From contig JANRLT010000036.1 of the NCBI GenBank assembly GCA_033762255.1, positions 1 to 64,000 of the forward strand: DNA of 64,000 nt, in the 5' to 3' direction. The position numbers and the translations under genes are program-made. How positions within the stretch are numbered: the stretch's first letter is position 1; each line of letters begins with the position of its first letter. This DNA comes from Pirellulales bacterium (GTDB lineage Bacteria > Planctomycetota > Planctomycetia > Pirellulales > JALHPA01). Positions 1 through 64,000 of this stretch are shown here, in pieces. A model generated the notes under the pieces. The model had not been told where the DNA came from. It worked only from the letters and a program-made list of their open reading frames with translations, and did no database searches.

Positions 1-818
1 AGAACCTCCATATGGTCGGAGATAAATCCCACCGGGACGACCACCGCCGCGGGGATCCCCTCGGCGTGGACTTGGCGCAAGGCGTCGCCAATGTCGGGTT
101 CGAGCCAGGGTTGGGTGGGAGGGCCGCTGCGACTTTGATAGACTAACTGCCAGGGTCCGCGCCATTGTTTACCATGATGGCTGTCTGTGCATTTCCGTAG
201 TTCCTCGGCAATCAAACGACAGGTTTCTTGCAATTGCGCCTGGTAACGAGTGTTTTGGGCCATGGCCACCGGGATGCTATGCGCGGTAAACAAGACCGCC
301 GCCGAAGCCTGTTGTTCGGAGGATAGTTGCGCTAACGCCGTTTGAGTCTGCTCGAGCATTGGCTCAATAAAGCCGGGATGATTGTAAAACACTCGCAATT
401 TATCGACTTGGGGGGCTCCCGGACCGATGGCATTAGCGGCGGCAAGTATATTTTCACGATATTGGCGGCAGCCGGAATAAGAGCTATAGGCCGAGGTAAA
501 AAATGCTATCGCCCGCTGGATACCATCCGCCCGCATCTGGGCCAATGTGTCAGGGAGCAGGGGGTGCCAGTTGCGATTTCCCCAATAAATCGGGAGATTT
601 GGGCCGTAAGCGGCTAATTCCTGCCGCAAAGCCGCGATTAACGCGCGATTTTGGGCGTTAATAGGACTGACGCCGCCAAAGTGGTGGTAATGCTCGGCAA
701 CCTCCAACATCCGCGCCCGGGGGACGTTTCGCCCCAGCAAGACGTTTTCGAGAAACGGCAGGACATCATCCGGGCCTTCGGGACCGCCAAAGGAAACAAG
801 CAAAACAGCGTCGTACAT
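1..818 (-). CDS. hemH: Ferrochelatase, N-terminal part (gene runs off the window)
   Basis: The complement strand is open from an ATG at 818 to the window edge and gives about 272 residues, so roughly the last 60-80 residues of a normal ferrochelatase are missing. The family inserts iron into a porphyrin in the last step of heme synthesis. The N-terminus reads MYDAVLLVSFGGPEGPDDV, the typical family opening. Further on come an FTAHSIP motif containing the conserved catalytic-region histidine and YQSRSGPP, another family signature. The frame is also open upstream of 818, but the family start aligns with this methionine. It is transcribed away from the ECF sigma gene. Identification is secure; the exact start is less so. 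Confidence 0.92.
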   Translation of the reverse strand, partial: MYDAVLLVSFGGPEGPDDVLPFLENVLLGRNVPRARMLEVAEHYHHFGGVSPINAQNRALIAALRQELAAYGPNLPIYWGNRNWHPLLPDTLAQMRADGIQRAIAFFTSAYSSYSGCRQYRENILAAANAIGPGAPQVDKLRVFYNHPGFIEPMLEQTQTALAQLSSEQQASAAVLFTAHSIPVAMAQNTRYQAQLQETCRLIAEELRKCTDSHHGKQWRGPWQLVYQSRSGPPTQPWLEPDIGDALRQVHAEGIPAAVVVPVGFISDHMEV

Positions 819-1164
819 GGGATGGGTTTTGTAAGTGATGATATTACAAGCGCTTAGGTCAAGTGGCGCAAGGTGGATAGGGGAAAAGGTTTCTTTGGGT
901 AAATTCTTCTTTTATCATAGCCGCTGGTCAATTTTCGCAAACGACCCTCCCCCTAGAACTTTTTATGCGGAAAAATTTTATTCCGCCGGAGTGCGGGAAT
1001 AATGTCAGCTAAAAATAGCGATTCTGAAAAGGCAGCAGCGAATCTACGTTTGGCGACTTCCCCATTATTTTGAAAAAAATTTCCCCGCCGACTGGGCCCT
1101 GGGGGAGCATATAATAGCGGATACGGTTACAAAAAGTGTGCTTTTGGGCGAGGTAATCATTCCC
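819..1164. other. Divergent intergenic region between hemH and the ECF sigma gene
   Basis: No convincing gene is present in these 346 bases. A perfect TATAAT at 1110-1115 lies 49 bases before the chosen sigma-factor start and could be its -10 element, but I see no good -35 at 16-18 bases spacing. A-rich and T-rich patches near 900-1000 could hold the hemH promoter; nothing there matches a consensus closely. Confidence 0.4.
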
Positions 1165-2979
1165 ATGTTGCTGGTCGCGACGGAAACAACCAAACGCGGA
1201 AATGCGGGGGTACAATCCCTGGCGGAGGCTTCCGACCGGGAATTACTGCGGCAATTTGTCCAGGGAGAGGAACGTGCCTTTACCGCGCTGGTCCAACGGC
1301 ATGCTTCCCTAGTCCAGGGGGTTTGCCAGCGGGTGTTGCGCCGGGCCAGTGAGGCGGAAGACGCTTTTCAGGCGACTTTTATGGTCTTGGCCCGCAAGGC
1401 CAATTCCTGGCAGTGGCAAGAGTCGATCGCGGGTTGGCTGCATCAGACGGCGCTGCGTAGTTCCTTAAAGCTAAGGGGTATGTCCGCGCGGCGGCGGCAG
1501 GTCGAGCAGAATTCCCCTTCAGCGGACGTCGGCGTGGAGTCCCTGGATCAAACGGATCCCCAGCAGGTCGCCAGTTTGCGCGAGTTGGCGGAACTACTGG
1601 ATCAGGAATTAGCCAATCTGCCAGCTAAGCTGCGCGAAGTCATGTTGCTTTGCCAAATCGAAGGACTCAGTCGCGATGACGCGGCGGCCCGCTTGGCAAT
1701 CTCGCCATCCGCGGTAAAAGATCGACTCGAGCGGGCCCGCGAGAATTTGCGCCGCGGGTTGACCCGGCGGGGAGTAACGCTTTCGGCGACTCTGCTAGCG
1801 GCGGTTCTGCTGCCGCAGGGGGCTTCGGCCGCGGGATTAACGGCGTTGGCCGGCGCGACCGCGCAATCCGCGACAGCTTTTGCAACCGGATCCTTGGCCG
1901 CGGGGACAGTCTCTTCGGCAGTAACTTTGGCACAAGGAGTTTTAAACATCATGGGACTAGAGAAGCTCAAATACGCGGCGATTTGCCTGATGGCCTGTTT
2001 GACCGCCGGGACGATTGCCTATGGGATGCTGCAGGATGCGCCCGATCGCTTTGAAAAAGGCCTGCGGGGCGAAGTCATCTCTGTGCAAACCAGCGCCCCC
2101 GCCAGCGTGACCGTGCGGCTGGAACATTTTGAAACACCGTTGTCGTTGGGGATCGCGCCCGACGCCAAATGCTGGATTTCGTTTGAAACGCATGACCTCA
2201 GCGGCATCAAACCGGGCCAATACGTGGCCCTGAACTTGGCCGAGGATCATCGCACCGTCAAGGAAATCCATGTCCAAGGGGAGCAGCGCCAAGTCCAAGT
2301 CCAGGCCGTTTCCGCGGGAAAAATCACAGTCAAAAATATCGACGAAGGAGACGAGGAACAAACCGCGCCGGAAGAGGAATTAAAGCTGGCGGAAGGGGCC
2401 ATTGTGCGGATTGGCAACTTGCCGGCAACCCTGGCGGAGCTAAAACCGGGCATGCAAATTCCCGTGGAATTTGGGCCTAATGGCAAGACTGTCAACGCCA
2501 TCGAAGCGGATGCCGCCCCCGAGGATTTGTACGACGGGGAACTACTGTCGGTTGACACTGCATCCTCCACGCTCAAACTCAAATGCGATAAGGATGACCA
2601 ACCCTTGGAAATCACGTTCCATGTGCGGCCGGAAAGCCAAATCACCCTGGATGGCAAGCGGGCCACTTTGACGGATCTCAAACCGGGCTCTGTGTTGTAT
2701 CTACGCGAGGACAAATTGCAAAACTATGTCCCGGCGATACGCGCCACGAGTCCCGAACCGGACTCTGTGGAAGTTGCTATGGTGGATGAACCGGAAGAAG
2801 CCGCGGCCCCCCAAGACAAAGCCGAACCCGCCGAGGCTGAAAAGGCTGACGAAGCGGCCGAACCCGCCGAGGCTGAAAAGGCTGACGAAGGGGCCGAAGC
2901 GGCCGAACCCGCCGAAAAAGATGACGCCGATCAGCCAGAGGCCGAACAAAAAGATCCTGAACAGTCCAAAGCCGAATAA
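1165..2979 (+). CDS. ECF-type RNA polymerase sigma factor with transmembrane segment and long C-terminal extension
   Basis: The N-terminal 205 residues are an ECF sigma factor. Sigma region 2 lies at about residues 20-95 (DRELLRQFVQGEERAF, then EAEDAFQATFMVLARKA), and region 4 at 150-205 (LREVMLLCQIEGLSRDDAA). An Ala-rich stretch follows, then one hydrophobic segment at about 270-289 (YAAICLMACLTAGTIAYGML). About 250 residues of repeated beta-rich units come next, each with an L..LKPG motif. The protein ends in an Ala/Glu/Pro-rich acidic tail containing a direct repeat. A membrane segment suggests that the C-terminal part acts outside the cytoplasm, as in planctomycete sigma factors with fused sensory regions; that is inference. 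No anti-sigma gene is adjacent. ATG 1165 is preferred over GTG 1138 because GAGG precedes it. Confidence 0.85.
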   Translation: MLLVATETTKRGNAGVQSLAEASDRELLRQFVQGEERAFTALVQRHASLVQGVCQRVLRRASEAEDAFQATFMVLARKANSWQWQESIAGWLHQTALRSSLKLRGMSARRRQVEQNSPSADVGVESLDQTDPQQVASLRELAELLDQELANLPAKLREVMLLCQIEGLSRDDAAARLAISPSAVKDRLERARENLRRGLTRRGVTLSATLLAAVLLPQGASAAGLTALAGATAQSATAFATGSLAAGTVSSAVTLAQGVLNIMGLEKLKYAAICLMACLTAGTIAYGMLQDAPDRFEKGLRGEVISVQTSAPASVTVRLEHFETPLSLGIAPDAKCWISFETHDLSGIKPGQYVALNLAEDHRTVKEIHVQGEQRQVQVQAVSAGKITVKNIDEGDEEQTAPEEELKLAEGAIVRIGNLPATLAELKPGMQIPVEFGPNGKTVNAIEADAAPEDLYDGELLSVDTASSTLKLKCDKDDQPLEITFHVRPESQITLDGKRATLTDLKPGSVLYLREDKLQNYVPAIRATSPEPDSVEVAMVDEPEEAAAPQDKAEPAEAEKADEAAEPAEAEKADEGAEAAEPAEKDDADQPEAEQKDPEQSKAE

Positions 2980-3044
2980 CCATAACGCTCTTCAAGAATC
3001 GTTATCCGGCTCTTTGTCAGTTCGCTAGATCATCTACATTCCTA

Positions 3045-3080
3045 CCCCCGTCCGAGTCCCGACTCGGCGGGGGTTTATCT
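3045..3080 (+). terminator. Rho-independent terminator after the ECF sigma gene
   Basis: The arms CCCCCGTCCGAGT and ACTCGGCGGGGG pair over 12 base pairs with one bulged base and a 3-4 base loop. A T-rich tract (TTTATCTTT) follows. The hairpin sits 65 bases after the sigma-factor stop and would insulate the downstream kdp operon. Confidence 0.8.
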
Positions 3081-3181
3081 TTATGGTTGGCCACCCGGCA
3101 AGGTCCTCGAGGGTGTCTAAAGCCACTATTCGCGGGTTTTTTGCTGCTATAAGTCAAATTGCGGTAATGACTTGTGCTCTC

Positions 3182-3210
3182 TTTATACAACTTTGATACT
3201 GTCCCCCCCG
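3182..3210 (+). promoter_or_regulatory. Candidate KdpE operator upstream of the kdp operon
   Basis: The order TTTATAC, then a TTT/TAC-containing middle, then a run of C ending in CCCG, resembles the E. coli kdpFABC KdpE site as I remember it (TTTATAC, T-run, TACAC, CCCGCCCG). It lies about 87 bases before the first small ORF. The other sequence at 2980-3296 contains only the terminator described separately; I could not pick a clear -35/-10 pair. Confidence 0.4.
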
Positions 3211-3296
3211 GTCTTAACCCCGTTTTGATTTGGGTCTGGATAGGATTAGGTCGAAGTGCAGTGAGGCAAAAGAATTTTTTAATACCGAGGTGTGCG

Positions 3297-3395
3297 ATGT
3301 GGGAAATGACAGTAATCGCCGTGGGAGCGGGTTTGTCCCTGGCAATGTTTGGATTGATCGAGCTTTGCGACCATTTACTGGGAGGGACGCGATGA
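3297..3395 (+). CDS. Small membrane protein at the head of the kdp operon
   Basis: This 32-residue protein begins MWEMTVIAVGAGLSL and ends LIELCDHLLGGTR. It has one hydrophobic segment and a charged tail. A GAGG at 3287-3290, six bases before the ATG, supports translation. Its TGA overlaps the ATG of kdpF (ATGA), so the two are probably translationally coupled. Short ORFs ending in LCDRL-like sequence precede kdpF in many bacterial genomes as I recall, usually without a name. By position and topology it may be an extra small subunit or stabiliser of the Kdp pump; no function is established here. Confidence 0.65.
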   Translation: MWEMTVIAVGAGLSLAMFGLIELCDHLLGGTR

Positions 3396-3484
3396 ACGCT
3401 GGCGAGGTGTTAACCCTCATTTTAGTGGCTGGCTTGGCCATCTGCTTGACTTGTGCGCTGTTAAAGCCGGAGTGGTTTTCATGA
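3392..3484 (+). CDS. kdpF: KdpF small subunit of the potassium-transporting ATPase
   Basis: A 30-residue hydrophobic peptide (MNAGEVLTLILVAGLAICL, ending LLKPEWFS) forms one transmembrane helix. Length, hydrophobicity and position directly before kdpA match KdpF, which stabilises the KdpABC complex in the membrane. Its start overlaps the preceding small ORF and its TGA overlaps the kdpA ATG, so the three reading frames are chained by 4-base overlaps. Confidence 0.85.
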   Translation: MNAGEVLTLILVAGLAICLTCALLKPEWFS

Positions 3485-5241
3485 CCAATTATATGTGGAT
3501 CCAATTGATACTGTTTGTAGGATTGCTCTTGGCTTTGGTAAAACCGCTGGGCCACTACATGGCGGGCGTCTACCGGGGAGAGTTTCGCTGGGCCGCCCCC
3601 GTGGAAGATTGGCTGTACCGCGTGGCGGGTGTGAATCCCCAAACGCAGATGACTTGGCGAGGTTACGCGGCAGCGGTGCTGACACTCAACTTCTTGGGAT
3701 TTGCCGCGTTGTACGGCATCTTGCAATGGCAGGAAATTCTGCCGGTCAATCCGCAACAGTTTTCCGCGCTGACTCCGGATTTGGCGTTTAACACCGCGAT
3801 TAGCTTTGTCTCCAATACAAATTGGCAAAGCTATGGCGGAGAGACAACGCTAAGCCATGGATCGCAAATGTGGGGCCTGACAGTGCAGAATTTTCTTAGC
3901 GCTGCCACGGGCATGGCGGTGCTTATCGCGCTCGTGCGGGGTTTTACAGGGAAATTAGCCAACACAATTGGGAATTTCTGGGTCGATTTTACCCGGTCCA
4001 TACTCTATATCTTACTGCCACTATCGGTAATTTGGGCGATATTGCTGATCGCGCAGGGAGTCCCGCAAACGCTGGCCGGTAGTGCGACAGCGCAGTTGAT
4101 CCAGCCCCTGACGGATGCCAACGGCGCGACCGTGACCGAGCAAACGATTGCCCTGGGGCCGGTGGCTTCGCAAGTGGCAATCAAGCAACTAGGGACGAAT
4201 GGAGGGGGCTTTTTTAACGTCAATTCCGCCCATCCGCTGGAAAATCCGACGCCCATTTCGAATTTCTTGCAACTGCTGGCCATATTGCTGATTCCCGCGG
4301 CATTGTGTTACACGTTTGGCGATCTGGTGGATGATACCCGCCAGGGTTGGGCGATTTTGGCCGCGATGACGATCATCTTTGTGCCGCTGTGTGTGGGAAC
4401 AATGGCCGCCGAACAATTAGGCGTTCCCGCCTATGAAAAAATGGGAATTGATCAGTCGGCCAGCGAATTTCAGTCCGGCGGCAACATGGAAGGAAAAGAA
4501 ACCCGCTTTGGCATTGCCAGTTCCGCGCTGTGGGCCACCGCCACGACCGCCGCGTCCAATGGAAGCGTGAATGCGATGCACGATTCGTTTACGCCTTTGG
4601 GGGGGCTAATTCCTATGTGGCTAATGCAACTGGGAGAAGTCATTTATGGGGGCGTGGGAAGCGGACTTTACGGAATGTTGGTGTTTGCCATCATCGCTGT
4701 GTTTGTGGCGGGACTCATGGTTGGCCGCACGCCGGAATACCTAGGCAAAAAGATCGAAGCGGCGGAGATGAAGCTGGCATCGCTGGTCATACTGATTCCA
4801 CCGTTTTTGGTGCTGATTGGTACGGCGATTTCGGTGGCGGGGCCAGGGCTGGACTATATCGGGGCCACGCCGGAAGAGATCAAATCCAATTTGAATAACC
4901 CAGGCGCGCATGGCTTTAGCGAGGTGCTGTACGCCTGGTCGTCGGCGGGAAACAACAACGGCAGCGCCTTTGCCGGCCTGACCGCCAACGAACCGTTCTA
5001 CAATACCGGCCTGGGCATCGCCATGTTTTTGGCGAGATTTGCCTTGATCGTACCGGTGTTGGCCATCGCCGGTTCGCTCGCCCGGAAAAAAGTTACTCCC
5101 GCCTCGACTGGCACGTTGCCCACGCATACACCCTTGTTTGTGGCGTTGCTGATCGGGGTGGTGCTGCTCGTGGGGGCGCTCACGTTTGTTCCCGCGCTGG
5201 CGCTCGGTCCGGTGGTGGAACACCTGCAATTTCTCGGCTAA
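3481..5241 (+). CDS. kdpA: Potassium-transporting ATPase, channel-like subunit KdpA
   Basis: This 586-residue protein with about ten membrane helices is the K+-selective pore subunit of the high-affinity Kdp pump. The four selectivity-filter regions are visible: NTNWQSYGGE near residue 112, GTNGGGFFNVNSAHP near 239, TAASNGSVNAMHDSF near 356 and AGNNNGSAFAGL near 490. I take the start at ATG 3481 (MTNYMWIQLILF) because it overlaps the kdpF stop and matches the usual KdpA N-terminus. An in-frame start 30 bases upstream would add residues not seen in the family. It is followed after 37 bases by kdpB. Confidence 0.97.
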   Translation: MTNYMWIQLILFVGLLLALVKPLGHYMAGVYRGEFRWAAPVEDWLYRVAGVNPQTQMTWRGYAAAVLTLNFLGFAALYGILQWQEILPVNPQQFSALTPDLAFNTAISFVSNTNWQSYGGETTLSHGSQMWGLTVQNFLSAATGMAVLIALVRGFTGKLANTIGNFWVDFTRSILYILLPLSVIWAILLIAQGVPQTLAGSATAQLIQPLTDANGATVTEQTIALGPVASQVAIKQLGTNGGGFFNVNSAHPLENPTPISNFLQLLAILLIPAALCYTFGDLVDDTRQGWAILAAMTIIFVPLCVGTMAAEQLGVPAYEKMGIDQSASEFQSGGNMEGKETRFGIASSALWATATTAASNGSVNAMHDSFTPLGGLIPMWLMQLGEVIYGGVGSGLYGMLVFAIIAVFVAGLMVGRTPEYLGKKIEAAEMKLASLVILIPPFLVLIGTAISVAGPGLDYIGATPEEIKSNLNNPGAHGFSEVLYAWSSAGNNNGSAFAGLTANEPFYNTGLGIAMFLARFALIVPVLAIAGSLARKKVTPASTGTLPTHTPLFVALLIGVVLLVGALTFVPALALGPVVEHLQFLG

Positions 5242-5278
5242 TTTCTCGCATTCCTAAGAGTCTTTTGGGCTTTATACT

Positions 5279-7351
5279 ATGTCCTCGACAACACAACAAC
5301 GTTCGCTTTTTGATCCGCAGATTTTATGGCCGGCGGTACGCCAGTCATTCGTCAAACTGGATCCGCGTTTGCAAATCCGCAACCCCGTGATGTTTACGGT
5401 GTTTTTGGGTAGTATCCTCACAACTTTTTTGGCAATCGCGACGGTTGGACAAACTAGCGGTGAGTCGGTTTGGTTTGTGGGGGGGATCAGTCTCTGGCTG
5501 TGGTTTACCGTGTTGTTTGCCAATTTTGCCGAGGCCATGGCCGAGGGACGGGGCAAGGCCCAGGCGGATTCGCTCCGCCAGGCCCGCCAGGACGTCCAGG
5601 CACAAAAACTTGACGCTCCCAGAAAGGATGCGGCCCGCACGGCGGTCTCGGCTTCACAACTGCGCAAGGATGACGTGGTTATTGTGGAGGCGGGCAACAT
5701 GATTCCAGCCGACGGCGAAGTGGTCGTGGGCGTGGCCTCGGTCGATGAAAGCGCGATCACCGGCGAAAGCGCGCCGGTCATTCGCGAAAGCGGCGGGGAC
5801 CGCAGCAGCGTTACCGGGGGCACACGGGTATTGTCAGATTGGCTGGTTGTGCGGGTGACGGCCAATCCGGGCGAAACTTTTTTGGATCGGATGATTTCCC
5901 TGGTCGAAGGGGCCAAACGGCAAAAAACACCTAACGAAATCGCCTTGGATATTCTGCTGGCGGCATTAACATTGGTCTTTTTGGTGGTGTGCGTCACACT
6001 GTTGCCATTTTCCAAATACAGCGTTTCCGCGGCGGGGCAGGGGACGCCCATCACCATTGCCGTGTTGGTGGCGCTACTGGTTTGCTTGATCCCCACCACC
6101 ATCGGGGGGCTGTTATCGGCGATCGGCATTGCCGGCATGGACCGGATGATCCAGGCCAATGTCATCGCCACGTCGGGACGCGCGATCGAGGCCGCGGGGG
6201 ATGTCGATGTGCTGCTACTCGACAAAACCGGCACGATTACACTGGGTAACCGCCAAGCGGTGGAGTTAATTCCCGCGCCGGGGGTCACCATCGAAGCCCT
6301 GGCCGATGCCGCGCAACTGGCCTCTTTGGCCGATGAAACGCCCGAAGGACGCAGCGTGGTGGTCCTGGCGAAGGAAAAGTATGGCTTGCGCGGAAGGGAA
6401 TTTGCCGAATCACACGCTCAATTTGTGACCTTTAGCGCGCAAACCCGAATCAGCGGCGTTGATCTGGGCGTGCGACAAATACGCAAAGGGGCCGCCGATG
6501 CCATTATAAAATTTGTTGAAGAGCAGCGGGGAAACTTTCCCGAAGCTGCCCGTAAAACCGTGGAAGACATTGCCAAACAAGGGGGGACCCCCCTGGTCGT
6601 GGCCGAAAACGAGCGCGTCCTGGGGACGATATTTTTAAAGGATATTGTCAAGCGGGGGATCAAGGAACGCTTTTCAGAACTGCGCCGTATGGGGATCAAG
6701 ACCGTCATGATCACCGGTGATAACCCCTTGACCGCCGCCGCCATCGCCGCCGAGGCGGGCGTGGACGACTTTTTGGCCCAGGCCACGCCCGAGGCCAAGC
6801 TCAAACTCATTCGCGAATACCAAGCCGGGGGGCGATTGGTGGCGATGACGGGGGATGGAACGAATGACTCTCCCGCGCTCGCCCAGGCGGATGTCGCGGT
6901 GGCGATGAACTCCGGCACGCAAGCGGCGAAGGAAGCGGGAAACATGGTTGATTTGGACTCTAACCCGACCAAACTGATCGAAATTGTCGAGATTGGCAAG
7001 CAATTGCTGATGACCCGGGGAGCGCTGACCACGTTTAGCCTAGCTAATGACGTGGCCAAGTATTTTGCCATCATTCCGGCCGCGTTTGCCAGCACCTATC
7101 CCGTGCTGAATCGCTTGAATGTGATGCAACTGGCTTCTCCCTCGAGCGCAATCCTGTCCGCGGTCATTTTTAACGCGATCATCATTGTGTTTTTGATTCC
7201 CCTGGCGCTCCGGGGGGTCAAATATCAAGCGCTCGGGGCCGACCGCTTGTTGCGCAATAATCTGCTGATTTATGGGCTAGGAGGATTGGTGGTGCCATTT
7301 GTGGGAATCAAACTCTTGGACATGATTTTGGTCGGTTTGGGCTTGGCTTAA
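5279..7351 (+). CDS. kdpB: Potassium-transporting ATPase, P-type catalytic subunit KdpB
   Basis: A 690-residue P-type ATPase that hydrolyses ATP to drive K+ uptake through KdpA. The phosphorylated aspartate lies in DKTGTIT at about residue 315. The actuator-domain TGES motif is near residue 160, and [21 protein letters not shown] is represented by its [10 protein letters not shown] hinge segment. Length and motif spacing match E. coli KdpB (phosphorylated Asp at 307). It is intact and in the usual operon position between kdpA and kdpC. Confidence 0.97.
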
Positions 7352-7411
7352 CCGCTGGACGGCTAGTGCATTCATTCAATCTATCACTGAAAATTTTGGG
7401 AGACTTTTGGC

Positions 7412-7984
7412 ATGTTTGCTGTGTTACGCGCGGGAATGGTATTTTTGACGCTCTTTACCTTGATAACGGGCGTGATTTATCCGCTGGTGATTACCGGCAT
7501 TGCCCAGGTGGTGTTTCCAGGCGGGGCAAATGGCAGCCTGCTCACCCAGGGGGGGCGGGTGGTGGGATCGAGCTTGATAGGCCAGGAATTTAGCGATGCC
7601 CGCTACTTTTGGGGGCGTCCATCGGCCACAGGGCCGGTCCCCTACAACGCCGCGGCGTCAACGGGGTCAAATTTTAGTCCGACAAATCCCGGGCAGTTGG
7701 AAGCGGTGCGGCAGCGGGCGGAGAAGCTGCGCGCCGCCCACCCCGCCGAACAAGGAGCAATTCCCGTGGATTTAGTAACAGCGTCCGGCAGCGGCCTCGA
7801 CCCCCACATTAGCCCCGCCGCGGCTAACTACCAGGCAGCGCGGGTCGCCGCCGCGCGGAATATACCAGTCGAAAAAGTACGGGAGCTGATTTCAACGCAT
7901 ACGATCTCCCGCAGTCTGGGCGTTTTGGGCGAACCGGGAGTAAATGTACTGGAACTGAACTTGGCGCTGGACGCCAGTAAGTAA
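7412..7984 (+). CDS. kdpC: Potassium-transporting ATPase subunit KdpC
   Basis: A 190-residue protein with a single N-terminal membrane helix (LRAGMVFLTLFTLITGVIY) followed by a periplasmic domain. Family motifs include YFWGRPSATGPVPYNAAAS and GSGLDPHISPAAANYQ; the latter is the classic KdpC signature. KdpC assists nucleotide binding and assembly of the KdpFABC complex. It lies 60 bases after kdpB and is followed by a small hypothetical gene in place of the usual kdpD. Confidence 0.97.
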   Translation: MFAVLRAGMVFLTLFTLITGVIYPLVITGIAQVVFPGGANGSLLTQGGRVVGSSLIGQEFSDARYFWGRPSATGPVPYNAAASTGSNFSPTNPGQLEAVRQRAEKLRAAHPAEQGAIPVDLVTASGSGLDPHISPAAANYQAARVAAARNIPVEKVRELISTHTISRSLGVLGEPGVNVLELNLALDASK

Positions 7985-8003
7985 CATACTTAGGAGTGAT
8001 ATC

Positions 8004-8390
8004 ATGTCCCCAGCGTTACCTGTGATTGAATTGCATGGCGGGCCGCGCGATGGTCTAAGGATCATTTGGCAAGAACCGGATTGCGATATCGAAGATTACC
8101 CGATACTTCACGATACAGGGGTTCCGGTGAGTGTGGTATATAATTATGTCTATCGCGAGCCTCGTCGGCTTTCGGTGCCGAACAAGGTTAATCCCGACGA
8201 AATGGCCGCATCCCATTGTTTTTCGCCAAACAAATGTGTTCCTTCCATTGGCGGGCGATTAAGCATCAGGCTGCGGGGTTTGTGCCGCGCGGCCTTTTCC
8301 GCCGTCCGCGCTTGGCTGTTAAAACCTGTATCGTTTCCCATGGATTTGCGGGCCTACCAAGGCCAACCCCCCCTTGGCCGCGACAATTAA
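8004..8390 (+). CDS. Hypothetical 128-residue protein between kdpC and kdpD
   Basis: I do not recognise this protein. It starts MSPALPVIELHGGPRDGLR, with a TAGGAG ribosome-binding site seven bases before the ATG. The GGPRDG motif and a later YNYVYRE recall small phage-like hypothetical proteins that begin with a 'GGP.DG' strand. The C-terminal half is basic and low in recognisable structure and could be a drifted tail. There is no signal peptide or strong membrane helix. Its position in the same-strand run between kdpC and kdpD suggests co-transcription with the pump. It ends ten bases before the kdpD ATG. The frame is probably coding; function unknown. Confidence 0.6.
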   Translation: MSPALPVIELHGGPRDGLRIIWQEPDCDIEDYPILHDTGVPVSVVYNYVYREPRRLSVPNKVNPDEMAASHCFSPNKCVPSIGGRLSIRLRGLCRAAFSAVRAWLLKPVSFPMDLRAYQGQPPLGRDN

Positions 8391-8400
8391 TACGCATCCC

Positions 8401-11130
8401 ATGTCCGTAGCCGACCAGCGACCAAATCCCGATCTGCTTTTGACCCAGGTGCAGGCGGAAGATCTGCAAGCGCGGCGCGGTCGGCTGAAAATCTTTTTTG
8501 GATACGCGGCTGGCGTGGGCAAGACCTACGCCATGCTCCAGGCGGGACAGCGGGCCAAAGCCGCGGGGGTAGATGTGGTCGTGGGCTATGTGGAACCACA
8601 TGGCCGCCAAGAGACCGAGGCTCTCTTGGCGGGGTTGGAACAATTGCCCACACGCTCCTGCGAGCACCGCGGCGTGACCCTGCAAGAATTTGACCTGGAT
8701 CGCGCGCTCGATCGTCGCCCCGCGCTGATTCTGGTCGATGAATTAGCGCATACCAACGCTCCCGGAAGTCGTCATACCAAGCGTTGGCAAGATATCCTAG
8801 AGCTGCTGGCGGCCGGGATTGATGTGTATAGCTCGCTCAATGTGCAACATATCGAAAGCCTGAATGATGTCATCGCCGGAGTGACGGGCGTTATTGTGCG
8901 GGAAACACTCCCCGACGCCGTTTTGGAAAACGCTGATGAGATCGAGTTGATTGACATTACGCCCGATCAATTGCGGGATCGGTTGCAAGCCGGAAAAATT
9001 TACCTGCCCCAGCAGGCCGAGCGGGCCATCAATAATTTTTTTCTGAAAACGAATCTCGTCGCCCTGCGCGAGCTGTCCTTACGGCAGGCGGCCAATCGCA
9101 TCCGCCGCGATGTTGATTCCGCCCATCAACGTCGCGCGGCCAAGCAGCCCTGGCTGACCAACGAGCGGCTGTTGGTTTGTGTCGGTCCCAGCCCTTCCTC
9201 GGCCAAGGTTCTGCGCGCGTCCAAGCGGTTGGCCGCGTCGCTGGACGCGCCGTGGTTGGCGGTCTCCGTCGACACGGGTCACGGCTCCGCCGCAAATTCC
9301 ACGGTCGCTGCACAAACTTCGGCCCATTTACATTTAGCCGAACAACTAGGAGCGGAAACCCATACCCTAGTCGGCACCAATGTCGCCGAAACGATTTTAA
9401 ACTATGCCCGCGAGCGCAATGTTAGCAAAATCGTGCTGGGTAAAACAGCCGCTCCCTTATGGCAGCGAATGTGGAAGGCACCGCTGGTGGATCAACTGCT
9501 GGCTGAAAGCGGTGAGATCGATATTTATGTGATTCGCGGTGATGAAGCAGAAAGTCGGACTCCCCACCCCGCTCCGGCTGCTCCCGTGCCAGATAAACGA
9601 CCTTATTGGTATGCGCTCGTGGCTGTCGCGGTTGGCACCATGATCGGGTTTGTGTGCGATTGGTTGGGCATGGGGGAGGGAAACCTCAGCATGCTGTTTC
9701 TTTTGTGCGTGGTCTTTGTCGCCACGAGGTATGGCGGCGGACCGGCCATTATAGCCTCGCTCGCGGGAGTTCTTTCATTCGATTTTTTCTTTGTGCCTCC
9801 GCGCTGGACCTTTGCCGTCCATGATACCCAGTACATCGTCACGTTTGTGGTAATGCTTTTTGTGGGCCTGCTGGTGAGCCGTCTGACCAACCAAGTCCGC
9901 GAGCAACTTCGCGCCGCCCAAGAGCGCGAGCGGCGCACGCACGCGCTGTACCGCCTCTCGCGGCAATTGGGCGAGGCGAACGGATCGGAATTTTTGGTGC
10001 AAATGGCCGGCCGCCAATTGCAAGAAATCTTTCAAGCCCAGGTTGTGATTTATTTACCACACGGCCAGGAATTAAGCCTCCGTTTTGGCGGGCATACGCA
10101 AATTGCCAAGGATTCCCAGAATTTCACCGTCGCCGAGTGGGTCAGCCGGCAACAACAGCCTGCTGGCTGGAAAACCGACACGCTGCCGCAGGCGACGGCC
10201 CTGTTTTTGCCCCTGGTGGGGACCCAACACAACTTGGGCGTGGTGGGAATCCGCCCCCAAGAGGAATGGCGGTTGCAAGATCCCGAGGAACGCCGCTTAT
10301 TAGAGTCATGCGCCGCGCAAATCGCCCTCGCGCTCGAGCGCGATGAGTTGGCGTTGGCCGCGCATACGGCGGAGTTACGGGTGGAGGCGGAGGAACTGCG
10401 GAATTCGCTTTTAAGCTCGGTATCGCATGATTTGCGCACTCCGTTGGCGGCCATTGCGGGGGCGGGGACTAGTTTGCTATCCGCGGCAGACACGATTTCG
10501 CCGCAAACCAAGGCCGAGCTACTGGAAACGATTGTTGACGAATCGCAGCGCTTGACGCGGTTGGTCGAAAATTTGCTGGATATGACACGCCTGGAAGCGG
10601 GCAAATTGCAGTTGCACTTGCAATGGCAAGTGTTGGAGGAATTGCTGGGTTCGGCCCTGGCGCGGTTAAAAAAGCCGCTGGCCTTACGTCCGCTCAAGGT
10701 GGAAATTGCCGAACAATTTCCCTTAATCCAGGTGGATGGGCTATTATTTGAACAAATGTTGGTTAATTTGCTGGAGAATGCCGCGCGGTACACACCCCCC
10801 GATTCGCCAATTACCATCGCGGCCAGCATGACCGGCGGGGAGTTGCTATTGGAAGTACGTGATCGCGGTCCGGGATTACCGTCGGGAAAGGAAGAGTTGA
10901 TTTTTGATAAATTTTACCGATCCGCGGGTCGACTGCCCGATGGACAACGGGGAGTCGGCTTGGGCCTGGCCATCTGCCGGGCGATTGCCACCGCGCATCA
11001 GGGGACCATTCGCGCGTATAATCAACCGGGAGGGGGCGCGGTCTTTGAAGTAAGACTTCCCTGCTCGGCCAATCCGCCGCAGGTGCCCAATCTGGAACTA
11101 CCTGAATCCCCCCTCCCCCTGAAAAACTAA
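8401..11130 (+). CDS. kdpD: Sensor histidine kinase KdpD
   Basis: A 909-residue osmosensitive K+ sensor kinase. It has an N-terminal KdpD domain with Walker A GYAAGVGKT at residues 34-42, followed by a Usp-like domain (about 250-375). Four closely spaced membrane helices of the DUF4118 type lie at about 400-510, followed by a GAF-like segment. The dimerisation domain carries the phosphorylated histidine in SSVSHDLRTPLA near residue 676. The ATPase domain has an N box (NLLENAARYTPP) and G boxes (DRGPGLPSG, GVGLGLAICRAI). I choose ATG 8401 over a TTG 27 bases upstream, which would overlap the preceding gene. It pairs with KdpE directly downstream. Confidence 0.96.
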   Translation: MSVADQRPNPDLLLTQVQAEDLQARRGRLKIFFGYAAGVGKTYAMLQAGQRAKAAGVDVVVGYVEPHGRQETEALLAGLEQLPTRSCEHRGVTLQEFDLDRALDRRPALILVDELAHTNAPGSRHTKRWQDILELLAAGIDVYSSLNVQHIESLNDVIAGVTGVIVRETLPDAVLENADEIELIDITPDQLRDRLQAGKIYLPQQAERAINNFFLKTNLVALRELSLRQAANRIRRDVDSAHQRRAAKQPWLTNERLLVCVGPSPSSAKVLRASKRLAASLDAPWLAVSVDTGHGSAANSTVAAQTSAHLHLAEQLGAETHTLVGTNVAETILNYARERNVSKIVLGKTAAPLWQRMWKAPLVDQLLAESGEIDIYVIRGDEAESRTPHPAPAAPVPDKRPYWYALVAVAVGTMIGFVCDWLGMGEGNLSMLFLLCVVFVATRYGGGPAIIASLAGVLSFDFFFVPPRWTFAVHDTQYIVTFVVMLFVGLLVSRLTNQVREQLRAAQERERRTHALYRLSRQLGEANGSEFLVQMAGRQLQEIFQAQVVIYLPHGQELSLRFGGHTQIAKDSQNFTVAEWVSRQQQPAGWKTDTLPQATALFLPLVGTQHNLGVVGIRPQEEWRLQDPEERRLLESCAAQIALALERDELALAAHTAELRVEAEELRNSLLSSVSHDLRTPLAAIAGAGTSLLSAADTISPQTKAELLETIVDESQRLTRLVENLLDMTRLEAGKLQLHLQWQVLEELLGSALARLKKPLALRPLKVEIAEQFPLIQVDGLLFEQMLVNLLENAARYTPPDSPITIAASMTGGELLLEVRDRGPGLPSGKEELIFDKFYRSAGRLPDGQRGVGLGLAICRAIATAHQGTIRAYNQPGGGAVFEVRLPCSANPPQVPNLELPESPLPLKN

Positions 11131-11164
11131 TAAATACCCCCCTCGACGCGCCACGGTAATTTTT

Positions 11165-11905
11165 ATGTCCGCGAATATGCCATTAATTTTAGTGATCGAG
11201 GATGAAGCGCCAATCCGCAAATTCTTGCGGGTGTCGCTGACGGCCCATGGGTATCACCTGGTCGAGGCGGAGACCGCCGAACAGGGCTTGCGACTGGCGG
11301 CGCAGCAGCCGCCGGATTTGGTGATCTTGGATTTGGGTTTGCCAGACCAGGATGGACTGGAGTTGCTGGCTCGGTTGCGGGAATGGTTTCGCGGGCCGAT
11401 ATTGATTTTATCCGCGCGGGGAAATGAGCAAGACAAGGTCAAAGCCTTGGACCAGGGGGCCGACGATTACCTGACCAAGCCCTTTGGCGTCGAGGAATTG
11501 CAAGCGCGATTGCGTGTGGCGCTGCGGCATAGCGCCTTGGCACGGCAGCCAACGGCCAGCCCGATCTTTGAAACAGGAGAATTAAAGGTGGATTTGGGGT
11601 CGCGGCGAGTCTTTCGCGCGGGAGAAGAAATCCATCTGACCCCGTTGGAATATCGCCTCTTGACGACCATGATTCAGCACGCTGGCAAGGTGCTGACCCA
11701 CCGCTTTTTATTAAAGGAGGTCTGGGGACCGCAGCAAGTCCAAGAGCATCATTACCTGCGGGTGTATATGGCGGGCTTGCGCCGCAAAATCGAAAAAGAT
11801 TCCGCGCTGCCGCAGTATTTACTCACCGAGACCGGAGTCGGCTATCGACTGCGGCAGGTTGATACCACTTTCGCGGAAAACGGGGCAAGTGCGCCGCGTG
11901 AATGA
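11165..11905 (+). CDS. kdpE: OmpR-family response regulator KdpE
   Basis: A 246-residue two-domain regulator. The receiver domain has the acidic pair in VIEDEAPIRK, the phosphorylated Asp in VILDLGLPDQDG (about residue 56) and the conserved Lys in YLTKPFG. The C-terminal winged-helix domain includes LTPLEYRLLTTMIQHAGKV and ends with the typical RRKIE and GVGYRL. With KdpD it would activate the kdp operon at low K+ or high osmolarity, plausibly through the candidate operator at 3182-3210. It ends 25 bases before the convergent stop of the DtxR-type gene, with no obvious terminator between. Confidence 0.95.
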   Translation: MSANMPLILVIEDEAPIRKFLRVSLTAHGYHLVEAETAEQGLRLAAQQPPDLVILDLGLPDQDGLELLARLREWFRGPILILSARGNEQDKVKALDQGADDYLTKPFGVEELQARLRVALRHSALARQPTASPIFETGELKVDLGSRRVFRAGEEIHLTPLEYRLLTTMIQHAGKVLTHRFLLKEVWGPQQVQEHHYLRVYMAGLRRKIEKDSALPQYLLTETGVGYRLRQVDTTFAENGASAPRE

Positions 11906-11930
11906 CGCGATGTCGCCAGAACAAAAATTG

Positions 11931-12590
11931 TCACGCCAGCTCAATTTGAATCTGCCCGGCGGCGGGCAGGCTGACCGCAAATTCTTGCCCTTCGACTCGA
12001 ATTGTCATTAGCCCGGATTCAGGCTGCAATACCGTAACTTCGCCGACGGTTCCCAGGGCCAGATGACTGGCGGTCAAATATCGTAAAAATTCGGGCGATT
12101 GGTCCAGCACCCGCGTGATACGAAACGATTTGCCCGGGGGGCAGGCCGCCAGCGACATCGCCGCCGTCGCCGCCATCGATCCATCCGCCCGCGGGATGGG
12201 ATCACCGTGGGGATCGACCGCGGGATGACCCAGATAGTCATCGATTCGATCCACCAGCAAATCGCTGACGGCATGTTCCATGTGTTCCGCTTCTTCGTGG
12301 ACCTCGTCCCACGTCAATTGCAGGGTCTTGGCCAGGAATAATTCGATCAGTCGATGTCGCCGTATCACCCGCAAGGCCAATGCCGAACCGGATTTGGTGA
12401 GGCTAACGCCGGAATACGGCTGATAGGTCGCCAATCCGCTTTCGTTCAGCGTCTTGAGCATGCTGGTCACCGTTCCGGGTGAAACGCCCAAGGCCGCGGC
12501 CAACTGACCAGTGGCCACGTTTGGCTGGTCCCCGCCCAGGCCAATTTGATAAATGGCCTTAACATAATTTTCCACAGTGAGACTGGGCAT
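11931..12590 (-). CDS. DtxR/MntR-family metal-dependent transcriptional regulator
   Basis: A 219-residue protein. The winged-helix DNA-binding domain (VENYVKAIYQIG, LGVSPGTVTSMLKTLNE) is followed by a dimerisation domain with HRLIELFL and VHEEAEHMEHAVSD, then a C-terminal FeoA/SH3-like domain. Compared with DtxR and MntR, the anchor and primary-site ligands H..., E..., H, E, E, H of the second helix pair are present, with Glu where DtxR has Cys102, as in MntR. The first-helix ligand position is Asn rather than Met or Asp, so metal preference is uncertain. I use ATG 12590 (MPSLTVEN), where the family starts; upstream in-frame sequence is not family-like. It probably represses metal-uptake genes elsewhere. 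Confidence 0.85.
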   Translation of the reverse strand: MPSLTVENYVKAIYQIGLGGDQPNVATGQLAAALGVSPGTVTSMLKTLNESGLATYQPYSGVSLTKSGSALALRVIRRHRLIELFLAKTLQLTWDEVHEEAEHMEHAVSDLLVDRIDDYLGHPAVDPHGDPIPRADGSMAATAAMSLAACPPGKSFRITRVLDQSPEFLRYLTASHLALGTVGEVTVLQPESGLMTIRVEGQEFAVSLPAAGQIQIELA

Positions 12591-12759
12591 GCAATTCGCC
12601 TGGAGAGAGGGGAACTTCCCTTTGCCAGATGTCCAAATTCCGGCAAACGGACCTAGGATTTTACACATTTTCCGGCGGTTGAAAAGCTACAGGCCGGGAC
12701 TTTGCTACCGATGAGGCAGATCAGGAGAATTTGTAACTGTTATTAACATAAAGAATCTT

Positions 12760-12793
12760 AATACCCCCAGAAGGAATTTTCTAAATGGGTATT
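12760..12793. repeat. Short inverted repeat upstream of the DtxR-type gene
   Basis: AATACCC at 12760-12766 is repeated in inverted form as GGGTATT at 12787-12793, 20 bases apart. It lies 31 bases past the aminotransferase stop and about 170 bases upstream of the regulator start. It could be a weak hairpin or an operator; neither can be decided from sequence alone. Confidence 0.3.
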
Positions 12794-12823
12794 ATGAGGG
12801 TACTGAGAGAATTTTTGCGGGAT

Positions 12824-13993
12824 TTAACACAGATTTGAAAGCGCGGCGCATAACCGCTCTATCTGGTCCACCGTGTTGTACAAATGAGCGGAAACACGCA
12901 CAAAGCGGCGATTTTGCCAGTTCAAGACGGGACATTCGATGCCATATTGTTCCCAAAGCGCCCGTTTGATGGGGGGGGCGTCGCCAGGGGGTAATTCCAC
13001 AAGCGCCATCGTCCCGCACCATTCCATGGTGGCGGGCGCTAGCGGGGGACGGCCATAAATGGCGGTCAAGCGCTCTTTAGCGTGGGCAGCCAGGCCAAAA
13101 GTGTATTCGCGAAATTGACTCCAACCCACCGTCTGACCTAAAAAGTCAATCGCCGCGGGAATCGTCAAATACGGCGAATGATCCCGTGTGCCCGGCCACA
13201 AAAATTCATCCCGCGGTTCTCGAGGCTGGGCCGGCGGGACGCGTCCCCAACTGAGAATAGGAGCGCTAAGATTCGCCTGCCACCGGGGATGCGCATATAA
13301 GAAACCGCTCCCCAGGGGCGCGCACAGCCATTTGTGACAACTGGCTACATAAAAGTCGCAATCCAAAGCATCCAGGCCTAAATCAAGCTGGGCCACGGCA
13401 TGGGGACCGTCCACAACCACGATGACCCGCTCTCCATGGCAAGCGCGAATCGCCGCGGTGATATGCGCCACCGGAAGGGTCACGGCGGTGGCTGAGGTGA
13501 TATGGCTCAGGACGACGATAGTCGTGCGGGGGGTAATCGCCGCTAAAATATCATCCACCACCTGTTGAGCCGTCGTAAAAGGAGTGGTTAACCGGGCAAT
13601 GATTGGCTCGTGAGCGCCAGATTCCTGGCATTTGCGCTGCCAAATGCGCACAACAGCGCCGTATTCATGGTCCGTCAGTAGCACTTCGTCCCCTGTCCGC
13701 ATGATGACCGAGCGGGCGACGGCGTTCATGGCGGCGGTGCAGTTTTCTTGAAATACCAGGTTGTCGGGGGATGCGCCGACCAGTTTGGCCAGAATGTCCC
13801 GCGCTGCAAACCAGGCTGGTTCCAACACGCGGTCAAAAAACTCCATGGGGTTGGCATTCATCCGCGCGCGCCACTGCGCCTGGCTTGCTTGAACAATCCG
13901 GGGGGGAGGTCCAAAGGAACCATGATTAAGATAGGTCACCCCGGGCGGAAACTGCCATTCCTCCGCCACCATTAAAGGGTTCAAACTGGCCAT
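12824..13993 (-). CDS. PLP-dependent aminotransferase class V fold enzyme (isopenicillin-N-epimerase-like)
   Basis: A protein of about 389 residues in the class V aminotransferase/cysteine desulfurase superfamily. The N-terminal YLNHGSFGPPPR is characteristic of the isopenicillin N epimerase-like subfamily. ENCTAAMNAVARSV binds the cofactor phosphate, VVDGPHAVAQLDL contains the cofactor-contacting Asp, and the Schiff-base lysine is in YVASCHKWLCAPLGSGF. The true substrate cannot be read from sequence; members act as epimerases, desulfurases or aminotransferases, and antibiotic synthesis should not be assumed. A GTG nine codons upstream (14020) is an alternative start. It lies 45 bases after the ABC permease stop and may share its transcript. 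Confidence 0.85.
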   Translation of the reverse strand: MASLNPLMVAEEWQFPPGVTYLNHGSFGPPPRIVQASQAQWRARMNANPMEFFDRVLEPAWFAARDILAKLVGASPDNLVFQENCTAAMNAVARSVIMRTGDEVLLTDHEYGAVVRIWQRKCQESGAHEPIIARLTTPFTTAQQVVDDILAAITPRTTIVVLSHITSATAVTLPVAHITAAIRACHGERVIVVVDGPHAVAQLDLGLDALDCDFYVASCHKWLCAPLGSGFLYAHPRWQANLSAPILSWGRVPPAQPREPRDEFLWPGTRDHSPYLTIPAAIDFLGQTVGWSQFREYTFGLAAHAKERLTAIYGRPPLAPATMEWCGTMALVELPPGDAPPIKRALWEQYGIECPVLNWQNRRFVRVSAHLYNTVDQIERLCAALSNLC

Positions 13994-14038
13994 GATCTGT
14001 GTCACGCGGGGATGATCCACGGAAAAAAAGCGGTGCGA

Positions 14039-15871
14039 CTAAAACTCGTATTTGCGAAACGACTGAATTCCCAACCACATCACGCCCAAGGTGGCCGCCA
14101 GCATGAGCAGCAAATTGACACCCTGCGAGAGGATAATCGCCGACGTGCCCCCCAGCCAGGTGATCCAGGAATCTGGCTGAAAGGCCATGATGCCCCGTTC
14201 GCGAATGATCCAGAGCTGGCAGGGGATGGCGGCAATCAGCACAATCAACAGGATATAACTGGCGCTGATTACTAGATTGAGCGTCCCGCCAAAGCCGGCG
14301 GCGATTTTAGAAGGGGACTCTTCGCGCAGATCGGGCATGATCGCCCCTAGTCCCACCGCCAATCCCGCCAAGCCCCAACAAAGCTGCAAGCAGGACAATT
14401 GGTGCAACAGCATCAACCACTGGGGCAAATCCAACATCCAATCGCTAAATCCGATCAGTAGCGCGCAGGGAATCCAGGACCCCAAGGAGGCGAATAAAAA
14501 CTTGGCCATTAAGATCGCCCCCCGATCCACGGGGAGCAAATTTAAGATCCAAAATCGCTGTCCCTCCAGACTGATCATGGGATAAATAAAGCGGGTGGTA
14601 AACGTGCTGAGGATCAGTCCCACCACCGCCAAATTTAAAAAACCGATCAGTGCTGAATATTCACGCTCGTAGGGAAATCGCCGCAAATTGAGCAAATACA
14701 GCACCAACAATCCAAAAAACAACACCACTTGCAGCCATTGCAGGGGATCGCGGTGAAAGATTCGCCATTCCTTGTGAATCAATACCCGCAAATCCCTGGG
14801 AAAAAACCACAGCCAGCGCGACCGCCGCCACGGGTTGGGCTGCCGCGCGGACGGCGCAAATTTTCCCCGCGCGCCGGGCATGACTTGCAGCTTTTGATAG
14901 GCCTCCCGCACCAGCGGTCCCGCCAGATACGCCGCCACCAAATTTGTCATAAGCGCGTTGGAAATCAATACCCCCAAAAAGAGCAGGCTTTCCGACCAAG
15001 GTTGCGTGGCCAGGTCCAGTTCGGACTGTTGATTCTGGGCGTTGATCAAGCCCGCGCTTAACCAATAACTGGGCAAAAACCGCTGTTCGGTGTATTGCAA
15101 TCGCTCTCCCAGATTGGCCCACCACGCGCGGGAGGTAAAATCCTGCTGGTCCACGGCCAGGGCAGACCAACTGACCCAAACCAAATAACCAAGAAAGATG
15201 GCGATCGCCCCCACCAAGACTAGCATCCGCCGCCGTGGCAAAAAATAGACCACCAACACGCAGACCAAAGCGCCGCAGCCCACGGGTATGTATAAAAACG
15301 AGACTAAAAATGGGAGCATAAGCGCGTAATAATACCACGGTGCATCCGTCGAGACCCCCGCCGCCACCAGCATCGGCGTGCTGGTCAACAAAAACCCCCA
15401 ACCGGTAAACCAGATGGTTTCTTGGTATTTGTGGTGAAAGATGGCGTTTCCCGAGAGGGGTTGCGTTAATAGCCACCGCATTTCCGTCGAACGAAACAGC
15501 CCCCCATACATGATTAGCCCCGACGATATCGTTAACATCATCATCAGGGCGCTAAAATAGGTATTAAAGATGCTGGGCTTTAAATCGCCAAAGTTCGCTA
15601 AAAACACAAAGCCTTCGTGAAATAGCACATACAGTCCGATCCAAAAGCTGATGCTCAGCACGACGATCAGGGATAACCGCAGACGCGAAGTTTTGATTTT
15701 GTGCCAGATTGCGGCGCGCAACTGGCTGAGCCGCAAGCGGGAAAGCAGCGTATGTTCGGCGCGTAGTGATAGTCCCGCGCCAGCCTGGGCCAGTTCCGTG
15801 TCAAAGGGCGTCCGCCGGGCCGCGGCGGCATCCGGGGGAACGCTGTTCGCGGCTGGCGGGTCCAGGCTCAT
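14039..15871 (-). CDS. ABC transporter permease, about 12 membrane helices
   Basis: A 610-residue integral membrane protein. Its cytoplasmic N-terminus is rich in Ala and Pro, and about twelve hydrophobic segments follow (for example LSLIVVLSISFWIGLYVLF, then WLQVVLFFGLLVLYLLNL). The start overlaps the stop of the ATP-binding subunit by four bases (ATGA), so the two form an exporter of ABC-2 type. Pairs like this are common in planctomycetes; substrate unknown. Family assignment rests mainly on topology and the coupled ATPase. The C-terminus is basic (QSFRKYEF). Confidence 0.8.
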   Translation of the reverse strand: MSLDPPAANSVPPDAAAARRTPFDTELAQAGAGLSLRAEHTLLSRLRLSQLRAAIWHKIKTSRLRLSLIVVLSISFWIGLYVLFHEGFVFLANFGDLKPSIFNTYFSALMMMLTISSGLIMYGGLFRSTEMRWLLTQPLSGNAIFHHKYQETIWFTGWGFLLTSTPMLVAAGVSTDAPWYYYALMLPFLVSFLYIPVGCGALVCVLVVYFLPRRRMLVLVGAIAIFLGYLVWVSWSALAVDQQDFTSRAWWANLGERLQYTEQRFLPSYWLSAGLINAQNQQSELDLATQPWSESLLFLGVLISNALMTNLVAAYLAGPLVREAYQKLQVMPGARGKFAPSARQPNPWRRSRWLWFFPRDLRVLIHKEWRIFHRDPLQWLQVVLFFGLLVLYLLNLRRFPYEREYSALIGFLNLAVVGLILSTFTTRFIYPMISLEGQRFWILNLLPVDRGAILMAKFLFASLGSWIPCALLIGFSDWMLDLPQWLMLLHQLSCLQLCWGLAGLAVGLGAIMPDLREESPSKIAAGFGGTLNLVISASYILLIVLIAAIPCQLWIIRERGIMAFQPDSWITWLGGTSAIILSQGVNLLLMLAATLGVMWLGIQSFRKYEF

Positions 15872-16635
15872 GCGGGGGGCGTGGGATCGGCGGTATTAGA
15901 CACGGGTAAATCGCGATTGGCGATAAATCGCAAAAACAACTCTTCCAGGTTGAGCGTGTCCTGGGGCGCGGTTTGCCGCAGTTGGTCCAGGGTGCCGGTA
16001 AATCGCAATCGGCCTCCATCAATAATACCAATTCTGCTGGCAATTTGCTCGGCCACGCCCAGGGAATGCGTGGACATCAGGACGCTTTTACCGGCGGCGG
16101 CCATCTCGCCTAGTAAAATTCGAACCAGCCGCGCGCTGCGCGGGTCCAGGCCGACCATTGGCTCATCCACGATCAGGACCGCCGGATCATGCAGCAGGGC
16201 CGCGGCAAAGGCGACCCGTTGTTTCATGCCGTGGGAGTAGCTCTCGGCCAGTTCATCCAAAAAATTGCTTAATTCAAACCGTTCGGTCAGTTCCGCGACG
16301 CGGCTGGCGATTTTACCGCGGTCGAGCGCGTGAACCTCTCCCACAAACCACAAAAATTCCCGTCCGGTAAGCTTGTCATACAGGTAAGGCTCATCCGGGA
16401 CATAGCCGACCAATTGATGCGCCTGGCGGGTCTGGGTGACAATATCATATCCGCAAATGCGGATCGTGCCGGCGGTGGGGCGCAATAAACCCACCAGCAT
16501 TTTGATGGTGGTGGTTTTGCCAGCTCCGTTTGGGCCTAAATAGGCCAGCAATTCTCCGGGGTAAACGTTTAAGTTTAACCCGGATACGGCGACCTTGGAG
16601 CCATAACTGCGATAGACGTCCAGCAGTTCGATCAT
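15868..16635 (-). CDS. ABC transporter ATP-binding protein
   Basis: A 255-residue ATPase with Walker A GPNGAGKTTTIKML, Q-loop region VGYVPDEPYLYDKLTGREFL, signature ESYSHGMKQRVAFAAALL, Walker B VLIVDEPMVGLD and H-loop MSTHSLGVAEQI. This is the CcmA/ABC-2 exporter subfamily. It is the first gene of the pair; its TGA overlaps the permease start. It drives export by the downstream permease. The C-terminal 20 residues (SNTADPTPPA) are an unstructured tail. Confidence 0.93.
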   Translation of the reverse strand: MIELLDVYRSYGSKVAVSGLNLNVYPGELLAYLGPNGAGKTTTIKMLVGLLRPTAGTIRICGYDIVTQTRQAHQLVGYVPDEPYLYDKLTGREFLWFVGEVHALDRGKIASRVAELTERFELSNFLDELAESYSHGMKQRVAFAAALLHDPAVLIVDEPMVGLDPRSARLVRILLGEMAAAGKSVLMSTHSLGVAEQIASRIGIIDGGRLRFTGTLDQLRQTAPQDTLNLEELFLRFIANRDLPVSNTADPTPPA

Positions 16636-16737
16636 GATTGTAATGCCGCAAAGTTGCCGCCGGACGATTCCGCGGGAGACGGAAATGGAGGGGGGAACTG
16701 TTTGTTCCGTTCGCCATCCCCCGCGGTAAAGCGCCGC

Positions 16738-18060
16738 TTAATCTCCCACATCCGATTCTAAAAAGCGGGCCAGTTTATAAAAATCGCTTGTCGGAGAAAT
16801 ATACCGCACGACCGTGACCAGAGTTTCCGGATTGACCAACTGTTCAAAAGGGACATAGTTCAGGTCCAACTGGCCGCTGACGCTGACCATCACGCCATTA
16901 AGCCGTTGTTCCACCAAAGCCCGGTAGGCCCCCACGCCCAACTGGCTTCCCAGCATGGCGTCAAAGGCGTGCGGCCGGGCGCAGCGGACTTCGTAACCCA
17001 GTTGCATGCCGTTGACCTTGCGGGTTTTGCCGGTTTGCTTTTTAAACTCATCCGCGACAAGCTTACTAAACATCTTGCCCAGGTTGATTTCGGCAATGCT
17101 GATATGTCCGTGGTCGTCGCGACCGACCCCTTGCAAATATTTTTGGGGCAAAAGCTCGGCCAGGCCCTCGGCCATGACGATCACGCCGTATTGCTTGCCT
17201 TCGACTTCTTCGCGCAGCCGCATGGTCTTGATGATGCGGTTGACGACTTCATCCACATTCATGACAAAGCGGGTTTTGGTTTCGCCCGTTTTGGGGTCGG
17301 TCACTTGTTCCGTCGCCCGAAATTTACCGTGGATATCCTCGACGCTGATCACTAGCGACGCCTCGCCGGCGATGGCCGCTCCATAGGCCAGCCAACCCGC
17401 CGAACGGCCCATGGTTTCGCACAAAAAATACGCGCGCCCCGCCTCGGCGTCGTACAATAAGTTGCGAATCTCGCTGGCGAGCGTCTCTACCGCCGTAAAA
17501 TAGCCAAACGTAAAATCAATCCCCGTATAGTCGTTATCGATGGTCTTGGGCAGGTGGACGACGGGGATCCGCCGCGCGTCGGCGGGGAGTCGATCCTGGA
17601 AGAGCTTAAATTTATTCGCCGTTTTAAGCGTGTCGTCGCCGCCAATGCTAATCAGGCAATCAATACCTAGCGAACACATCCCCTCATAGACGGTGCGCAG
17701 GGGTTTGACCCGTTCGGGATCATCCAGGTGGCTGGGATGGGAAACATTCTTGCCGGGGTTGGTCCGGGCGGTGCCGATCATGATCCCCTGGGAATTCCGC
17801 GTCCGCCGCAGCATTTTTTGGTCAATGACGATGTAATCCTGCCCCTGCACCAGCGGCCGTTCCGGTCCAAATTCAACCAAGCTGGAATACCCATGCAGAA
17901 TCCCCACCACGTCGATGCCATTGCGTAAAAAAGAGATCGCGGCGGCGGAAATAACGGCATTGGCGGCTGGAGCCGGCCCACCGGCAAAAAGGATGCCGAC
18001 ACGACGAAACGGAGCTGCAATACGGGGAGGGCGTTTAAGGGTGGTGATATCGCTGGCCAT
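16738..18060 (-). CDS. 6-phosphofructokinase, pyrophosphate-dependent type by its active-site residues
   Basis: A 440-residue phosphofructokinase. The substrate-binding core is present: AGGPAPAANAVI, SIGGDDTLK, LPKTIDNDYTG and CETMGRSAGWLAYG. Two positions separate ATP- from PPi-users: ATP enzymes have GGDG and PGTIDND, whereas this protein has GGDD at 140-143 and Lys172 in PKTIDND. Both changes are typical of PPi-dependent enzymes, which work reversibly in glycolysis and gluconeogenesis. I prefer ATG 18060 (MASDITTLK) over a TTG four codons upstream. No other glycolytic gene is nearby. The gene is well separated from its neighbours. Confidence 0.9.
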   Translation of the reverse strand: MASDITTLKRPPRIAAPFRRVGILFAGGPAPAANAVISAAAISFLRNGIDVVGILHGYSSLVEFGPERPLVQGQDYIVIDQKMLRRTRNSQGIMIGTARTNPGKNVSHPSHLDDPERVKPLRTVYEGMCSLGIDCLISIGGDDTLKTANKFKLFQDRLPADARRIPVVHLPKTIDNDYTGIDFTFGYFTAVETLASEIRNLLYDAEAGRAYFLCETMGRSAGWLAYGAAIAGEASLVISVEDIHGKFRATEQVTDPKTGETKTRFVMNVDEVVNRIIKTMRLREEVEGKQYGVIVMAEGLAELLPQKYLQGVGRDDHGHISIAEINLGKMFSKLVADEFKKQTGKTRKVNGMQLGYEVRCARPHAFDAMLGSQLGVGAYRALVEQRLNGVMVSVSGQLDLNYVPFEQLVNPETLVTVVRYISPTSDFYKLARFLESDVGD

Positions 18061-18141
18061 GGGAGCTGTCAAAAAGGAGCGTGAGGGGGTGGAAAAGACC
18101 TGAATTTTAGCAATTCCAGGGAGCTTTTGCTACGCCTGCGC

Positions 18142-18172
18142 GGGAGGCGAGAGACGGAGACGGGAGGGTGGG
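18142..18172. repeat. G/A-rich heptamer-like repeat (GGGAGAC type)
   Basis: The stretch reads as imperfect copies of GGGAGNC and GGAGACG. Related short arrays occur at 26686-26711 and, on the opposite strand, 36247-36294. It lies in a 361-base gap (18061-18421) that otherwise holds only the terminator at 18344-18381. The array is well upstream of the PFK start. Confidence 0.5.
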
Positions 18173-18343
18173 TAGGGCTGAGCCTTAGCGAATACCCAGT
18201 TGATAGCAAAATGGGAGTTATCCAAGCTCTGAGTCAACCCATGATATCACTGAGGAAGGGGTTACAAGACTAAGATAACCCATTTTGTTGAAGGCTCATG
18301 AGGTTTAGTGCATGGCTATGAGGATAGTTTCATAATCATACAG

Positions 18344-18381
18344 CAAAAAAGCCCCTGGCTACAACGGTTTAGCCAGGGGCT
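18344..18381 (-). terminator. Rho-independent terminator of the PEP-CTERM gene
   Basis: The perfect 11-base arms AGCCCCTGGCT (18350-18360) and AGCCAGGGGCT (18371-18381) flank a 10-base loop. Read on the minus strand, a run of six T follows. It sits about 40 bases past the stop of the minus-strand PEP-CTERM gene. Confidence 0.9.
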
Positions 18382-18421
18382 GTAACACGGCATGGATACT
18401 CTACATTCTAAATCATTTTGA

Positions 18422-19126
18422 CTACCGACCCTGCCGCCACCAAATTCCACACCCCGCGATCACCAACCCCGCCAACATCCAGCTTGACGGTTCGGGGATA
18501 AATCCCACGGTGATGTTATCCAGCAATACACCATCAAAGTCATTGCTTTCGACCAAGGTGATCTTGTTAAAGGGATCCGTGTCGGTCACGCCGATGAATA
18601 AGCGATTATTAAACGCCAAACCAGGGCCAAATGTCCCCACGGGGACGGTTTTGGAGGATGCGGTCACGGTATTTTCCAGGATCAGGCTCAGTGTGTTAGC
18701 ATCACTATCACCGACGTTTGTCGCGTAAAAGCCAAAGCCCGTGACAGGCTTATTTAGGGCAAACCAGTCGGGAATACCAGGTTCGGTGGCGGAGGCCGGT
18801 CCCGCGTCCAGTAAGCTATTCGTTCCGCTCACAGCCAAAGCCGCAAATGCCGCGACAAAATTCACATCGGACTGAGCGGTCGCGCCCGTGCCAGGGAAAG
18901 TTAGGGTGGGATCCAGCGAAAAACCGGGATAGCTTTCCAGGTCATCCACGCCAAACAGCGCCAGCGCGGAGGTAAAGCTGCTGTTGGCCACGGCGGGCGT
19001 CACGGGACCGGCATCGGTTCCCAGATATAGTGTTTGGCAAAAACCGTCACAGGGGGCAAACACCAAGCAACAGAACGCAAAAAGACAAATGCCAAAACGG
19101 CGTAACACGGCGGGTGTGTGGCTCAT
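18422..19126 (-). CDS. PEP-CTERM sorting-domain protein, exported
   Basis: A 234-residue protein beginning with a signal peptide (basic RR near residue 9, then FGICLFAFCCLVFAPC). The C-terminus is a classic PEP-CTERM sorting signal: PEPSSWMLAGLVIAGCGIWW, then RQGR. Between them is a beta-rich domain of unknown function, poor in charge and rich in Ser, Thr and Gly. PEP-CTERM proteins are handled by an exosortase and placed at the cell surface; no exosortase gene is in this window. GGAG eight bases upstream supports ATG 19126. An upstream extension of the frame would put residues before the signal peptide. Confidence 0.88.
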   Translation of the reverse strand: MSHTPAVLRRFGICLFAFCCLVFAPCDGFCQTLYLGTDAGPVTPAVANSSFTSALALFGVDDLESYPGFSLDPTLTFPGTGATAQSDVNFVAAFAALAVSGTNSLLDAGPASATEPGIPDWFALNKPVTGFGFYATNVGDSDANTLSLILENTVTASSKTVPVGTFGPGLAFNNRLFIGVTDTDPFNKITLVESNDFDGVLLDNITVGFIPEPSSWMLAGLVIAGCGIWWRQGR

Positions 19127-19386
19127 GAGCAAATCTCCGGGGGGAATATCCAAGGTGGGGCAAAAACTCTTAGAGATAGTGTAATTTAGGCCGTTGGGGG
19201 AAACAACGGGCTGCAAACCCGCCGCGAGGGGTGTTTGGGGACAATTTGCCCGTCCCGCCGCTGCTTCTTAGAGGTTAGCCAGCAAAATATGGCCTACGCC
19301 CTCTCAGAAATTATCGGGGGAGGACAAAATGGGGCGAACTGCCGATACGGGATCACACATCCAGGTCCAGCGATCTCTCCCGTGCA

Positions 19387-20730
19387 TTAACCCAAGAGTT
19401 CCCGTTCGACAAATTTGGTATCGATGGTTCCGCTGGCAAAGGCGGCGTTGCTGAGGATTTCTTGTTGTAGGGGGATGGTGGTAGCGATCCCTTCGATTTT
19501 CATCTCGCGCAATGCCCGTAGCGTGGTTTGAATGGCTTGCGCTCGGGTGGGCTGGTAGACAATCAGTTTGCCAATCATCGAGTCATAATAGGGGCTGACC
19601 GTGTAGCCGCTATAGGCATGCGAATCCCAACGCACTCCCGGACCACCAGGGGGGATCAGTTGGGTGATTTTACCGGGAGAAGGTTGGAAATTTTTTGCGG
19701 GATCCTCGGCGTTGATTCGACATTCGATCACCGCCCCGCGCGGTTGGACTTCTTCCTGGGTAAAGGGAAGTTTTTCTCCCGCGGCGACCATGATTTGAAG
19801 TTTGATCAAATCGACTCCGGTCAGTAATTCGGTCACCGGGTGTTCGACCTGAATCCGCGCGTTCACCTCGATAAAGTAAAAATTCCCCTGCTGATCGACG
19901 ATAAATTCGACCGTGCCCGCATTGGTATATCCGGCGGTCCGCGCCAGATTGACCGCGGCGTCGCACATGGCCTGTCGGACGGCGGGATCCAGGCGGCTCG
20001 AAGGGCTTTCCTCGATCAATTTTTGATGCCGGCGCTGGGTGGAACAATCGCGCTCATACAGATGCAGAACATTGCCGTGCTGGTCGGCGATGATTTGCAC
20101 CTCGACATGGCGGGGTTTTTCGATATAGCGCTCCAGGTAAATTCCCGCGTTGCCAAAGGCGGCCTGCGCCTCGGCGCTGGCTTGCTGGATCGCGCTTTTG
20201 AGGGTGAGATCGTTGCTGGCGACACGCATGCCGCGCCCACCCCCTCCGGCGGTCGCCTTGATCAAGACCGGAAAGCCGATCTCCCGCGCGACACGCACCG
20301 CCTCTTGTTCGTCGGTGATCAGGCCATCGCTGCCGGGAACCACCGGCACATTCGCCTGCCGCGCCAGTTTGCGGGCGGAATTTTTATCCCCCAATTTGGC
20401 CATCGCCTCGGGCGTGGGGCCAATAAAACCGATCTGGCAAGCGCGGCACACTTCGTTAAAGTGGGCGTTTTCGGATAAAAAACCAAAGCCCGGATGAATC
20501 GCCTGGACATCGCCAATTTCGGCGGCGCTGATGACTCGATCAATCTTTAAATATGATTCAGCCGCCTTGGGGCCGCCGATGCAATACGCCTCGTCCGCCA
20601 GGGTCAAATAATGTGCGCCGCGGTCGGCTTCGCTGTAAACCGCCACCGATTCAATCCCCAGTTCGCGGCAAGCGCGGATCACACGCAGGGCAATTTCTCC
20701 GCGATTGGCAATAAGTATGCGTTTAAACAT
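19387..20730 (-). CDS. accC: Acetyl-CoA carboxylase, biotin carboxylase subunit AccC
   Basis: A 447-residue ATP-grasp enzyme that carboxylates biotin on AccB, in the first step of fatty acid synthesis. It starts [21 protein letters not shown]. Further motifs are [12 protein letters not shown] (glycine-rich ATP loop), [31 protein letters not shown] and RINAEDP, all hallmarks of biotin carboxylase. Length matches the E. coli enzyme. It lies downstream of accB on the same strand, in the common accB-accC order, 122 bases apart. Confidence 0.97.
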
Positions 20731-20852
20731 AGGAGCTGGATAAAAGTATCAAGGAATCCCGGGTCGTCGCCGCCCCCCTGGGCCCATTTCGGGCGCGGTT
20801 GGGGCCGTTTGCGATCTTCTTTACCGACAGAATGGCAATCCATCCCCGCGAC

Positions 20853-21350
20853 TTAGCCCGGGGAAAGTTTGAATAATGGCTGGCCAAATTCGACCGGTTG
20901 GCCATTTTCCACCAAGATCGCCGTGACTTGTCCCGTCACTTCGGCGGGTATCTGGTTAAAGACCTTCATCGCCTCAATAATGCAGACCACGGTTTCCGCG
21001 CCAATATGATCCCCAATTTTGACATAGTTGGGAGATTCGGGATTGGGACGCGAATAATATGTCCCGACCATCGGGCTTTTGATGACGATCTGGTTGGCGT
21101 CATCAGGGGGGGCGGATGAGGCGGCAGGCTTGCTTGCAGCCGCGGGAGCCGGGGCGGGAACCGAGGACATGGCCAGGGGGGGCGCGACCGTGCCGCTGAC
21201 TTGGGGTTCATACCCCCGCCGCAAGCGGACCCGTTGCTCTCCTTGCTTAAGATCAATTTCCGAAAGATCGTGTTCCTTCATCAGTTCCACTAATCGGCGA
21301 ACTTTTTTTACGTCAAAAATATCGCCCTGGCCCGCACCGGAATTCGTCAT
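20853..21350 (-). CDS. accB: Acetyl-CoA carboxylase biotin carboxyl carrier protein AccB
   Basis: A 165-residue carrier protein. The N-terminal part (VRRLVELMKEHDLSEIDLKQ) is typical of AccB. An Ala/Pro-rich flexible linker follows, then a biotinyl domain with the biotinylated lysine in CIIEAMKVFNQIPAE. The residue after the lysine is Val where most families have Met (AMKM or AMKV are both seen). The start at ATG 21350 is supported by GGAGG six bases upstream; an in-frame start five codons earlier would lie over this ribosome-binding site. The gene lies between the M24 peptidase and accC. Confidence 0.95.
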   Translation of the reverse strand: MTNSGAGQGDIFDVKKVRRLVELMKEHDLSEIDLKQGEQRVRLRRGYEPQVSGTVAPPLAMSSVPAPAPAAASKPAASSAPPDDANQIVIKSPMVGTYYSRPNPESPNYVKIGDHIGAETVVCIIEAMKVFNQIPAEVTGQVTAILVENGQPVEFGQPLFKLSPG

Positions 21351-21503
21351 GAATCGCCTCCGCAAAAGTTCCCGGCATTGGTCTCAGCTAGCTGAATACC
21401 CAAAAAAGCCGTTCCCGAGGTATGAAGGGGAAAATGCTGTGAAATTGCCCATTATTCACAACTATTCTTGTAAAAAAGCCAGATTATACTCACTTTTGGC
21501 AAT

Positions 21504-22619
21504 TTACGTAACCCAAGCCGCCCGTGTTGAATTCCAACTTTTTGGTAAAGTGCTGAGCACTTCATGTCCGTCTTTGGTCACCAAAACGTCGTCTTCTAAC
21601 CGCACGCCGCCAAATCCCGGCAAATATATTCCCGGTTCCACGGTGACGATCATCCCTGGTTCTAAAATTTGGGTGGAGGTGGTGTTAAAACGTGGCATTT
21701 CATGGACATCCAGACCTATGCCATGACCCAGGCCATGCCCAAAATACTTGCCAAATCCAGCTGCGGCGATGGAGTTTCGCGCGGCGGCGTCGACGACGGA
21801 ACATTCGACCCCGGGGCGAATTTTGGCGATGGCCGCTTTTTGTGCCGCCAGGACCGCGCGATAAATTTTTTCCAATTTGGGGTGAGTCTTGCCGGTAATG
21901 ACAATTCGCGTCAGATCGCTGACATAACGATTGGCCCGCGCTCCCCAATCGACCAATAGCAGCGGATTTTCGCCTAATTTGGCATGGCTAGCACGCCCAT
22001 GCGGCAAAGCCGCGCGAGGTCCGACAGCCACGATCGGCTCAAAACTATGACCGCTGCCACCGCGATTGCGAATTGCCTGCTCGAGTTGATGGGCAAAATC
22101 GATTTCCCGCTCGTCCGGGGAAAGTTTATCTAAACACGAGACAAAGGCCTCTTCGGCGATTTTTACCGCCTGGCGAATCTCGCGGATTTCCTGGGCATCC
22201 TTAACAGCGCGCAGGTTTTCAATGAGGGCGTGGGTACTGACCCAGTCTAGCTTTCCTTTGAGGTTTTCATCGATTCGCTCCCGCAGGCCCACGGTCATGG
22301 TGTCGGCCTCGCAGCCGCAGGACCGAATCCCTAGTTTTTTGAGGGTGCGCGCAACCGCCTGATCCATCGTCTGGGTCCCGCGACCGGTTTTGCGGACTAC
22401 CAACTCCAAATTGGGACATTCATCCGCCAATTGGGTGACAAAGCGGGAGTCTGTAATCAAAATTTCGCGTTGCGGATCAAGAAAAAGGATCGAATCCTCG
22501 CCGGTAAACCCGGTTAACCAATGAACGTTGGTTTCGCGCTGCACCAACAAGCTGGGGATTTTTTCTTTGTGCAGGGATTTGCGCAACAATTCCCGGCGGC
22601 GGGCAAAACGATCGGTCAT
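21504..22619 (-). CDS. Xaa-Pro aminopeptidase, M24 family
   Basis: A 371-residue metallopeptidase with a creatinase-type N-terminal domain and a C-terminal pita-bread fold. The two-metal ligands are visible: Asp in LLLVDWGA, Asp in YVSDLTR, His in GHGLGHGIGLDVHE, Glu in VTVEPGIYLP and Glu in GGVRLEDD. Members remove N-terminal residues before proline (PepP/PepQ type). A peptidase next to accB-accC also occurs in other phyla, often with efp between; here efp is absent. Specificity (aminopeptidase or dipeptidase) is not decided by sequence. Confidence 0.92.
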   Translation of the reverse strand: MTDRFARRRELLRKSLHKEKIPSLLVQRETNVHWLTGFTGEDSILFLDPQREILITDSRFVTQLADECPNLELVVRKTGRGTQTMDQAVARTLKKLGIRSCGCEADTMTVGLRERIDENLKGKLDWVSTHALIENLRAVKDAQEIREIRQAVKIAEEAFVSCLDKLSPDEREIDFAHQLEQAIRNRGGSGHSFEPIVAVGPRAALPHGRASHAKLGENPLLLVDWGARANRYVSDLTRIVITGKTHPKLEKIYRAVLAAQKAAIAKIRPGVECSVVDAAARNSIAAAGFGKYFGHGLGHGIGLDVHEMPRFNTTSTQILEPGMIVTVEPGIYLPGFGGVRLEDDVLVTKDGHEVLSTLPKSWNSTRAAWVT

Positions 22620-22926
22620 AGTTAAAATCGAGGCGGCGTAAATGGGAGGTGGCGATTCATACGATTACGTGGGCTTAGCATAGCACATTTTTAGCGAATT
22701 TGGCCACCAAAAGGCTAAAACCAACTCTCCCGGCGGAAAATTGACCTAATTTTACCCCGGAAGAGAAATCCGACAGATACGCGCTTGTATATATTTGATT
22801 ATATTCTATACAGTATGCTGGCTAAGCAATTCCGGGTCATGACGTAGAATTGCAAGTGTGCATGGGATACGCCAGTAGGTAAAGCGGGGGCAGTGATGGT
22901 AACCCGCGCAGCATTTTTGTGAAATT
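22620..22926. other. Intergenic region upstream of two divergent genes
   Basis: No gene is visible in these 307 bases between the divergent M24 peptidase and membrane-protein genes. It contains an AT-rich block (TATATATTTGATTATATTC around 22789-22810) that could carry promoter elements in either direction. I could not assign a convincing -35/-10 pair. Confidence 0.35.
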
Positions 22927-24216
22927 ATGTCAACTTCGCGCGTGGGGGACTTTCCAGAGGCGGAAAGAGCGGGAGGCACCATCAAACTCTGGTGGTGGCT
23001 CTTGGTGGGGAGTTATTTGGTCGGCCAAGCCGCGTTGGCGGTTATTTTATGGAAAATTGTCGCGGGGCGCGAGTTTAGCCATGACACCGCCGACTATCTA
23101 AAATATCTGGCCGATCCCTGGATGTTGCTCAAACCCGTTTCCGACCATGACACCGTGGGGGGGCGGATCGCTTCCCCCTTGTTGCCGGTGGTGATCTCTC
23201 CGTTGATATACGCGCAACGCATTTTAGGAATAAATACGTTTTTGGCTCTGCGTGGCACGATGATCATCTGCGCCACGATAGGCATGGGGATCGGTTGGGG
23301 GCTGGCCCTGCGGGATTATGGAGTACCACGCGGTTGGCGGCAATCTTCCTTGATGTGGCTTCTCTGGGCGTTGCCGGTCTGCTGGTTGGCGACTAGTTTA
23401 ATGTCCCAGGATGACGCTATTGCCGCTGCCTGGTCGGGTCTCGCACTATGGGCATGGCGGCGGCACGGACCCATCGCTAGCCTGCATGTGGCGGGTCTAG
23501 GCATGTTTTGCGCTAAACCATTTCTAGTTCTTATTTTCTTGCCTTTATGGCTGGCCACGCCTGGCAAGCGCTGGACGTTGTTTCTGTATGGGACGATTTG
23601 GGTGGCGTCGTGGGTGGCCTTGATTGCCTGGCGGGATAGCGGGCTAGCCAGTTTTGGGCATTCCGTCCACCCTACCATGAGCGGCAATCTGTGTTCCATT
23701 TGGTGGATTTTGGCCGGCTATTCCACTCCCCAGGCCGCTCATGATTTTCGGATCTTGGCAAAACAACTGGGGTCATATTTGACATTGATCGTGTTGGGTG
23801 GCTGGACTGTGGCTGGATTATCCCGTCCGGTCCCGGTACCCCGGGGCGTGGTCATTACTTATTGCCTGTTTTTTGTGGCATTTGTGGGGATGATGCCCGA
23901 ATATGAATTGTGGTACATGCCCTGGTTGATTTATGTGCTTTGGGAGGTGGCGCGGCGGGGGGATTATGCAACCTGTCTGGTGGGGTGGTCGCACAGCGCC
24001 TGGGGATATGCCTACAAGCTTCTTTATGCCTGCGATCATCGAATCTTTAATAAAGCGCTTCCGTCTCCGCTGCAAACCTGGTATGCCCGGACGGTGGACT
24101 GGGATTTGCGGTTACCATTAGTCATCTGCGCCGCGGCCACGATACTTTCGGCGTTGTGGTTGGCGTGGAGGTTATGGCGTACCCCTCCAGCAGCGGGGGC
24201 CTTATCAATGAAGTAA
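22927..24216 (+). CDS. Polytopic membrane protein, possibly a GT-C type glycosyltransferase
   Basis: A 429-residue protein with about nine or ten hydrophobic segments, the first at WWLLVGSYLVGQAALAVIL. The early luminal loop HDTADYLKYLADPW has an acidic pair in the position used by GT-C glycosyltransferases, and a late MMPEYELWYMPW segment recalls polyprenyl-linked mannosyltransferases (GT87-like). I do not recognise it firmly. The C-terminal tail is short and basic. No ribosome-binding site is clear. It stands alone on the plus strand, and no cell-envelope partner adjoins it. Confidence 0.65.
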   Translation: MSTSRVGDFPEAERAGGTIKLWWWLLVGSYLVGQAALAVILWKIVAGREFSHDTADYLKYLADPWMLLKPVSDHDTVGGRIASPLLPVVISPLIYAQRILGINTFLALRGTMIICATIGMGIGWGLALRDYGVPRGWRQSSLMWLLWALPVCWLATSLMSQDDAIAAAWSGLALWAWRRHGPIASLHVAGLGMFCAKPFLVLIFLPLWLATPGKRWTLFLYGTIWVASWVALIAWRDSGLASFGHSVHPTMSGNLCSIWWILAGYSTPQAAHDFRILAKQLGSYLTLIVLGGWTVAGLSRPVPVPRGVVITYCLFFVAFVGMMPEYELWYMPWLIYVLWEVARRGDYATCLVGWSHSAWGYAYKLLYACDHRIFNKALPSPLQTWYARTVDWDLRLPLVICAAATILSALWLAWRLWRTPPAAGALSMK

Positions 24217-24629
24217 ATTAACTAAAATGATATATTTGAATTTAATCATCATGGCTGTGGCTTTTTAGCAAGTGTTTTTCAGTAAGTCGCGGCTGCCCTG
24301 GGAAATGTGTGGTGGATTGCGCGAGAGCAAATAGGTGCAATCCATACTGGCCTAATCTTTTGTTGTTGCTTATTTTCCCCGTCTCCCGCTGATCAGCGGG
24401 CAGTTTTAGCCATCGGCATATTCGTAACGCCAACGTATAGCCTGGTAAGTATTTTTGCATCGGAGGCGGGTTAAATGGGGGCGTCCCGTGCGGGTAATAC
24501 AGTAGTCATCGTGATTTGAGATATGGCATAAAAAATACCACAAGTTGCACTGGCGTAGTAACTTGCATCAATTTAGAATGTGCTTGTGAATAGTTTCACT
24601 AACCCTGATCGGGGAAAGTGTCAGCGATC
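24217..24629. other. Intergenic region with a perfect palindrome
   Basis: No convincing gene is present. A perfect 16-base palindrome CCCGCTGATCAGCGGG lies at 24385-24400 and is followed by CAGTTTTAG, so it could form a short hairpin with a GATC loop and act as a weak terminator for the upstream gene. A partial GTCTCCC heptamer precedes it. Sequence just before mqnA (24540-24620) is AT-rich. Confidence 0.4.
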
Positions 24630-25448
24630 ATGAAAACGCTCGGCAAAAAATTACAACTCGGCGCTGTCAGCTACCTCAACACCAAGCCCCTTATCGAGGG
24701 ACTGGCAGAACTAGCCCCTTACGCCAATTTGCAGTTGGATTATCCCAGCCGCTTGGCGGATCGCCTGGCCCGGGGGGAGCTTGACGTGGCTCTGATCCCC
24801 TCGGTCGAGTATTTTCAAAATCCCGCTTATCGGATTATCTCGGATGCGTGCATTGGTTGCCGGGGACCGGTCCTGAGTGTCAAGCTATTTAGTCGGGTGC
24901 CCATGGATCAGATCCGCACACTGGCCCTGGATGAAGGATCGCGCACCAGTGCCGCATTGACTAAAATTCTCTTGTGGCAGCGGTTTGGCATAAGGCCGCG
25001 GTTGCAACCCTTGCCGGTTATGGCGGGCTTGGCCGATGCCGACACCGATGCCGTCCTGCTCATCGGTGATCGCGCGATTTTTTCCCCAAGTGGCAAATTT
25101 GCCGAAGTTTGGGACTTAGGGGATGAATGGTGCCGTTGGGCGGAGCTACCCTTTGTGTTTGCCATGTGGGTGGCACGGCCTGAGATCGACACCACCGAAA
25201 TCACCACTGCGCTAGAGTTAGCCCGTGACCGGGGGGTCGCCCAGTTGGGTCAAATTGCCCTCCGTGAAGCGGCGACGCTGGGGATGACCGTTCCACAGTG
25301 TCATAGTTATTTGCGGGACAACCTGTATTTCTACCTTGGCCCGCGCGAAGCGCGCGGCTTGGCCCTTTTTTATCAGCATGCGCAAGCGTTGGGCTTGGCG
25401 CCCGCGGGAGTCAACCTTGTCCGCCATGATTACGAAACTGTTGGATAA
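24630..25448 (+). CDS. mqnA: Chorismate dehydratase MqnA (futalosine menaquinone pathway)
   Basis: A 272-residue protein of the periplasmic-binding-protein fold. It dehydrates chorismate to 3-enolpyruvyl-benzoate, entering the futalosine route to menaquinone. Motifs include GAVSYLNTKPLI, ALIPSVEYF, DACIGCRGPVLSV and LLIGDRAI, as in known MqnA. A GTG 12 bases upstream is an alternative start. Its last 23 bases overlap mqnC, which indicates co-translation. The rest of the pathway (mqnB, mqnD, mqnE) is outside the window. Confidence 0.93.
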   Translation: MKTLGKKLQLGAVSYLNTKPLIEGLAELAPYANLQLDYPSRLADRLARGELDVALIPSVEYFQNPAYRIISDACIGCRGPVLSVKLFSRVPMDQIRTLALDEGSRTSAALTKILLWQRFGIRPRLQPLPVMAGLADADTDAVLLIGDRAIFSPSGKFAEVWDLGDEWCRWAELPFVFAMWVARPEIDTTEITTALELARDRGVAQLGQIALREAATLGMTVPQCHSYLRDNLYFYLGPREARGLALFYQHAQALGLAPAGVNLVRHDYETVG

Positions 25449-26631
25449 ATCAATCGCGGGAGAACGGCTAACTCCGGCCGAGGGGTTGCAGCTCTTGCAG
25501 TCGCACGACCTAACGGCATTAGGGCAGGCGGCTGACGCAGTCACGCGCCGCCTGCATCCAGAAGACTTTCGAACCTACAATATCGACCGCAATATCAACT
25601 ACACCAATATTTGCACGGCGGTTTGTGATTTTTGTGCTTTTTATCGTACTCCCCGACATGCCGAAGGATATGTATTAGACCGTCAGACACTATTGCAAAA
25701 AGTCCGGGAAACCGCCGAGTTGGGGGGGGATCAAATCCTGATGCAAGGAGGCTTGCACCCGGATTTTAAGCTGGAGTGGTACGAAGAATTATTATCGGAT
25801 ATCAAGCGAGAGTTTCCCCAGATTAACGTGCATGGCTTTAGCCCGCCCGAGATCCATCACTTTACCAAAGTCAGCAAGCTCCCCTTGCGGGAGGTGCTAA
25901 CCCGGTTAAAGGCCGCGGGACTGGGAAGCCTGCCCGGCGGTGGGGCCGAGATTTTGGTCGATCGCGTCCGCGCTGCGATCACCCGCGGCAAAGTCATGAC
26001 CGAAGATTGGCTGAATGTGAACCGCGTTTGGCACGAATTAGGGGGGCGCAGCACGGCCACCATGATGTTTGGACATGTCGAGACTTTGGCCGAGCGCATC
26101 GAACATTTAGAACGGTTGCGGCAACTCCAGGACGAAACCGGCGGCTTTACCGCGTTTATTTGCTGGACTTTTCAGCCGGAACATACGGATATGGCTCATC
26201 TGCCCCCGGCAGGAGGTTTTGAATATCTCAAGACCCAGGCGGTCGCGCGGTTGTATCTGGACAACTTTGCCAATATTCAGTCAAGTTGGGTCACCCAGGG
26301 GCTAAAAGTCGGGCAACTGGCGTTGCTGTACGGAGCAAACGACATGGGGAGCCTGATGATTGAGGAAAACGTGGTTTCAGCCGCGGGGACGGTGCATTAT
26401 CTGAGCCTTAATCAAATGCGCGACGCTATCCGCGAGGTGGGGTACATCCCCCGCCGGCGAAATGTCTTTTATGAATTGCTGCCTGAGCCGGCTGATTCCG
26501 CCGCTTATGATGTCCCGGCTTACCAAGCGGTTTCGGTCCAACAACAAACGGCCCAGCAGGCTGCCCAGCAAATCCTCGACCCAAAATTGGCCCGGGCAAA
26601 TGACCTGCTGCGGGTGGTCAACCAGGCTTAA
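25426..26631 (+). CDS. mqnC: Cyclic dehypoxanthine futalosine synthase MqnC (radical SAM)
   Basis: A 401-residue radical SAM enzyme. The 4Fe-4S ligands are Cys63, Cys67 and Cys70 in NICTAVCDFCAFYR, and ILMQGGLHPD follows, a strong MqnC/MqnE signature. MqnC cyclises dehypoxanthine futalosine. I favour MqnC over MqnE because of LEWYEELLSDIK, the INVHGFSPPEIHHF block and the fusion-like position behind mqnA. The start ATG 25426 (MITKLLDKSIAGERL) matches the family; the frame is open further upstream inside mqnA, but those residues are not family-like. It overlaps mqnA by 23 bases. Confidence 0.93.
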   Translation: MITKLLDKSIAGERLTPAEGLQLLQSHDLTALGQAADAVTRRLHPEDFRTYNIDRNINYTNICTAVCDFCAFYRTPRHAEGYVLDRQTLLQKVRETAELGGDQILMQGGLHPDFKLEWYEELLSDIKREFPQINVHGFSPPEIHHFTKVSKLPLREVLTRLKAAGLGSLPGGGAEILVDRVRAAITRGKVMTEDWLNVNRVWHELGGRSTATMMFGHVETLAERIEHLERLRQLQDETGGFTAFICWTFQPEHTDMAHLPPAGGFEYLKTQAVARLYLDNFANIQSSWVTQGLKVGQLALLYGANDMGSLMIEENVVSAAGTVHYLSLNQMRDAIREVGYIPRRRNVFYELLPEPADSAAYDVPAYQAVSVQQQTAQQAAQQILDPKLARANDLLRVVNQA

Positions 26632-26662
26632 TGGGGTGGTAGGCAATTTTGGGTTAAATAAA

Positions 26663-26682
26663 GCCGCCGATGGCATCGGCGG
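26663..26682 (+). terminator. Hairpin after mqnC
   Basis: GCCGCCGATGGCATCGGCGG forms a near-perfect 9-base-pair stem with a one- to three-base loop, 32 bases after the mqnC stop. No T-run follows on the plus strand, although TTTATTT follows on the minus strand, so its polarity is unclear. A GGGAGAC-type repeat (26686-26711) lies directly behind it. The rest of the gap to 26925 shows nothing else. Confidence 0.45.
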
Positions 26683-26685
26683 AAT

Positions 26686-26711
26686 GGAGACAGGAGGTAG
26701 GAGACGGGAGG
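26686..26711. repeat. GGAGAC/GGGAGG heptamer-like repeat
   Basis: GGAGACAGGAGGTAGGAGAC followed by GGGAGGA repeats an approximately seven-base G/A-rich unit. Related arrays lie at 18142-18172 and, in complement, at 36247-36294. Confidence 0.5.
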
Positions 26712-26925
26712 AAAAAATTTGGATTTTGGTCTTTTTTGGTCAAAACAACGGGATTACCGACCCACATTGCTGGACCAGCCAGCGGTGGGACACGTTCTAA
26801 GCTACCTTTACGTTTGCGGAAAATCTCTTTGCCCCCGCTCCCTTTCATCGGTATGATACTCTTGGCAGATTTTGCCAATTCTATCATCGGGGGGCTTATC
26901 GCACTTTTGGGGGAAAGGATTTTGC

Positions 26926-28314
26926 ATGGATCGGCGCATGTTCTTAAAGTCCAGCGGTTTGGGATTATCGTTGGCCGCCCAGGGGGGATTACTGGCAAGC
27001 GGGGGGGCCGCAGAAAAAACTATCGCGGTCAAAGCCCACGCCCTGGCCAAGGAAAAAGTGCCTCGGGTCGGCCTGATCGGCTGTGGCTGGTATGGCAAAT
27101 GCGATCTGCTGCGGTTGATCCAAGTCACTCCCGTGGATGTGGTGTCGCTGTGCGATGTCGATAGCGAGATGTTGTCCAAGGCGGCGGAAATTGTGGCCAG
27201 CCGTCAACTGAGCAAAAAGCAGCCGGTCAAATATTCTGATTATCGCGAGATGCTAAATGAGCGGGATTTGGACATTGTGCTGATTGCCACCCCCGACCAC
27301 TGGCATGCCCTCCCCGCGATTGCCGCCATCGAGGCCGGAGCGGACCTCTACTTGCAAAAGCCGATCAGCGTCGATATAGCCGAAGGAAAAGCCATCCTGG
27401 ACGCCGCGCGTAAGCATCAACGCGTGGTGCAGATCGGCACGCAGCGCCGCAGCACGCCGCATTTGATCGATGCCCGCAATAAAGTTATTCGCGAGGGAAA
27501 ACTGGGAAAGATTGGCCTGGTGGAAGTCTACTGCTATTACCACATGCGCACCCGCGATAATCCCCCGGATGCCGCGCCTCCCGCGAATTTGGATTATGAA
27601 ATGTGGACCGGCCCAGCCCCGCTGCGTCCCTATAACAAATTGGTGCACCCGATCAGTTGGCGCGCCTTTAACGAGTACGGCAATGGCATCGTGGGCGATA
27701 TGTGCATTCACATGCTGGACACTGTCCGGTGGCTGTTGGATCTGGGCTGGCCGGAAACTGTTTCTTCCCAAGGGGGAATCCTGATGGATAAGGCCAGTAA
27801 AGCCAACATTACCGACACCCAGACCGCCACTTTTAACTTTCCGGAATTTCCCGTCGTCTGGACGCATCGGACCTGGGGCGATCCGCCCGACCCGGAATAT
27901 CCCTGGGGCTTGACCATTTATGGCGACAAGGGAACGTTGCGGGCCAGCGTGCACAAGTTTGACTTTAAACCCCACGGCGGCGGCGAAGCCCTGCATCAAG
28001 ATGTCAAAATGGAGTTAGAGGAATACCCCGAGGATAAAACCGAAGAACGTCTGGAACAGCACGTCGCGCCGGCGATCCGGGGCCACATGCGGAATTTGCT
28101 GGACTGCATTGACAGCCGCAAGCCGCCAGTCGCCGATATCGAGCAGGGTTACATCTCCACCGCCAGTTGCATCATGGCCAATTTGGCGCTGGATGTGGGC
28201 CGGACGTTGCACTGGGACGCCGACCAGCATCAGTTCAAAAACGACGACGCGGCCAACGCGCGGCTCCGTCGGCCGTATCGCGCCCCGTGGGTGCATCCCG
28301 CGGAAACTGGATAA
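26926..28314 (+). CDS. Gfo/Idh/MocA-family oxidoreductase with Tat signal
   Basis: A 462-residue NAD(P)-dependent sugar-type dehydrogenase. The N-terminus MDRRMFLKSSGLGLSLAAQ has a twin-arginine motif (RRMFLK), so the protein is probably exported folded. The Rossmann motif is VGLIGCGWYGKCD, followed by VSLCDVD. The family's catalytic-lysine motif is QKPISVDIAEG, and the late HMLDTVRWLL helix is also typical. Planctomycetes hold many such exported paralogs thought to act on complex carbohydrates; substrate unknown. AAAGGA before ATG 26926 supports that start. It is followed by a DUF1559 protein after 102 bases. Confidence 0.92.
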   Translation: MDRRMFLKSSGLGLSLAAQGGLLASGGAAEKTIAVKAHALAKEKVPRVGLIGCGWYGKCDLLRLIQVTPVDVVSLCDVDSEMLSKAAEIVASRQLSKKQPVKYSDYREMLNERDLDIVLIATPDHWHALPAIAAIEAGADLYLQKPISVDIAEGKAILDAARKHQRVVQIGTQRRSTPHLIDARNKVIREGKLGKIGLVEVYCYYHMRTRDNPPDAAPPANLDYEMWTGPAPLRPYNKLVHPISWRAFNEYGNGIVGDMCIHMLDTVRWLLDLGWPETVSSQGGILMDKASKANITDTQTATFNFPEFPVVWTHRTWGDPPDPEYPWGLTIYGDKGTLRASVHKFDFKPHGGGEALHQDVKMELEEYPEDKTEERLEQHVAPAIRGHMRNLLDCIDSRKPPVADIEQGYISTASCIMANLALDVGRTLHWDADQHQFKNDDAANARLRRPYRAPWVHPAETG

Positions 28315-28416
28315 TCCAACTAAGCACGGGCCTCTCGCCGGCAAAGAATCACGCATGTCCCTTGCTGGGCGGCAATCGCAAAGGGACAAAACATTTTTTA
28401 AATTTGAGAAACGACC

Positions 28417-29394
28417 ATGCGCTCGACTCGTCAAGCCTTTACCTTGGTGGAATTGCTAGTGGTGATTGCCATTATCGGCATTCTGGTGGCGTTATTGTTG
28501 CCCGCGATCCAGGCCGCGCGCGAGTCCGCCCGCCGCACCGAATGCCTGAATAACTTGCGTAATATCGGCATCGCCTACCAAAACCACGAAAGCGCCAACA
28601 AGTTCTTTCCCACCGGGGGCTGGGGGTGGTTGTGGACCGGCGACGCCGACCGCGGTTACGACGTGGCCCAGCCCGGTGGTTGGGCGTATAACATTTTGGA
28701 CTATACCGAGGCCAAAAACATTCGCCAATTGGGTAAAAGCCTGACCGGAGCGGCCAAGAACAACGCCAATACCGAAGCGATAAAATCCTCTGTCCCTTTA
28801 TATCTGTGTCCCACCCGTCGCACTAAAACCGTATTTCCCAATAAGCTGGGCGGAGGCCGCAACTGGAATAACACCCCGTTGGTGGCCCGCAGCGATTACG
28901 CGTCCAACGCTGGCACCCGCAGCGAGAATCAATCCGGCGATGGCCCCGGCAGCCTGAACGACGCGGAGAATTTCTTTAAGAACAATTGGCGCGACACCCA
29001 GACTAAATCCGACGGCTTATCGTATGTCCGCTCCCGCGTGCGGACCAAGGCGATCACCGACGGTCTCAGCAAAACCATCGCCGTCGGCGAAAAATACCTC
29101 GACCCCCGTTACTACGAAACCGGCGACGACGGCGCCGACAACGAGCATTGCTTTACCGGGTGGAATAACGATATGTATCGCACGGTAAACAACAAAGCCG
29201 AAAGCGATCCGGTCTCTGACTATAGCATATTCAGTGGCAATCCCTATAACCGCTTTGGCGGACCGCATACTTCCTCGTGGAATTGCGTCCTGGCCGATGC
29301 CGCCACCATTCAGCTTTCGTTTGAAACAAATTTTAACGTTATCAAGGCGCTGGCGGGGCGGGCCGATGGCAAAATTTTTACCCTGCCCAAGTAA
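28417..29394 (+). CDS. DUF1559 protein with type IV pilin-like N-terminus
   Basis: A 325-residue protein. The prepilin-type signal reads [19 protein letters not shown] (cleavage/methylation motif followed by a hydrophobic helix). Next comes [20 protein letters not shown], the hallmark of planctomycete DUF1559 proteins, which occur in dozens of paralogs per genome. The C-terminal half carries a variable, Asn/Gly-rich domain and ends with the [13 protein letters not shown] type motif. It is probably a surface pseudopilin-like protein; role unknown. No pilus gene adjoins it. Confidence 0.94.
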
Positions 29395-29424
29395 TCGTTC
29401 TTATTCAATCGGCGTCCGCCGCGG

Positions 29425-30492
29425 TTAACGCAGCGCCCGCACGATCCAATAGGATTTGCTTGGTTCGATTTGCAGATTTTTAAACCAATCGCCCAGGTGT
29501 TCCTCATACCAGTTGGGCATTTTGGTCACGAGCAACAATTCTCCACCGGGACGGAGCGCTGTGCGGGCCGCCAGCACAAATTTGCGGGCGATTTCATAAT
29601 TGGCGTAATAGGGCGGGTTGGCCAACACCAGATCGAACCGCCCCGCGTCCGTGAGCAGCAATTTAGCGGACAATTCCGTTGAAATGCCCGTTAAACTGTT
29701 CTTTGCCGCACCAGCCAATACGCACTGGACCGCCCGGGCCGCGGAATCCACGGCCAGAATTTGGACATTTTCCTCACGGGCCGCCGCGGCCAGACTGGCT
29801 ATACCCGAACCGCAGCCCAAATCCAGCACCCGCATGCCCGGCATGATGTGCATGGCGTTAAGCAATTGGCGACAGCCGGGATCTATCTTGCGATGGGCAA
29901 AAACTCCCGGTCGTGTGACGGCGGTTAGCAACCGTTCTCCATCGCGAAAGACGACATCCGCCGAATAGTTTTTGACTTTTTTAAGCGGGCGATCCTTGCT
30001 CGCAAGGTACACAGTCCCTTTTTTTGTCGCGCGGCGGGTGACTTTGACAAACAGGGCGTCGATCACTTCCGCTAGCCAGGTGTCACGGGGATTATCGGTT
30101 GCGGCGATCAGCTTTCCCCCCACTTGCAAGGCTTGATGCGCGGCCTGCAGTTCCTCCCGGGCAAATTCGCTCTCCCCCTTGGCCGAGAGGGGCAACGCTA
30201 CCAGATCACAGTTCTGCTCCGCGAAGTCCGCCAGGCAGACCACATTGACGCGCGATCCCGCCGCGCTCAATGACGCGCGGGCCAACTCAAACGGATGCAA
30301 ATCATAAAAATGGCACGTGACTGCGGCCTCCGGCCAGTGACTTGCCGCCGCCTGGGCCAGTTGTCCCCGCCCCAAGCTGGTGCAGAGCAGTCGCGTGGCG
30401 GCCACTTCCGGCAAAAGATCGATGAGCAGTTGCTCGGAGGGAAGCGGGGGAAGCGGCCGATCGGGGGAAGCTGATTCGCGGGAACGTTTCAT
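29425..30492 (-). CDS. RsmC/RlmG-like RNA guanine-N2 methyltransferase
   Basis: A 355-residue class I SAM methyltransferase with two tandem Rossmann-like halves. The N-terminal half is degenerate (LLCTSLGRGQLAQAAAS). The C-terminal half has motif I VLDLGCGSGIASLAAA, motif II LAVDSAARAVQC and the catalytic NPPY in LVLANPPYYANYE. NPPY with this two-domain layout is typical of RsmC (16S G1207) and RlmG (23S G1835) enzymes; which target is used cannot be told. It ends 31 bases from the convergent stop of the DUF1559 gene. Start context is weak. Confidence 0.82.
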   Translation of the reverse strand: MKRSRESASPDRPLPPLPSEQLLIDLLPEVAATRLLCTSLGRGQLAQAAASHWPEAAVTCHFYDLHPFELARASLSAAGSRVNVVCLADFAEQNCDLVALPLSAKGESEFAREELQAAHQALQVGGKLIAATDNPRDTWLAEVIDALFVKVTRRATKKGTVYLASKDRPLKKVKNYSADVVFRDGERLLTAVTRPGVFAHRKIDPGCRQLLNAMHIMPGMRVLDLGCGSGIASLAAAAREENVQILAVDSAARAVQCVLAGAAKNSLTGISTELSAKLLLTDAGRFDLVLANPPYYANYEIARKFVLAARTALRPGGELLLVTKMPNWYEEHLGDWFKNLQIEPSKSYWIVRALR

Positions 30493-30564
30493 GTACGGGC
30501 GTGCCGGGATTTATTGAGAAAGAAGGGACAAAAGCTACCGATCGACTGGGAATGGTGAAAAAAT

Positions 30565-31788
30565 TTATTCGCTCGGGGAGTTTCCCGGCAGGCGGTGGCC
30601 CAGCTTGTCCCGTTTGGTGGCCAAATATTTGGCGTTATGTTCGTGGATCGTGGGGAGAATCGCCACCTGATCGACCACTTCCAAATCAAAACCGCCATAG
30701 ATAAAGGCGTCGGTCTTTTTGGGATTATTGGTCAGCAGGCGCACTTTGCGCAGGCCCAGGTCCTTTAAGAGTTGGATGCCGACGCCGTAGTCGCGGGGAT
30801 CGGCTTTAAAGCCCAGGGCCAGGTTGGCTTCGACGGTGTCGAGTCCCTGGTCTTGTAGGGCGTAGGCCTTTAGCTTTTCCATCAGCCCGATGCCGCGTCC
30901 TTCTTGTGGCAAATAAACCAGAACGCCGACTCCCTCGCTGGCGATTTGCGCCAGAGCCAGATGCAGTTGGTCTCCGCAATCACAGCGCATCGAGTCGAGC
31001 AAATCGCCGGTAAAGCAGGACGAATGCAGCCGCACCAGGGGGGCTTCGACCGAGGTCAGGTCCCCCATGGCCAAGACAAGCGGTTGCTGCGATTCAAACT
31101 TGACTCCGTAGCCAATGATGCGAAAACGACCGTGGCGGGTTGGCAGATCGGCCTCGGCCAGGCGATAGACCAGTTTTTCGCGCAGGCGGCGAAAGCGAAT
31201 GAGATCCTCGATCGTGATGATCGGCATGTCATATTGTTTGGCCAATTCGGTTAACTGCTCGCGGTTAGCACGATTGCCTGTTTCATCTAAAATTTCGCAC
31301 AGGACCGCCGCGGGAGCCAGGTCGGCCAGGCGGGCCAAATCGACGCCAGCCTCGGTATGCCCCGCCCGGCGCAGCACGCCCCCTTCTTTGGCCAAGAGGG
31401 GAAAGAGATGCCCTGGCCGGACAAAATCCGCCGGCACGCTGGCGGGATTGAGGATTTGCTGGATCGTGGTGGCTCGTTCGGCCGCAGTGATCCCCGTTCT
31501 GGTTGAACGGTGATCCACCGGCACCGTATAACTAGTCCCCAGGGGGGTGGTGTTGGCATCCACCATCGGCGGCAGCTTCAGCCGTTCGGCCACATCCGGC
31601 AAGATTGGCATGCAAAGCTGCCCCTTGCCATGCGTGATCATAAAATTGACAATCTCCGGTGTCACCTTTTCGGCCGCGCAAATAAAATCCCCCTCATTTT
31701 CGCGGTCTTCCGCATCCAGCACAATGACCACCCGCCCGGCGCGCATGGCCTCCAGAGCGGCATCGACAGAAGCAATTCTTAGAGGCAT
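30565..31788 (-). CDS. ribBA: Bifunctional DHBP synthase / GTP cyclohydrolase II (RibBA)
   Basis: A 407-residue fusion acting at the start of riboflavin synthesis. The N-terminal half is 3,4-dihydroxy-2-butanone 4-phosphate synthase: VVIVLDAEDRENEGDFICAA and RRAGHTEAGVDLARLA. The C-terminal half is GTP cyclohydrolase II with zinc-binding cysteines in RLHSSCFTGDLLDSMRCDCG and the catalytic QEGRGIGLMEKLKAYALQD block. I use ATG 31788; a GTG two codons upstream is also possible. I looked for an FMN riboswitch upstream and saw none. It stands alone, with no other rib gene in the window. Confidence 0.95.
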   Translation of the reverse strand: MPLRIASVDAALEAMRAGRVVIVLDAEDRENEGDFICAAEKVTPEIVNFMITHGKGQLCMPILPDVAERLKLPPMVDANTTPLGTSYTVPVDHRSTRTGITAAERATTIQQILNPASVPADFVRPGHLFPLLAKEGGVLRRAGHTEAGVDLARLADLAPAAVLCEILDETGNRANREQLTELAKQYDMPIITIEDLIRFRRLREKLVYRLAEADLPTRHGRFRIIGYGVKFESQQPLVLAMGDLTSVEAPLVRLHSSCFTGDLLDSMRCDCGDQLHLALAQIASEGVGVLVYLPQEGRGIGLMEKLKAYALQDQGLDTVEANLALGFKADPRDYGVGIQLLKDLGLRKVRLLTNNPKKTDAFIYGGFDLEVVDQVAILPTIHEHNAKYLATKRDKLGHRLPGNSPSE

Positions 31789-31970
31789 AACCACAATTTT
31801 TTGCTATGTTAAGGGGAAACTTGGCCTGGAATGATTGCCAGCGGCGATAAAATCAAGTGCGGTGAGTTTTGCCGTTGGCCCCTATGATTATAGTGTGCCC
31901 GGCTCGTTTCGCAGAGGAGTCGCATGCCACCTAAAACTTTCCCCCCTCCGCCAATTGACAAGACCAAACC

Positions 31971-32762
31971 ATGCCTATCCTGGATCGCGCCGAATACATC
32001 GAGCAGGCTTATCTGTTTCGGATTTTAGCCGACAGAATGGAGCAGCAATTGGCCACCCAAGAATTACTGGCCAGCGTGCGGCATGAACTGTTGGCAAGCA
32101 CGAATTTGCCGCTGGCGATTGATTTTTTGTCAGCGGAACTCCGGTTAACGGGCTTTTTCGCACCCGCCATGCGCAAGCTGGCCCATTATTTTACCCCTTT
32201 TCAGACATTTTGCGTGGCGGAGGCCGAGCGTGAACGGGGTAAATTTGACTTAAACCAGGCACTAGTGATTTTGGCCCGGGAAGCGGGGTATCGCGCGGAA
32301 AATCCTAGCCGCCAGGGGCTATTTTTGTTTCAGTTGGAATGCCTGTGCCGCAATCGCTTAAACTATGACCGGGGCTTGACGGCCGTTGCCGATGACCCCT
32401 TTTATGACGCCGCGTGGCGGGATTGGCTGATCTTTGTGCGGCGCCAGGTCGGATTTATCGATCTGGCCGATTTGATTTACGAACGAAGCGAGTTTGCCCG
32501 CCAAGAGCGGCTCCGACGAGGCGTGGAACAAACCGAGGATGATATCCCGGCGCCGCTTTTTGGCGAAAAGGAGGGGCGCATCGCCGCCGCCAATCGCCGC
32601 CGGGACCCGCTCTTACTGTTTGCGGCGCTGCATCGGCATTTGGGTTATCCCGCGGTGCCGGTCCCCAATTTTCATGATCGCGCGCCGGATTTATTGCCAG
32701 CGCTTGTGCGGCGCATCGAGCGGCTGGAAAGCCGGATTAAAATGTTGGACGAGGAACAATAA
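31971..32762 (+). CDS. Conserved hypothetical protein, 263 residues
   Basis: I cannot assign a function. It is mostly helical, soluble and charged, starting MPILDRAEYIEQAYLFRIL. Features include an acidic, aromatic middle (DDPFYDAAWRDWLIFVRRQ) and a C-terminal heptad-like stretch (LVRRIERLESRIKMLDEEQ) that may form a coiled coil. No signal peptide or metal-binding cluster is visible. It lies alone, divergent from ribBA by 182 bases and convergent with the NPCBM gene. Codon use resembles its neighbours, so it is probably a real chromosomal gene, perhaps restricted to planctomycetes. Confidence 0.75.
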   Translation: MPILDRAEYIEQAYLFRILADRMEQQLATQELLASVRHELLASTNLPLAIDFLSAELRLTGFFAPAMRKLAHYFTPFQTFCVAEAERERGKFDLNQALVILAREAGYRAENPSRQGLFLFQLECLCRNRLNYDRGLTAVADDPFYDAAWRDWLIFVRRQVGFIDLADLIYERSEFARQERLRRGVEQTEDDIPAPLFGEKEGRIAAANRRRDPLLLFAALHRHLGYPAVPVPNFHDRAPDLLPALVRRIERLESRIKMLDEEQ

Positions 32763-32882
32763 GGAACGTTTGATCTGAGCAAGTTTTATGTCAAGCCCGA
32801 CAGGCCTCCCCCCAGCGATTTGGACAACTGGCTCACTCAATAATCCAAAAATGATTGAGCCTGATGAACTGTCGTGGGTGTG

Positions 32883-35189
32883 TTATTTCTTGCTAAACCC
32901 GGCATTGCCTAACAGCGCAAAGCAGTCCTTGCCCCCCAATTTAATCGTCAGTGTTTTGTGGCCAGGGGGGATCTCCACGACAATTTGTTTTGCGGCGGCG
33001 GTCCGATTAAAGTCGGTGGGGTCGCGCCAGTGAGGTTGGCCATCCAATAAGATCTCGTAAGGGCCGACGCCTTGCCAGCCATCGCACAGTCCAATGACCG
33101 CCGTGAATTTACGCCATTCGGGCCGTAGTTCAAAGGTTAACTCCGACCCGGTCTTGACGCCCACGCCCGAGTTAAACCGATAACCCCGAAAGACCAACGG
33201 CTGGTCATCGGTCCGTTTGCCGTTTTCCCATTTGGCTTGGTCATCGGGCAGCTTTTGGGGTTTGACGCTGGCGAGTGGAATTTCCGGCGCCAGGGGTTGG
33301 CCGGATGCGGGCAGATCGGTAATCAAGGGTCCGACTTGAATTTTATCTATCACCACTCCGGCCTGGTGTCCCCCCCGATCTTCTGGGATGAACGCCAAAT
33401 TCAACTTTCCTGTTTGGCCTAAAATTTCTCCCAAGCTCCACTCGCGCGTGACGTATTCGCCGCGCCGCGCGTCCCGCTCGCCAGTCTGGATGTTGCCATT
33501 CATGGCGGAGTCGAGGTTTTGTTCGCCAAATTTTAGGCCCACTTGGTGTTTGCGTCCGCCATCTCCATCATGCGCCGCCGTTATTTCCACCCGGCCATGC
33601 AATAAATTGAGGGGAACCGCGCGTGATAAAATTAATTGGGCTTTTTGGTCGTGATCCAACGGCACCAGGGCAAATCGCCACCCCTGTTCCGTCCAAGTGG
33701 GACGCAAACTGATTTTAGTCCGATCAGCCTCCGCCACGGTAAAACCCCGCAGGGAAGGAATCCAATCCTCCAACGGTTCGGCGGTGGTGCGCAGTTGCGC
33801 TGGATCGATTTCGACTGTCGGCCAAAGCCAGTTGACTTGATCCCGGATATCATACGGATCGGCTCCATTGGGTCGATTTTCATGCGCCTGATCAACCACC
33901 AAGACCAGGTTTTGCGCGCCTTCGATCGAGAGCGGCCCGATCCGCACGGCAGGTTGATTGCCCCGTAAAAAATCGCTCTCCCACAAGACCGGCCCGGTGG
34001 GGGAGTCGCGCCGCACCGAGACCTTTGCGCAGCCGCCAGTTCCCACGCCGGGGTCCAGGCCCACCCATGCCGAGAAACTTTTGCATCCCGCTGGCAGCGC
34101 GTGCTGCAAAATCGTTCCCGCGTGCGTGCCATATCCCCACTCGGCCATCAGGTCGCCACAGCGCAGTTCCTGCCCCGTGGCGCTGGCGTCAATTTGCACC
34201 GGCCACCGCCGCGCGGCGGATAACGTGTAGGTCACTTGCATCGGCAAGAGGCTCAGGGGGATCTCGTTTGGTTTGCGCCAGCTAACCGCGCGAATTCTTT
34301 CTGGCGCGATTTTCAAGGTTTGAGTGGTCCAATTTGGCCGCAGGTTCAGCAACTCTTGCTCGCGCTCGGGTTCGCGGTGGCGACGAATCACTTCCCGCCC
34401 CGCGGACAAGATGGCTCCGCGCGAGGTGCGAATTCGAATCACCCCCGGCTGTTGCGGCTGGCCATTCCATAACCCTTCAGCCAGGTAGTCGGTTTCCGTT
34501 CCCGCCGTGGGCCAGGTGGCCCCCCGCAACTGCGCAAATTCCACATGGACCAGCCCGGATTCGGTCAGGCAGTCCAGCCCGGTCTCGCGAAAGCGCAGCG
34601 CCTTGGCCAACAGTTGGCGTCCGTCCATTAGCTCTACCTGGCCCGGTTGTGACCGGCTGGGCCGGGCGTTACCCATCCACACGCGTCGAATCGCGGCGGG
34701 GCGGATTTGGCAGGCCAGGGGGGGAATATCCCCCTGGGCGCCGGGGCCTTCCAGGGTGGCCACCACCAGCGCGGGTTGGCTGCCATTTTCAGCCGGAGGT
34801 ACCCATCGGCTTAATCGCGCGGGCAGCAGGTCGCCATTGGTCATTTCTACCCAAGCGCCCGACGCAGGCTGCCAACTGACAGGCAGAACCAGGACGTTTC
34901 GCAAAAAATTATCGGGGTTGCCATGATCCCGGTTGTCAAATTTTACATACAAGTCATTGCCCGCAAAAAAAGGGGTGATCCCCGCGGCGGTGGTGCGCTC
35001 ACCGTTTTTGGTCCAGCCCTCGTAGCGTATATCGTCGGCGCGGAGGATGGCGGGAGATCGTGGGAAAGTGGTAAATAAATGACTTCCCTCCAAAATCAAC
35101 CACAAAATTCCTAATTGACGCAACCCACGGTTGGCTATTTTGGCGACGCGGGGCAAAACTTGGCTGCAAAGATCACACAAGCGTGGCAT
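32883..35189 (-). CDS. Large secreted protein with NPCBM/NEW2 carbohydrate-binding domain
   Basis: A 768-residue protein. The N-terminus has a basic start and a hydrophobic segment (LGILWLILEGSHLF) that may be a signal or anchor. The middle has beta-rich repeats of unknown type. An NPCBM-like unit lies around residues 380-465 (SFSAWVGLDPGVGTGGCAKV), and a clearer C-terminal NPCBM domain lies at about 670-765 (KFTAVIGLCDGWQGVGPYEI, then LTIKLGGKDCFALLGNAGF). NPCBM domains bind glycans in alpha-galactosidase-like proteins, but no catalytic domain is recognisable here. The start ATG 35189 is the first methionine. Confidence 0.8.
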   Translation of the reverse strand: MPRLCDLCSQVLPRVAKIANRGLRQLGILWLILEGSHLFTTFPRSPAILRADDIRYEGWTKNGERTTAAGITPFFAGNDLYVKFDNRDHGNPDNFLRNVLVLPVSWQPASGAWVEMTNGDLLPARLSRWVPPAENGSQPALVVATLEGPGAQGDIPPLACQIRPAAIRRVWMGNARPSRSQPGQVELMDGRQLLAKALRFRETGLDCLTESGLVHVEFAQLRGATWPTAGTETDYLAEGLWNGQPQQPGVIRIRTSRGAILSAGREVIRRHREPEREQELLNLRPNWTTQTLKIAPERIRAVSWRKPNEIPLSLLPMQVTYTLSAARRWPVQIDASATGQELRCGDLMAEWGYGTHAGTILQHALPAGCKSFSAWVGLDPGVGTGGCAKVSVRRDSPTGPVLWESDFLRGNQPAVRIGPLSIEGAQNLVLVVDQAHENRPNGADPYDIRDQVNWLWPTVEIDPAQLRTTAEPLEDWIPSLRGFTVAEADRTKISLRPTWTEQGWRFALVPLDHDQKAQLILSRAVPLNLLHGRVEITAAHDGDGGRKHQVGLKFGEQNLDSAMNGNIQTGERDARRGEYVTREWSLGEILGQTGKLNLAFIPEDRGGHQAGVVIDKIQVGPLITDLPASGQPLAPEIPLASVKPQKLPDDQAKWENGKRTDDQPLVFRGYRFNSGVGVKTGSELTFELRPEWRKFTAVIGLCDGWQGVGPYEILLDGQPHWRDPTDFNRTAAAKQIVVEIPPGHKTLTIKLGGKDCFALLGNAGFSKK

Positions 35190-35329
35190 AATGCAAATAC
35201 GTCAAAAGGAATAAAAAGCCGAATTTTGTGTCGTCCGCGTCAATTTCCCGCGAAGGCACATGGTTGTATGACCCCCGCCCAGGCGGCGTTACGCGGCTTC
35301 CTTCCAATTATACCAAGCCTGCCCACGCG

Positions 35330-36220
35330 ATGAACGCCAAATCCCCCAACCTGCTCAGCCCCCAATTGCTCGCCCAATTAGAACGGCTGGAGCTAACCAC
35401 GCGTAAAATCTTTCGTGGCCGGATGAAAGGGGAGCGGCGCAGCAAGCGCAAGGGGCAAAGCGTGGAGTTTGCCGATTTTCGCAACTACGTGCCGGGGGAT
35501 GATCCCCGGTTTATTGACTGGAACACGTATGCCCGGTTGGATAAGCTCTTTTTGAAAATGTTTTTAGAAGAAGAGGACCTGCACTTTTTTTGTTTGATTG
35601 ACGATAGCCAGTCGATGGATTTTGGCGAGCCGAATAAGCTGGAATACGCCAAGCAACTGGCCGCCGCGCTGGGCTTTATCGGCCTGACACGGACGGATCG
35701 CGTAAAAATAGAGACCCTCAGCCAGGGACTGCGCGTACCCGCGCCGGTGTTGCGTGGGCGAAAATCATTGTGGCGAATGTGTGAACAACTGGAAAACTAC
35801 CAGCCCGCGGCGCGGGTTGGCATGGCCGCGGGAATAAAAAACTTTTGTCTGCGCAATCCGGGCAAGGGGATTTTAGTCATTATCAGTGATTTATTGGATA
35901 AAGCGGGGTACGAATCCGCGCTCCGTTACCTCACCGCCCGGGAACTGGACGTGTATGTTATTCAGGTGCTCTCCACCGCCGAAGTGGAGCCGGATTTGGC
36001 GGGTGATTTGCGTTTGGTGGACTGTGAAGACGCCGAGGAGGCCGAAATTACCGTTAGTGCCCCTTTGCTTGCCCGTTATAAACAAACCTTGGCTGGATTT
36101 ATCGAAGGGGCGCGTGCTTTTTGCACCAAACGGGGAATGACCTACATGCTGGCCCGGACTGATCTCAGCGTGTCCGATCTGGTGGTGAAGTATCTCCGTC
36201 AACGGGGCTTGGTCCGCTAA
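35330..36220 (+). CDS. DUF58 domain protein
   Basis: A 296-residue protein of the DUF58 family. The characteristic core is GQSVEFADFRNYVPGDDPRF followed by IDWNTYARLDKLFLKMFLEEE, leading into a von Willebrand A-like fold with DDSQSMDFG. DUF58 proteins travel with MoxR ATPases and BatA/VWA membrane proteins, where they are thought to help assemble surface or redox complexes. The VWA partner follows after 86 bases; no MoxR gene is in the window. The frame is open upstream of 35330, but the family start fits ATG 35330. Confidence 0.92.
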   Translation: MNAKSPNLLSPQLLAQLERLELTTRKIFRGRMKGERRSKRKGQSVEFADFRNYVPGDDPRFIDWNTYARLDKLFLKMFLEEEDLHFFCLIDDSQSMDFGEPNKLEYAKQLAAALGFIGLTRTDRVKIETLSQGLRVPAPVLRGRKSLWRMCEQLENYQPAARVGMAAGIKNFCLRNPGKGILVIISDLLDKAGYESALRYLTARELDVYVIQVLSTAEVEPDLAGDLRLVDCEDAEEAEITVSAPLLARYKQTLAGFIEGARAFCTKRGMTYMLARTDLSVSDLVVKYLRQRGLVR

Positions 36221-36246
36221 ATTTACCTTTTATCTCCTTATTTTTG

Positions 36247-36294
36247 CCTCCCGTCTCCCGTCTCCCTTCTCCCTTCTCCCGCCTCCAACCTCCC
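36247..36294. repeat. CTCCCGT/CTCCCTT tandem heptamer array
   Basis: About five to six near-perfect copies of a seven-base pyrimidine unit (CTCCCGT, then CTCCCTT variants) fill the gap between the DUF58 and VWA genes, ending 12 bases before the VWA start. The complement is GGGAGAC/GGGAGAA, matching the arrays at 18142-18172 and 26686-26711. Confidence 0.85.
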
Positions 36295-36306
36295 ACGCTT
36301 ACGATT

Positions 36307-38259
36307 ATGTTTTTTCCCATGCTGGCTTGGTGGCAGTGGCTGATACTGGGGCTGATTCCCCCGGCGATTGTCGCCTTGTACTTTCTCAAGCTCCGTCGCC
36401 AACCGCTTTCCGTCCCCAGCACGCTGTTATGGCGCAAGGCAATCGAAGACCTGCATGTGAATAGCTTTTGGCAACGTTTGCGGCAAAGCCTGTTACTGTA
36501 TCTGCAAGTCCTGTTTGTCTTGATGTTGATCTTTGTGCTATTGCGGCCAAGTTGGAACACACGGCAAAGCGTGGACGAGCGGGTCATTTTTTTAATCGAT
36601 AATTCCGCCAGCATGGGAGGGACCGATCAAAACCCCAACCGGCTGGCCCAGGCCAAGGAATTGGCCATCGCGCGGGTGAATTCGTTGGGCTATAACGCGG
36701 TGGGGATGGTGCTCAGCTTTTCGGACAGTTCCCGCGTGGAGCAAAGTTTTACCGGCAATAAATCCCTCCTGCGCCAAGCCATCGAAAAGATCCAACCCAC
36801 GCAACGGCGGACAAATATCCATGAGGCATTAAAACAAGCGGCGGGGCTGGTTAATCCCGGCGGCGGGGAAGAGTCCCCAGGCACGGATGACGCCACCCCC
36901 CTGGCCGCCACCGCCACGGCCATCATTTATAGCGACGGGCGTTTTCCCCCGGTGCAGGGTTTTACCCTGGGAAACTTGCGCCCCATTTACGTCCCCGTGG
37001 GCAAACCCACCGCCAAGAATCTAGCCATTACGCAGTTTAGTCTACGGCAAAACGAAGAACGCCCCGCCGAGCAACAGGCGTTTGCCCGGATCGAAAATTT
37101 TGGCAAGCAACCAACGACGGTGACCCTGCAGTTATTGCTGGATGGAAAATTGTGGGACAAATCCGAGCTAAGCCTGAACCCCACGGCCAGCCAGGGGGCG
37201 GTATTCAACTTGCAGGGCGTTACCGAGGGTGAATTGGAACTGCGCATTACCAATCGAGACGATTTGGCCGTGGATGACCGGGCGTTTGCGGTGCTGCAAG
37301 CCACCCAGCCGATTCAGGTGCTTTTAGTCAGCGCGGGAAATCCCGATCTTGAACGCGCGCTCAGCACCAAAGCCGTGCAAAAGTTGGCGCGGGTCCGGAC
37401 ACAGCGGCCAGCCTTTTTGCAACAGCCCGAGTATCAGCAGGGAGCCTTGGCCGGTAGTTGGGATTTGATAATTTATGACGGTTGCCAGCCCCCCCAACTT
37501 CCCCGAGGCAACACGCTGTTTTGGGGATCGGTCCCCCCCATTGGCTGGCAAACCGGCCCGGTCGTAAATGCGCCCCAGGTTATTGACGTGGATCGGATTC
37601 ATCCCCTTTCCCAAAATTTAGACCTGCAAGAAGTCTTAATCGCCACGGCGCGTCCCCTGACTCCCCCCGCGGGGGCGACGCGGCTGATCGATAGCAATCA
37701 AGGTGTGCTGGCGGCGATAGCCCCGCGCGGGGGCTTTGAGGATTACGTGATTAGCGTGCCGTTGAGCGCGGCGGGGGAAGGTTATAACACCAACTGGCAT
37801 CTCAAGGCCAGCTTTCCCCTCGTCCTGCAAAACGCCATGCAATATTTTCATGGGGGGGGCCCCTTGGCCGAATCGCTTAGCGTGCAGCCGGGCCAAACGA
37901 TCGAACTCCGCCAGGAAGGAGCGCGGGAATTAACCATTCTCTCTCCGGCCGGAGCGGCCACCACGGTCCTCCTGAGTCCGCAAAGCACATTCCCCTACAG
38001 CGCCACATCGACCACCGGCATCTATCAGGCCCAGGTTGCCGGAAAAACAGTCCAGAAATTTGCGGTGAACCTGTTTGACAGTTTAGAAAGTAACCTGGCC
38101 CCCGTCCCCGACGGCGGCGTGCAAATTGGTTTTAACGACATTCCACCAGCCGAAAGCTGGCAGTTGGGCGAGAGCAATTTTTGGAAATGGCTGCTCTTAG
38201 CCGGGTTGGTGCTGCTGTTGGCCGAATGGTACGTGTACAACCGGCGGGTGTATGTGTAA
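36307..38259 (+). CDS. BatA/VWA-type membrane protein
   Basis: A 650-residue protein. Two N-terminal membrane helices (WWQWLILGLIPPAIVALYFL and LLLYLQVLFVLMLIFVLL) flank the BatA-type LRRQPLSVPSTLLWRKAIED segment. A VWA domain follows with the metal-binding DNSASM (MIDAS: Asp-x-Ser-x-Ser). After a long beta-rich extracytoplasmic region comes a C-terminal membrane helix, FWKWLLLAGLVLLLAEWYVY. It pairs with the DUF58 gene upstream. ATG 36307 is chosen; a TTG at 36244 would translate the heptamer array and is rejected. Its stop is two bases from the convergent SDR stop. Confidence 0.9.
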   Translation: MFFPMLAWWQWLILGLIPPAIVALYFLKLRRQPLSVPSTLLWRKAIEDLHVNSFWQRLRQSLLLYLQVLFVLMLIFVLLRPSWNTRQSVDERVIFLIDNSASMGGTDQNPNRLAQAKELAIARVNSLGYNAVGMVLSFSDSSRVEQSFTGNKSLLRQAIEKIQPTQRRTNIHEALKQAAGLVNPGGGEESPGTDDATPLAATATAIIYSDGRFPPVQGFTLGNLRPIYVPVGKPTAKNLAITQFSLRQNEERPAEQQAFARIENFGKQPTTVTLQLLLDGKLWDKSELSLNPTASQGAVFNLQGVTEGELELRITNRDDLAVDDRAFAVLQATQPIQVLLVSAGNPDLERALSTKAVQKLARVRTQRPAFLQQPEYQQGALAGSWDLIIYDGCQPPQLPRGNTLFWGSVPPIGWQTGPVVNAPQVIDVDRIHPLSQNLDLQEVLIATARPLTPPAGATRLIDSNQGVLAAIAPRGGFEDYVISVPLSAAGEGYNTNWHLKASFPLVLQNAMQYFHGGGPLAESLSVQPGQTIELRQEGARELTILSPAGAATTVLLSPQSTFPYSATSTTGIYQAQVAGKTVQKFAVNLFDSLESNLAPVPDGGVQIGFNDIPPAESWQLGESNFWKWLLLAGLVLLLAEWYVYNRRVYV

Positions 38260-38261
38260 AG

Positions 38262-39770
38262 TCACATTTTAACGGCAGGTTTGATTCCGTTAGGCCGGAT
38301 GGGATCGGCTACTTCCGCCTGCTGTGGAAGATTCTCGGCGGCCCGCGCTAGATTTCGCAACATGCCGGCAAAAACAAAGAGATGCAGCGGATAAATCCCA
38401 TACCAATACAGCAACCCCGCCAGTCCCAAGGGATCAAAAATCGCTGTTTGCCGAATGGTGCTCCCGTCGCTACCAGGAGTAACTTCAAATTCCAGCCAGC
38501 CGCGGCCTGGCATTTTCATTTCGGCTTGCAGCCGCAGGCGTTTATTTGGTTCAAAAATCTCGACACGCCAAAAATCAAGAGCTTCTCCAACATGCAGGTT
38601 CTCGGGATCGCGCCTCCCGCGGCGCACGCCCACGCCTCCGCAAAGTAAATCGAGAAATCCGCGCAGGTTCCATAGCCAATTTCCATAATACCAGCCGGTG
38701 GCGCCCCCGATGCGACGAATGGGCGTAAACGCTTGGGCGGGGGGGACCGAGACCGTGATCGTCCGAGAATCCACCAGCCGCGATCCATAGCGGTTTCCCC
38801 CCCAACTTTGGGGATTGCCGGCCGCTGACAAGGCATCCGACCAGCGCGTTTCGGCAAATTCCTGATCTTCATTTACCAGCGCCCGCGCGATGGCGTCCCG
38901 GACAGGGCGAGGACGGATGGCAAAAACGGATTCGGCCAGGTTATTGGAGACCAGCGTCGGATTGCGTAAACTTTCCACCAGCTTGCGTCCAACCCGGGCA
39001 TAGAGCGGGGTCACCAATCCCAACCACAAACTTGACAAGTAGGGGGTTAAAAAAGGGACCGGGATCATCCAGCGCGTTAGCCCCCGTTGCCGGGCGTATT
39101 CATGCATGATGTCTCCATAAGATACCTGCTGGGGGCCGCCAATTTCAAAAATTTGCGATGCTGAATCGGGAATATCCAAGGCGGCAATTAAATATGCCAG
39201 CAAGTCCTCGATGGCGATCGGCTGCGCCTTCACGCGCACCCAGCGGGGACAGATCATGATTGGCAATCGTTCGACCAGGGAGCGAATCATCTCAAAGGAC
39301 AAACTGCCCGAACCTATCACAATCGAAGCGCGAAACTCGATCACATGGGCGTGGTGGGCCCGCAAAATATCCCCGGTCTCTTGGCGACTACGCAGATGTT
39401 TAGAGAGATGTTCGTCGGGATTGCCCAAGCCTCCTAGGTAGATAATTCTTTTCACTCCCGCTTTTGCGGCGGCTTGGGCAAAATTTTGCGCGGCGATGCG
39501 ATCTTGTGATTCAAAGTCGCCGTGATCCCCCATCGAATGCACCAAATAGTAGGCGATGTCAATTCCCTCAAAGGCTCTTTCCAATGACCCCGGATCAAAG
39601 ACATCCCCTTCCACGACACTTATCGTATCGTTGACCCTCTCACTCAAGGCGGCAGGCCGACGGGTGAGGCACCTGACATGACGATTGGATTTTTCTAAAA
39701 GTGTAAGTAACCGCCCTCCCACATACCCCGTGGCCCCGGTCAATAAAATCATCTTGCGGTTCCATTCCAT
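38262..39770 (-). CDS. SDR/NmrA-type oxidoreductase fused to a DUF2867 domain
   Basis: A 502-residue two-domain protein. Residues 1-300 are an atypical SDR with glycine-rich LTGATGYVGGRLLTLLEKS, and YYLVHSMGDHGDFE and IIYLGGLGNPDEHLS, typical of this family. The C-terminal half (SRTITVSVPPAQAFTPIRRI to FDPLGLAGLLYWYGIYPLHL) is DUF2867-like, with an SRPBCC-type lipid-binding fold as I recall. Substrate unknown; related proteins are described as NAD(P)-binding. ATG 39770 (MEWNRKMILLTGATG) is used; MILLTGATG at 39752 is also possible. Confidence 0.88.
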   Translation of the reverse strand: MEWNRKMILLTGATGYVGGRLLTLLEKSNRHVRCLTRRPAALSERVNDTISVVEGDVFDPGSLERAFEGIDIAYYLVHSMGDHGDFESQDRIAAQNFAQAAAKAGVKRIIYLGGLGNPDEHLSKHLRSRQETGDILRAHHAHVIEFRASIVIGSGSLSFEMIRSLVERLPIMICPRWVRVKAQPIAIEDLLAYLIAALDIPDSASQIFEIGGPQQVSYGDIMHEYARQRGLTRWMIPVPFLTPYLSSLWLGLVTPLYARVGRKLVESLRNPTLVSNNLAESVFAIRPRPVRDAIARALVNEDQEFAETRWSDALSAAGNPQSWGGNRYGSRLVDSRTITVSVPPAQAFTPIRRIGGATGWYYGNWLWNLRGFLDLLCGGVGVRRGRRDPENLHVGEALDFWRVEIFEPNKRLRLQAEMKMPGRGWLEFEVTPGSDGSTIRQTAIFDPLGLAGLLYWYGIYPLHLFVFAGMLRNLARAAENLPQQAEVADPIRPNGIKPAVKM

Positions 39771-39927
39771 TAAATACAGTGTATCCTCGCCGGTGCTCCA
39801 TCCACGCATGATTGATAGGCACAATACGTCGTCCATCCACCATGAGCGGGCAAATACTGTGAGTATGAGCAAAGAGGATGATCTACTTAATCCAAACCAA
39901 GCCTCTGACCTGATATTAATAACATTC

Positions 39928-40251
39928 TTATCGACCCAAAGCGATAAGGACTCTCATCAAAAAAGAGGGATGGGGCAGGACTTCCACGCCCCCCAGCCAA
40001 TTGTGATGAAAAAACAGGCGAATCCCTGAACGTTGGGAGAAATCCTTCGCCCAGGTTCTCCAGAATGGGAAATATTTACACAGTAAAAAAACTGTTCGCC
40101 AGTCCGTCACGCTTACGATCAAACGATCTCCTTCGCCACGCAGCGCGACGGGCCGGCCGGCAATTATCGCGTCGATACGGCCGGCCAAAACTACTTTGGG
40201 TATTGCCCCGCTTCCCCCGTGCGGATCTTCATGGTTCCATTCAAAATCCAT
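39928..40251 (-). CDS. Small hypothetical protein overlapping the upstream small gene
   Basis: The frame encodes up to 107 residues. From about residue 20 on it has a protein-like pattern: LAGRIDAIIAGRPVALRGEG, DRLIVSVTDWRTVFLLCKYF, then a basic tail with WLGGVEVLPHPSFLMRVLI. The first 20 residues overlap the neighbouring gene in another frame. Translation may start later, for example at a TTG giving MAGRIDA, coupled to the stop at 40191. I do not recognise the family. It is more likely real than a shadow because nothing else explains this interval. Confidence 0.5.
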   Translation of the reverse strand: MDFEWNHEDPHGGSGAIPKVVLAGRIDAIIAGRPVALRGEGDRLIVSVTDWRTVFLLCKYFPFWRTWAKDFSQRSGIRLFFHHNWLGGVEVLPHPSFLMRVLIALGR

Positions 40252-40400
40252 TCCGCATGTTCCACCCCGGTGCCGGTACCGCTGGGGATTTTTACGTGTA
40301 GATCCACAAACTCGTACGAAATTTCCGCTTTTCTACCGGTCAAACGATCATACAATCCAATAGCCAAGTCCGGCCAATTTGTGGTGTGTTCCGCCGACAT
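40191..40400 (-). CDS. Small conserved-type hypothetical protein, 69 residues
   Basis: The protein begins MSAEHTTNWPDLAIGLYDRL and continues TGRKAEISYEFVDLHVKIPS, with a compact alternation of helix and strands and no signal peptide. A GGAG six bases before ATG 40400 makes it a likely gene. It precedes and overlaps the 107-residue frame by 61 bases. Function unknown. The beta-rich, acidic character and pairing suggest that the two small proteins work together, but that is inference. Confidence 0.65.
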   Translation of the reverse strand: MSAEHTTNWPDLAIGLYDRLTGRKAEISYEFVDLHVKIPSGTGTGVEHAEWILNGTMKIRTGEAGQYPK

Positions 40401-40558
40401 AGATTCTCCAGTAAAATCTGAAAAGTTGGATTATGGCAAAGTCAAAGATGCTCTTTCGCGGGATGCTGATCAACAAACCAGATTGGATGTTGATCAGTCA
40501 CCCCAGGTTATGGCGTATGGTATAGGTTAGAACTGCCGATGAATGGCATGTAAACCGA

Positions 40559-40966
40559 TTACTGGGGAAGAAGCACCGCATCAATGACATGGATCACGCC
40601 ATTCGAGCAAAGAATGTCGGTTTTGGCGACATTCGCGCTATCAACTTTCACTCCGGCTTTGGTGTCGATTTTTAAGTTTTGACCCTGGACCGATTTTGCG
40701 GTTTGCAACTTGACAACATCAGCGGCCAGCACTTTGCCGGCAACCACGTGGTACGTCAAAATTCCCTGCAATTTTGCCAGATTTTCCGGCTTTAGCAATT
40801 CCTGCACGGTCGCGCTGGGGAGTTTTGCAAACGCCTCGTCGGTAGGCGCAAACACCGTAAATGGTCCCGCTCCCTTCAGTGTCTCCACCAAGCCCGCGGC
40901 CTTGACCGCGGTAACCAAGGTGTTAAACGATCCCGCCGCAACCGCTGTCTCCACTATGTCGTGCAT
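40559..40966 (-). CDS. Fasciclin (FAS1) domain protein
   Basis: A 135-residue single FAS1 domain. Motifs are [20 protein letters not shown], the H1 region [30 protein letters not shown] and the H2 region [17 protein letters not shown]1 proteins mediate adhesion or matrix contacts. No signal peptide is visible, as in many short bacterial members, so location is uncertain. An AGGA lies about 11 bases before the start. It stands alone on the minus strand, between the small hypothetical genes and the toxin locus. Confidence 0.95.
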
Positions 40967-41224
40967 CTGTTTCGATTCCTATGAAAATGTCCTGACTCGG
41001 TACAATTTGCCCGCACTCTTGATACTGTGAAGAGCAAGCATACTTAACACCTAAGGACGGAATATTTGGTGTTTTAGGGAAACTCACGTGGTTGTCCCCG
41101 GCTACCGGCGGAGTGTGCAAACTGTTGGGCCTGGTTCGCGTCATGGAAACGAAATCTTGCCCACGTGCCGATGATTCTTTTCGGATTGCGGAGATGCCTC
41201 ATTTTGGCATGGGCTTTAGTCAAG

Positions 41225-42271
41225 TCATCGATTTAGTGCTTCTGTAAGTTGTGTGCTGGGGGTTGTGCGAATGCCCCAGCGTGCTGCTGCCGGGTTGAGC
41301 GCGGCCGTGGCGATGTTGAAGGCGATTCCCGCCTCGCCGCCGACCTGGTAGGCCCCGGAGTTGTAATCAACCGCGTCAAACCCGCCAAACTGGCGTACCC
41401 GCGCGGTCAGGCCAAAGGTGATCGCGTCCCCAAACCCGGCGGAAGCGTTGGTCAGGCGGGTAAACCAATCCCCCTGGGAGGGGTCGGTCAGGGCGTAGTA
41501 GCGGAATTGCAGGCCCGCGTACAACGCGCTGCCGGCTTGGCCCGGATTGGCCAGGGCATCCACAAAGTTATTGCGGGCCTGATAGGCCGTGTCAAACCAC
41601 CTGCCCGCGACCCCCCACGGATCGCGGGAATCTTGGGGCCTACTCCCGGCCGCCGTAAAGCTCCACTCGATGAGCCGGATTTCCCCCTGGGGAGATGTCC
41701 GCAGGCGTTCCAGAAAGCCCGTGATTTCGGCGGAATGTCCCGTGTTGGCGGTGAGAATGTCGTCCGCCAGGGGCTGGACGCCCAATTCCCGCACATTGAC
41801 AATCAGCGGAGTCCAAACGACATCGGGGAGCGGCATGCCGCTGTTCCCTCCGGCTTCGGCGGCATGAATCTCTTGGGCGGCGGAGAGGCTGGTGGCGAGC
41901 GCCTGATCAAGCGTTTCCCGGGCGGAGCGGGAGGTTTCGGTTACCAACAAGCCCTTTTGGACTAGATCGGCGTTGATGAGCGTAATATTGCGGTCGCGGG
42001 TCGCCGTGGCGCTGGCCACTTGGGTGTCATATTCCTTTTGGGCTTGGCCCGGTTGGCCATTTTGACCGGCGGCCAGTACGTAATCGGCATTGCCCAGCGC
42101 GGCCTGTTGGGCGGCGTAGGGATTCCCCGCCAGTTGGCTATTGGCGGGGAGGGGGGCGGTAAGATTTTTCCAACTGGTCGCCAGATCGAGCGTCAGATCG
42201 CGCTCCTCGGCAAAGATAGATTGAAGGGTGGAATGGCATAGAGATAACGTTGCGTGCTGGTTAATGCTCAT
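41225..42271 (-). CDS. Orphan partial copy of the giant protein's pre-Hint region
   Basis: A 348-residue protein. From about residue 18 (FAEERDLTLDLATSWKNL) to about residue 330 (AYQVGGEAGIAFNIATAALN) it parallels the giant protein's residues of about 2947-3273. Shared blocks include AGNPYAAQQAALG, NITLINADL, DPWGVAGRWFDTAY and FGGFDAVDYNSGAYQ. DNA similarity is also visible. It then ends with a short unique tail (RTTPSTQLTEALNR) instead of a Hint domain. It lacks every secretion or surface feature of the giant. ATG 42271 overlaps the end of the immunity gene by 11 bases; a start at 42313 would overlap more. It looks like a displaced cassette of a polymorphic toxin; whether it is expressed is unknown. 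Confidence 0.8.
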   Translation of the reverse strand: MSINQHATLSLCHSTLQSIFAEERDLTLDLATSWKNLTAPLPANSQLAGNPYAAQQAALGNADYVLAAGQNGQPGQAQKEYDTQVASATATRDRNITLINADLVQKGLLVTETSRSARETLDQALATSLSAAQEIHAAEAGGNSGMPLPDVVWTPLIVNVRELGVQPLADDILTANTGHSAEITGFLERLRTSPQGEIRLIEWSFTAAGSRPQDSRDPWGVAGRWFDTAYQARNNFVDALANPGQAGSALYAGLQFRYYALTDPSQGDWFTRLTNASAGFGDAITFGLTARVRQFGGFDAVDYNSGAYQVGGEAGIAFNIATAALNPAAARWGIRTTPSTQLTEALNR

Positions 42272-42746
42272 CACGCGGATGCCAACCTCTTTCCAGGTCG
42301 TAAATGAGAGCAATGTAATTTAAGATATGACGAATAGGCAATTCGCGTTGTTTTTTACTGATTTTACCCACTTTCCATTCCTTATTCGTCACAGAATCCC
42401 ATAACCACCATGTGGCTATATTCTGATTTTTGGGATCTTTGGAACCACCCCTAAACAAGGTAGGGATAACACAGTCTTTGGGTATCTGTAATCGCCCCAC
42501 TTTGTAAACTATGTCTCGATCCACGTATTTATCCCAATAGAAAAACGTGAAATAGCTTTCCTTCTTAGAGACAATTTCTTCAAGATCGGTAATTGACCGA
42601 TGATAAAACCCGGGCAAAACCCTGATTAAATTACCGAAAAACGGGAGTTTATTTGCGCATTGCACATAAGCGTAACCCCGACTGGTTTTAATTTCCAGTA
42701 CGTCACCGATCAAAAGATTGCGTTGGGAGATTGGCCTTTTTGGCAT
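42261..42746 (-). CDS. Putative immunity protein (Imm26-like)
   Basis: A 161-residue soluble protein starting two bases after the giant gene's stop, the usual position of an immunity gene. The pattern GDVLEIKTSRGYAYVQCANK, then LIRVLPGFYHRSITDLEEI, then VGRLQIPKD resembles my memory of the Imm26 family (GD.x.I, GYAY, late G.W/VG block), but this is not certain. The second half is Trp/Lys-rich (TWWLWDSVTNKEWKVGKISK). It is AT-rich: I count 19 G/C of 60 at 42301-42360 and 24 of 60 at 42361-42420, against 35 of 60 at 41701-41760. It probably neutralises the nuclease domain encoded directly upstream. Confidence 0.75.
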   Translation of the reverse strand: MPKRPISQRNLLIGDVLEIKTSRGYAYVQCANKLPFFGNLIRVLPGFYHRSITDLEEIVSKKESYFTFFYWDKYVDRDIVYKVGRLQIPKDCVIPTLFRGGSKDPKNQNIATWWLWDSVTNKEWKVGKISKKQRELPIRHILNYIALIYDLERGWHPRDEH

Positions 42747-42748
42747 GA

Positions 42749-45700
42749 CTAGAACCCTGGATAGCTGATTAGCTTAAGGAGTTCATTGCCATACGCCAGC
42801 ATGCGAGTGGAAAGGCGTGTGCCTCTATAAATATTATCTAGAGTGCCAGTGCCATTTACTGTTCGTCCATGGTGCTGTATGAGTGCCTGTTCAATGGCAT
42901 AGGCTTGTCGCGGTGTGAGATTGTCTGCGCCAAAGATTTTTTCGCCAGCGATCCCCGTTCTATTTAGCGCTGTCCTAGCGCGTTGGGGAAAAGTTCGTGT
43001 GGAACCACTATCCGCAATACCGACATATAGCACTTGGCCCGTGATCCGATCCCTCGATTCATACACGCACGCGTTATGCGCCCAGACGGACCAGCCCCAG
43101 TCGAGTTCTCCGACGAAGTAGGTATGATAATCGGCGACGCGGAGGTTGTAAACCGTGGCCCATTCGCCGGTGTTTTTTACCGATTCGACAGATTGCGTTA
43201 CTCCATTATGGCTGCCCAACTTGTCGCCAGGTTGCAAATCCCGCGCATTTGTCCAGCCCTTGTCCGGCAAGCCGGACCCAACCCCTCCGCCGACCACCCA
43301 GAACGGGTGTTCGGCCGTGGTGCGGACGGTTTTGCCCGCTACGCGTAGTTCCCAAATACATTCCCGTCCCTCAAATACCTCCTCCACGCGTTTGTAAACC
43401 ACCGGCCCGTGTGGGTCGCTCTCATTCCGCGTGGCGACAAAATCGTCTTCGCGGATTTGCTCGATGAAGCGGCCCCCTAGATTTGTCAACAGCGGCGTCC
43501 CCGCCGCGAAGCAGGCTTTACTGGCCCTCCAGGAGCTGGCGGCGGATTCGCCGATGGTCAGGAGACCGCCGACGATGTCGCCGTTGGACATTTGTTGGAG
43601 TCCGCCGTAGGCGCCGACGGCGGAGCCGGAGTTGATCACCCCCTGGCGCAAAACTTCCCTCCAACCGGTGGTACACTTGCTAAACCGGGCCAGACCCATC
43701 CCCCCGGCGAGCAGCAGTTGCGAATAATCGCCGGTCGCGGTGGCGGCGCTGACTCCCTGCGTTACTCCGCCGACGGTCTGGATGCCGTTGATAATCTTGA
43801 GGCCGACCTGCCCCCATTGGGTTACCTTGTATCCGGCATTGATTAGTCCCTGCGGATTCACCAGCAGCGTGGCGATGTTAAAAACCTGTCCGGCGTAGCC
43901 GCCGATCTGGTACGCCCCGGACTTGTAATCGACGGCGTCAAAGCCGCCTAAATGACGAATTCCCGCTGTGATCCCAAAGGAAATCGTGTCGCCAAACGCG
44001 GCGCCCAGGTTGGTGATGCGGGTGAAGGCGTCCCCCTGGGACCGATCAAAGAGCGAATAATAGGTAAAGCGGGCGGCCTGGGAAAGGTAGGGGATGGCAG
44101 CTTTGTTGGTAAAGTAATGCTGTGCCGCGCCGGGAACCAGGATAAAGCTGAGCAGGGTTCTCTGGTTTTCATACGCCAGGTCGTACCATTTGCCAGCCAC
44201 GCCCCAGGGATCGTTGGCTATTTGCGGCCGCGTCCGATCATGGACAAATCCCCAATGGTTGTGATTGGCCTCTCCCTGGGGATGCTGTCCCGCGGCTTTG
44301 GCCAAGGCCGCGATTTCGGCCGAGGGGCCTCCCTCTGGCGTCGGTGGCCCTGGCGGGGTCAGCGTCTCCAGGGCCAGCGGGGCAACGCCCAGAGCGGTGA
44401 TCTGGACGGCAACGGGCGCCCAGGCGACGCCGGGGAGGGGGATTTCGCTTTTGCCCTCGAGCGCGGCGGTCAGGACAACGCCCGCCGCGGCCAGTCCCTG
44501 CGATAATTTGAGTTCCAGTTGTCCCCGCGCCGCGGCGGACGTTTCGGTCACGAGGCGGGACTTTTGTTCGATGTCGGCGTTGATGAGCGTGATGTTGTGG
44601 TCCCGCGTGGCCGCGGCCTGGCCCAGGTCGCTGTCATATTCCGCCTGGGCCAGGCCAGCCTGTGCGGGTTGGCCATTTTGCGCGGGGACCCCCACGATCC
44701 GCTGGTATTCCGCCTGGCCTAGATTTGCCTGATGTTGGGCGTAGGGGTTGCCCGCCAGGGCGGGATTGGCGGGGAGGGAGGCGGTAAGATTACGCCACCC
44801 GGTCGCCAGATCAATGGCCAGGTCGCGCTCCTCGGCGAAAATAGTCGCGAGCGTGGCATAGTACTGTTGATTCTGTTCCAGTCGGGCTTGCCACTCGCCC
44901 CCGGGCGTGTTGGGTTGTGGATTGGTCCCCTTCAGAAACGCCTGTTGCTGGTCGCGGTGCTTTTGCAACAGACCCGAGGCAAGATCATATTCCAAATTGA
45001 CCTGGCCCTGGAGTAAATCGAACCTGGCCCGACCCTCTGCCTGGAGAAACGCGGCCCGGGCATCGGTCAGCGCCGCCCCCCGGCGGTCGTCATGATTTTG
45101 CAGGTGGTAATAGTAATCATCCGGTGCGAAGGTGAAGGGAAAATAGAGGTATTCGAGTAGCGCCTGGTCATTTGCGGCGTTCTTTTCGGCGCTGGCGACG
45201 GCGGCGCGGTATTTTTGGGTAGCGCCGCCACCCGTCCCCGGATCTCCCGCGCTGGGCGTGGCGGCGGGGCTTTGACCGCCACCGCGGAGCGCGGAGACAT
45301 AGGTAAATTCCAGTTCCACGCTCCGTTTGACCAGTTCTTCTTGTTTACGCAATGATTCGGCGCGGAATTCCTGTTCCTTGTCCAGGGTTTCGACGCCAAT
45401 CGCGTGGTCTTGGTCGGCTTGCCAGACAGAGAGTGATTTCCAGGCGGCGGCGATGTCGGCGTGGGTTTGCAACGTTTGCGTTTTGGCGGAGCCCCGCACC
45501 CAGGCAAGCCCGGAACTGGACCGGGTCACAAGCAGATTTGTCACCAGTTGCGCGCTGGGGGAAGCCAATTGGGGATCATTATCGAGCGATTGTAACCGCA
45601 ATAATTGTTCGGCGGCCGCGGAATCGAGAAAGTCATAATAGTCGGCCGCGGCCTGGTTGGCGCGGGCGCGTTCCTGTTCCGCGAAGCCGTTACTCACCGT

Positions 45701-48700
45701 GCGGCGCTTATCCAGGATAAGCTTTTCGACGCGGGTCTCCTCGGTGGAGGAAGAGAGTCCCGTTGCCAATTCCTGGGCGGCAAGACGCTGCTTTAGATCA
45801 CGCTCGCCGCTAGCCAGCGACAAGATGTTTTCGTCCTCGATTTTTCCTTGTTCAAGGCTGGCCTTTTCCGCGATTGTGTGATTGGCAAGGCTTAAATTCT
45901 TTTGCGCGAGGCGGGTATCGTGGGTAATTTTATAGTGATAACCCAGATAAGATGGATCGGAGGGCAGACTGGCATCGGCGGCGACACGAGCCGCGGCTAT
46001 CTGAATTTCGCGTTCCAGCCGGTCGGGAGCCTGGGGAGGGATCGCGGCTACTTTCAGGTGATGAATTCTAGCGTTGGTGGCCCGGGCGGCGGAGATACCC
46101 GCCGCTAATTGGGCATAGTTGTCACTGCGGGTTTGGATCAGTTCGGCGTATGACGCGCGCGGCCCGGAAAGCGCGGAGGCGTACTCCAGGGAAGTGGATT
46201 CTTGTAATTTGTGCATTTTCATGGCCAGTTCCTCGGCGGCCAGAAGTTGCATTTCGGCATATTCGAATTTAGAGCGCGCGGAGTCCACCTCTAGCTTTTT
46301 GGCTAGCTCACCCAGGGTATTTTGGGCCGAGTCCACCCGTAGTTGGGCGATTTGAGATTCCATTTGTTGGTTGGCGGAGCGGATGCCCTGCTCGGTGGTT
46401 CGCGAGTCGGCCAGGACGTCGAGCTTGTATTCGGCATATTCGTCCGCCAGGCCATTGATCCAAGCTAATTTCGCTTGGGCATATTTGGATTGGAATATCA
46501 AATTGAGGTTCGTGGGATTTGCCGCCAGGGCACTGTTGGCCGCGGTGACTTCACTGGTAACGATCGAGGTGATAAAAGCCCACTCCGCCGCGGCGACATC
46601 CTCCTCGAACGAAGTTTCCGCTTGGCGCGCGATCATACTGTCGACGTAATTGTTTTCGGCGGTATGGAGTTCGTCGAGATAAGTAAGTTCATCCGCGGCG
46701 GAGGCGATCAAATATGCTTTTTGGGCATTACCCAGGGTGTTCGCGGCGGTTTGCGCAGCCGTTTTGACGCTTTGCAGCCAGGTTTGATTGGCGGCTTTGT
46801 TGGCCTCCAAATACCCCTCTCCCGCCTTTGACGCATCCTTAATTCGTGATTTATCAATTTCAGTCAATGCGTCGACATGTTCCGTGAGCGCGGCGCCATA
46901 CGCGGAGACATGATCCAGAAATCCCTGTAGCAGGCCAGGCGTGGCGAGACTCGTGGTTGTGGGCGCGGTGACAAAGTTGGACGCCGCGGTTACGGACAGC
47001 GCCGTGCCGACCATGTACTGGAAGATCGCTTTGGTTCTTAAATCCGCAGTCACCGTGGTGCTGGCCGGGCCCAGCGCGCTTCCCGTTACTTCTTTTGTAC
47101 GGCGGTCCTCGTATTCAAATTCCGCAAGGGGGGATTCTAGACTCTCCCATTCGGCGGCTAGTGCCAGCCAGGCGACATCCGCCGATATTTGGTTTTTGCG
47201 GAATGTGTCGTCCGCCGTTAAATAATCCTTGGTCAAATTCGCGTTTTCGATCTGTACGTTGATCTGCGCCGTTAGCTCCGCGGCATTCTGTTTTAGCACC
47301 CGCTGACGATTGGCGTCGGCCAGGGCGGACGCGCGGATTTTGTCGGCCTGGGCGTTGGCAAACACTTCTTCACGATTTGCTTTTGCGGAAGCCTCGGCCA
47401 ATAAATAATCATTGTTTGCGCCGCGAAGGTCTTGCTGAAAATCGGCGGCGATCGTTGCGTTCGCGTAATCCAGGGCCGCGGATTGGATGGCGACTGTTTG
47501 GGTCGCGGCGGCATCCGCTAGATCGGCGACCAGGTGGCGTAGCCGGCTGGTTTCCGCGTCAGTCGCGGCATTGGCCCAGGCCCTGACCTGGGCGGGATAC
47601 TCGTGAATGGTGGCCGTGGAGTAAGTGTATTCCAGTTCCGCGATCGTTTCGGAATAATCGCGGATTTTTTCGGCTAGCGCGTTGGCGGATATTTTGGACG
47701 CGTTGGCGATTCCCAACGAATGGGTGTATTGCGCCTGCGCTAGCCCGGTGGTGTGGTTTTTAAGCAAGTCGGCTAAATTCCGCTCACGTTCGGCATGGGT
47801 CGCGGTGATAAGTTCCAGCCGCCCTTGGGGAACATTTACGCCCAAGTCCAATGCCCCCGCAAAGAGGCCGGCGATTTCCAGGTTTGCCATGGCCTTGGCG
47901 ATTTGGATGTTTTTATCCGCCGTCGTCACGGCGTAATCCTTGCCGCGTTGGGAAAGGTATTCCTGATGTTGTTTCCACAATAATCCGCTTGAGGCGGCAA
48001 AATTTTGACGTAAACCGTTTCCGGTGGTTTGGTAGTTTGCTTGAATGTCGCGCACTTGATTTAAAAACAACAGGCCCGCGGGTGTCGTCCAATCGACGTG
48101 ATAGTAGGAATCGTGTTGATTGACTTCAATATCCCGGTCACGATCCTCGTAGAGTTTATCAAGGCTAGATTGAAAGTTTTTCTTAGCGGCGATGAAATCC
48201 GTATAATAGGCCCCGGTATCATCGAGCGTGTCGATGGAATACAAGTAAAGTTCGTGTTCGATGTCCGCTAACGGGCTGGAATTGCCACCGCCCGTCCCCG
48301 AATTAATCGTGTGGAATGTATTGTGGAATGATTCCTGTAGTCCAAACTCAGCCTGGGCGGAGTTTACCTGGATCGACCGGATTTGTTCGGCGTTGGCGGT
48401 GATGGTGGCGGTCATGCCCGCCAGAAATTCGCTAGTCAACCTCGCTTCTTCATACGCCAGGCTGGCGTCCAAGAGGCGTTCATGGCTGTCGAGTTGTTTT
48501 TCGGCGGCGTAGACGTGTTTGACATAGTTTTCCCAAGCTGGCGGATAGTTGTTGTTAGCGGCCCAGGCATCGACTTTTGTGAGGTATGCGTTCCAGACAC
48601 TTGATACAAATGTCGTAAGCGATCCCTGTTCGTTTTGCGAGAAAGTTTGCTTGGCGGCCGCGGATTCCTTGACATAAGCATGTTCCGCAATCCGAATCCT

Positions 48701-51700
48701 CTTGTCGCGCGCCGCCGCGTCAATTTGATTTTGCTTTTCAGCCCTAGCGAATTCCAAACTGGTGGGATTACCGCCTTCGAAACGAACCTTGGCGAGTGCG
48801 ATTTTGTGTGATTGATTCAGGGCGGCCAGTTCGCGTTCTAGGGATAGTTTGCGGTCGGTGAGCGCGAGGTCCTGCTCCGCCAGGAGGGCGTTATGCGAGG
48901 TAAAATAGACCTCCTCCAATTCATTTCGCGCGCGAAGGTAATTCACGTGATCGTCAAAATGGATTATTTTATATCCAGAGGATTCCACGAAGTCGTGCCC
49001 GGTGATTCGAGTGTTTCCCAGCAGAGGTATGCTCATCACCGGATGGTTGAGCGCGAACTGAATTCCGCCGAATTGCTGATTGCCATTGAGTTTAAAATCA
49101 ATAAGCGTGTCAGTGGGAGCGAAGTAGTAGGGGATTCTTGGTTCAAAGACGGAACCGTTGACAACGCCATTCTCGCGCCCCAGTTGCTTGAGTTTTCCCT
49201 CTGAAAAGTTAGCCGTGACAATTCGGGGATTATCGATTCCCGCCATGGGAGCTAAGGAGGTAAAAGCGCCGCCGTTGTAACTTTTAGCCTCCAAATTCGA
49301 GAGGTTCTGGACTAGGGTCTTCCGCAATTCGATTTGCTTGACCTGAAATTCGGCGGCTTCGCGATTTGCGTCAACCGATTCCCCCAATTCGGTCAGCAAC
49401 CGTTCGCGTTGCTGACTATACGTCAGATTGATTTCATCCCGCATTCCCTCGGCATGGTTCCTGATTTTTTCCAGGTTCGCTGCATGATTGTTGGCGATCT
49501 GTTTTTTCTCGAACTCGTAATTAGACTCCAGTACTTCCAGTTCGCGAACATTTAAGGCCGTGGCCTCATCAACCAACAAGTTTTGTTCATGGATGACTTT
49601 ATCCGCTTGGCGGGTAACCGGCGCTTGTTGGATGGAGTTTCGCCAGTTCGTGGCCCTCTCGATCACCTCGCTCGCGACGTCCACGACTTCCCTGTATCGG
49701 GCATTGATGATTTCTTTGGCATTGAGATATTTGGCCTCGGCCTGCCTCAAATGCCATGCTTTTGTGACTTCCGCCGATTCCCGTTCGTAGGTCTCCTCGA
49801 TGGTGGCATATTGCAAGTCGCGGAATTTGGACTGGAAATAGCCCAGTAATCCCGGAAATCCGTCACGACCAACCAAAAAATCATGGTTCAAACCGTTATG
49901 GGTTATGTCGGCTTGGCGGTTGATCATGGCGATTGCGTGGGCCGCGTATTGCCCCGCCAGCCAGCCATCAAACTGATTAAATGTTTCCGTAATGTCTTTG
50001 TTAAGCGCAAACCAATCATTACGATGAGTTGTAATGTTATAATCAGGCGTTAGCGAACCAAGGGCATATTTCTCCAAATAAATTTTGATACGACCTGAAA
50101 TAAACAACAGGGGATTGCCTTCAAAGATGACTTTTAGTTCCTCAAAACGCGCCTGTACACGCGCCTGAAGCGAATCATCGCTTTCAATATCTGGCACCAA
50201 GACGGCCTGTTCAAACGGCGCGCGATCGCCCGCGGGAATATCATTCTGAATCAGGTTATTGGCATTCTGGACCGCGTTTCGGTCTCTTTCCCGATCAGCA
50301 ACTAAGTCCTGCATGTCAGTCAGATATTGCTGATAATAAGGCTGAAGAAATGAATTTACGCTGTAACCGCCGTCCCCATTGGCGCCGTAGTGAGAGTTCG
50401 CGTTGGCAATCTCGTTTTCTAACTCCGTATGATTCAAATCGCGAAAACTGTCGATGCCAAGCAATGATAATTCCGGCAAAGAAAAGTCGGGGCCGTAACC
50501 TTGGTCGGGACCGAACTTTAAGTCCGTGACGATCGGCGCTGGAGGTGTCGGCAACTCGGGGATTTGTGGGATTTTCCAAGGTTCCGGCAAACCGAGGGGA
50601 ATCAGCGATTGTGTCGCCAGGACAGTCGATAAATGTGTGTTGCTGGAGGACATCAAGCCGTTATACGCCGGAACCAAAACATTGTTAATGTAATTCGTCA
50701 AAGCGGTCTGGTATGCGCCGGTGGCCGTCCGCAGGGTTGCGTCCGCGGTGGTGATCAGCGACTGCAAATTACTGGCAATTTCCGTTAGCGAAAATTGCGC
50801 TCCGGTCGTGGCGGCTTTTGCCTGGGTGTTGTACTGCCGGCGCAATTCATCCAATTGATCTTGGACAGAGTGCCCGCCAGTGGCGACGCCGGGCGATTCG
50901 GTGTGTATGAAAGTTACCGTGCTCCATAGCGCCGATTCTTGATCGCGAGGTCGTATACCGATGACAATTCTGCCCAGGGGCAAATCCGCCGGGGCATAGG
51001 TAAACTCGCCATAGGCCGCGAACGTTGCGTCGGCCAGGCCATCTTGATTGGTGTCGACGATTAAATCCACGCTTTGTCCTGCGGCCAGCCCCGTGACTTT
51101 CCCATTTAGCGTGGGTTGGGAAATAAACGGAAACGTTCCCCCTGCGCCAGTTACATTTAAGCTCTCAATTCTTCGCGCGCCGTCCGCGGGTTGGGAGTTT
51201 GGGGCACCGGATACCGTTTGCCAGGCGCTAAATTGATAAGTTAAACCAACTTTTTCGCGTATTCGGAGTTTTAGCGGGATATTCGCGACGGTTTGATATT
51301 GACTGTCTTGAATACGGAACTTTCCCGTGGAGTCGGCAAAGGTCTGGATCTCGGGCTTACCGTCGTTGTTTGTGTCGATTTCAATGGTTTGCCAACCCTT
51401 TTGGGCCTGTTGGGTGATAACTTCCCCCCGAATATCAAGTTGTACCGCCGATCCATTCGCCAGTTGGGATGGAAAAGTAAGGTTATCCGCCCGTAATAAT
51501 TGTGGGGCGACCGTGGCCGCGACCGTGAATGTAAGCGCGCGAGTCACATACATACCCTGACTATCCGTGACACGGATTGTCAAAACTGCCGTACCGGGCA
51601 TTGTCGCGCTGGGTGTGATAGTTAATACGCCCGTTGCGGGATCAATTTGCGGCGCGGAACTAAATATCGCGGAGTTAGAATTACCCGTGATTGCGAAGAG

Positions 51701-53677
51701 CAGTTCGGTGTCGGAATCGCGACGGTCGTCAAAATAATGATACAGACTTACTTGTGAAGCGCTGTCACCCGTAGCGGCTATCAGTTTTGGCAACTCAAAG
51801 CTAACTGGGGGAGAACCATTCAACGAAACTTTGAAGTATGCATCCGCGCTTAATCCCACGTCGTTATACGCTCGCACGCGCAACGTGGCCTGGGCGTACG
51901 TATTTGCCTGTAGAAAATTTTGGAATCCTGAAAAATCGCCATTTAAAACCAAACGATCCGTGATCCGATTGACATCCGGTGAAATCGAAACTACCCCAAA
52001 ATGCTCCAGGTGATCGATTTCGAGCACATATCGTAGGATTTGGCTCGGATGGGTAAAGTAATCACGCAGATTCAAAGTAAGGCTGGGGGTGTTTTCCGAT
52101 ATCTCCAGGGGGATCGCATCCCCAGGCGCGAGTCCGCCGGGACCCGTGGCCGACACAATTCGATCCGGGGGCTGGGAACCAAGATAACCGTCCACGGCGG
52201 AATAATCACCGCCATTGACTTGGGCGCTACGGTCATAATCCCCCAGCAATCTGGCGTAATGAGGGGGCAGGACGCTGCCAAAAGCGGAATCAATTGGCGA
52301 GTAATCAGCCCCATCAACTCTAAAATCAAAATTTCCATCTCCGCTATAGGTATAAACCATGATTACATCTTCAGCCCGTAACTCGGATATTCCCGGGAAC
52401 AGAGGGCGGAAATTTAAATTATCCTCAAATGTAATAATCGGCGCGCCGGGACTTGAATCAAAAAATTCATTAAGGAACAGCGCGCCTGCGGTCAAAGCTG
52501 GGTTAATCAAGCCGGGCGCTTCAATAAACATCCCGCCAAAGCTGAGCATATCAAAGACTTTATTAAATACTGTTTGGCCTGCTTGGCTGGACGCGGCCCG
52601 GACGATCAGATTGTTATTCCTCGTATTCAAGAAGCCGTTGTAGACGGTTTCCTCCGGCGTACTGTGTTGTGAATCAATTTCTAAGTCAATTGTGTTCAGC
52701 GCTAGGACTTCATTGCCTCGAAATGCCATTTCCACGATCCCGAATTTATTGATCGTTAGATTGTCCAGATAATCGCTGCCGCCGAGGATCACCTTGGAAA
52801 CGAAAGGACGCCCGGGATCGGCTGGGTTCCCTCTTCCCGCGACAAAAATAGATAATTTGTCCTCGGTCTCGGAATCGGGAGAGGTGGAACAAGCGAAATA
52901 AGAATACCCCTCCAGGTTGCGCCATGTCGTGTTAGCGGGTGTGTGTGCCCAATCGTCGATAAACAGGCTTCCCGAACCATTCTTGGTGACGAGAAATTCG
53001 CCCCCGTTCGATTCCAACTCCAAGGTATGCGATCCTTCGCTGGTTACCACGAATGAAAAATTGCCACGTGTGATTTTTACCGCTCCCAGACCCGAAGTGT
53101 TAACAAAATCGAGGGTGCTTTTTGCGGTTAACTGGACCGCCATGTTGACCGTATCATTCCCAAAAGCGAAACTCTCGAACAGGATGCGATCATTTGTGCT
53201 AACCGAGATAATGTCATTTCCATGTCCTCCGGCAATCGAGTCATTTCCCGGACTCCCCACGATATTGTCATCGCCTCCCCGTCCATCCACTGAAATGTTC
53301 CAGGCCTGCGCATGGCTGCCCGCCAATCCACTTAAATCAATCGTCTCGGAGTCCTCGCTACCCAGTATGACTAAACCCGCCAAAGTGGACGGGTCGAGGG
53401 GCGTCGGGTCGGTATTTGACTTGGTAATCCATTGTCCGTTCACAAGAAGTGTGGGTGTTGGATTAGAACCCCCAATCGCCAAATGTAGGCTATTATCCGT
53501 GTCCGCCATCCGAATAGTCAGCAGATCATTGACGATCGAGTGGGAGTACATTAAGTGCCGAGGTTCCAGCGATTCCAAAGAGATCCGCCGGGAGAATTTT
53601 TCGCGGCGTGAAATCGCGTTACGGCTAACTGTGACGGCATTAAGCCGCCGACGAAGACTGCAAGGCACGCAAGCCAT
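42749..53677 (-). CDS. Giant LEPR-XLL polymorphic toxin with Hint and GIY-YIG nuclease C-terminus
   Basis: A single frame of 3642 codons from ATG 53677 (a GTG start 17 codons upstream is possible). Approximate domain order: LEPR-XLL motif SLESLEPRHLM at 33-43; RTX-like GGDDNIVG/GGHGND repeats near 133-158; beta-rich region; dockerin-like DGNFDFRVDGADY plus GDYDRSAQVNGGDY near 440-500; cadherin/Ig-like region to about 935; about 2000 residues of Ala/Glu/Gln-rich helices at 936-2940. The region 2947-3273 is shared with the downstream orphan ORF. A Hint domain starts at Cys3389 (CFAAGTPLLT) and ends VWAHNA. The last 106 residues are GIY-YIG-like. There is no classic signal peptide; LEPR-XLL proteins are taken to be exported. 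This fits a polymorphic toxin whose Hint domain may release the nuclease. Confidence 0.88.
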   Translation of the reverse strand: MACVPCSLRRRLNAVTVSRNAISRREKFSRRISLESLEPRHLMYSHSIVNDLLTIRMADTDNSLHLAIGGSNPTPTLLVNGQWITKSNTDPTPLDPSTLAGLVILGSEDSETIDLSGLAGSHAQAWNISVDGRGGDDNIVGSPGNDSIAGGHGNDIISVSTNDRILFESFAFGNDTVNMAVQLTAKSTLDFVNTSGLGAVKITRGNFSFVVTSEGSHTLELESNGGEFLVTKNGSGSLFIDDWAHTPANTTWRNLEGYSYFACSTSPDSETEDKLSIFVAGRGNPADPGRPFVSKVILGGSDYLDNLTINKFGIVEMAFRGNEVLALNTIDLEIDSQHSTPEETVYNGFLNTRNNNLIVRAASSQAGQTVFNKVFDMLSFGGMFIEAPGLINPALTAGALFLNEFFDSSPGAPIITFEDNLNFRPLFPGISELRAEDVIMVYTYSGDGNFDFRVDGADYSPIDSAFGSVLPPHYARLLGDYDRSAQVNGGDYSAVDGYLGSQPPDRIVSATGPGGLAPGDAIPLEISENTPSLTLNLRDYFTHPSQILRYVLEIDHLEHFGVVSISPDVNRITDRLVLNGDFSGFQNFLQANTYAQATLRVRAYNDVGLSADAYFKVSLNGSPPVSFELPKLIAATGDSASQVSLYHYFDDRRDSDTELLFAITGNSNSAIFSSAPQIDPATGVLTITPSATMPGTAVLTIRVTDSQGMYVTRALTFTVAATVAPQLLRADNLTFPSQLANGSAVQLDIRGEVITQQAQKGWQTIEIDTNNDGKPEIQTFADSTGKFRIQDSQYQTVANIPLKLRIREKVGLTYQFSAWQTVSGAPNSQPADGARRIESLNVTGAGGTFPFISQPTLNGKVTGLAAGQSVDLIVDTNQDGLADATFAAYGEFTYAPADLPLGRIVIGIRPRDQESALWSTVTFIHTESPGVATGGHSVQDQLDELRRQYNTQAKAATTGAQFSLTEIASNLQSLITTADATLRTATGAYQTALTNYINNVLVPAYNGLMSSSNTHLSTVLATQSLIPLGLPEPWKIPQIPELPTPPAPIVTDLKFGPDQGYGPDFSLPELSLLGIDSFRDLNHTELENEIANANSHYGANGDGGYSVNSFLQPYYQQYLTDMQDLVADRERDRNAVQNANNLIQNDIPAGDRAPFEQAVLVPDIESDDSLQARVQARFEELKVIFEGNPLLFISGRIKIYLEKYALGSLTPDYNITTHRNDWFALNKDITETFNQFDGWLAGQYAAHAIAMINRQADITHNGLNHDFLVGRDGFPGLLGYFQSKFRDLQYATIEETYERESAEVTKAWHLRQAEAKYLNAKEIINARYREVVDVASEVIERATNWRNSIQQAPVTRQADKVIHEQNLLVDEATALNVRELEVLESNYEFEKKQIANNHAANLEKIRNHAEGMRDEINLTYSQQRERLLTELGESVDANREAAEFQVKQIELRKTLVQNLSNLEAKSYNGGAFTSLAPMAGIDNPRIVTANFSEGKLKQLGRENGVVNGSVFEPRIPYYFAPTDTLIDFKLNGNQQFGGIQFALNHPVMSIPLLGNTRITGHDFVESSGYKIIHFDDHVNYLRARNELEEVYFTSHNALLAEQDLALTDRKLSLERELAALNQSHKIALAKVRFEGGNPTSLEFARAEKQNQIDAAARDKRIRIAEHAYVKESAAAKQTFSQNEQGSLTTFVSSVWNAYLTKVDAWAANNNYPPAWENYVKHVYAAEKQLDSHERLLDASLAYEEARLTSEFLAGMTATITANAEQIRSIQVNSAQAEFGLQESFHNTFHTINSGTGGGNSSPLADIEHELYLYSIDTLDDTGAYYTDFIAAKKNFQSSLDKLYEDRDRDIEVNQHDSYYHVDWTTPAGLLFLNQVRDIQANYQTTGNGLRQNFAASSGLLWKQHQEYLSQRGKDYAVTTADKNIQIAKAMANLEIAGLFAGALDLGVNVPQGRLELITATHAERERNLADLLKNHTTGLAQAQYTHSLGIANASKISANALAEKIRDYSETIAELEYTYSTATIHEYPAQVRAWANAATDAETSRLRHLVADLADAAATQTVAIQSAALDYANATIAADFQQDLRGANNDYLLAEASAKANREEVFANAQADKIRASALADANRQRVLKQNAAELTAQINVQIENANLTKDYLTADDTFRKNQISADVAWLALAAEWESLESPLAEFEYEDRRTKEVTGSALGPASTTVTADLRTKAIFQYMVGTALSVTAASNFVTAPTTTSLATPGLLQGFLDHVSAYGAALTEHVDALTEIDKSRIKDASKAGEGYLEANKAANQTWLQSVKTAAQTAANTLGNAQKAYLIASAADELTYLDELHTAENNYVDSMIARQAETSFEEDVAAAEWAFITSIVTSEVTAANSALAANPTNLNLIFQSKYAQAKLAWINGLADEYAEYKLDVLADSRTTEQGIRSANQQMESQIAQLRVDSAQNTLGELAKKLEVDSARSKFEYAEMQLLAAEELAMKMHKLQESTSLEYASALSGPRASYAELIQTRSDNYAQLAAGISAARATNARIHHLKVAAIPPQAPDRLEREIQIAAARVAADASLPSDPSYLGYHYKITHDTRLAQKNLSLANHTIAEKASLEQGKIEDENILSLASGERDLKQRLAAQELATGLSSSTEETRVEKLILDKRRTVSNGFAEQERARANQAAADYYDFLDSAAAEQLLRLQSLDNDPQLASPSAQLVTNLLVTRSSSGLAWVRGSAKTQTLQTHADIAAAWKSLSVWQADQDHAIGVETLDKEQEFRAESLRKQEELVKRSVELEFTYVSALRGGGQSPAATPSAGDPGTGGGATQKYRAAVASAEKNAANDQALLEYLYFPFTFAPDDYYYHLQNHDDRRGAALTDARAAFLQAEGRARFDLLQGQVNLEYDLASGLLQKHRDQQQAFLKGTNPQPNTPGGEWQARLEQNQQYYATLATIFAEERDLAIDLATGWRNLTASLPANPALAGNPYAQHQANLGQAEYQRIVGVPAQNGQPAQAGLAQAEYDSDLGQAAATRDHNITLINADIEQKSRLVTETSAAARGQLELKLSQGLAAAGVVLTAALEGKSEIPLPGVAWAPVAVQITALGVAPLALETLTPPGPPTPEGGPSAEIAALAKAAGQHPQGEANHNHWGFVHDRTRPQIANDPWGVAGKWYDLAYENQRTLLSFILVPGAAQHYFTNKAAIPYLSQAARFTYYSLFDRSQGDAFTRITNLGAAFGDTISFGITAGIRHLGGFDAVDYKSGAYQIGGYAGQVFNIATLLVNPQGLINAGYKVTQWGQVGLKIINGIQTVGGVTQGVSAATATGDYSQLLLAGGMGLARFSKCTTGWREVLRQGVINSGSAVGAYGGLQQMSNGDIVGGLLTIGESAASSWRASKACFAAGTPLLTNLGGRFIEQIREDDFVATRNESDPHGPVVYKRVEEVFEGRECIWELRVAGKTVRTTAEHPFWVVGGGVGSGLPDKGWTNARDLQPGDKLGSHNGVTQSVESVKNTGEWATVYNLRVADYHTYFVGELDWGWSVWAHNACVYESRDRITGQVLYVGIADSGSTRTFPQRARTALNRTGIAGEKIFGADNLTPRQAYAIEQALIQHHGRTVNGTGTLDNIYRGTRLSTRMLAYGNELLKLISYPGF
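42752..43069 (-). other. GIY-YIG-type nuclease toxin domain of the giant protein
   Basis: Residues 3537-3642 read CVYESRDRITGQVLYVGIAD and onward. GIY-YIG features are the paired strands VYES and LYVGI, an Arg-rich helix (FPQRARTALNR), a catalytic-type Glu in AYAIEQALIQHHG and an Asn in LDNIYRG. Spacing is compatible with the Y/Y/R/E/N active site. Such domains cut DNA or RNA in several polymorphic toxins. It follows the Hint domain with no linker and precedes the immunity gene. Confidence 0.75.
43070..43513 (-). other. Hint (intein-like) autoprocessing domain of the giant protein
   Basis: The domain begins CFAAGTPLLT with the conserved cysteine. It has a TxxH-type block (VRTTAEHPFWVVG) and ends YHTYFVGELDWGWSVWAHNA, close to the usual VHN/C end of polymorphic-toxin Hint domains. 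Family members cleave at this end and release the C-terminal toxin. The block between is typical of PT-HINT: GPVVYKRVEEVFEG, then WTNARDLQPGDKL. Confidence 0.88.
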
Positions 53678-54345
53678 GATGTATGTCCAGCTTCCGTGGC
53701 AAAGTCCACAACTAAAGGAAAGAAACACATGATCGGAGTATCTTCCAACTGACAGAATACCTACTCGCCCGGCATGGCTCGCAATTCCACTATCCCCATA
53801 TCAAACACCGCCGGGGAATCTATCCGCTTTTCAAACTTCGGAAAATAACCATGAATGTTAAAACTGGCCGTGGGTCGTTAACGCATTTTCATTTATTAAT
53901 TTGGAGAAAACTTTGACATTTTAACGCTGTCACACCATGCCGTCAATAAATTACTGGAAAAAGAATTTCATTAAGAACGGACAATTTTCTTGAGTTCCCA
54001 AATCGGGATAACGCTATCCGGGTAAATTCTCGACCGAGCCGGATTAATTAAGGGCCGAAAACACGATCTGCCCGGGCGTAAATGATAAGGCCAAAAATAA
54101 AGAAGCCTGTCAAATCGCCACCAACGGGCTATAGATTCTCAAAATTTATAGACGGGCTAATTTAAGAGTATCACGAGAGAATTTGTGCTCGCGATTAGAT
54201 CGAGAAAACGTTACGTCAGAAACCCCCACTGCAAAATGCGCTGCGACCAAACACGGAATCGGGTAGTTTTACATCGTCAACCGTTCCCGCAACCAGCGTT
54301 TTTCCCAGCAATTCCACAGGTGACGATAAGTGTACATTTGTTTAC
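53678..54345. other. Long AT-rich region upstream of the giant toxin gene
   Basis: No convincing gene is seen in these 668 bases; the frame at 54185-54412 runs into the tRNA and is not protein-like. The region is AT-rich compared with neighbours. A possible minus-strand -35 (TTGACA, plus-strand TGTCAA at 54109-54114) has no well-spaced -10. It probably contains the promoter and 5' leader of the giant gene. Confidence 0.35.
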
Positions 54346-54431
54346 CGGATGGGGAGGGATTCGAACCCACGGTAGGGGATACCTACAACGGTTTTCAAGA
54401 CCGTCGCCTTAAACCACTCGGCCACCCATCC
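54346..54431 (-). tRNA. tRNA-Ser (anticodon UGA)
   Basis: The minus strand folds as a class II tRNA of 86 bases without encoded CCA. The acceptor arm GGATGGG pairs with CCCATCC; the anticodon stem-loop ACGGTCTTGAAAACCGT has TGA; a long variable arm (GTAGGTATCCCCTAC) is typical of serine; and the T-arm contains GGTTCGAATCC. The T-stem has one T-T mismatch. The D-arm contains GGCCGAGTGGTTTAAGGC. It lies upstream of the giant gene on the same strand. No attachment-site duplication is visible beside it. Confidence 0.95.
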
Positions 54432-54713
54432 TAATCTATCCCTATTATAACTATCTCTTGACTATTCGTCACGCCGAGGTGCGGAGAGGTTCATTATGCG
54501 TGGGCCGCGGGCTTAGCGACAATCGCGGCAAGAAGCCATAAATTGTGGCTTTTACTGAAAAAAATGACGATAATCGTGGCAGTTGTCCCTGGAATGGATT
54601 TTCGTTAAGATAACTGGTCGGTTTAAGTTGCCAAGATTTCCGGTCAAGCTTGGCAATGTCTAATTTCGTATTACCAGACATTACTTTGCAAATTACAAGC
54701 GGAGCCGTAGATC

Positions 54714-54902
54714 ATGGGTGGAATTAGCGATCGTCATCAAGAAATCAAACGCCGCCGTCATCGTCGCCAAAAGATCACGGTCTTTAAGCGTAAACTGGCC
54801 AAAGCCAGCGCGTCGGAAAAAGCGGCCATCGCCGATAAGATCCGTCGGCTGACCCCGGGCGCGGAGCAGGTCATTCTCAATCTGGGCCTGGAAAAGGTGT
54901 AG
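54714..54902 (+). CDS. Small basic protein, DUF6800-like
   Basis: A 62-residue protein beginning MGGISDRHQEIKRRRHRRQK. It is strongly basic at the N-terminus and ends in a helical LTPGAEQVILNLGLEKV. I recall near-identical short proteins (ERHREIKRRRHRRQK, LTPGAE) across planctomycetes, where the family is called DUF6800; the label is from memory. Charge and size suggest RNA or ribosome binding. A GGAG nine bases upstream supports the start. Confidence 0.8.
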   Translation: MGGISDRHQEIKRRRHRRQKITVFKRKLAKASASEKAAIADKIRRLTPGAEQVILNLGLEKV

Positions 54903-55246
54903 CGGACTTGCCCCAGCACTATTTTTCTGTGCTGAGTGAGTAACGATCGTAGTTCGGGCTTCCACCCGAAACCGAGGGGACTGATATCTATATTCGCTGG
55001 TCGAACGGGATCAATCGGGCCGTTGGCCTTTCCATTGATTTCTTTCCATTTGCCCAGTTCGACACTGCGCTTGCCACAATTTTCAAAAAATCACGGCTGG
55101 CATAGGTTGGGCCTTTAGCCCGCAAATAATTAAACGCACTTGGCCCACAACTGCTTGAACAATAATCTTCGCATTTTGCGAAGATTTGCAAGGTTGGTAG
55201 TGCGGAGTGGCATCCACGAATTTAGGGCTAAGGACTAAGGTCGGTA
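54903..55246. other. Intergenic region between the small basic gene and clpB
   Basis: No gene is visible in 344 bases. A small hairpin TTCGGG-CTTCCA-CCCGAA lies at 54953-54970, without a T-run. The region lies between two convergent genes, so it would hold terminators; none is clear. Confidence 0.35.
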
Positions 55247-57901
55247 TTACGTGATCTCAAACACAAACTCGTCATTGCGAAAGTCGATGCGGATGGTTGA
55301 GCCTTCCGCTATCGGCTGCCGCAGCATCTCCCGGGCCAGCGGATTTTGAATTTGCTGCTGGATCACGCGCTTGAGGGGCCGTGCTCCATAAGCGGGATCG
55401 TAACCCCGATTGGCAATCTCGCCCAAGGCGGCGGGTGTGATGTCGAGTTGTAAATGATGCTGGGCGAGTTGCTGGCGCAGGCGTTCGGCCTGGATGTCCA
55501 CGATTTTGCGGATTTGAGCGGCTTTGAGTGGATGAAAGACAATGATTTCATCCACGCGATTCAAAAATTCTGGCAGAAACCTCCCCTCGAGAGCTTCCTT
55601 CACGGCGGTTTTGATTTCGTCGTCGGACCCCCCCTCACGCGAGATTTCTTGGATAATCTGGCTGCCGATATTGCTGGTCATGACGATAATGGTGTTCTTA
55701 AAGTCCACGGTGTGCCCCTGGTTGTCACTCAGGCGGCCATCATCCAGGACCTGCAATAACACGTTAAACACGTCGCGGTGGGCTTTTTCAATTTCATCCA
55801 GCAGCACGACCGAATACGGCCGCCGCCGCACCGCCTCGGTCAAAGCGCCGCCTTCCTCGTAGCCCACATAACCGGGGGGAGCGCCAATCAGGCGGCTCAC
55901 GCTGTGCTTTTCCATGAACTCGCTCATGTCGATGCGGATCATAGCGTTTTCATCGTTAAATAATACCTGTGCGAGCGCTTTGCACAGTTCGGTCTTGCCC
56001 ACGCCGGTAGGACCCAAAAAAATGAACGAGCCGATGGGACGATTGGGGTCTTGCAGGCCGCTGCGGCTGCGGCGGACGGCGTTGGCCACGGCTTCAACCG
56101 CTTCGTCCTGGCCGATAACGCGCTGATGCAGACGTTCTTCCAGGACCAGCAGTTTGGCCCGTTCGGTCTCTAGCATGCGGGTCACGGGAATGCCGGTCCA
56201 GGCGCTGACCACCTCGGCGATTTCCTCTGGGCCGACTTCTTTGCGCAGCAGTTTACGTCCCGCCTCGGGTTTGTCGCTGGCGGGTTTGGCCGCGGGTTTT
56301 TCGGCTTCTTCCGCTTCCAACCGGGCGCGGAGTTTTTTTCTTTCGACGTCCAATTCGTACAATTTTTGGTAGTCGGCTTCGGCGATGGGCTGGCCGCTGG
56401 ATTGCTTTTCCTTGATGGCGGCGGTGGCCTGTTGAAAAGCGAGATCCAGCTTTTCCAGGTCGGCCCGCACTTTTTGCACGTCCCCCAGGCCGAGTTTTTC
56501 GGACTCCCACTGTTCGCGCAGGCTGGCCAGTTTGCGGCGGAGGGTTTGCATTTCCTCCTGGATCGCGACACGTCGTTCGCGGGCGTGTTCCTCGGTTTCC
56601 TCGGCCAGTTGTCGGTCTGCCAGTTCCAGTTGGGTGATGCGGCGCTGAATCTCGTCGATTTCCGTGGGAACGCTTTCCAGTTCCATCGCCAGGCGGCTGG
56701 TCGCCTCGTCCATCAGGTCGATCGCTTTGTCCGGTAAAAAGCGGTCCGTGATGTAACGGCTGGAAAGCTGTGCCGCGGCGACCAGCGCGCTATCCTTAAT
56801 CTTGACCCCCTTATGATGTGCCTCGTAGCGGGGTTTGAGTCCGCGCAAAATGGCGATGGTGTCCTCGACGCTAGGCTCGCCCACCATGACCGGTTGAAAG
56901 CGGCGTTCCAGGGCGGCGTCTTTTTCGATGTATTTGCGATATTCGTCCAGTGTGGTCGCTCCGATGCAGCGCAGTTCGCCGCGAGCCAGAGCCGGTTTGA
57001 GCAGGTTGGCGGCGTCGTTTCCCCCTTCGGCGGCCCCCGCGCCGACGACGGTGTGTAGTTCGTCAATAAACAAGATGATCCCCCCCGCGCTGGCTTCGAC
57101 CTCGCGCAAAACCGCTTTCAGCCGATCCTCAAACTCCCCGCGGTACTTGGTGCCGGCGATGAGCGCGCCCAGGTCGAGCGCGATGACGCGTTTGTTTTTC
57201 AGGCTGGAGGGGACGTCCCCCTGCACGATGCGCAGCGCTAGCCCCTCGGCAATGGCGGTTTTGCCGACGCCCGGTTCGCCAATCAGCACGGGGTTGTTTT
57301 TTGTCCGGCGGGAAAGAACCTGGATCACGCGGCGGATTTCCTGGTCGCGGCCAATAACGGGATCCAACTTTCCCGCTTGTGCCCGCTGGACCAGATCAAT
57401 GCCGTATTTTTCCAGCGATTGAAATTTCCCCTCCGGGGCCTGGTCGGTCACGCGGGTGTTGCCGCGAATCGCCTGCAACCCCTTAAGAATATCTTGTTCC
57501 GTCAGGGCGTGCAGTTTCAGGATTTCCTGGGCCTTGCCCCCGGTTTTAGCAAGTCCTAACAGCAGATGCTCGGTCGAAACAAAGTCGTCCTTCATGGTCC
57601 CCGCTTCGCGCTGGGCGGTTTCCAGGACTTGCACAAATTGCGGACTAGGTTGCGGCGTGCGTCCGCCGCTGGATTGGGGCAGGTGCCGTAATTCGGCTTT
57701 GACGACGGTGGCCAATTGGTTAAGGTTGGCCCCGATTTTGTCGAGGAGCGGGCGAATGATGCCGCCATCGGTTTCCTCCAAGAGGGCCGCAAGCAAATGC
57801 AGCGGCTCAAGCTGGGGATTACCCGCGTCCGTGGCCAGTTCTTGCGCGTGCTGGACGGCTTCTTGCGATTTGATGGTAAATTTGTCAAAGCGAAATGCCA
57901 T
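55247..57901 (-). CDS. clpB: ATP-dependent chaperone ClpB
   Basis: An 884-residue Hsp100 disaggregase. The Clp N-domain ([17 protein letters not shown]) is followed by NBD1 with Walker [14 protein letters not shown] near residue 207 and Walker [11 protein letters not shown] coiled-coil M-domain occupies about 405-540. NBD2 has Walker [16 protein letters not shown] near 633 and [15 protein letters not shown]. Between the M-domain and NBD2 lies an Ala/Lys/Pro-rich insertion ([16 protein letters not shown], about 545-565), longer than in E. coli ClpB. It works with DnaK in rescuing aggregated proteins. The RAYT gene lies 22 bases upstream on the same strand, so the clpB promoter is not obvious. 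Confidence 0.97.
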
Positions 57902-57923
57902 GGGATGGACCTATTGTAAAAAA

Positions 57924-58373
57924 TTATTTCCAAAGATAGCGTTCATCGTAAGCAATGTTGTTCTTTACAAGCAGTGCCAGTAGTTCTTCTTGAAAAGATT
58001 TTTTGCGATGGTGTTCCGCTTGCTTGCGGATGTAGTTGCGGATGATAGGAATCTGCGATTCGCTGACAGTAAATGCGGAGTATCCTTCCTGCCACGCGAA
58101 CTTACGTAATTTGAATTTTTCCTCGTTTAACCAACGCGAGGAGTTAGCCTTAATCCGATTTAACATTTGTGCCAAGGCCATGATGGGTTTGATGCGCAAG
58201 AGGATATGCACGTGGTCCGCTATTCCTCCAATTTCCAAGAAATTTCCTCCTTCGCTTTTAACGATACCTCCAATGTAGGCATACAGTTCGCCTTGAATTT
58301 CGCTTTTGATCAATGGGATTCGATTTTTTGTGCTAAAGACCAAGTGGTAAATTAAATTGGTGTATGTTGACAT
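57924..58373 (-). CDS. RAYT/IS200-like Y1 transposase (HUH)
   Basis: A 149-residue protein. It starts MSTYTNLIYHLVFSTKNR, the classic IS200/RAYT opening. The HUH pair is in IADHVHILLRI, the catalytic Tyr in IPIIRNYIRKQAEHH, and it ends YDERYLW. It lacks the OrfB partner of IS605. Directly upstream (58411-58598) is a cluster of REP-like palindromes, the usual neighbour of REP-associated tyrosine transposases. These are often domesticated housekeeping genes, so mobility is not implied. ATG 58373 matches the family; the longer frame to 58451 runs through the repeats and is rejected. Confidence 0.9.
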   Translation of the reverse strand: MSTYTNLIYHLVFSTKNRIPLIKSEIQGELYAYIGGIVKSEGGNFLEIGGIADHVHILLRIKPIMALAQMLNRIKANSSRWLNEEKFKLRKFAWQEGYSAFTVSESQIPIIRNYIRKQAEHHRKKSFQEELLALLVKNNIAYDERYLWK

Positions 58374-58410
58374 GAAAATACCTAAAAACCGCAAGGAATA
58401 GCAGCTAATA

Positions 58411-58598
58411 GCTCCGTAGGAGCGTGGTGCTGTAGCCAGGTGCGCAAGCACCTGGTATCGCGAGGTAATTCATCATGCAGCCCCGCTAGGGGCGATGTCA
58501 AGTTTGTTTGACGACGCCCCTGCGGGGCTATTAGATATCTTGTAAAAAGTTAACCGGTAGCTTGCGCTACCGGCTACAGCACATAGCTCCTACGGAGC
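58411..58598. repeat. Nested REP-like palindrome cluster (BIME-like)
   Basis: About 190 bases form a nested set of inverted repeats. The outer arms are GCTCCGTAGGAGCG... (58411-58437) and ...GCTCCTACGGAGC (58572-58598), near-identical complements over 27 bases. Inside lie CCAGGTGC-GCAA-GCACCTGG (58436-58455) and CCGGTAGC-TTGC-GCTACCGG (58554-58573), then GCCCC-GCTA-GGGGC (58480-58493) and GCCCC-TGC-GGGGC (58516-58528). Around 58494-58515 is an inverted TCAAG/TTGA core. Each small hairpin is REP-like, and the whole could fold as one cruciform. It lies 38 bases upstream of the RAYT ATG. Confidence 0.9.
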
Positions 58599-58717
58599 AG
58601 TTTTATCGTTTGCGTAATAGGAACTTATGCGCGTAAGACCTACCCGTGCATAACTGATACGCAAACAAATTACGACTTGATAATCCGTAAAAGTAAATTT
58701 TGATGAACGATTTCCCG

Positions 58718-60616
58718 TTATTCTTTTACCTCAAACTCCGCATCGATGGCGTCGTCGTTCGGCTTGGATCCAGCGGCGGTTTGGTCCGCGCCCGGGGTAG
58801 CGGACTTTTGGGCTGCTTCGTACAGAACCTTGCTGGCGGCATGGCTGGCGGCCTCCAGTTCGCTGATCGCGGATTTGATCGCGTCGAGGTCGTCCCCCTT
58901 GGCCTTTTCCCGGCATTTGGCGATTGCGGCTTCCAGGGGAGCCTTGTCCGCGGCGGTGATCTTGTCCCCCTGATCCTTGATCATCTTTTCCAGTTGGAAG
59001 CACATCGAATCGGCCTGATTCCGCGCCTCGGCCAATTCGCGTTTCCGCTTGTCCTCGGCGGCGTGTGATTCCGCGTCCCGCTGCATCCGCTCAATCTCAT
59101 CCTTGGGCAGGCTGCTGGCGTTTTTAATGCTAATCTTGTGCTCTTTGCCGGTCCCCAGGTCCTTGGCCGTGACACTAACGATGCCGTTGGCGTCGATGTC
59201 AAATTTGACCTCGATCTGGGGCATGCCGCGCGGGGCGGGGGGGATACCCTCCAGGTTGAATTGATCCAGTAGCCGGTTGTCGCGGGCCATGGGGCGTTCC
59301 CCCTGGTACACGCTGACCGTAACCGCGCTTTGGTTGTCGGCGGCGGTGCTAAAGGTTTGCTTTTTCTCGGTGGGAATGGTGGTGTTGCGCTCGACCAATT
59401 TGGTGAAAATGCCCCCTTCGGTCTCGATGCCCATCGAGAGCGGCGTCACGTCCAAAAGCAAAATGTCCTGCACTTCGCCCGCTAACACGCCTCCCTGGAT
59501 CGCGGCGCCGATCGCCACGACTTCGTCGGGGTTAACCCCCTTGTGCGGTTCCTTGCCAAACATCTTTTTGACTAATTCCTGCACTTTGGGAATGCGGGTG
59601 GAGCCACCCACCAACACGACTTCGTCAATTTGGCTGGGTTCCAGCTTGGCATCCTTCAGCGCTTGGACCACCGGCGTGCGGCAGCGTTCGATCAGGCCGT
59701 CTACCAGTTGCTCAAATTTGGAACGGGTGATGTTGACCTGCAAATGCTTCGGGCCATTCGCATCGGCGGTGATAAAGGGCAAATTAATATCCGTGGAACT
59801 TGCACTGCTCAGTTCTTTTTTGGCTTTTTCGCAAGCTTCCTGCAAACGCTGCAACGCCATCGTATCTTTGCGCAGGTCGATGCCGTTTTCTTTTTTAAAC
59901 TCATCAGCCACATAGTTGATTAGCACCTGGTCAAAGTCATCGCCACCCAGATGGGTGTCGCCATTGGTGCTAATAACGCGAAAGACCCCTTCGGCCACTT
60001 CCAGGACCGACACGTCAAACGTCCCCCCGCCCAGGTCAAAGACCACGATCTTTTCCTGGTTTTTCTTGTCCAGGCCATAAGCCAGGGCCGCGGCGGTAGG
60101 CTCGTTAATGATGCGCATTACCTCCAACCCGGCGATTTGGCCGGCGTCTTTGGTTGCTTGCCGTTGGGCATCGTTAAAATAGGCGGGGACTGTGATGACC
60201 GCCTTGTTGACCTTATGTCCTAAATATGATTCGGCGGATTCCTTCAGCTTACGTAGAATCCGCGCGGAAATTTCGGGCGGGGTGTATTCCTTGTCCCCAA
60301 TTTTTACCTTGACGTAATCGTCCTTAGCCCCAACAACCTCGTAGGGGACGATCTTTTCTTCGCTGGCCACTTCGTTATGGCGGCGGCCCATGAACCGCTT
60401 AATCGAATAGACGGTTTTCTTGGGATTGGTCACGGCTTGACGGCGGGCCAGATCACCCACCAGGACGTCCCCTTTGTCCGTAAAAGCGACCACGCTGGGA
60501 GTCAGGCGATTCCCTTCTTGATTGGCGATCACCTTGGCTTCTTTTCCCTCCATGACCGCAACCACGGAGTTGGTCGTGCCAAGATCGATGCCGATGATTT
60601 TTTCACCCTGGGCCAT
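58718..60616 (-). CDS. dnaK: Chaperone protein DnaK (Hsp70)
   Basis: A 632-residue Hsp70. The N-terminal ATPase has [37 protein letters not shown] and [17 protein letters not shown]. The substrate-binding domain has [20 protein letters not shown]. The acidic tail ends [12 protein letters not shown], the typical DnaK end. It folds proteins with DnaJ and GrpE, neither of which is adjacent. No CIRCE element is visible upstream. The next genes on this strand are the RAYT and clpB. Confidence 0.98.
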
Positions 60617-60687
60617 GTGGAGTTCCTCGCAACGTACAAAGAATGGATGTAACTGGTCAAAAATGCAATGAGCAACTTAGTTTGCAA

Positions 60688-60716
60688 AGTCTATGCCAAA
60701 ACATGCATGGTGCCAA
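60688..60716 (-). promoter_or_regulatory. Candidate dnaK promoter
   Basis: On the minus strand a -35 TTGGCA (60711-60716) and a -10 TAGACT (60688-60693) lie 17 bases apart, 72 bases upstream of the dnaK ATG. Matches are 5 of 6 and 4 of 6 to the housekeeping consensus. The rest of the gap to 60899 shows no CIRCE and nothing else clear. Confidence 0.4.
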
Positions 60717-60899
60717 TTGTGTCATGCTGCAAACCTATGGCCAGTAATGGCTTGTGGAAAAATTATTTATCTGTGTGTAACTACGACAGAGATTGCGTGC
60801 AATTCTTGGCTGCCAATTTGGCATAAGAACTGAGATTCTACCTAGAGAGCCTATGGGGCGGATTAAGCCGTATATGAATTTAAAGGATCAAGGTGAGGT

Positions 60900-61715
60900 T
60901 TAAGGCATGGTTAAAGCGGCTAGCTTGCTATTAATTTGCTCAATAATTTCCGGCAGTTCCGCGACGCTACGAATGGCGAAATGCGCCCCCTGGGCCAGGT
61001 ATTGCGCTGACAGTCGCTGGTGAATGATGTCGAGTTCCGCACTTCCTAGAGCTTGGGTTTGTTCATAATCCAGGCCCAGGCCGTTGCCGCAGATTGTCAC
61101 GCCGACACACCACATGCCAGCATTTCGCGCGGCGGCTATGCCGACCAGGGTGTCATCGACTGCCAAAATCGCCGACGGGGGAAAGCTGCCAAGTTTTTCA
61201 GCGGCGCGAAAATTCATCCAGGGGAGGGGGCGTCCGGCGGGAACATCATCGGAGCAAATTACCGCGGCGGGGCAGTAGCCTTGCTCGGTTGCCAGGGGAA
61301 CCAGGACGTCCATCAGCTCGCGCGTAAAGCCGGTGGTGGAACCAATTTTGTATCCTGCCGCGGCTAATTGCGCCAATGCGGGACCAACCCCGGGAATGAG
61401 TCGTGAATGTTGGGCCAGAATTTCCTTTTGTAATGGCAAAAACTGGGCATAGAGCCGGTCGATATCGGTTTCCGCGGGGGAGCGGCCGGTTTTTTCACGC
61501 CATAAGGCCGCGATCCGCGGTAAATGGATAACCTCGGCAATGTGTTCGCGTTTGGCCTTGCCCATGGGACCGCGGGCTTCGGCCTCGGTGATTTCGATTC
61601 CGCTTTGACGAAAAATTTCGACAAAGACCTGCATGGGGGCGCGACTGCCATGATCGATCGTCGTTCCCCCCCAGTCGAGGAGTATCGCTTCTAGTTTGCG
61701 CGGTGGATTATACAT
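60900..61715 (-). CDS. phnX: Phosphonoacetaldehyde hydrolase PhnX
   Basis: A 271-residue HAD-family hydrolase that splits phosphonoacetaldehyde into acetaldehyde and phosphate. The nucleophile Asp14 is in LLDWGGTTIDHG (family DWAGTT; here Gly replaces Ala). The Schiff-base lysine and its partner sit in MGKAKREHI: Lys55 and His58 align with Lys53 and His56 of the Bacillus cereus enzyme as I recall. GSTTGFTRELM and later DDTLVGIAAARNAGMW are also typical. The start ATG 61715 overlaps the upstream flavoprotein stop by 8 bases, so they are co-translated. Confidence 0.93.
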   Translation of the reverse strand: MYNPPRKLEAILLDWGGTTIDHGSRAPMQVFVEIFRQSGIEITEAEARGPMGKAKREHIAEVIHLPRIAALWREKTGRSPAETDIDRLYAQFLPLQKEILAQHSRLIPGVGPALAQLAAAGYKIGSTTGFTRELMDVLVPLATEQGYCPAAVICSDDVPAGRPLPWMNFRAAEKLGSFPPSAILAVDDTLVGIAAARNAGMWCVGVTICGNGLGLDYEQTQALGSAELDIIHQRLSAQYLAQGAHFAIRSVAELPEIIEQINSKLAALTMP

Positions 61716-62844
61716 GCATCAGTCCTTCTTGCCAGTTCCGTTCGGCAATCCCTAGTGACATGGTCATTCCCGCCCCCCCCATCCCGGTCAGTAAGCGAAT
61801 ATTGGGAAATGGCTGCGCCTGCCAATATAGCCCCTGGGTGTTCTTTGCATACAGGCCAACCCAGCGGTTTTGAATTTGCCACGTTGGAAGCGTAATGATT
61901 TTATGCAGTTCCCGCAGCATGGCATCGTCAATGCTGGATTTTTCAAATGGGGTGATATCCGCGCCATACTCATGGGAATCGCCCAGGGTAACTTCACCCG
62001 TTTCATGCTGTGAAGCCATGACATGAATGCCCCACTGGTCAAGTTCCGGCGTCTCCGAGGCGATTCGCGCCCGCAGTTGGGGCAGGCTGGGGCAAATGCC
62101 AAAGCTGGCGTAATGCCGCAATGTCAGCCCACTGGCCAGATGCGGGCCAATCCACCAGTTTGCAGGTTGGGGGACGGTCCGCAGCATCTGGATTTTGCAC
62201 AGTTTGAGGCCGGTGTTGGCAAATTCCTGGGGAAAGAGGGTTTGAATGTCCGCGCCGCTGCAGACCAAGAGTTGATCGAAGGAGTGTTTTTGGCCAGTGG
62301 CGGTTTGCACATACTCGGGCGTGGCGGCAACGACTGGCGTGGAAAAGTGAATTTTTATCCCTTGGGTAGCTTGCAACCAACTGGCCAAGGCCGAGATTGC
62401 GACCCGCGGATTGACACATAATTCGGTTGAGCTCCACAACCCCCCAAGTAAACCATCCGGGTTGGCGGCAGGAGTGCGGGAAAGCACGCCTTCGCGAGAT
62501 AAAAGCTCGCAGGAAATACCGGCATCTGGCGCGAGTTCGGCAAATTCACGCAGCACCTGCCATTCATCAGGACGGTGCGCCAGATGGATCGTACCGCATT
62601 CCTTGATCCATAGGCCGCTGGCGGCGGCAAATTTGAGCCAGCGCGCGCGGCTGCGCAAGGCGGTTTGATAATGCAGGCCGGGAGTTTGGCCGATGGGCCA
62701 GATCATGCCAAAGTTACGGATCGAGGCATCAATGGCGGCATGGTTGCGCTCAAAGATGGTAACCTGGTGGCCTTGCTCGCTGGCCAGCCAAGCCTGGGAT
62801 AGTCCGACAATCCCGGCACCGACGATGGCGATTTTTTGGGGCAT
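61708..62844 (-). CDS. FAD-dependent oxidoreductase, TIGR03364 type (phosphonate-linked)
   Basis: A 378-residue DAO-family flavoenzyme: IAIVGAGIVGLSQAWLASEQ (FAD dinucleotide fold), RNFGMIWPIGQ, and LLTGMGGAGMTMSLG near the C-terminus. I recall this sub-family (TIGR03364) as tied to phosphonate loci, and related enzymes are reported to oxidise aminoethylphosphonate or its N-methyl form to phosphonoacetaldehyde, which PhnX then cleaves. No PhnW transaminase is present in the window, so this flavoenzyme may supply the aldehyde. The stop overlaps the phnX start. Confidence 0.85.
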   Translation of the reverse strand: MPQKIAIVGAGIVGLSQAWLASEQGHQVTIFERNHAAIDASIRNFGMIWPIGQTPGLHYQTALRSRARWLKFAAASGLWIKECGTIHLAHRPDEWQVLREFAELAPDAGISCELLSREGVLSRTPAANPDGLLGGLWSSTELCVNPRVAISALASWLQATQGIKIHFSTPVVAATPEYVQTATGQKHSFDQLLVCSGADIQTLFPQEFANTGLKLCKIQMLRTVPQPANWWIGPHLASGLTLRHYASFGICPSLPQLRARIASETPELDQWGIHVMASQHETGEVTLGDSHEYGADITPFEKSSIDDAMLRELHKIITLPTWQIQNRWVGLYAKNTQGLYWQAQPFPNIRLLTGMGGAGMTMSLGIAERNWQEGLMHV

Positions 62845-62964
62845 AATGTACCCCTCTCACTCCGTGAGAGGAATTAAGTGAATTCTGGATTAACTAAACC
62901 GGGTAAAAATTGTGGGGGAGGTTGGCGGGTCTGTGTTCCGCTTTTGGAAAATGCGTAGAACATC

Positions 62965-63528
62965 TCACCGTAACAGCGACTTTTGTAAATGCTCCACATA
63001 ATATTCCACGGGGGGAGTGGGCAATCCCGGGATTTTAGCCGCTTCATCCCAGCGCCTCAGGTGAATCGCCGCTTCAAAATGGGGATGCGATTCAAAATGG
63101 GCGGCTTGCGCGGCGGTCATGGGGCCTCCCTGCAGGGCAAGACTCTGCACCGAAGGCTCGCTCAGTTTCTCAAAATAGCCCGGTTCCTTGGTGCATAAAT
63201 ACCGTTTGGCCGCCACATGCAGGCGAATCGGCTCCACGACCGCCGGAGTAAAGTAGTCCGCCAACCACTCGGCCCCTAATTGTTCGTGCCGATCATCGAT
63301 ATCGTGATCCGGAGCATCCTCCGGCAAATCATGCAAAAGATGCCCCACATCGTGTAATAGCGCCGCGGCGACCAGCTCTGCGGGAGCGGCCGCTTTCTCG
63401 GCGGAATAAGCCGCCTGCAAGGCATGCTCAAGTTGGGTTACGGCTTCTTTACCGTAATTACTGTGCCCTCGTTGATGAAAGCATTCCAAGATACGTTGAA
63501 TAGGATCTGTGCTGGTGGCGGCATCCAT
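62965..63528 (-). CDS. phnZ: HD-domain oxygenase, PhnZ-like
   Basis: A 187-residue HD-domain protein matching PhnZ, a diiron oxygenase that splits (R)-1-hydroxy-2-aminoethylphosphonate to glycine and phosphate. From memory of PhnZ, the diiron ligands H34, H58, D59, H80, H104 and D161 match here His35, His59, Asp60, His81, His104 and Asp161; the substrate-gating Tyr24 and Glu27 match Tyr25 and Glu28 in SNYGKEAVTQLEHALQ. GGAG nine bases upstream supports ATG 63528. PhnY, which makes its substrate, is not in the window. Confidence 0.88.
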   Translation of the reverse strand: MDAATSTDPIQRILECFHQRGHSNYGKEAVTQLEHALQAAYSAEKAAAPAELVAAALLHDVGHLLHDLPEDAPDHDIDDRHEQLGAEWLADYFTPAVVEPIRLHVAAKRYLCTKEPGYFEKLSEPSVQSLALQGGPMTAAQAAHFESHPHFEAAIHLRRWDEAAKIPGLPTPPVEYYVEHLQKSLLR

Positions 63529-63764
63529 GTGAGGAACTCCTAGTAATTCTAAATTTAAAGTTGGAACAAAAATCCGTGATTTCAGGGGATTTTGAGCCGG
63601 GCATCCATGTGCAGTGCCGGAAAATACCCCCTGGCTCATAAAATTCTGACAATTCAGTTTCAGTTTTTAGCATATACTTTGCCCATTCGACAGCAAGTTG
63701 CTCATCAAATTCTCATATCCGCCCGCTTCCCACATTTGCGCAAAACTCTCGTAGTTCCTTTTCT
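63529..63764. promoter_or_regulatory. Divergent promoter region between phnZ-like and transporter genes
   Basis: This 236-base gap lies between divergent starts and must hold both promoters. The minus side has the GGAG ribosome-binding site of the PhnZ-like gene. I could not choose reliable -35/-10 elements. Confidence 0.35.
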
Positions 63765-64000
63765 ATGGTTAATATTGCCGCCTCTCCCCGAGCACGGACA
63801 GTTTTTTGGACCGTCTGGTCTGTTGTGGCCGCGTTTGGCACCTACTTTTGCATGTATGGCTTTCGCAAGCCCTTTAGCGCGGCGGGTTTTGACCCGGCTG
63901 TCAATTGGTGGGGGGTCGATGAAAAAAGCTGCCTGGTGATCTCCCAGGTGCTGGGTTACACCTGTTCCAAATTTTTAGGGATCAAGGTGGTTTCCGAGAT
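63765..64000 (+). CDS. MFS/DUF5690-like transporter, N-terminal part (gene runs off the window)
   Basis: Seventy-eight residues are visible from ATG 63765. They read MVNIAASPRARTVFWTVWSV, then a first membrane helix and YFCMYGFRKPFSAAGFDP, followed by SQVLGYTCSKFLGIKVVSE, a second helix start. YGFRKPF is typical of organophosphate-like MFS carriers and of DUF5690 proteins. Its divergent placement beside three phosphonate-degradation genes suggests a phosphonate or related substrate, as inference. Confidence 0.78.
   Translation, partial: MVNIAASPRARTVFWTVWSVVAAFGTYFCMYGFRKPFSAAGFDPAVNWWGVDEKSCLVISQVLGYTCSKFLGIKVVSE

What the first reader, a model, noticed from the sequence alone, without database searches (positions are those of the whole stretch)
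41225..42271. Orphan pre-Hint cassette overlapping the immunity gene
This ORF copies about 330 residues of the giant's segment just before the Hint domain, at both protein and DNA level, and then stops in unique sequence. Polymorphic toxin loci often carry displaced C-terminal cassettes that recombine to change the toxin. Here the copied part is the conserved shoulder, which would serve as the recombination arm; the toxic end is lost or replaced. It may be the scar of a past toxin exchange, or a spare arm.
Basis: partly seen in the sequence, partly recalled or inferred. Interest (0 to 1): 0.7.

Follow-up and report, generated by a model that had tools for sequence, protein, structure and literature searches.

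The report
Leftover pre-toxin piece of toxin gene
Behind a giant bacterial toxin gene and its protective gene lies a second, diverged copy of the part that normally carries the toxin, with the toxin itself gone; it is most likely debris from a past swap of toxin tips, a known kind of event seen here in a poorly studied group of bacteria.

Summary
ORF 41225-42271(-) matches residues 2957-3292 of the giant (42749-53728-): 51-54% protein identity (E 3e-92), 62% of aligned bases. Similarity starts about 26 nt after the stop of ORF 42261-42746 and ends about 20 residues before the orphan's own stop; no Hint, toxin or immunity gene follows. The giant ends in PT-HINT plus a GIY-YIG-like toxin domain. 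Toxin and next ORF recur side by side in a Rhizobium Rhs locus, supporting a toxin-immunity pair. The last ~55 residues of the copied part are a linker found just before toxins or Hint domains in other Planctomycetota. The same genome and others carry displaced tails behind immunity-like ORFs, one of them toxin-less (G781). Best reading: displaced tail of an earlier version of the gene, pushed downstream when the present Hint-toxin-immunity end arrived, its toxic end later lost. The 'spare recombination arm' is not supported: longest exact match 17 nt, against 404 bp at 96% elsewhere in this genome and 522 bp at 95% in Salmonella. The orphan shows no decay, so it was displaced recently or is still selected; this could not be decided. 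New instance of a known kind.

The parts
41225..42271 (-). Orphan ORF (348 aa from the ATG at 42271; the open frame extends to a TTG at 42313)
41291..42235 (-). Part of the orphan homologous to giant residues 2957-3292
   Evidence: BLASTP 51% over 336 columns, E 3e-92; blastn 70-75% in two blocks; codon analysis
41303..41467 (-). Pre-toxin linker at the end of the orphan's shoulder (WFTRLTNASAGFGDAITFGLTARVRQFGGFDAVDYNSGAYQVGGEAGIAFN...)
   Evidence: 54.9 bits against a profile of 13 linkers from other loci; family search
40967..41290 (-). Unique tail of the orphan (about 20 aa) and the stretch to the fasciclin gene; no toxin or immunity gene recognised
42261..42746 (-). Immunity gene, distant Imm26-like (161 aa); starts right after the giant's stop
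   Evidence: relatives in 3 other Planctomycetota genomes and 35 plasmid records; a relative scores Imm26 below its cut-off; alignment
42749..53728 (-). Giant gene, 3659 aa as listed (GTG start); N-terminal SLESLEPRHLMYS motif, long Ala-rich probably coiled-coil middle
   Evidence: the motif and the coiled-coil reading are by eye
43853..44860 (-). Shoulder of the giant (residues 2957-3292), counterpart of the orphan
43070..43486 (-). PT-HINT domain of the giant
   Evidence: PF07591, E 2.5e-15, above cut-off
42749..43075 (-). C-terminal toxin domain of the giant, GIY-YIG/URI nuclease-like
   Evidence: 35-39% identical to the C-terminus of a Rhizobium Rhs protein that matches PF01541 GIY-YIG above cut-off; the window copy itself has no Pfam match

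Best explanation
The orphan is a displaced relic of the giant's former C-terminal region. The giant is a polymorphic toxin: a long N-terminal delivery part, a conserved shoulder, a pre-toxin linker, a Hint protease, and an exchangeable toxin tip with its immunity gene. At some point an incoming DNA carrying shoulder + Hint + GIY-YIG-like toxin + immunity gene joined the giant within or at the start of the shoulder (by homology at that end, by any end-joining at the other). The resident shoulder and its older toxic end were pushed downstream, behind the new immunity gene. The displaced piece kept an open frame, but its toxin and immunity gene were then lost by deletion up to the neighbouring fasciclin gene. 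Shown: the two shoulders, their position behind the immunity gene, the missing toxic end, and the toxin-immunity pairing through a distant relative. Inferred: the direction of events, the donor, the joining mechanism and the deletion.
For: Position and anatomy: homology begins about 26 nt after the immunity stop and ends at the linker-toxin border. The linker sits directly before toxins or Hint domains in many other Planctomycetota Rhs and giant genes. Same layout elsewhere: in this genome C69 has Rhs-Hint-toxin, a small ORF, then a displaced Hint-toxin and another small ORF, and C58 has a comparable run of Hint-toxin, small ORF, Rhs fragment with another tail. G848 has three shoulder-Hint copies with small ORFs between them; G836 has an Rhs end plus linker that breaks off, then a small ORF, then another Rhs end. 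G781 has a displaced Hint-toxin and beyond it a toxin-less Rhs fragment. Exchange of tips: G780 and G781 share 1264 nt of shoulder + Hint at 95% and then carry different toxins. Toxin and immunity relatives lie side by side in Rhizobium pRLN1. Divergence: dS about 1.0 between the copies but no stop, no out-of-frame gap, and an intact linker in the orphan, as expected if they diverged in two working genes and were brought together later.
Against: No related strain shows the state before or after, and the shoulder outside the linker was found in no other genome searched. No remnant of the old toxin or immunity gene is recognisable in the 258 nt behind the orphan. The orphan's intact frame and possible start codon inside the immunity gene also fit a gene that is still in use. 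In the precedents of this genome the displaced part is the Hint-toxin end, the reverse of what is kept here.
Confidence: 0.68

Rival explanations
1. The orphan is a working gene. It is translated together with the immunity gene (start inside its 3' end) and makes a shoulder-only protein, for example one that binds the giant or takes part in its folding or export.
For: No stop over 317 aligned codons, whole-codon gaps only, and a linker that fits the family profile slightly better than the giant's own (54.9 against 50.7 bits). The ATG overlaps the immunity stop by 11 nt, and a GGAAAGAGG stretch lies upstream (by eye, sequence). In a neutral simulation the absence of stops has about 5% probability at 0.15 substitutions per site and 0.3% at 0.5.
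Against: No independent copy of such a protein was found in the genomes searched. The frame is equally expected if displacement was recent. pN/pS of 0.57 is relaxed and mixes the history of both copies. In most known orphan modules the toxin-end fragment lacks start signals (PMC3150448).
Confidence: 0.17
2. In-place tandem duplication of the giant's own 3' end (shoulder to immunity), followed by loss of part of one copy; no foreign DNA involved.
For: Same strand, tandem position, homology limited to one continuous segment.
Against: dS of about 1.0 makes it an old event, yet no degraded Hint, toxin or immunity gene remains beyond the orphan and the frame is intact, which an old non-selected duplicate would not show.
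Confidence: 0.1
3. Spare recombination arm: the orphan is kept because homologous recombination between it and the giant's shoulder reshuffles the toxin tip.
For: Such fusion is documented for Salmonella rhs (PMC3967940) and inferred for Yersinia cdi loci (PMC3150448).
Against: 62% nucleotide identity and a longest exact match of 17 nt, against 522 bp at 95% in Salmonella and 404 bp at 96% with exact runs up to 74 nt in C69 of this genome. There is no toxin behind the orphan to bring in.
Confidence: 0.03

Closest known systems
Orphan cdiA-CT/cdiI and rhs-CT/rhsI modules (Poole et al. 2011, PMC3150448; Koskiniemi et al. 2014, PMC3967940)
   Same: A fragment of the main toxin gene lies downstream of its immunity gene, on the same strand, beginning with sequence shared with the main gene and then diverging. 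Poole et al. also report fragments lacking the toxin-border motif and an immunity gene (Klebsiella variicola, Erwinia pyrifoliae).
   Different: Here only the shared upstream part is left, toxin and immunity gene are gone, the shared part is far more diverged (62% against 95% in Salmonella), and the carrier is a Planctomycetota giant with Hint, apparently neither a CdiA nor a YD-repeat protein.
Displacement model for T6SS effector-immunity modules in Vibrio cholerae (Kirchberger et al. 2017, PMC5361080)
   Same: An incoming effector-immunity module joins by homology at its 5' end and pushes the resident module downstream, leaving remnants behind the new immunity gene.
   Different: There the old immunity gene is kept and the effector lost; here the kept part is the effector's shoulder and no old immunity gene is seen.
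Tox-URI1 toxins with Imm26 (Zhang et al. 2012, PMC3482391)
   Same: The giant's tip has a GIY-YIG/URI-like sequence (Y, YVG, R, E, N), follows a Hint domain and is followed by an Imm26-like gene; that paper lists Imm26 and HINT with Tox-URI1.
   Different: The window tip matches no Pfam model itself, and the [RK]xxE position of the signature reads otherwise (by eye).

Membership tests
Orphan (displaced) module of a polymorphic toxin locus | Lies downstream of the main toxin gene and its immunity gene, same strand | tested here: met
   giant, immunity ORF, orphan in order, all minus strand
Orphan (displaced) module of a polymorphic toxin locus | Shares with the main gene a segment just upstream of the toxin border | tested here: met
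   shoulder plus pre-toxin linker
Orphan (displaced) module of a polymorphic toxin locus | Carries a different toxin domain behind the shared segment | tested here: not met
   about 20 unique residues, then nothing recognisable. So it is not a complete orphan module, only a fragment of one at most; toxin-less fragments are known as degenerate cases
Orphan (displaced) module of a polymorphic toxin locus | Followed by its own immunity gene | tested here: not met
   258 nt to the fasciclin gene, no such ORF
Polymorphic toxin (giant + ORF 42261-42746) | Pre-toxin Hint domain, then a C-terminal toxin domain | tested here: met
   PF07591 above cut-off; the toxin's relative in an Rhs protein matches GIY-YIG above cut-off
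Polymorphic toxin (giant + ORF 42261-42746) | Cognate immunity gene directly downstream | tested here: met
   conserved side-by-side pair in Rhizobium pRLN1; neutralisation itself not testable here
Polymorphic toxin (giant + ORF 42261-42746) | Same carrier with different tips in related strains | tested here: inconclusive
   shown for Rhs genes of G780/G781, not for this giant, whose shoulder was found in no other genome
Imm26 (PF15428) | Match above the curated Pfam cut-off | tested here: not met
   window protein no match; a relative 15.8 bits against 23.3
Recombining rhs/cdi orphan (spare arm) | Long stretch of near-identity with the main gene | tested here: not met
   62% identity, longest exact run 17 nt

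The most novel reading that the evidence does not exclude
The orphan is a living gene: a stand-alone shoulder protein, translated from a start inside the immunity gene, kept by selection after it lost its toxin, for example to cap, chaperone or compete with the giant's shoulder.
Probability: 0.15. Interest if true: 0.55.

Novelty: new member of a known kind. Interest (0 to 1): 0.32.

Why it matters
It extends the displaced-tail pattern known from enterobacterial cdi and rhs loci and Vibrio T6SS loci to a giant, apparently non-Rhs gene of the Planctomycetota, with parallel cases in the same genome (C69, C58) and in others of the phylum (G781, G836, G848). It points to a ~55-residue pre-toxin linker, not matched by any Pfam model here, as a marker for finding toxin tips and their orphans in this phylum. 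If the orphan proved to be under selection, it would be an unusual shoulder-only product of such a locus.

Tried and rejected
Toxin remnant beyond the orphan: a 51-residue open stretch in another frame (41077-41229) gave only hits at the level of chance (29 of 249 genomes at E below 0.1, including its own; best other hit 0.002) and no Pfam match. DNA copies of 40967-41330 elsewhere in the genome: none of note. Extension of the homology into the 26 nt before it: not better than shuffles. Same shoulder in other genomes, GTDB contigs, viral contigs and plasmids: none beyond the linker. Search for the empty site by synteny: the NmrA-like gene is found in G004, G006 and G007, but none of the other six queries, including fasciclin and ClpB, lies near it there. 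GC profile of the giant: gradual rise towards the shoulder, no step at residue 2957. Structure of the shoulder: mean pLDDT 37, unusable. Promoter and terminator scan: no more hits than in shuffles.

Full report
The window is bases 1-64000 of contig C36 of a 5.47 Mb draft genome. Its nearest held relatives are one genome of the same family and others of the same order.

The observation. The ORF 41225-42271(-) and giant residues 2957-3292 align over 336 columns with 51% identity and E 3e-92; at DNA level two blocks match at 70% (322 nt) and 75% (174 nt). Over 317 aligned codons nucleotide identity is 62%; differences are 33%, 29% and 53% at codon positions 1, 2 and 3; NG86 gives pS 0.56, pN 0.32, dS 1.03, dN 0.42; the longest exact shared run is 17 nt. 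In the MAFFT protein alignment every gap is a whole number of codons. The rest of the genome has no further copy. So the relation is real, far beyond chance, and old. The alignment begins about 26 nt after the stop codon of ORF 42261-42746; the stretch before that is not alignable to the giant better than shuffles. It ends about 20 residues before the orphan's stop and, in the giant, about 120 residues before the Hint domain.

What the locus is. The giant has a PT-HINT domain (residues 3415-3553; PF07591, E 2.5e-15) followed by about 110 residues that are 35-39% identical to the C-terminus of a Rhs protein on Rhizobium plasmid pRLN1, and that relative matches PF01541 GIY-YIG above cut-off. The ORF after the giant (42261-42746) has a relative directly behind that Rhizobium toxin, which supports a toxin-immunity pair; a planctomycetal relative resembles Imm26 below the cut-off. 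Zhang et al. 2012 (PMC3482391) list Imm26 and HINT with Tox-URI1 toxins. The window proteins themselves match neither GIY-YIG nor Imm26 in Pfam.

What the copied part is. Outside this genome only its last ~65 residues are found; 392, 397 and 298 genomes were searched with profiles and 98 with the protein (overlapping sets), plus GTDB, viral and plasmid collections. In the loci fetched, this segment (consensus NfaAGwgDtltfGlTsyiRkglgydDvvDyeSgaYaaGqvvG) mostly lies near the end of Rhs or giant genes, before a toxin or a Hint-toxin end. One of them, G778, is a giant of similar make-up with linker and a Hint-like stretch. The orphan therefore stops just where a toxic tip should begin.

Comparable loci. 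In this genome, C69 has Rhs-Hint-toxin, a small ORF, then a displaced Hint-toxin (404 nt at 96%, exact runs up to 74 nt) and another small ORF; C58 has a Hint-toxin end, a small ORF, then an Rhs fragment with another tail. In G781 the main Rhs-Hint-toxin is followed by a small ORF, a displaced Hint-toxin, another small ORF, and an Rhs fragment that breaks off without a toxin. G780 and G781 share 1264 nt at 95% and then differ in the toxin. G848 has three shoulder-Hint copies in a row with small ORFs between, one apparently shifted out of frame; parts of that record read N. G836 has an Rhs end plus linker that breaks off a few residues later. The small ORFs are taken as immunity genes from position, not by test.

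Timing. In a neutral simulation of the 317-codon stretch, absence of stops falls to about 5% at 0.15 substitutions per site and 0.3% at 0.5 (composition and ts/tv assumed, indels not modelled). The copies differ by 38% of bases. The orphan's linker scores 54.9 bits, the giant's 50.7, against a profile built from 13 other linkers (those were collected with a profile of both window copies, so the test is fair between the two but not independent). So the orphan evolved as coding sequence for a good part of the divergence: either the two copies diverged in separate working genes and met recently, or the orphan is still in use. The first needs no new function and has precedents, so it is preferred; the second is not excluded.

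Mechanism. The model of Kirchberger et al. (PMC5361080), homology at the 5' end and illegitimate joining at the other, explains the order giant-immunity-old shoulder. Poole et al. (PMC3150448) describe orphan fragments with varying lengths of shared upstream sequence, including some without the border motif and immunity gene. Koskiniemi et al. (PMC3967940) propose recombination over 522 bp at 95% for main-orphan fusion; the present pair is far below that, so the orphan is not a usable arm today.

Membership. The orphan meets the position and shared-segment features of a displaced module but lacks the toxin and immunity gene that define a complete one. It is filed as a degenerate fragment of that kind, not as an orphan toxin module.

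Limits. No sister strain was available; the direction of events, donor and deletion are inferred. Hint and toxin homology is by sequence only. The structure prediction was uninformative.

Noticed in passing
L014 (contig C69 of the same genome), 2-3829, 3753-4292, 4315-5094, 5075-5479, + strand: Rhs-Hint-toxin gene followed by a small ORF, a displaced Hint-toxin end (404 nt at 96%) and another small ORF; this pair does have a stretch long enough to recombine. The contig's ends share 79 identical bases.
   Followed up: partly
L015 (contig C58 of the same genome), 115-5153, + strand: Hint-toxin end, small ORF, then an Rhs fragment with a different C-terminal tail and a small ORF: a second array of displaced tails.
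   Followed up: partly
L045 (G781), 2835-6617, - strand: Rhs-Hint-toxin, small ORF, displaced Hint-toxin, small ORF, and a toxin-less Rhs fragment; G780 (L046) carries the same shoulder and Hint with another toxin.
   Followed up: yes
L075 (G799), 932-3227, + strand: Row of small ORFs, one related to the window's immunity protein (34%), without a toxin gene in the 3.4 kb held: possible immunity array.
   Followed up: no
L074 (G024), 1489-1962, - strand: Relative of the window's immunity protein (36%) with no toxin gene next to it in the 3.4 kb held.
   Followed up: no
window 57924-58451, - strand: ORF that looks like a small REP/IS200-type transposase (by eye), between the ClpB-like and DnaK-like genes.
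   Followed up: no

Follow-up and report, generated by a model that had tools for sequence, protein, structure and literature searches.

The 190-base palindrome at 58410–58599 of the window, by which we mean the whole stretch of 64,000 nucleotides analyzed here, is probably a REPIN/BIME-like, non-autonomous mobile unit of the TnpAY1 subclass 1.2 transposase encoded next to it. The array is an ordinary copy of an unusual family: the transposase gene is not a canonical RAYT, yet the system is built and spread like a RAYT system. REPs count among the frequent repeats in bacteria, and their mode of spread is unsettled. A second class of transposases that has a multi-hairpin REP of its own would provide an independent system for the analysis of binding, cleavage site and strand choice. 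It would also show TnpAY1 subclass 1.2 in a new light and explain a widespread repeat of the Planctomycetota and their neighbours.

Two inverted three-hairpin modules form the palindrome

The initial annotation had described six hairpins in mirror arrangement that form one long palindrome of about 190 bases, and rechecking the coordinates on the sequence confirmed both the position and the mirror order. As single-stranded DNA the region 58390–58615 folds with −70.7 kcal/mol in comparison to −33.4 kcal/mol (sd 3.2) for shuffled sequences (z −11.5), the opposite strand reaches a z of −10.2, and none of 200 shuffles folded as well on either strand. Based on matches of the covariance model R1 to both halves, 58410–58499 on the plus strand (70.8 bits) and 58510–58599 on the minus strand (72.6 bits), which both belong to the 30 training sequences of this model, the unit (without a strand of its own) consists of two three-hairpin modules lying tail to tail (A-B-C C'-B'-A'). 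The formula of the unit is A-N8-GTAG-B-spacer-C, followed by C'-B'-CTAC-N8-A'. On the plus strand, the outer accessory hairpin A (GCTCC-GTA-GGAGC, 58411–58423), whose position is conserved in 127 modules, is followed by the GTAG tag (58432–58435), located directly 5' of hairpin B. Hairpin B is the REP proper with an 8-bp stem and a GCAA loop (58436–58455), and the inner accessory hairpin C (GCCCC-GCTA-GGGGC) is located at 58480–58493. The mirror module on the minus strand contains C' (58516–58528), B' (58554–58573), the GTAG tag (58574–58577, CTAC on the plus strand) and A' (58586–58598).

A repeat search detected 46-nt inverted arms (58411–58456 and 58553–58598) with 80% complementarity, and the mirror arms are not identical. 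Hairpin B reads CCAGGTGC-GCAA-GCACCTGG and its mirror copy B' on the minus strand CCGGTAGC-GCAA-GCTACCGG; the two differ at three stem positions, each of which is compensated inside its own hairpin. Because of this internal compensation, conservation applies to the individual hairpins and not to the palindrome as a whole, and a function of the long palindrome as such was set aside. Judged from the sequence, the single hairpins look selected and the long palindrome would be a consequence of two homologous modules lying inverted.

Two minor features of the region may be added. A 13-nt direct repeat with one mismatch (TTGTAAAAARTTA) is present at the end of the transposase gene (57914–57926) and in the B'-C' spacer (58540–58552), perhaps by chance. 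Furthermore, a promoter-like TTGACA-18-CATGAT sequence at the centre of the array (58472–58501, minus strand) points at the transposase, with one such sequence found and 0.5 expected.

The neighbouring gene encodes a Y1 transposase with subclass 1.2 motifs

The array is located directly upstream of the transposase gene (57924–58373 including the stop codon, minus strand), within the gap between dnaK and clpB, and the start of clpB follows 22 nt past the transposase stop. The gene has an intact reading frame and encodes a Y1 (HUH) transposase of 149 amino acids, which matches PF01797 (E 8.1e-29) and contains the motifs DHVH, WQ and YIRKQAEHH, the latter being of the Y---Q--HH type. By motifs only, the protein is assigned to TnpAY1 subclass 1.2, for which Table 1 of Quentin et al. 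(2018; PMC6006769) gives DH[IV]H, WQ, Y---Q--HH and a length of about 148 amino acids. The gene had initially been called a RAYT, which is correct in so far as it is a Y1 transposase with a link to REPs, and like a class 2 RAYT it goes together with inverted GTAG-tagged hairpins dispersed in the genome. It is not a canonical class 2 RAYT: the Y---NP signature of this class (TnpAREP) is missing, the score with the NCBIfam RAYT model NF047646 is 23.4 bits at a cut-off of 80, and the only structures retrieved with a profile of 15 relatives are TnpA of the IS200/IS605 type (ISDra2/IS608-type). The NCBIfam IS200 model NF033573 is passed with 81.5 bits (cut-off 55), as expected for a Y1 HUH transposase of the IS200/IS605 group.

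The transposase gene lies outside the unit, as R1 finds only the two halves within the window and there is no second module downstream of the gene. This arrangement counts against the proposed mobile unit. At 27 other loci, dnaK and clpB are adjacent in 25 and the transposase gene is located between them in none. Since both genes are neighbours elsewhere without this gene in between, gene and unit are most simply explained as an addition in the lineage of the window.

Related transposase loci carry the same module in at least five phyla

For comparison, we used the best 80 of 568 confirmed transposase loci, which were found with a 15-sequence alignment. The subclass 1.2 motifs are present in nearly all of them (Y---Q--HH in 79, WQ in 80 and DH[VI]H in 69 of 80). 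An NTAG directly before a perfect hairpin was found within 350 bases of the transposase at 47 of the 80 loci, in 33 of them on both sides, and the orientation of these hairpins is mostly inward (99 inward, 15 outward). Hairpin A accompanies 103 and hairpin C 93 of the 113 NTAG hairpins with enough flanking sequence, both are present in 86, and single-base (not dinucleotide) shuffles lead to an expectation of 5.5 for A and 10.3 for C. Applying fixed criteria (spacing 6–10, B of 19–21 nt) to all loci examined yielded 127 modules, and within those limits the spacing from A to the tag peaks at 8 (109 modules) and the length of B at 20 nt (109 modules). Covariation in 30 modules was clear, with two-sided changes in 16 of 18 pairs and pairing in 97.2% of the cells, and the slid controls collapsed.

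R1, whose training set also includes modules of 12 of these 80 loci and of 10 of the 57 genomes considered below, matches 73 of the 80 loci at E≤0.01 (the E-values being rough) and 61 of the 68 loci that supplied no training modules. The matches cover at least five phyla, as assigned from the record titles: Planctomycetota (27/27), Verrucomicrobiota (16/18), Acidobacteriota (11/11), Bacteroidota with Ignavibacteria (10/15), Desulfobacterota-type (5/5) and others (4/4). The proposal of the initial annotation that the array is REP-like, has the symmetry of a BIME or REPIN and belongs with a Y1 transposase is supported, as relatives carry the same tagged hairpins at their flanks. In contrast, Table 1 of Quentin et al. 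(2018; PMC6006769) answers the question of REPs for subclass 1.2 with “no” and gives its range as Cyanobacteria and Bacteroidetes, whereas the loci with REP modules described here belong mostly to Planctomycetota, Verrucomicrobiota and Acidobacteriota.

Hairpins between dnaK and clpB might also act as transcription terminators or as mRNA-stabilizing structures, with the transposase adjacent by chance. Two of the window hairpins are followed by T runs in a terminator-like manner (2 found, 0.4 expected), and a role of REPs in general in transcription and mRNA has been proposed in the text of Di Nocera et al. (2013; PMC3733652). However, TTTT within 9 nt after B occurs in only 4 of the 127 modules and after C in none, so that termination was rejected as the main role. 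The module recurs at the transposase loci of many genomes, whereas R1 matched none of 27 other clpB regions used as controls at E≤0.1 (one weak match had an E of 0.13), and the tag, the fixed 8-nt spacing and the common triplet described below are left unexplained by termination. All in all, we consider this explanation unlikely, but a secondary, exapted role of the array as terminator or stabilizer is possible.

Tandem arrays of modules are located beside the transposase at L137, L170, L129 and L131, with periods of 68, 72, 95 and about 86–90 nt, respectively. A and C are the same type of short accessory hairpin, which adjacent modules at L137 and L170 have in common, and B is the GTAG-tagged, REP-like hairpin. 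The three different REP types that had been suggested for the array are thus reduced to a single tagged one. There was no support for regarding A as a target site that does not belong to the unit, as A and C differ in most copies of the type found at contig C25 and L129 repeats A, B and C together with its period of 95 nt.

Modules are dispersed as tail-to-tail pairs

Searching the own genome with the window array at E≤1 retrieved only the array itself and its own inverse, and a single outer hairpin showed no enrichment (55 and 46 matches versus 83 and 60 for the reversed-pattern control). A single-hairpin search alone would wrongly suggest that the array is unrelated, which was reversed by the loop-and-tag pattern and the covariance model. 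The pattern GTAGCC-N6-GCAA-N6-GG occurs 13 times without mismatch; judged by eye, all of these matches are palindromes or close to it, and their surroundings mostly align as a 13-nt hairpin, 8 or 9 nt, NTAG, B, about 24 nt and a second 13-nt hairpin. With R1 the module class is dispersed in the own genome (81 matches at E≤0.1). The initial annotation had suggested a genome-wide search for the hairpins and would have been abandoned if they occurred nowhere else in the genome and had no relation to a RAYT. The exact sequences are indeed unique, but modules of this class are dispersed and linked to the transposase family.

The paired form dominates among these copies. In the set of 46 own-genome matches scoring 40 bits or more, adjacent modules up to 1 kb apart are arranged tail to tail in nine cases (9/9 of the opposite-strand neighbours), head to head in none and on the same strand in three. 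The gaps between paired modules range from 10 nt in the window to 466 nt at C25, where the gene lies inside, and 730 nt, which looks like a gene-bearing form plus gene-less derivatives. At C25, a paralogue of the transposase with 52% identity has one inverted module on either side. The same arrangement was found at 20 loci of two congeneric genomes, in which 13 of 13 neighbouring modules lie tail to tail with a total length of 181–208 bp, compared with 190 bp for the window unit. Two inverted REPs are therefore dispersed as one unit, which is characteristic of a REPIN or BIME, and the window copy itself is not repeated in its genome. What had been regarded as a one-off mega-structure of more than usual complexity is the ordinary dispersed form of this family.

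The orthologous sites that could be compared between two congeneric species, G015 and G031, differ in part in their content. At L265/L277 the unit is present in G015 and missing in G031, at L258/L280 it is also missing in G031 together with further sequence (about 340 nt are gone, more than the unit), and at L262/L278 and L257/L269 both species carry it. Presence and absence at the two differing sites fit gain or loss alike and do not tell insertion from deletion.

Modules were detected in 34 and the transposase in 30 of 57 related genomes. Both are present in 28 genomes, the transposase only in 2, modules only in 6 and neither in 21 (Fisher p 2.5e-8); without the ten training genomes the numbers are 18, 2, 6 and 21 (p 4.6e-6). 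The six genomes with modules but no transposase match and the two with the transposase but no modules count against a mobile unit of this transposase. Four genomes (G020, G024, G028 and G052) contain 10–72 modules, which are lower bounds because the scoring of relatives used stricter filters and considered no more than 77 candidates per genome, and gave no transposase match at E 1e-10; these may be orphan families or cases of a diverged or missing gene.

The window copy shows no sign of recent amplification, because its sequence is single-copy and its halves are diverged. Both features would also be expected for a relic, i.e. an immobile, vertically kept old REPIN copy beside a domesticated transposase, which has the same origin as a mobile unit and differs only with regard to present activity; the finding that, among 28 loci, the gene is located between dnaK and clpB only in the window points in the same direction. 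On the other hand, compensatory changes have preserved the hairpins, and the reading frame of the gene is unbroken. We take the relic to be a serious possibility, but lean away from it towards a unit that may still be active.

The array could also represent the two ends of a classical insertion sequence of the IS200/IS605 type, now decayed, and the protein is indeed closest to the TnpA of this group, both in the score with NF033573 and in the structures found. The ends of IS200/IS605 elements carry their recognized hairpins on one strand, but the two ends of the present unit have the tag in inverted orientation, a feature of REPtrons. Moreover, the family is dispersed in the form of pairs that lack the gene, and the window gene lies outside the pair, so that we regard a decayed insertion sequence as very improbable.

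A candidate cleavage site and a possible mode of spread

Within an element, the bases at positions 4, 5 and 6 after A are identical to those after C at 42, 41 and 32 of 58 loci, compared with 16.5, 27.1 and 19.9 after permutation, which treats loci as independent (redundant rows, i.e. L064 and own-genome copies, had been dropped beforehand). Bases 1–3 showed no clear agreement at these loci. At 33 loci the tails of A and C also agree when a module of one side is compared with one of the other side, and in this comparison base 2 agrees too. In the window the four tails begin with GTGGT, TATGT, GATGT and GTCGT and have GT at positions 4–5 in common. Inspection by eye gave no sign of a link between the N of NTAG and the triplet.

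In IS200/IS605 elements the cleavage sites are chosen by guide tetranucleotides located 5' of the hairpin, and a possibly equivalent role has been described for GTAG (Corneloup et al., 2021; PMC8266576). Because of this guide function and the element-wise match of the triplets behind A and C, we propose the triplet 4–6 nt after both hairpins as candidate nick site, and the common triplet would be a direct prediction of the nick position. By analogy with the biochemistry of IS200/IS605 and TnpAREP, it is likely that the HUH transposase binds hairpin B in the single-stranded state, e.g. on the lagging strand, with GTAG as guide. Nicking would then take place at the element-specific sites behind hairpins A and C, followed by strand transfer. 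As the module is present in the same 5'-3' sense on both strands, either strand would be usable, and the unit could spread without the gene.

On a larger scale, subclass 1.2 could be a large, overlooked class of REPtrons in at least five phyla. Its REP would consist of a central hairpin with the guide tag and one short hairpin on either side of it, and at a fixed distance behind both short hairpins the same element-specific triplet would serve as cleavage and target site. Such REPs would spread as 190-bp tail-to-tail pairs from either strand by IS200-clade chemistry. We see the chances of this generalization as evenly balanced; if true, REP association is not confined to class 2 (Y---NP) RAYTs.

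Relation to known systems

The system resembles the REPtrons and REPINs (BIMEs) of TnpAREP (RAYT) from E. coli and Pseudomonas with respect to inverted pairs of GTAG-tagged hairpins, an adjoining Y1 HUH transposase and dispersal in the genome. In contrast to these, the transposase is of class 1 type (Y---Q--HH), each REP is a three-hairpin module with 8 nt between A and tag and an element-specific triplet common to the A and C tails, and the tag is NTAG and not only GTAG or GTGG. The protein family and a guide tetranucleotide 5' of the hairpin are in common with IS200/IS605 elements (ISDra2, IS608), whereas the ends are inverted here and not on the same strand, and gene-less pairs dominate.

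GTAG-tagged palindromic repeats, also as dimers, have been reported in R. baltica and O. terrae, and “a plethora” of R. baltica transposase genes was found to have such repeats at their flanks (Di Nocera et al., 2013; PMC3733652). The passages of that article covered here do not describe a three-hairpin module or a common triplet. A search of the open-access literature on RAYT/REPIN, REPtron, TnpAY1 and planctomycetes (at the level of titles and abstract openings) found neither a description of the three-hairpin module or of REPs of subclass 1.2 nor binding or cleavage data on this subclass.

Other Y1 genes of the own genome

The own genome has ten Y1 matches, nine of them outside the window. 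Three of these are IS200-like (L053, L054 and L059, which is broken), and the remaining six (L055–L058, L060 and L061) belong to other kinds and gave no R1 match below E 0.2. As four of these six have the Y---NP motif, two REPtron classes are present in one genome. Inverted hairpins flank most of the other Y1 genes (L055–L061) as well, but these are of a different sort and peculiar to those genes. A second abundant REP family, GTAGYGGCGA-N7-TCGCC (e.g. L061, C19:232–315), has 114 matches with at most one mismatch versus 4 for the reversed pattern and flanks the Y1 gene at C65 (L061). The Y1 gene at C35 lies between the arms of a perfect inverted repeat of 49 nt (L056:1535–1583 and 2189–2237), which suggests recent homogenization. 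Finally, L053 at C54 encodes a Y---Q--HH transposase accompanied by CCAG-tagged long hairpins without R1 match, possibly another module type.
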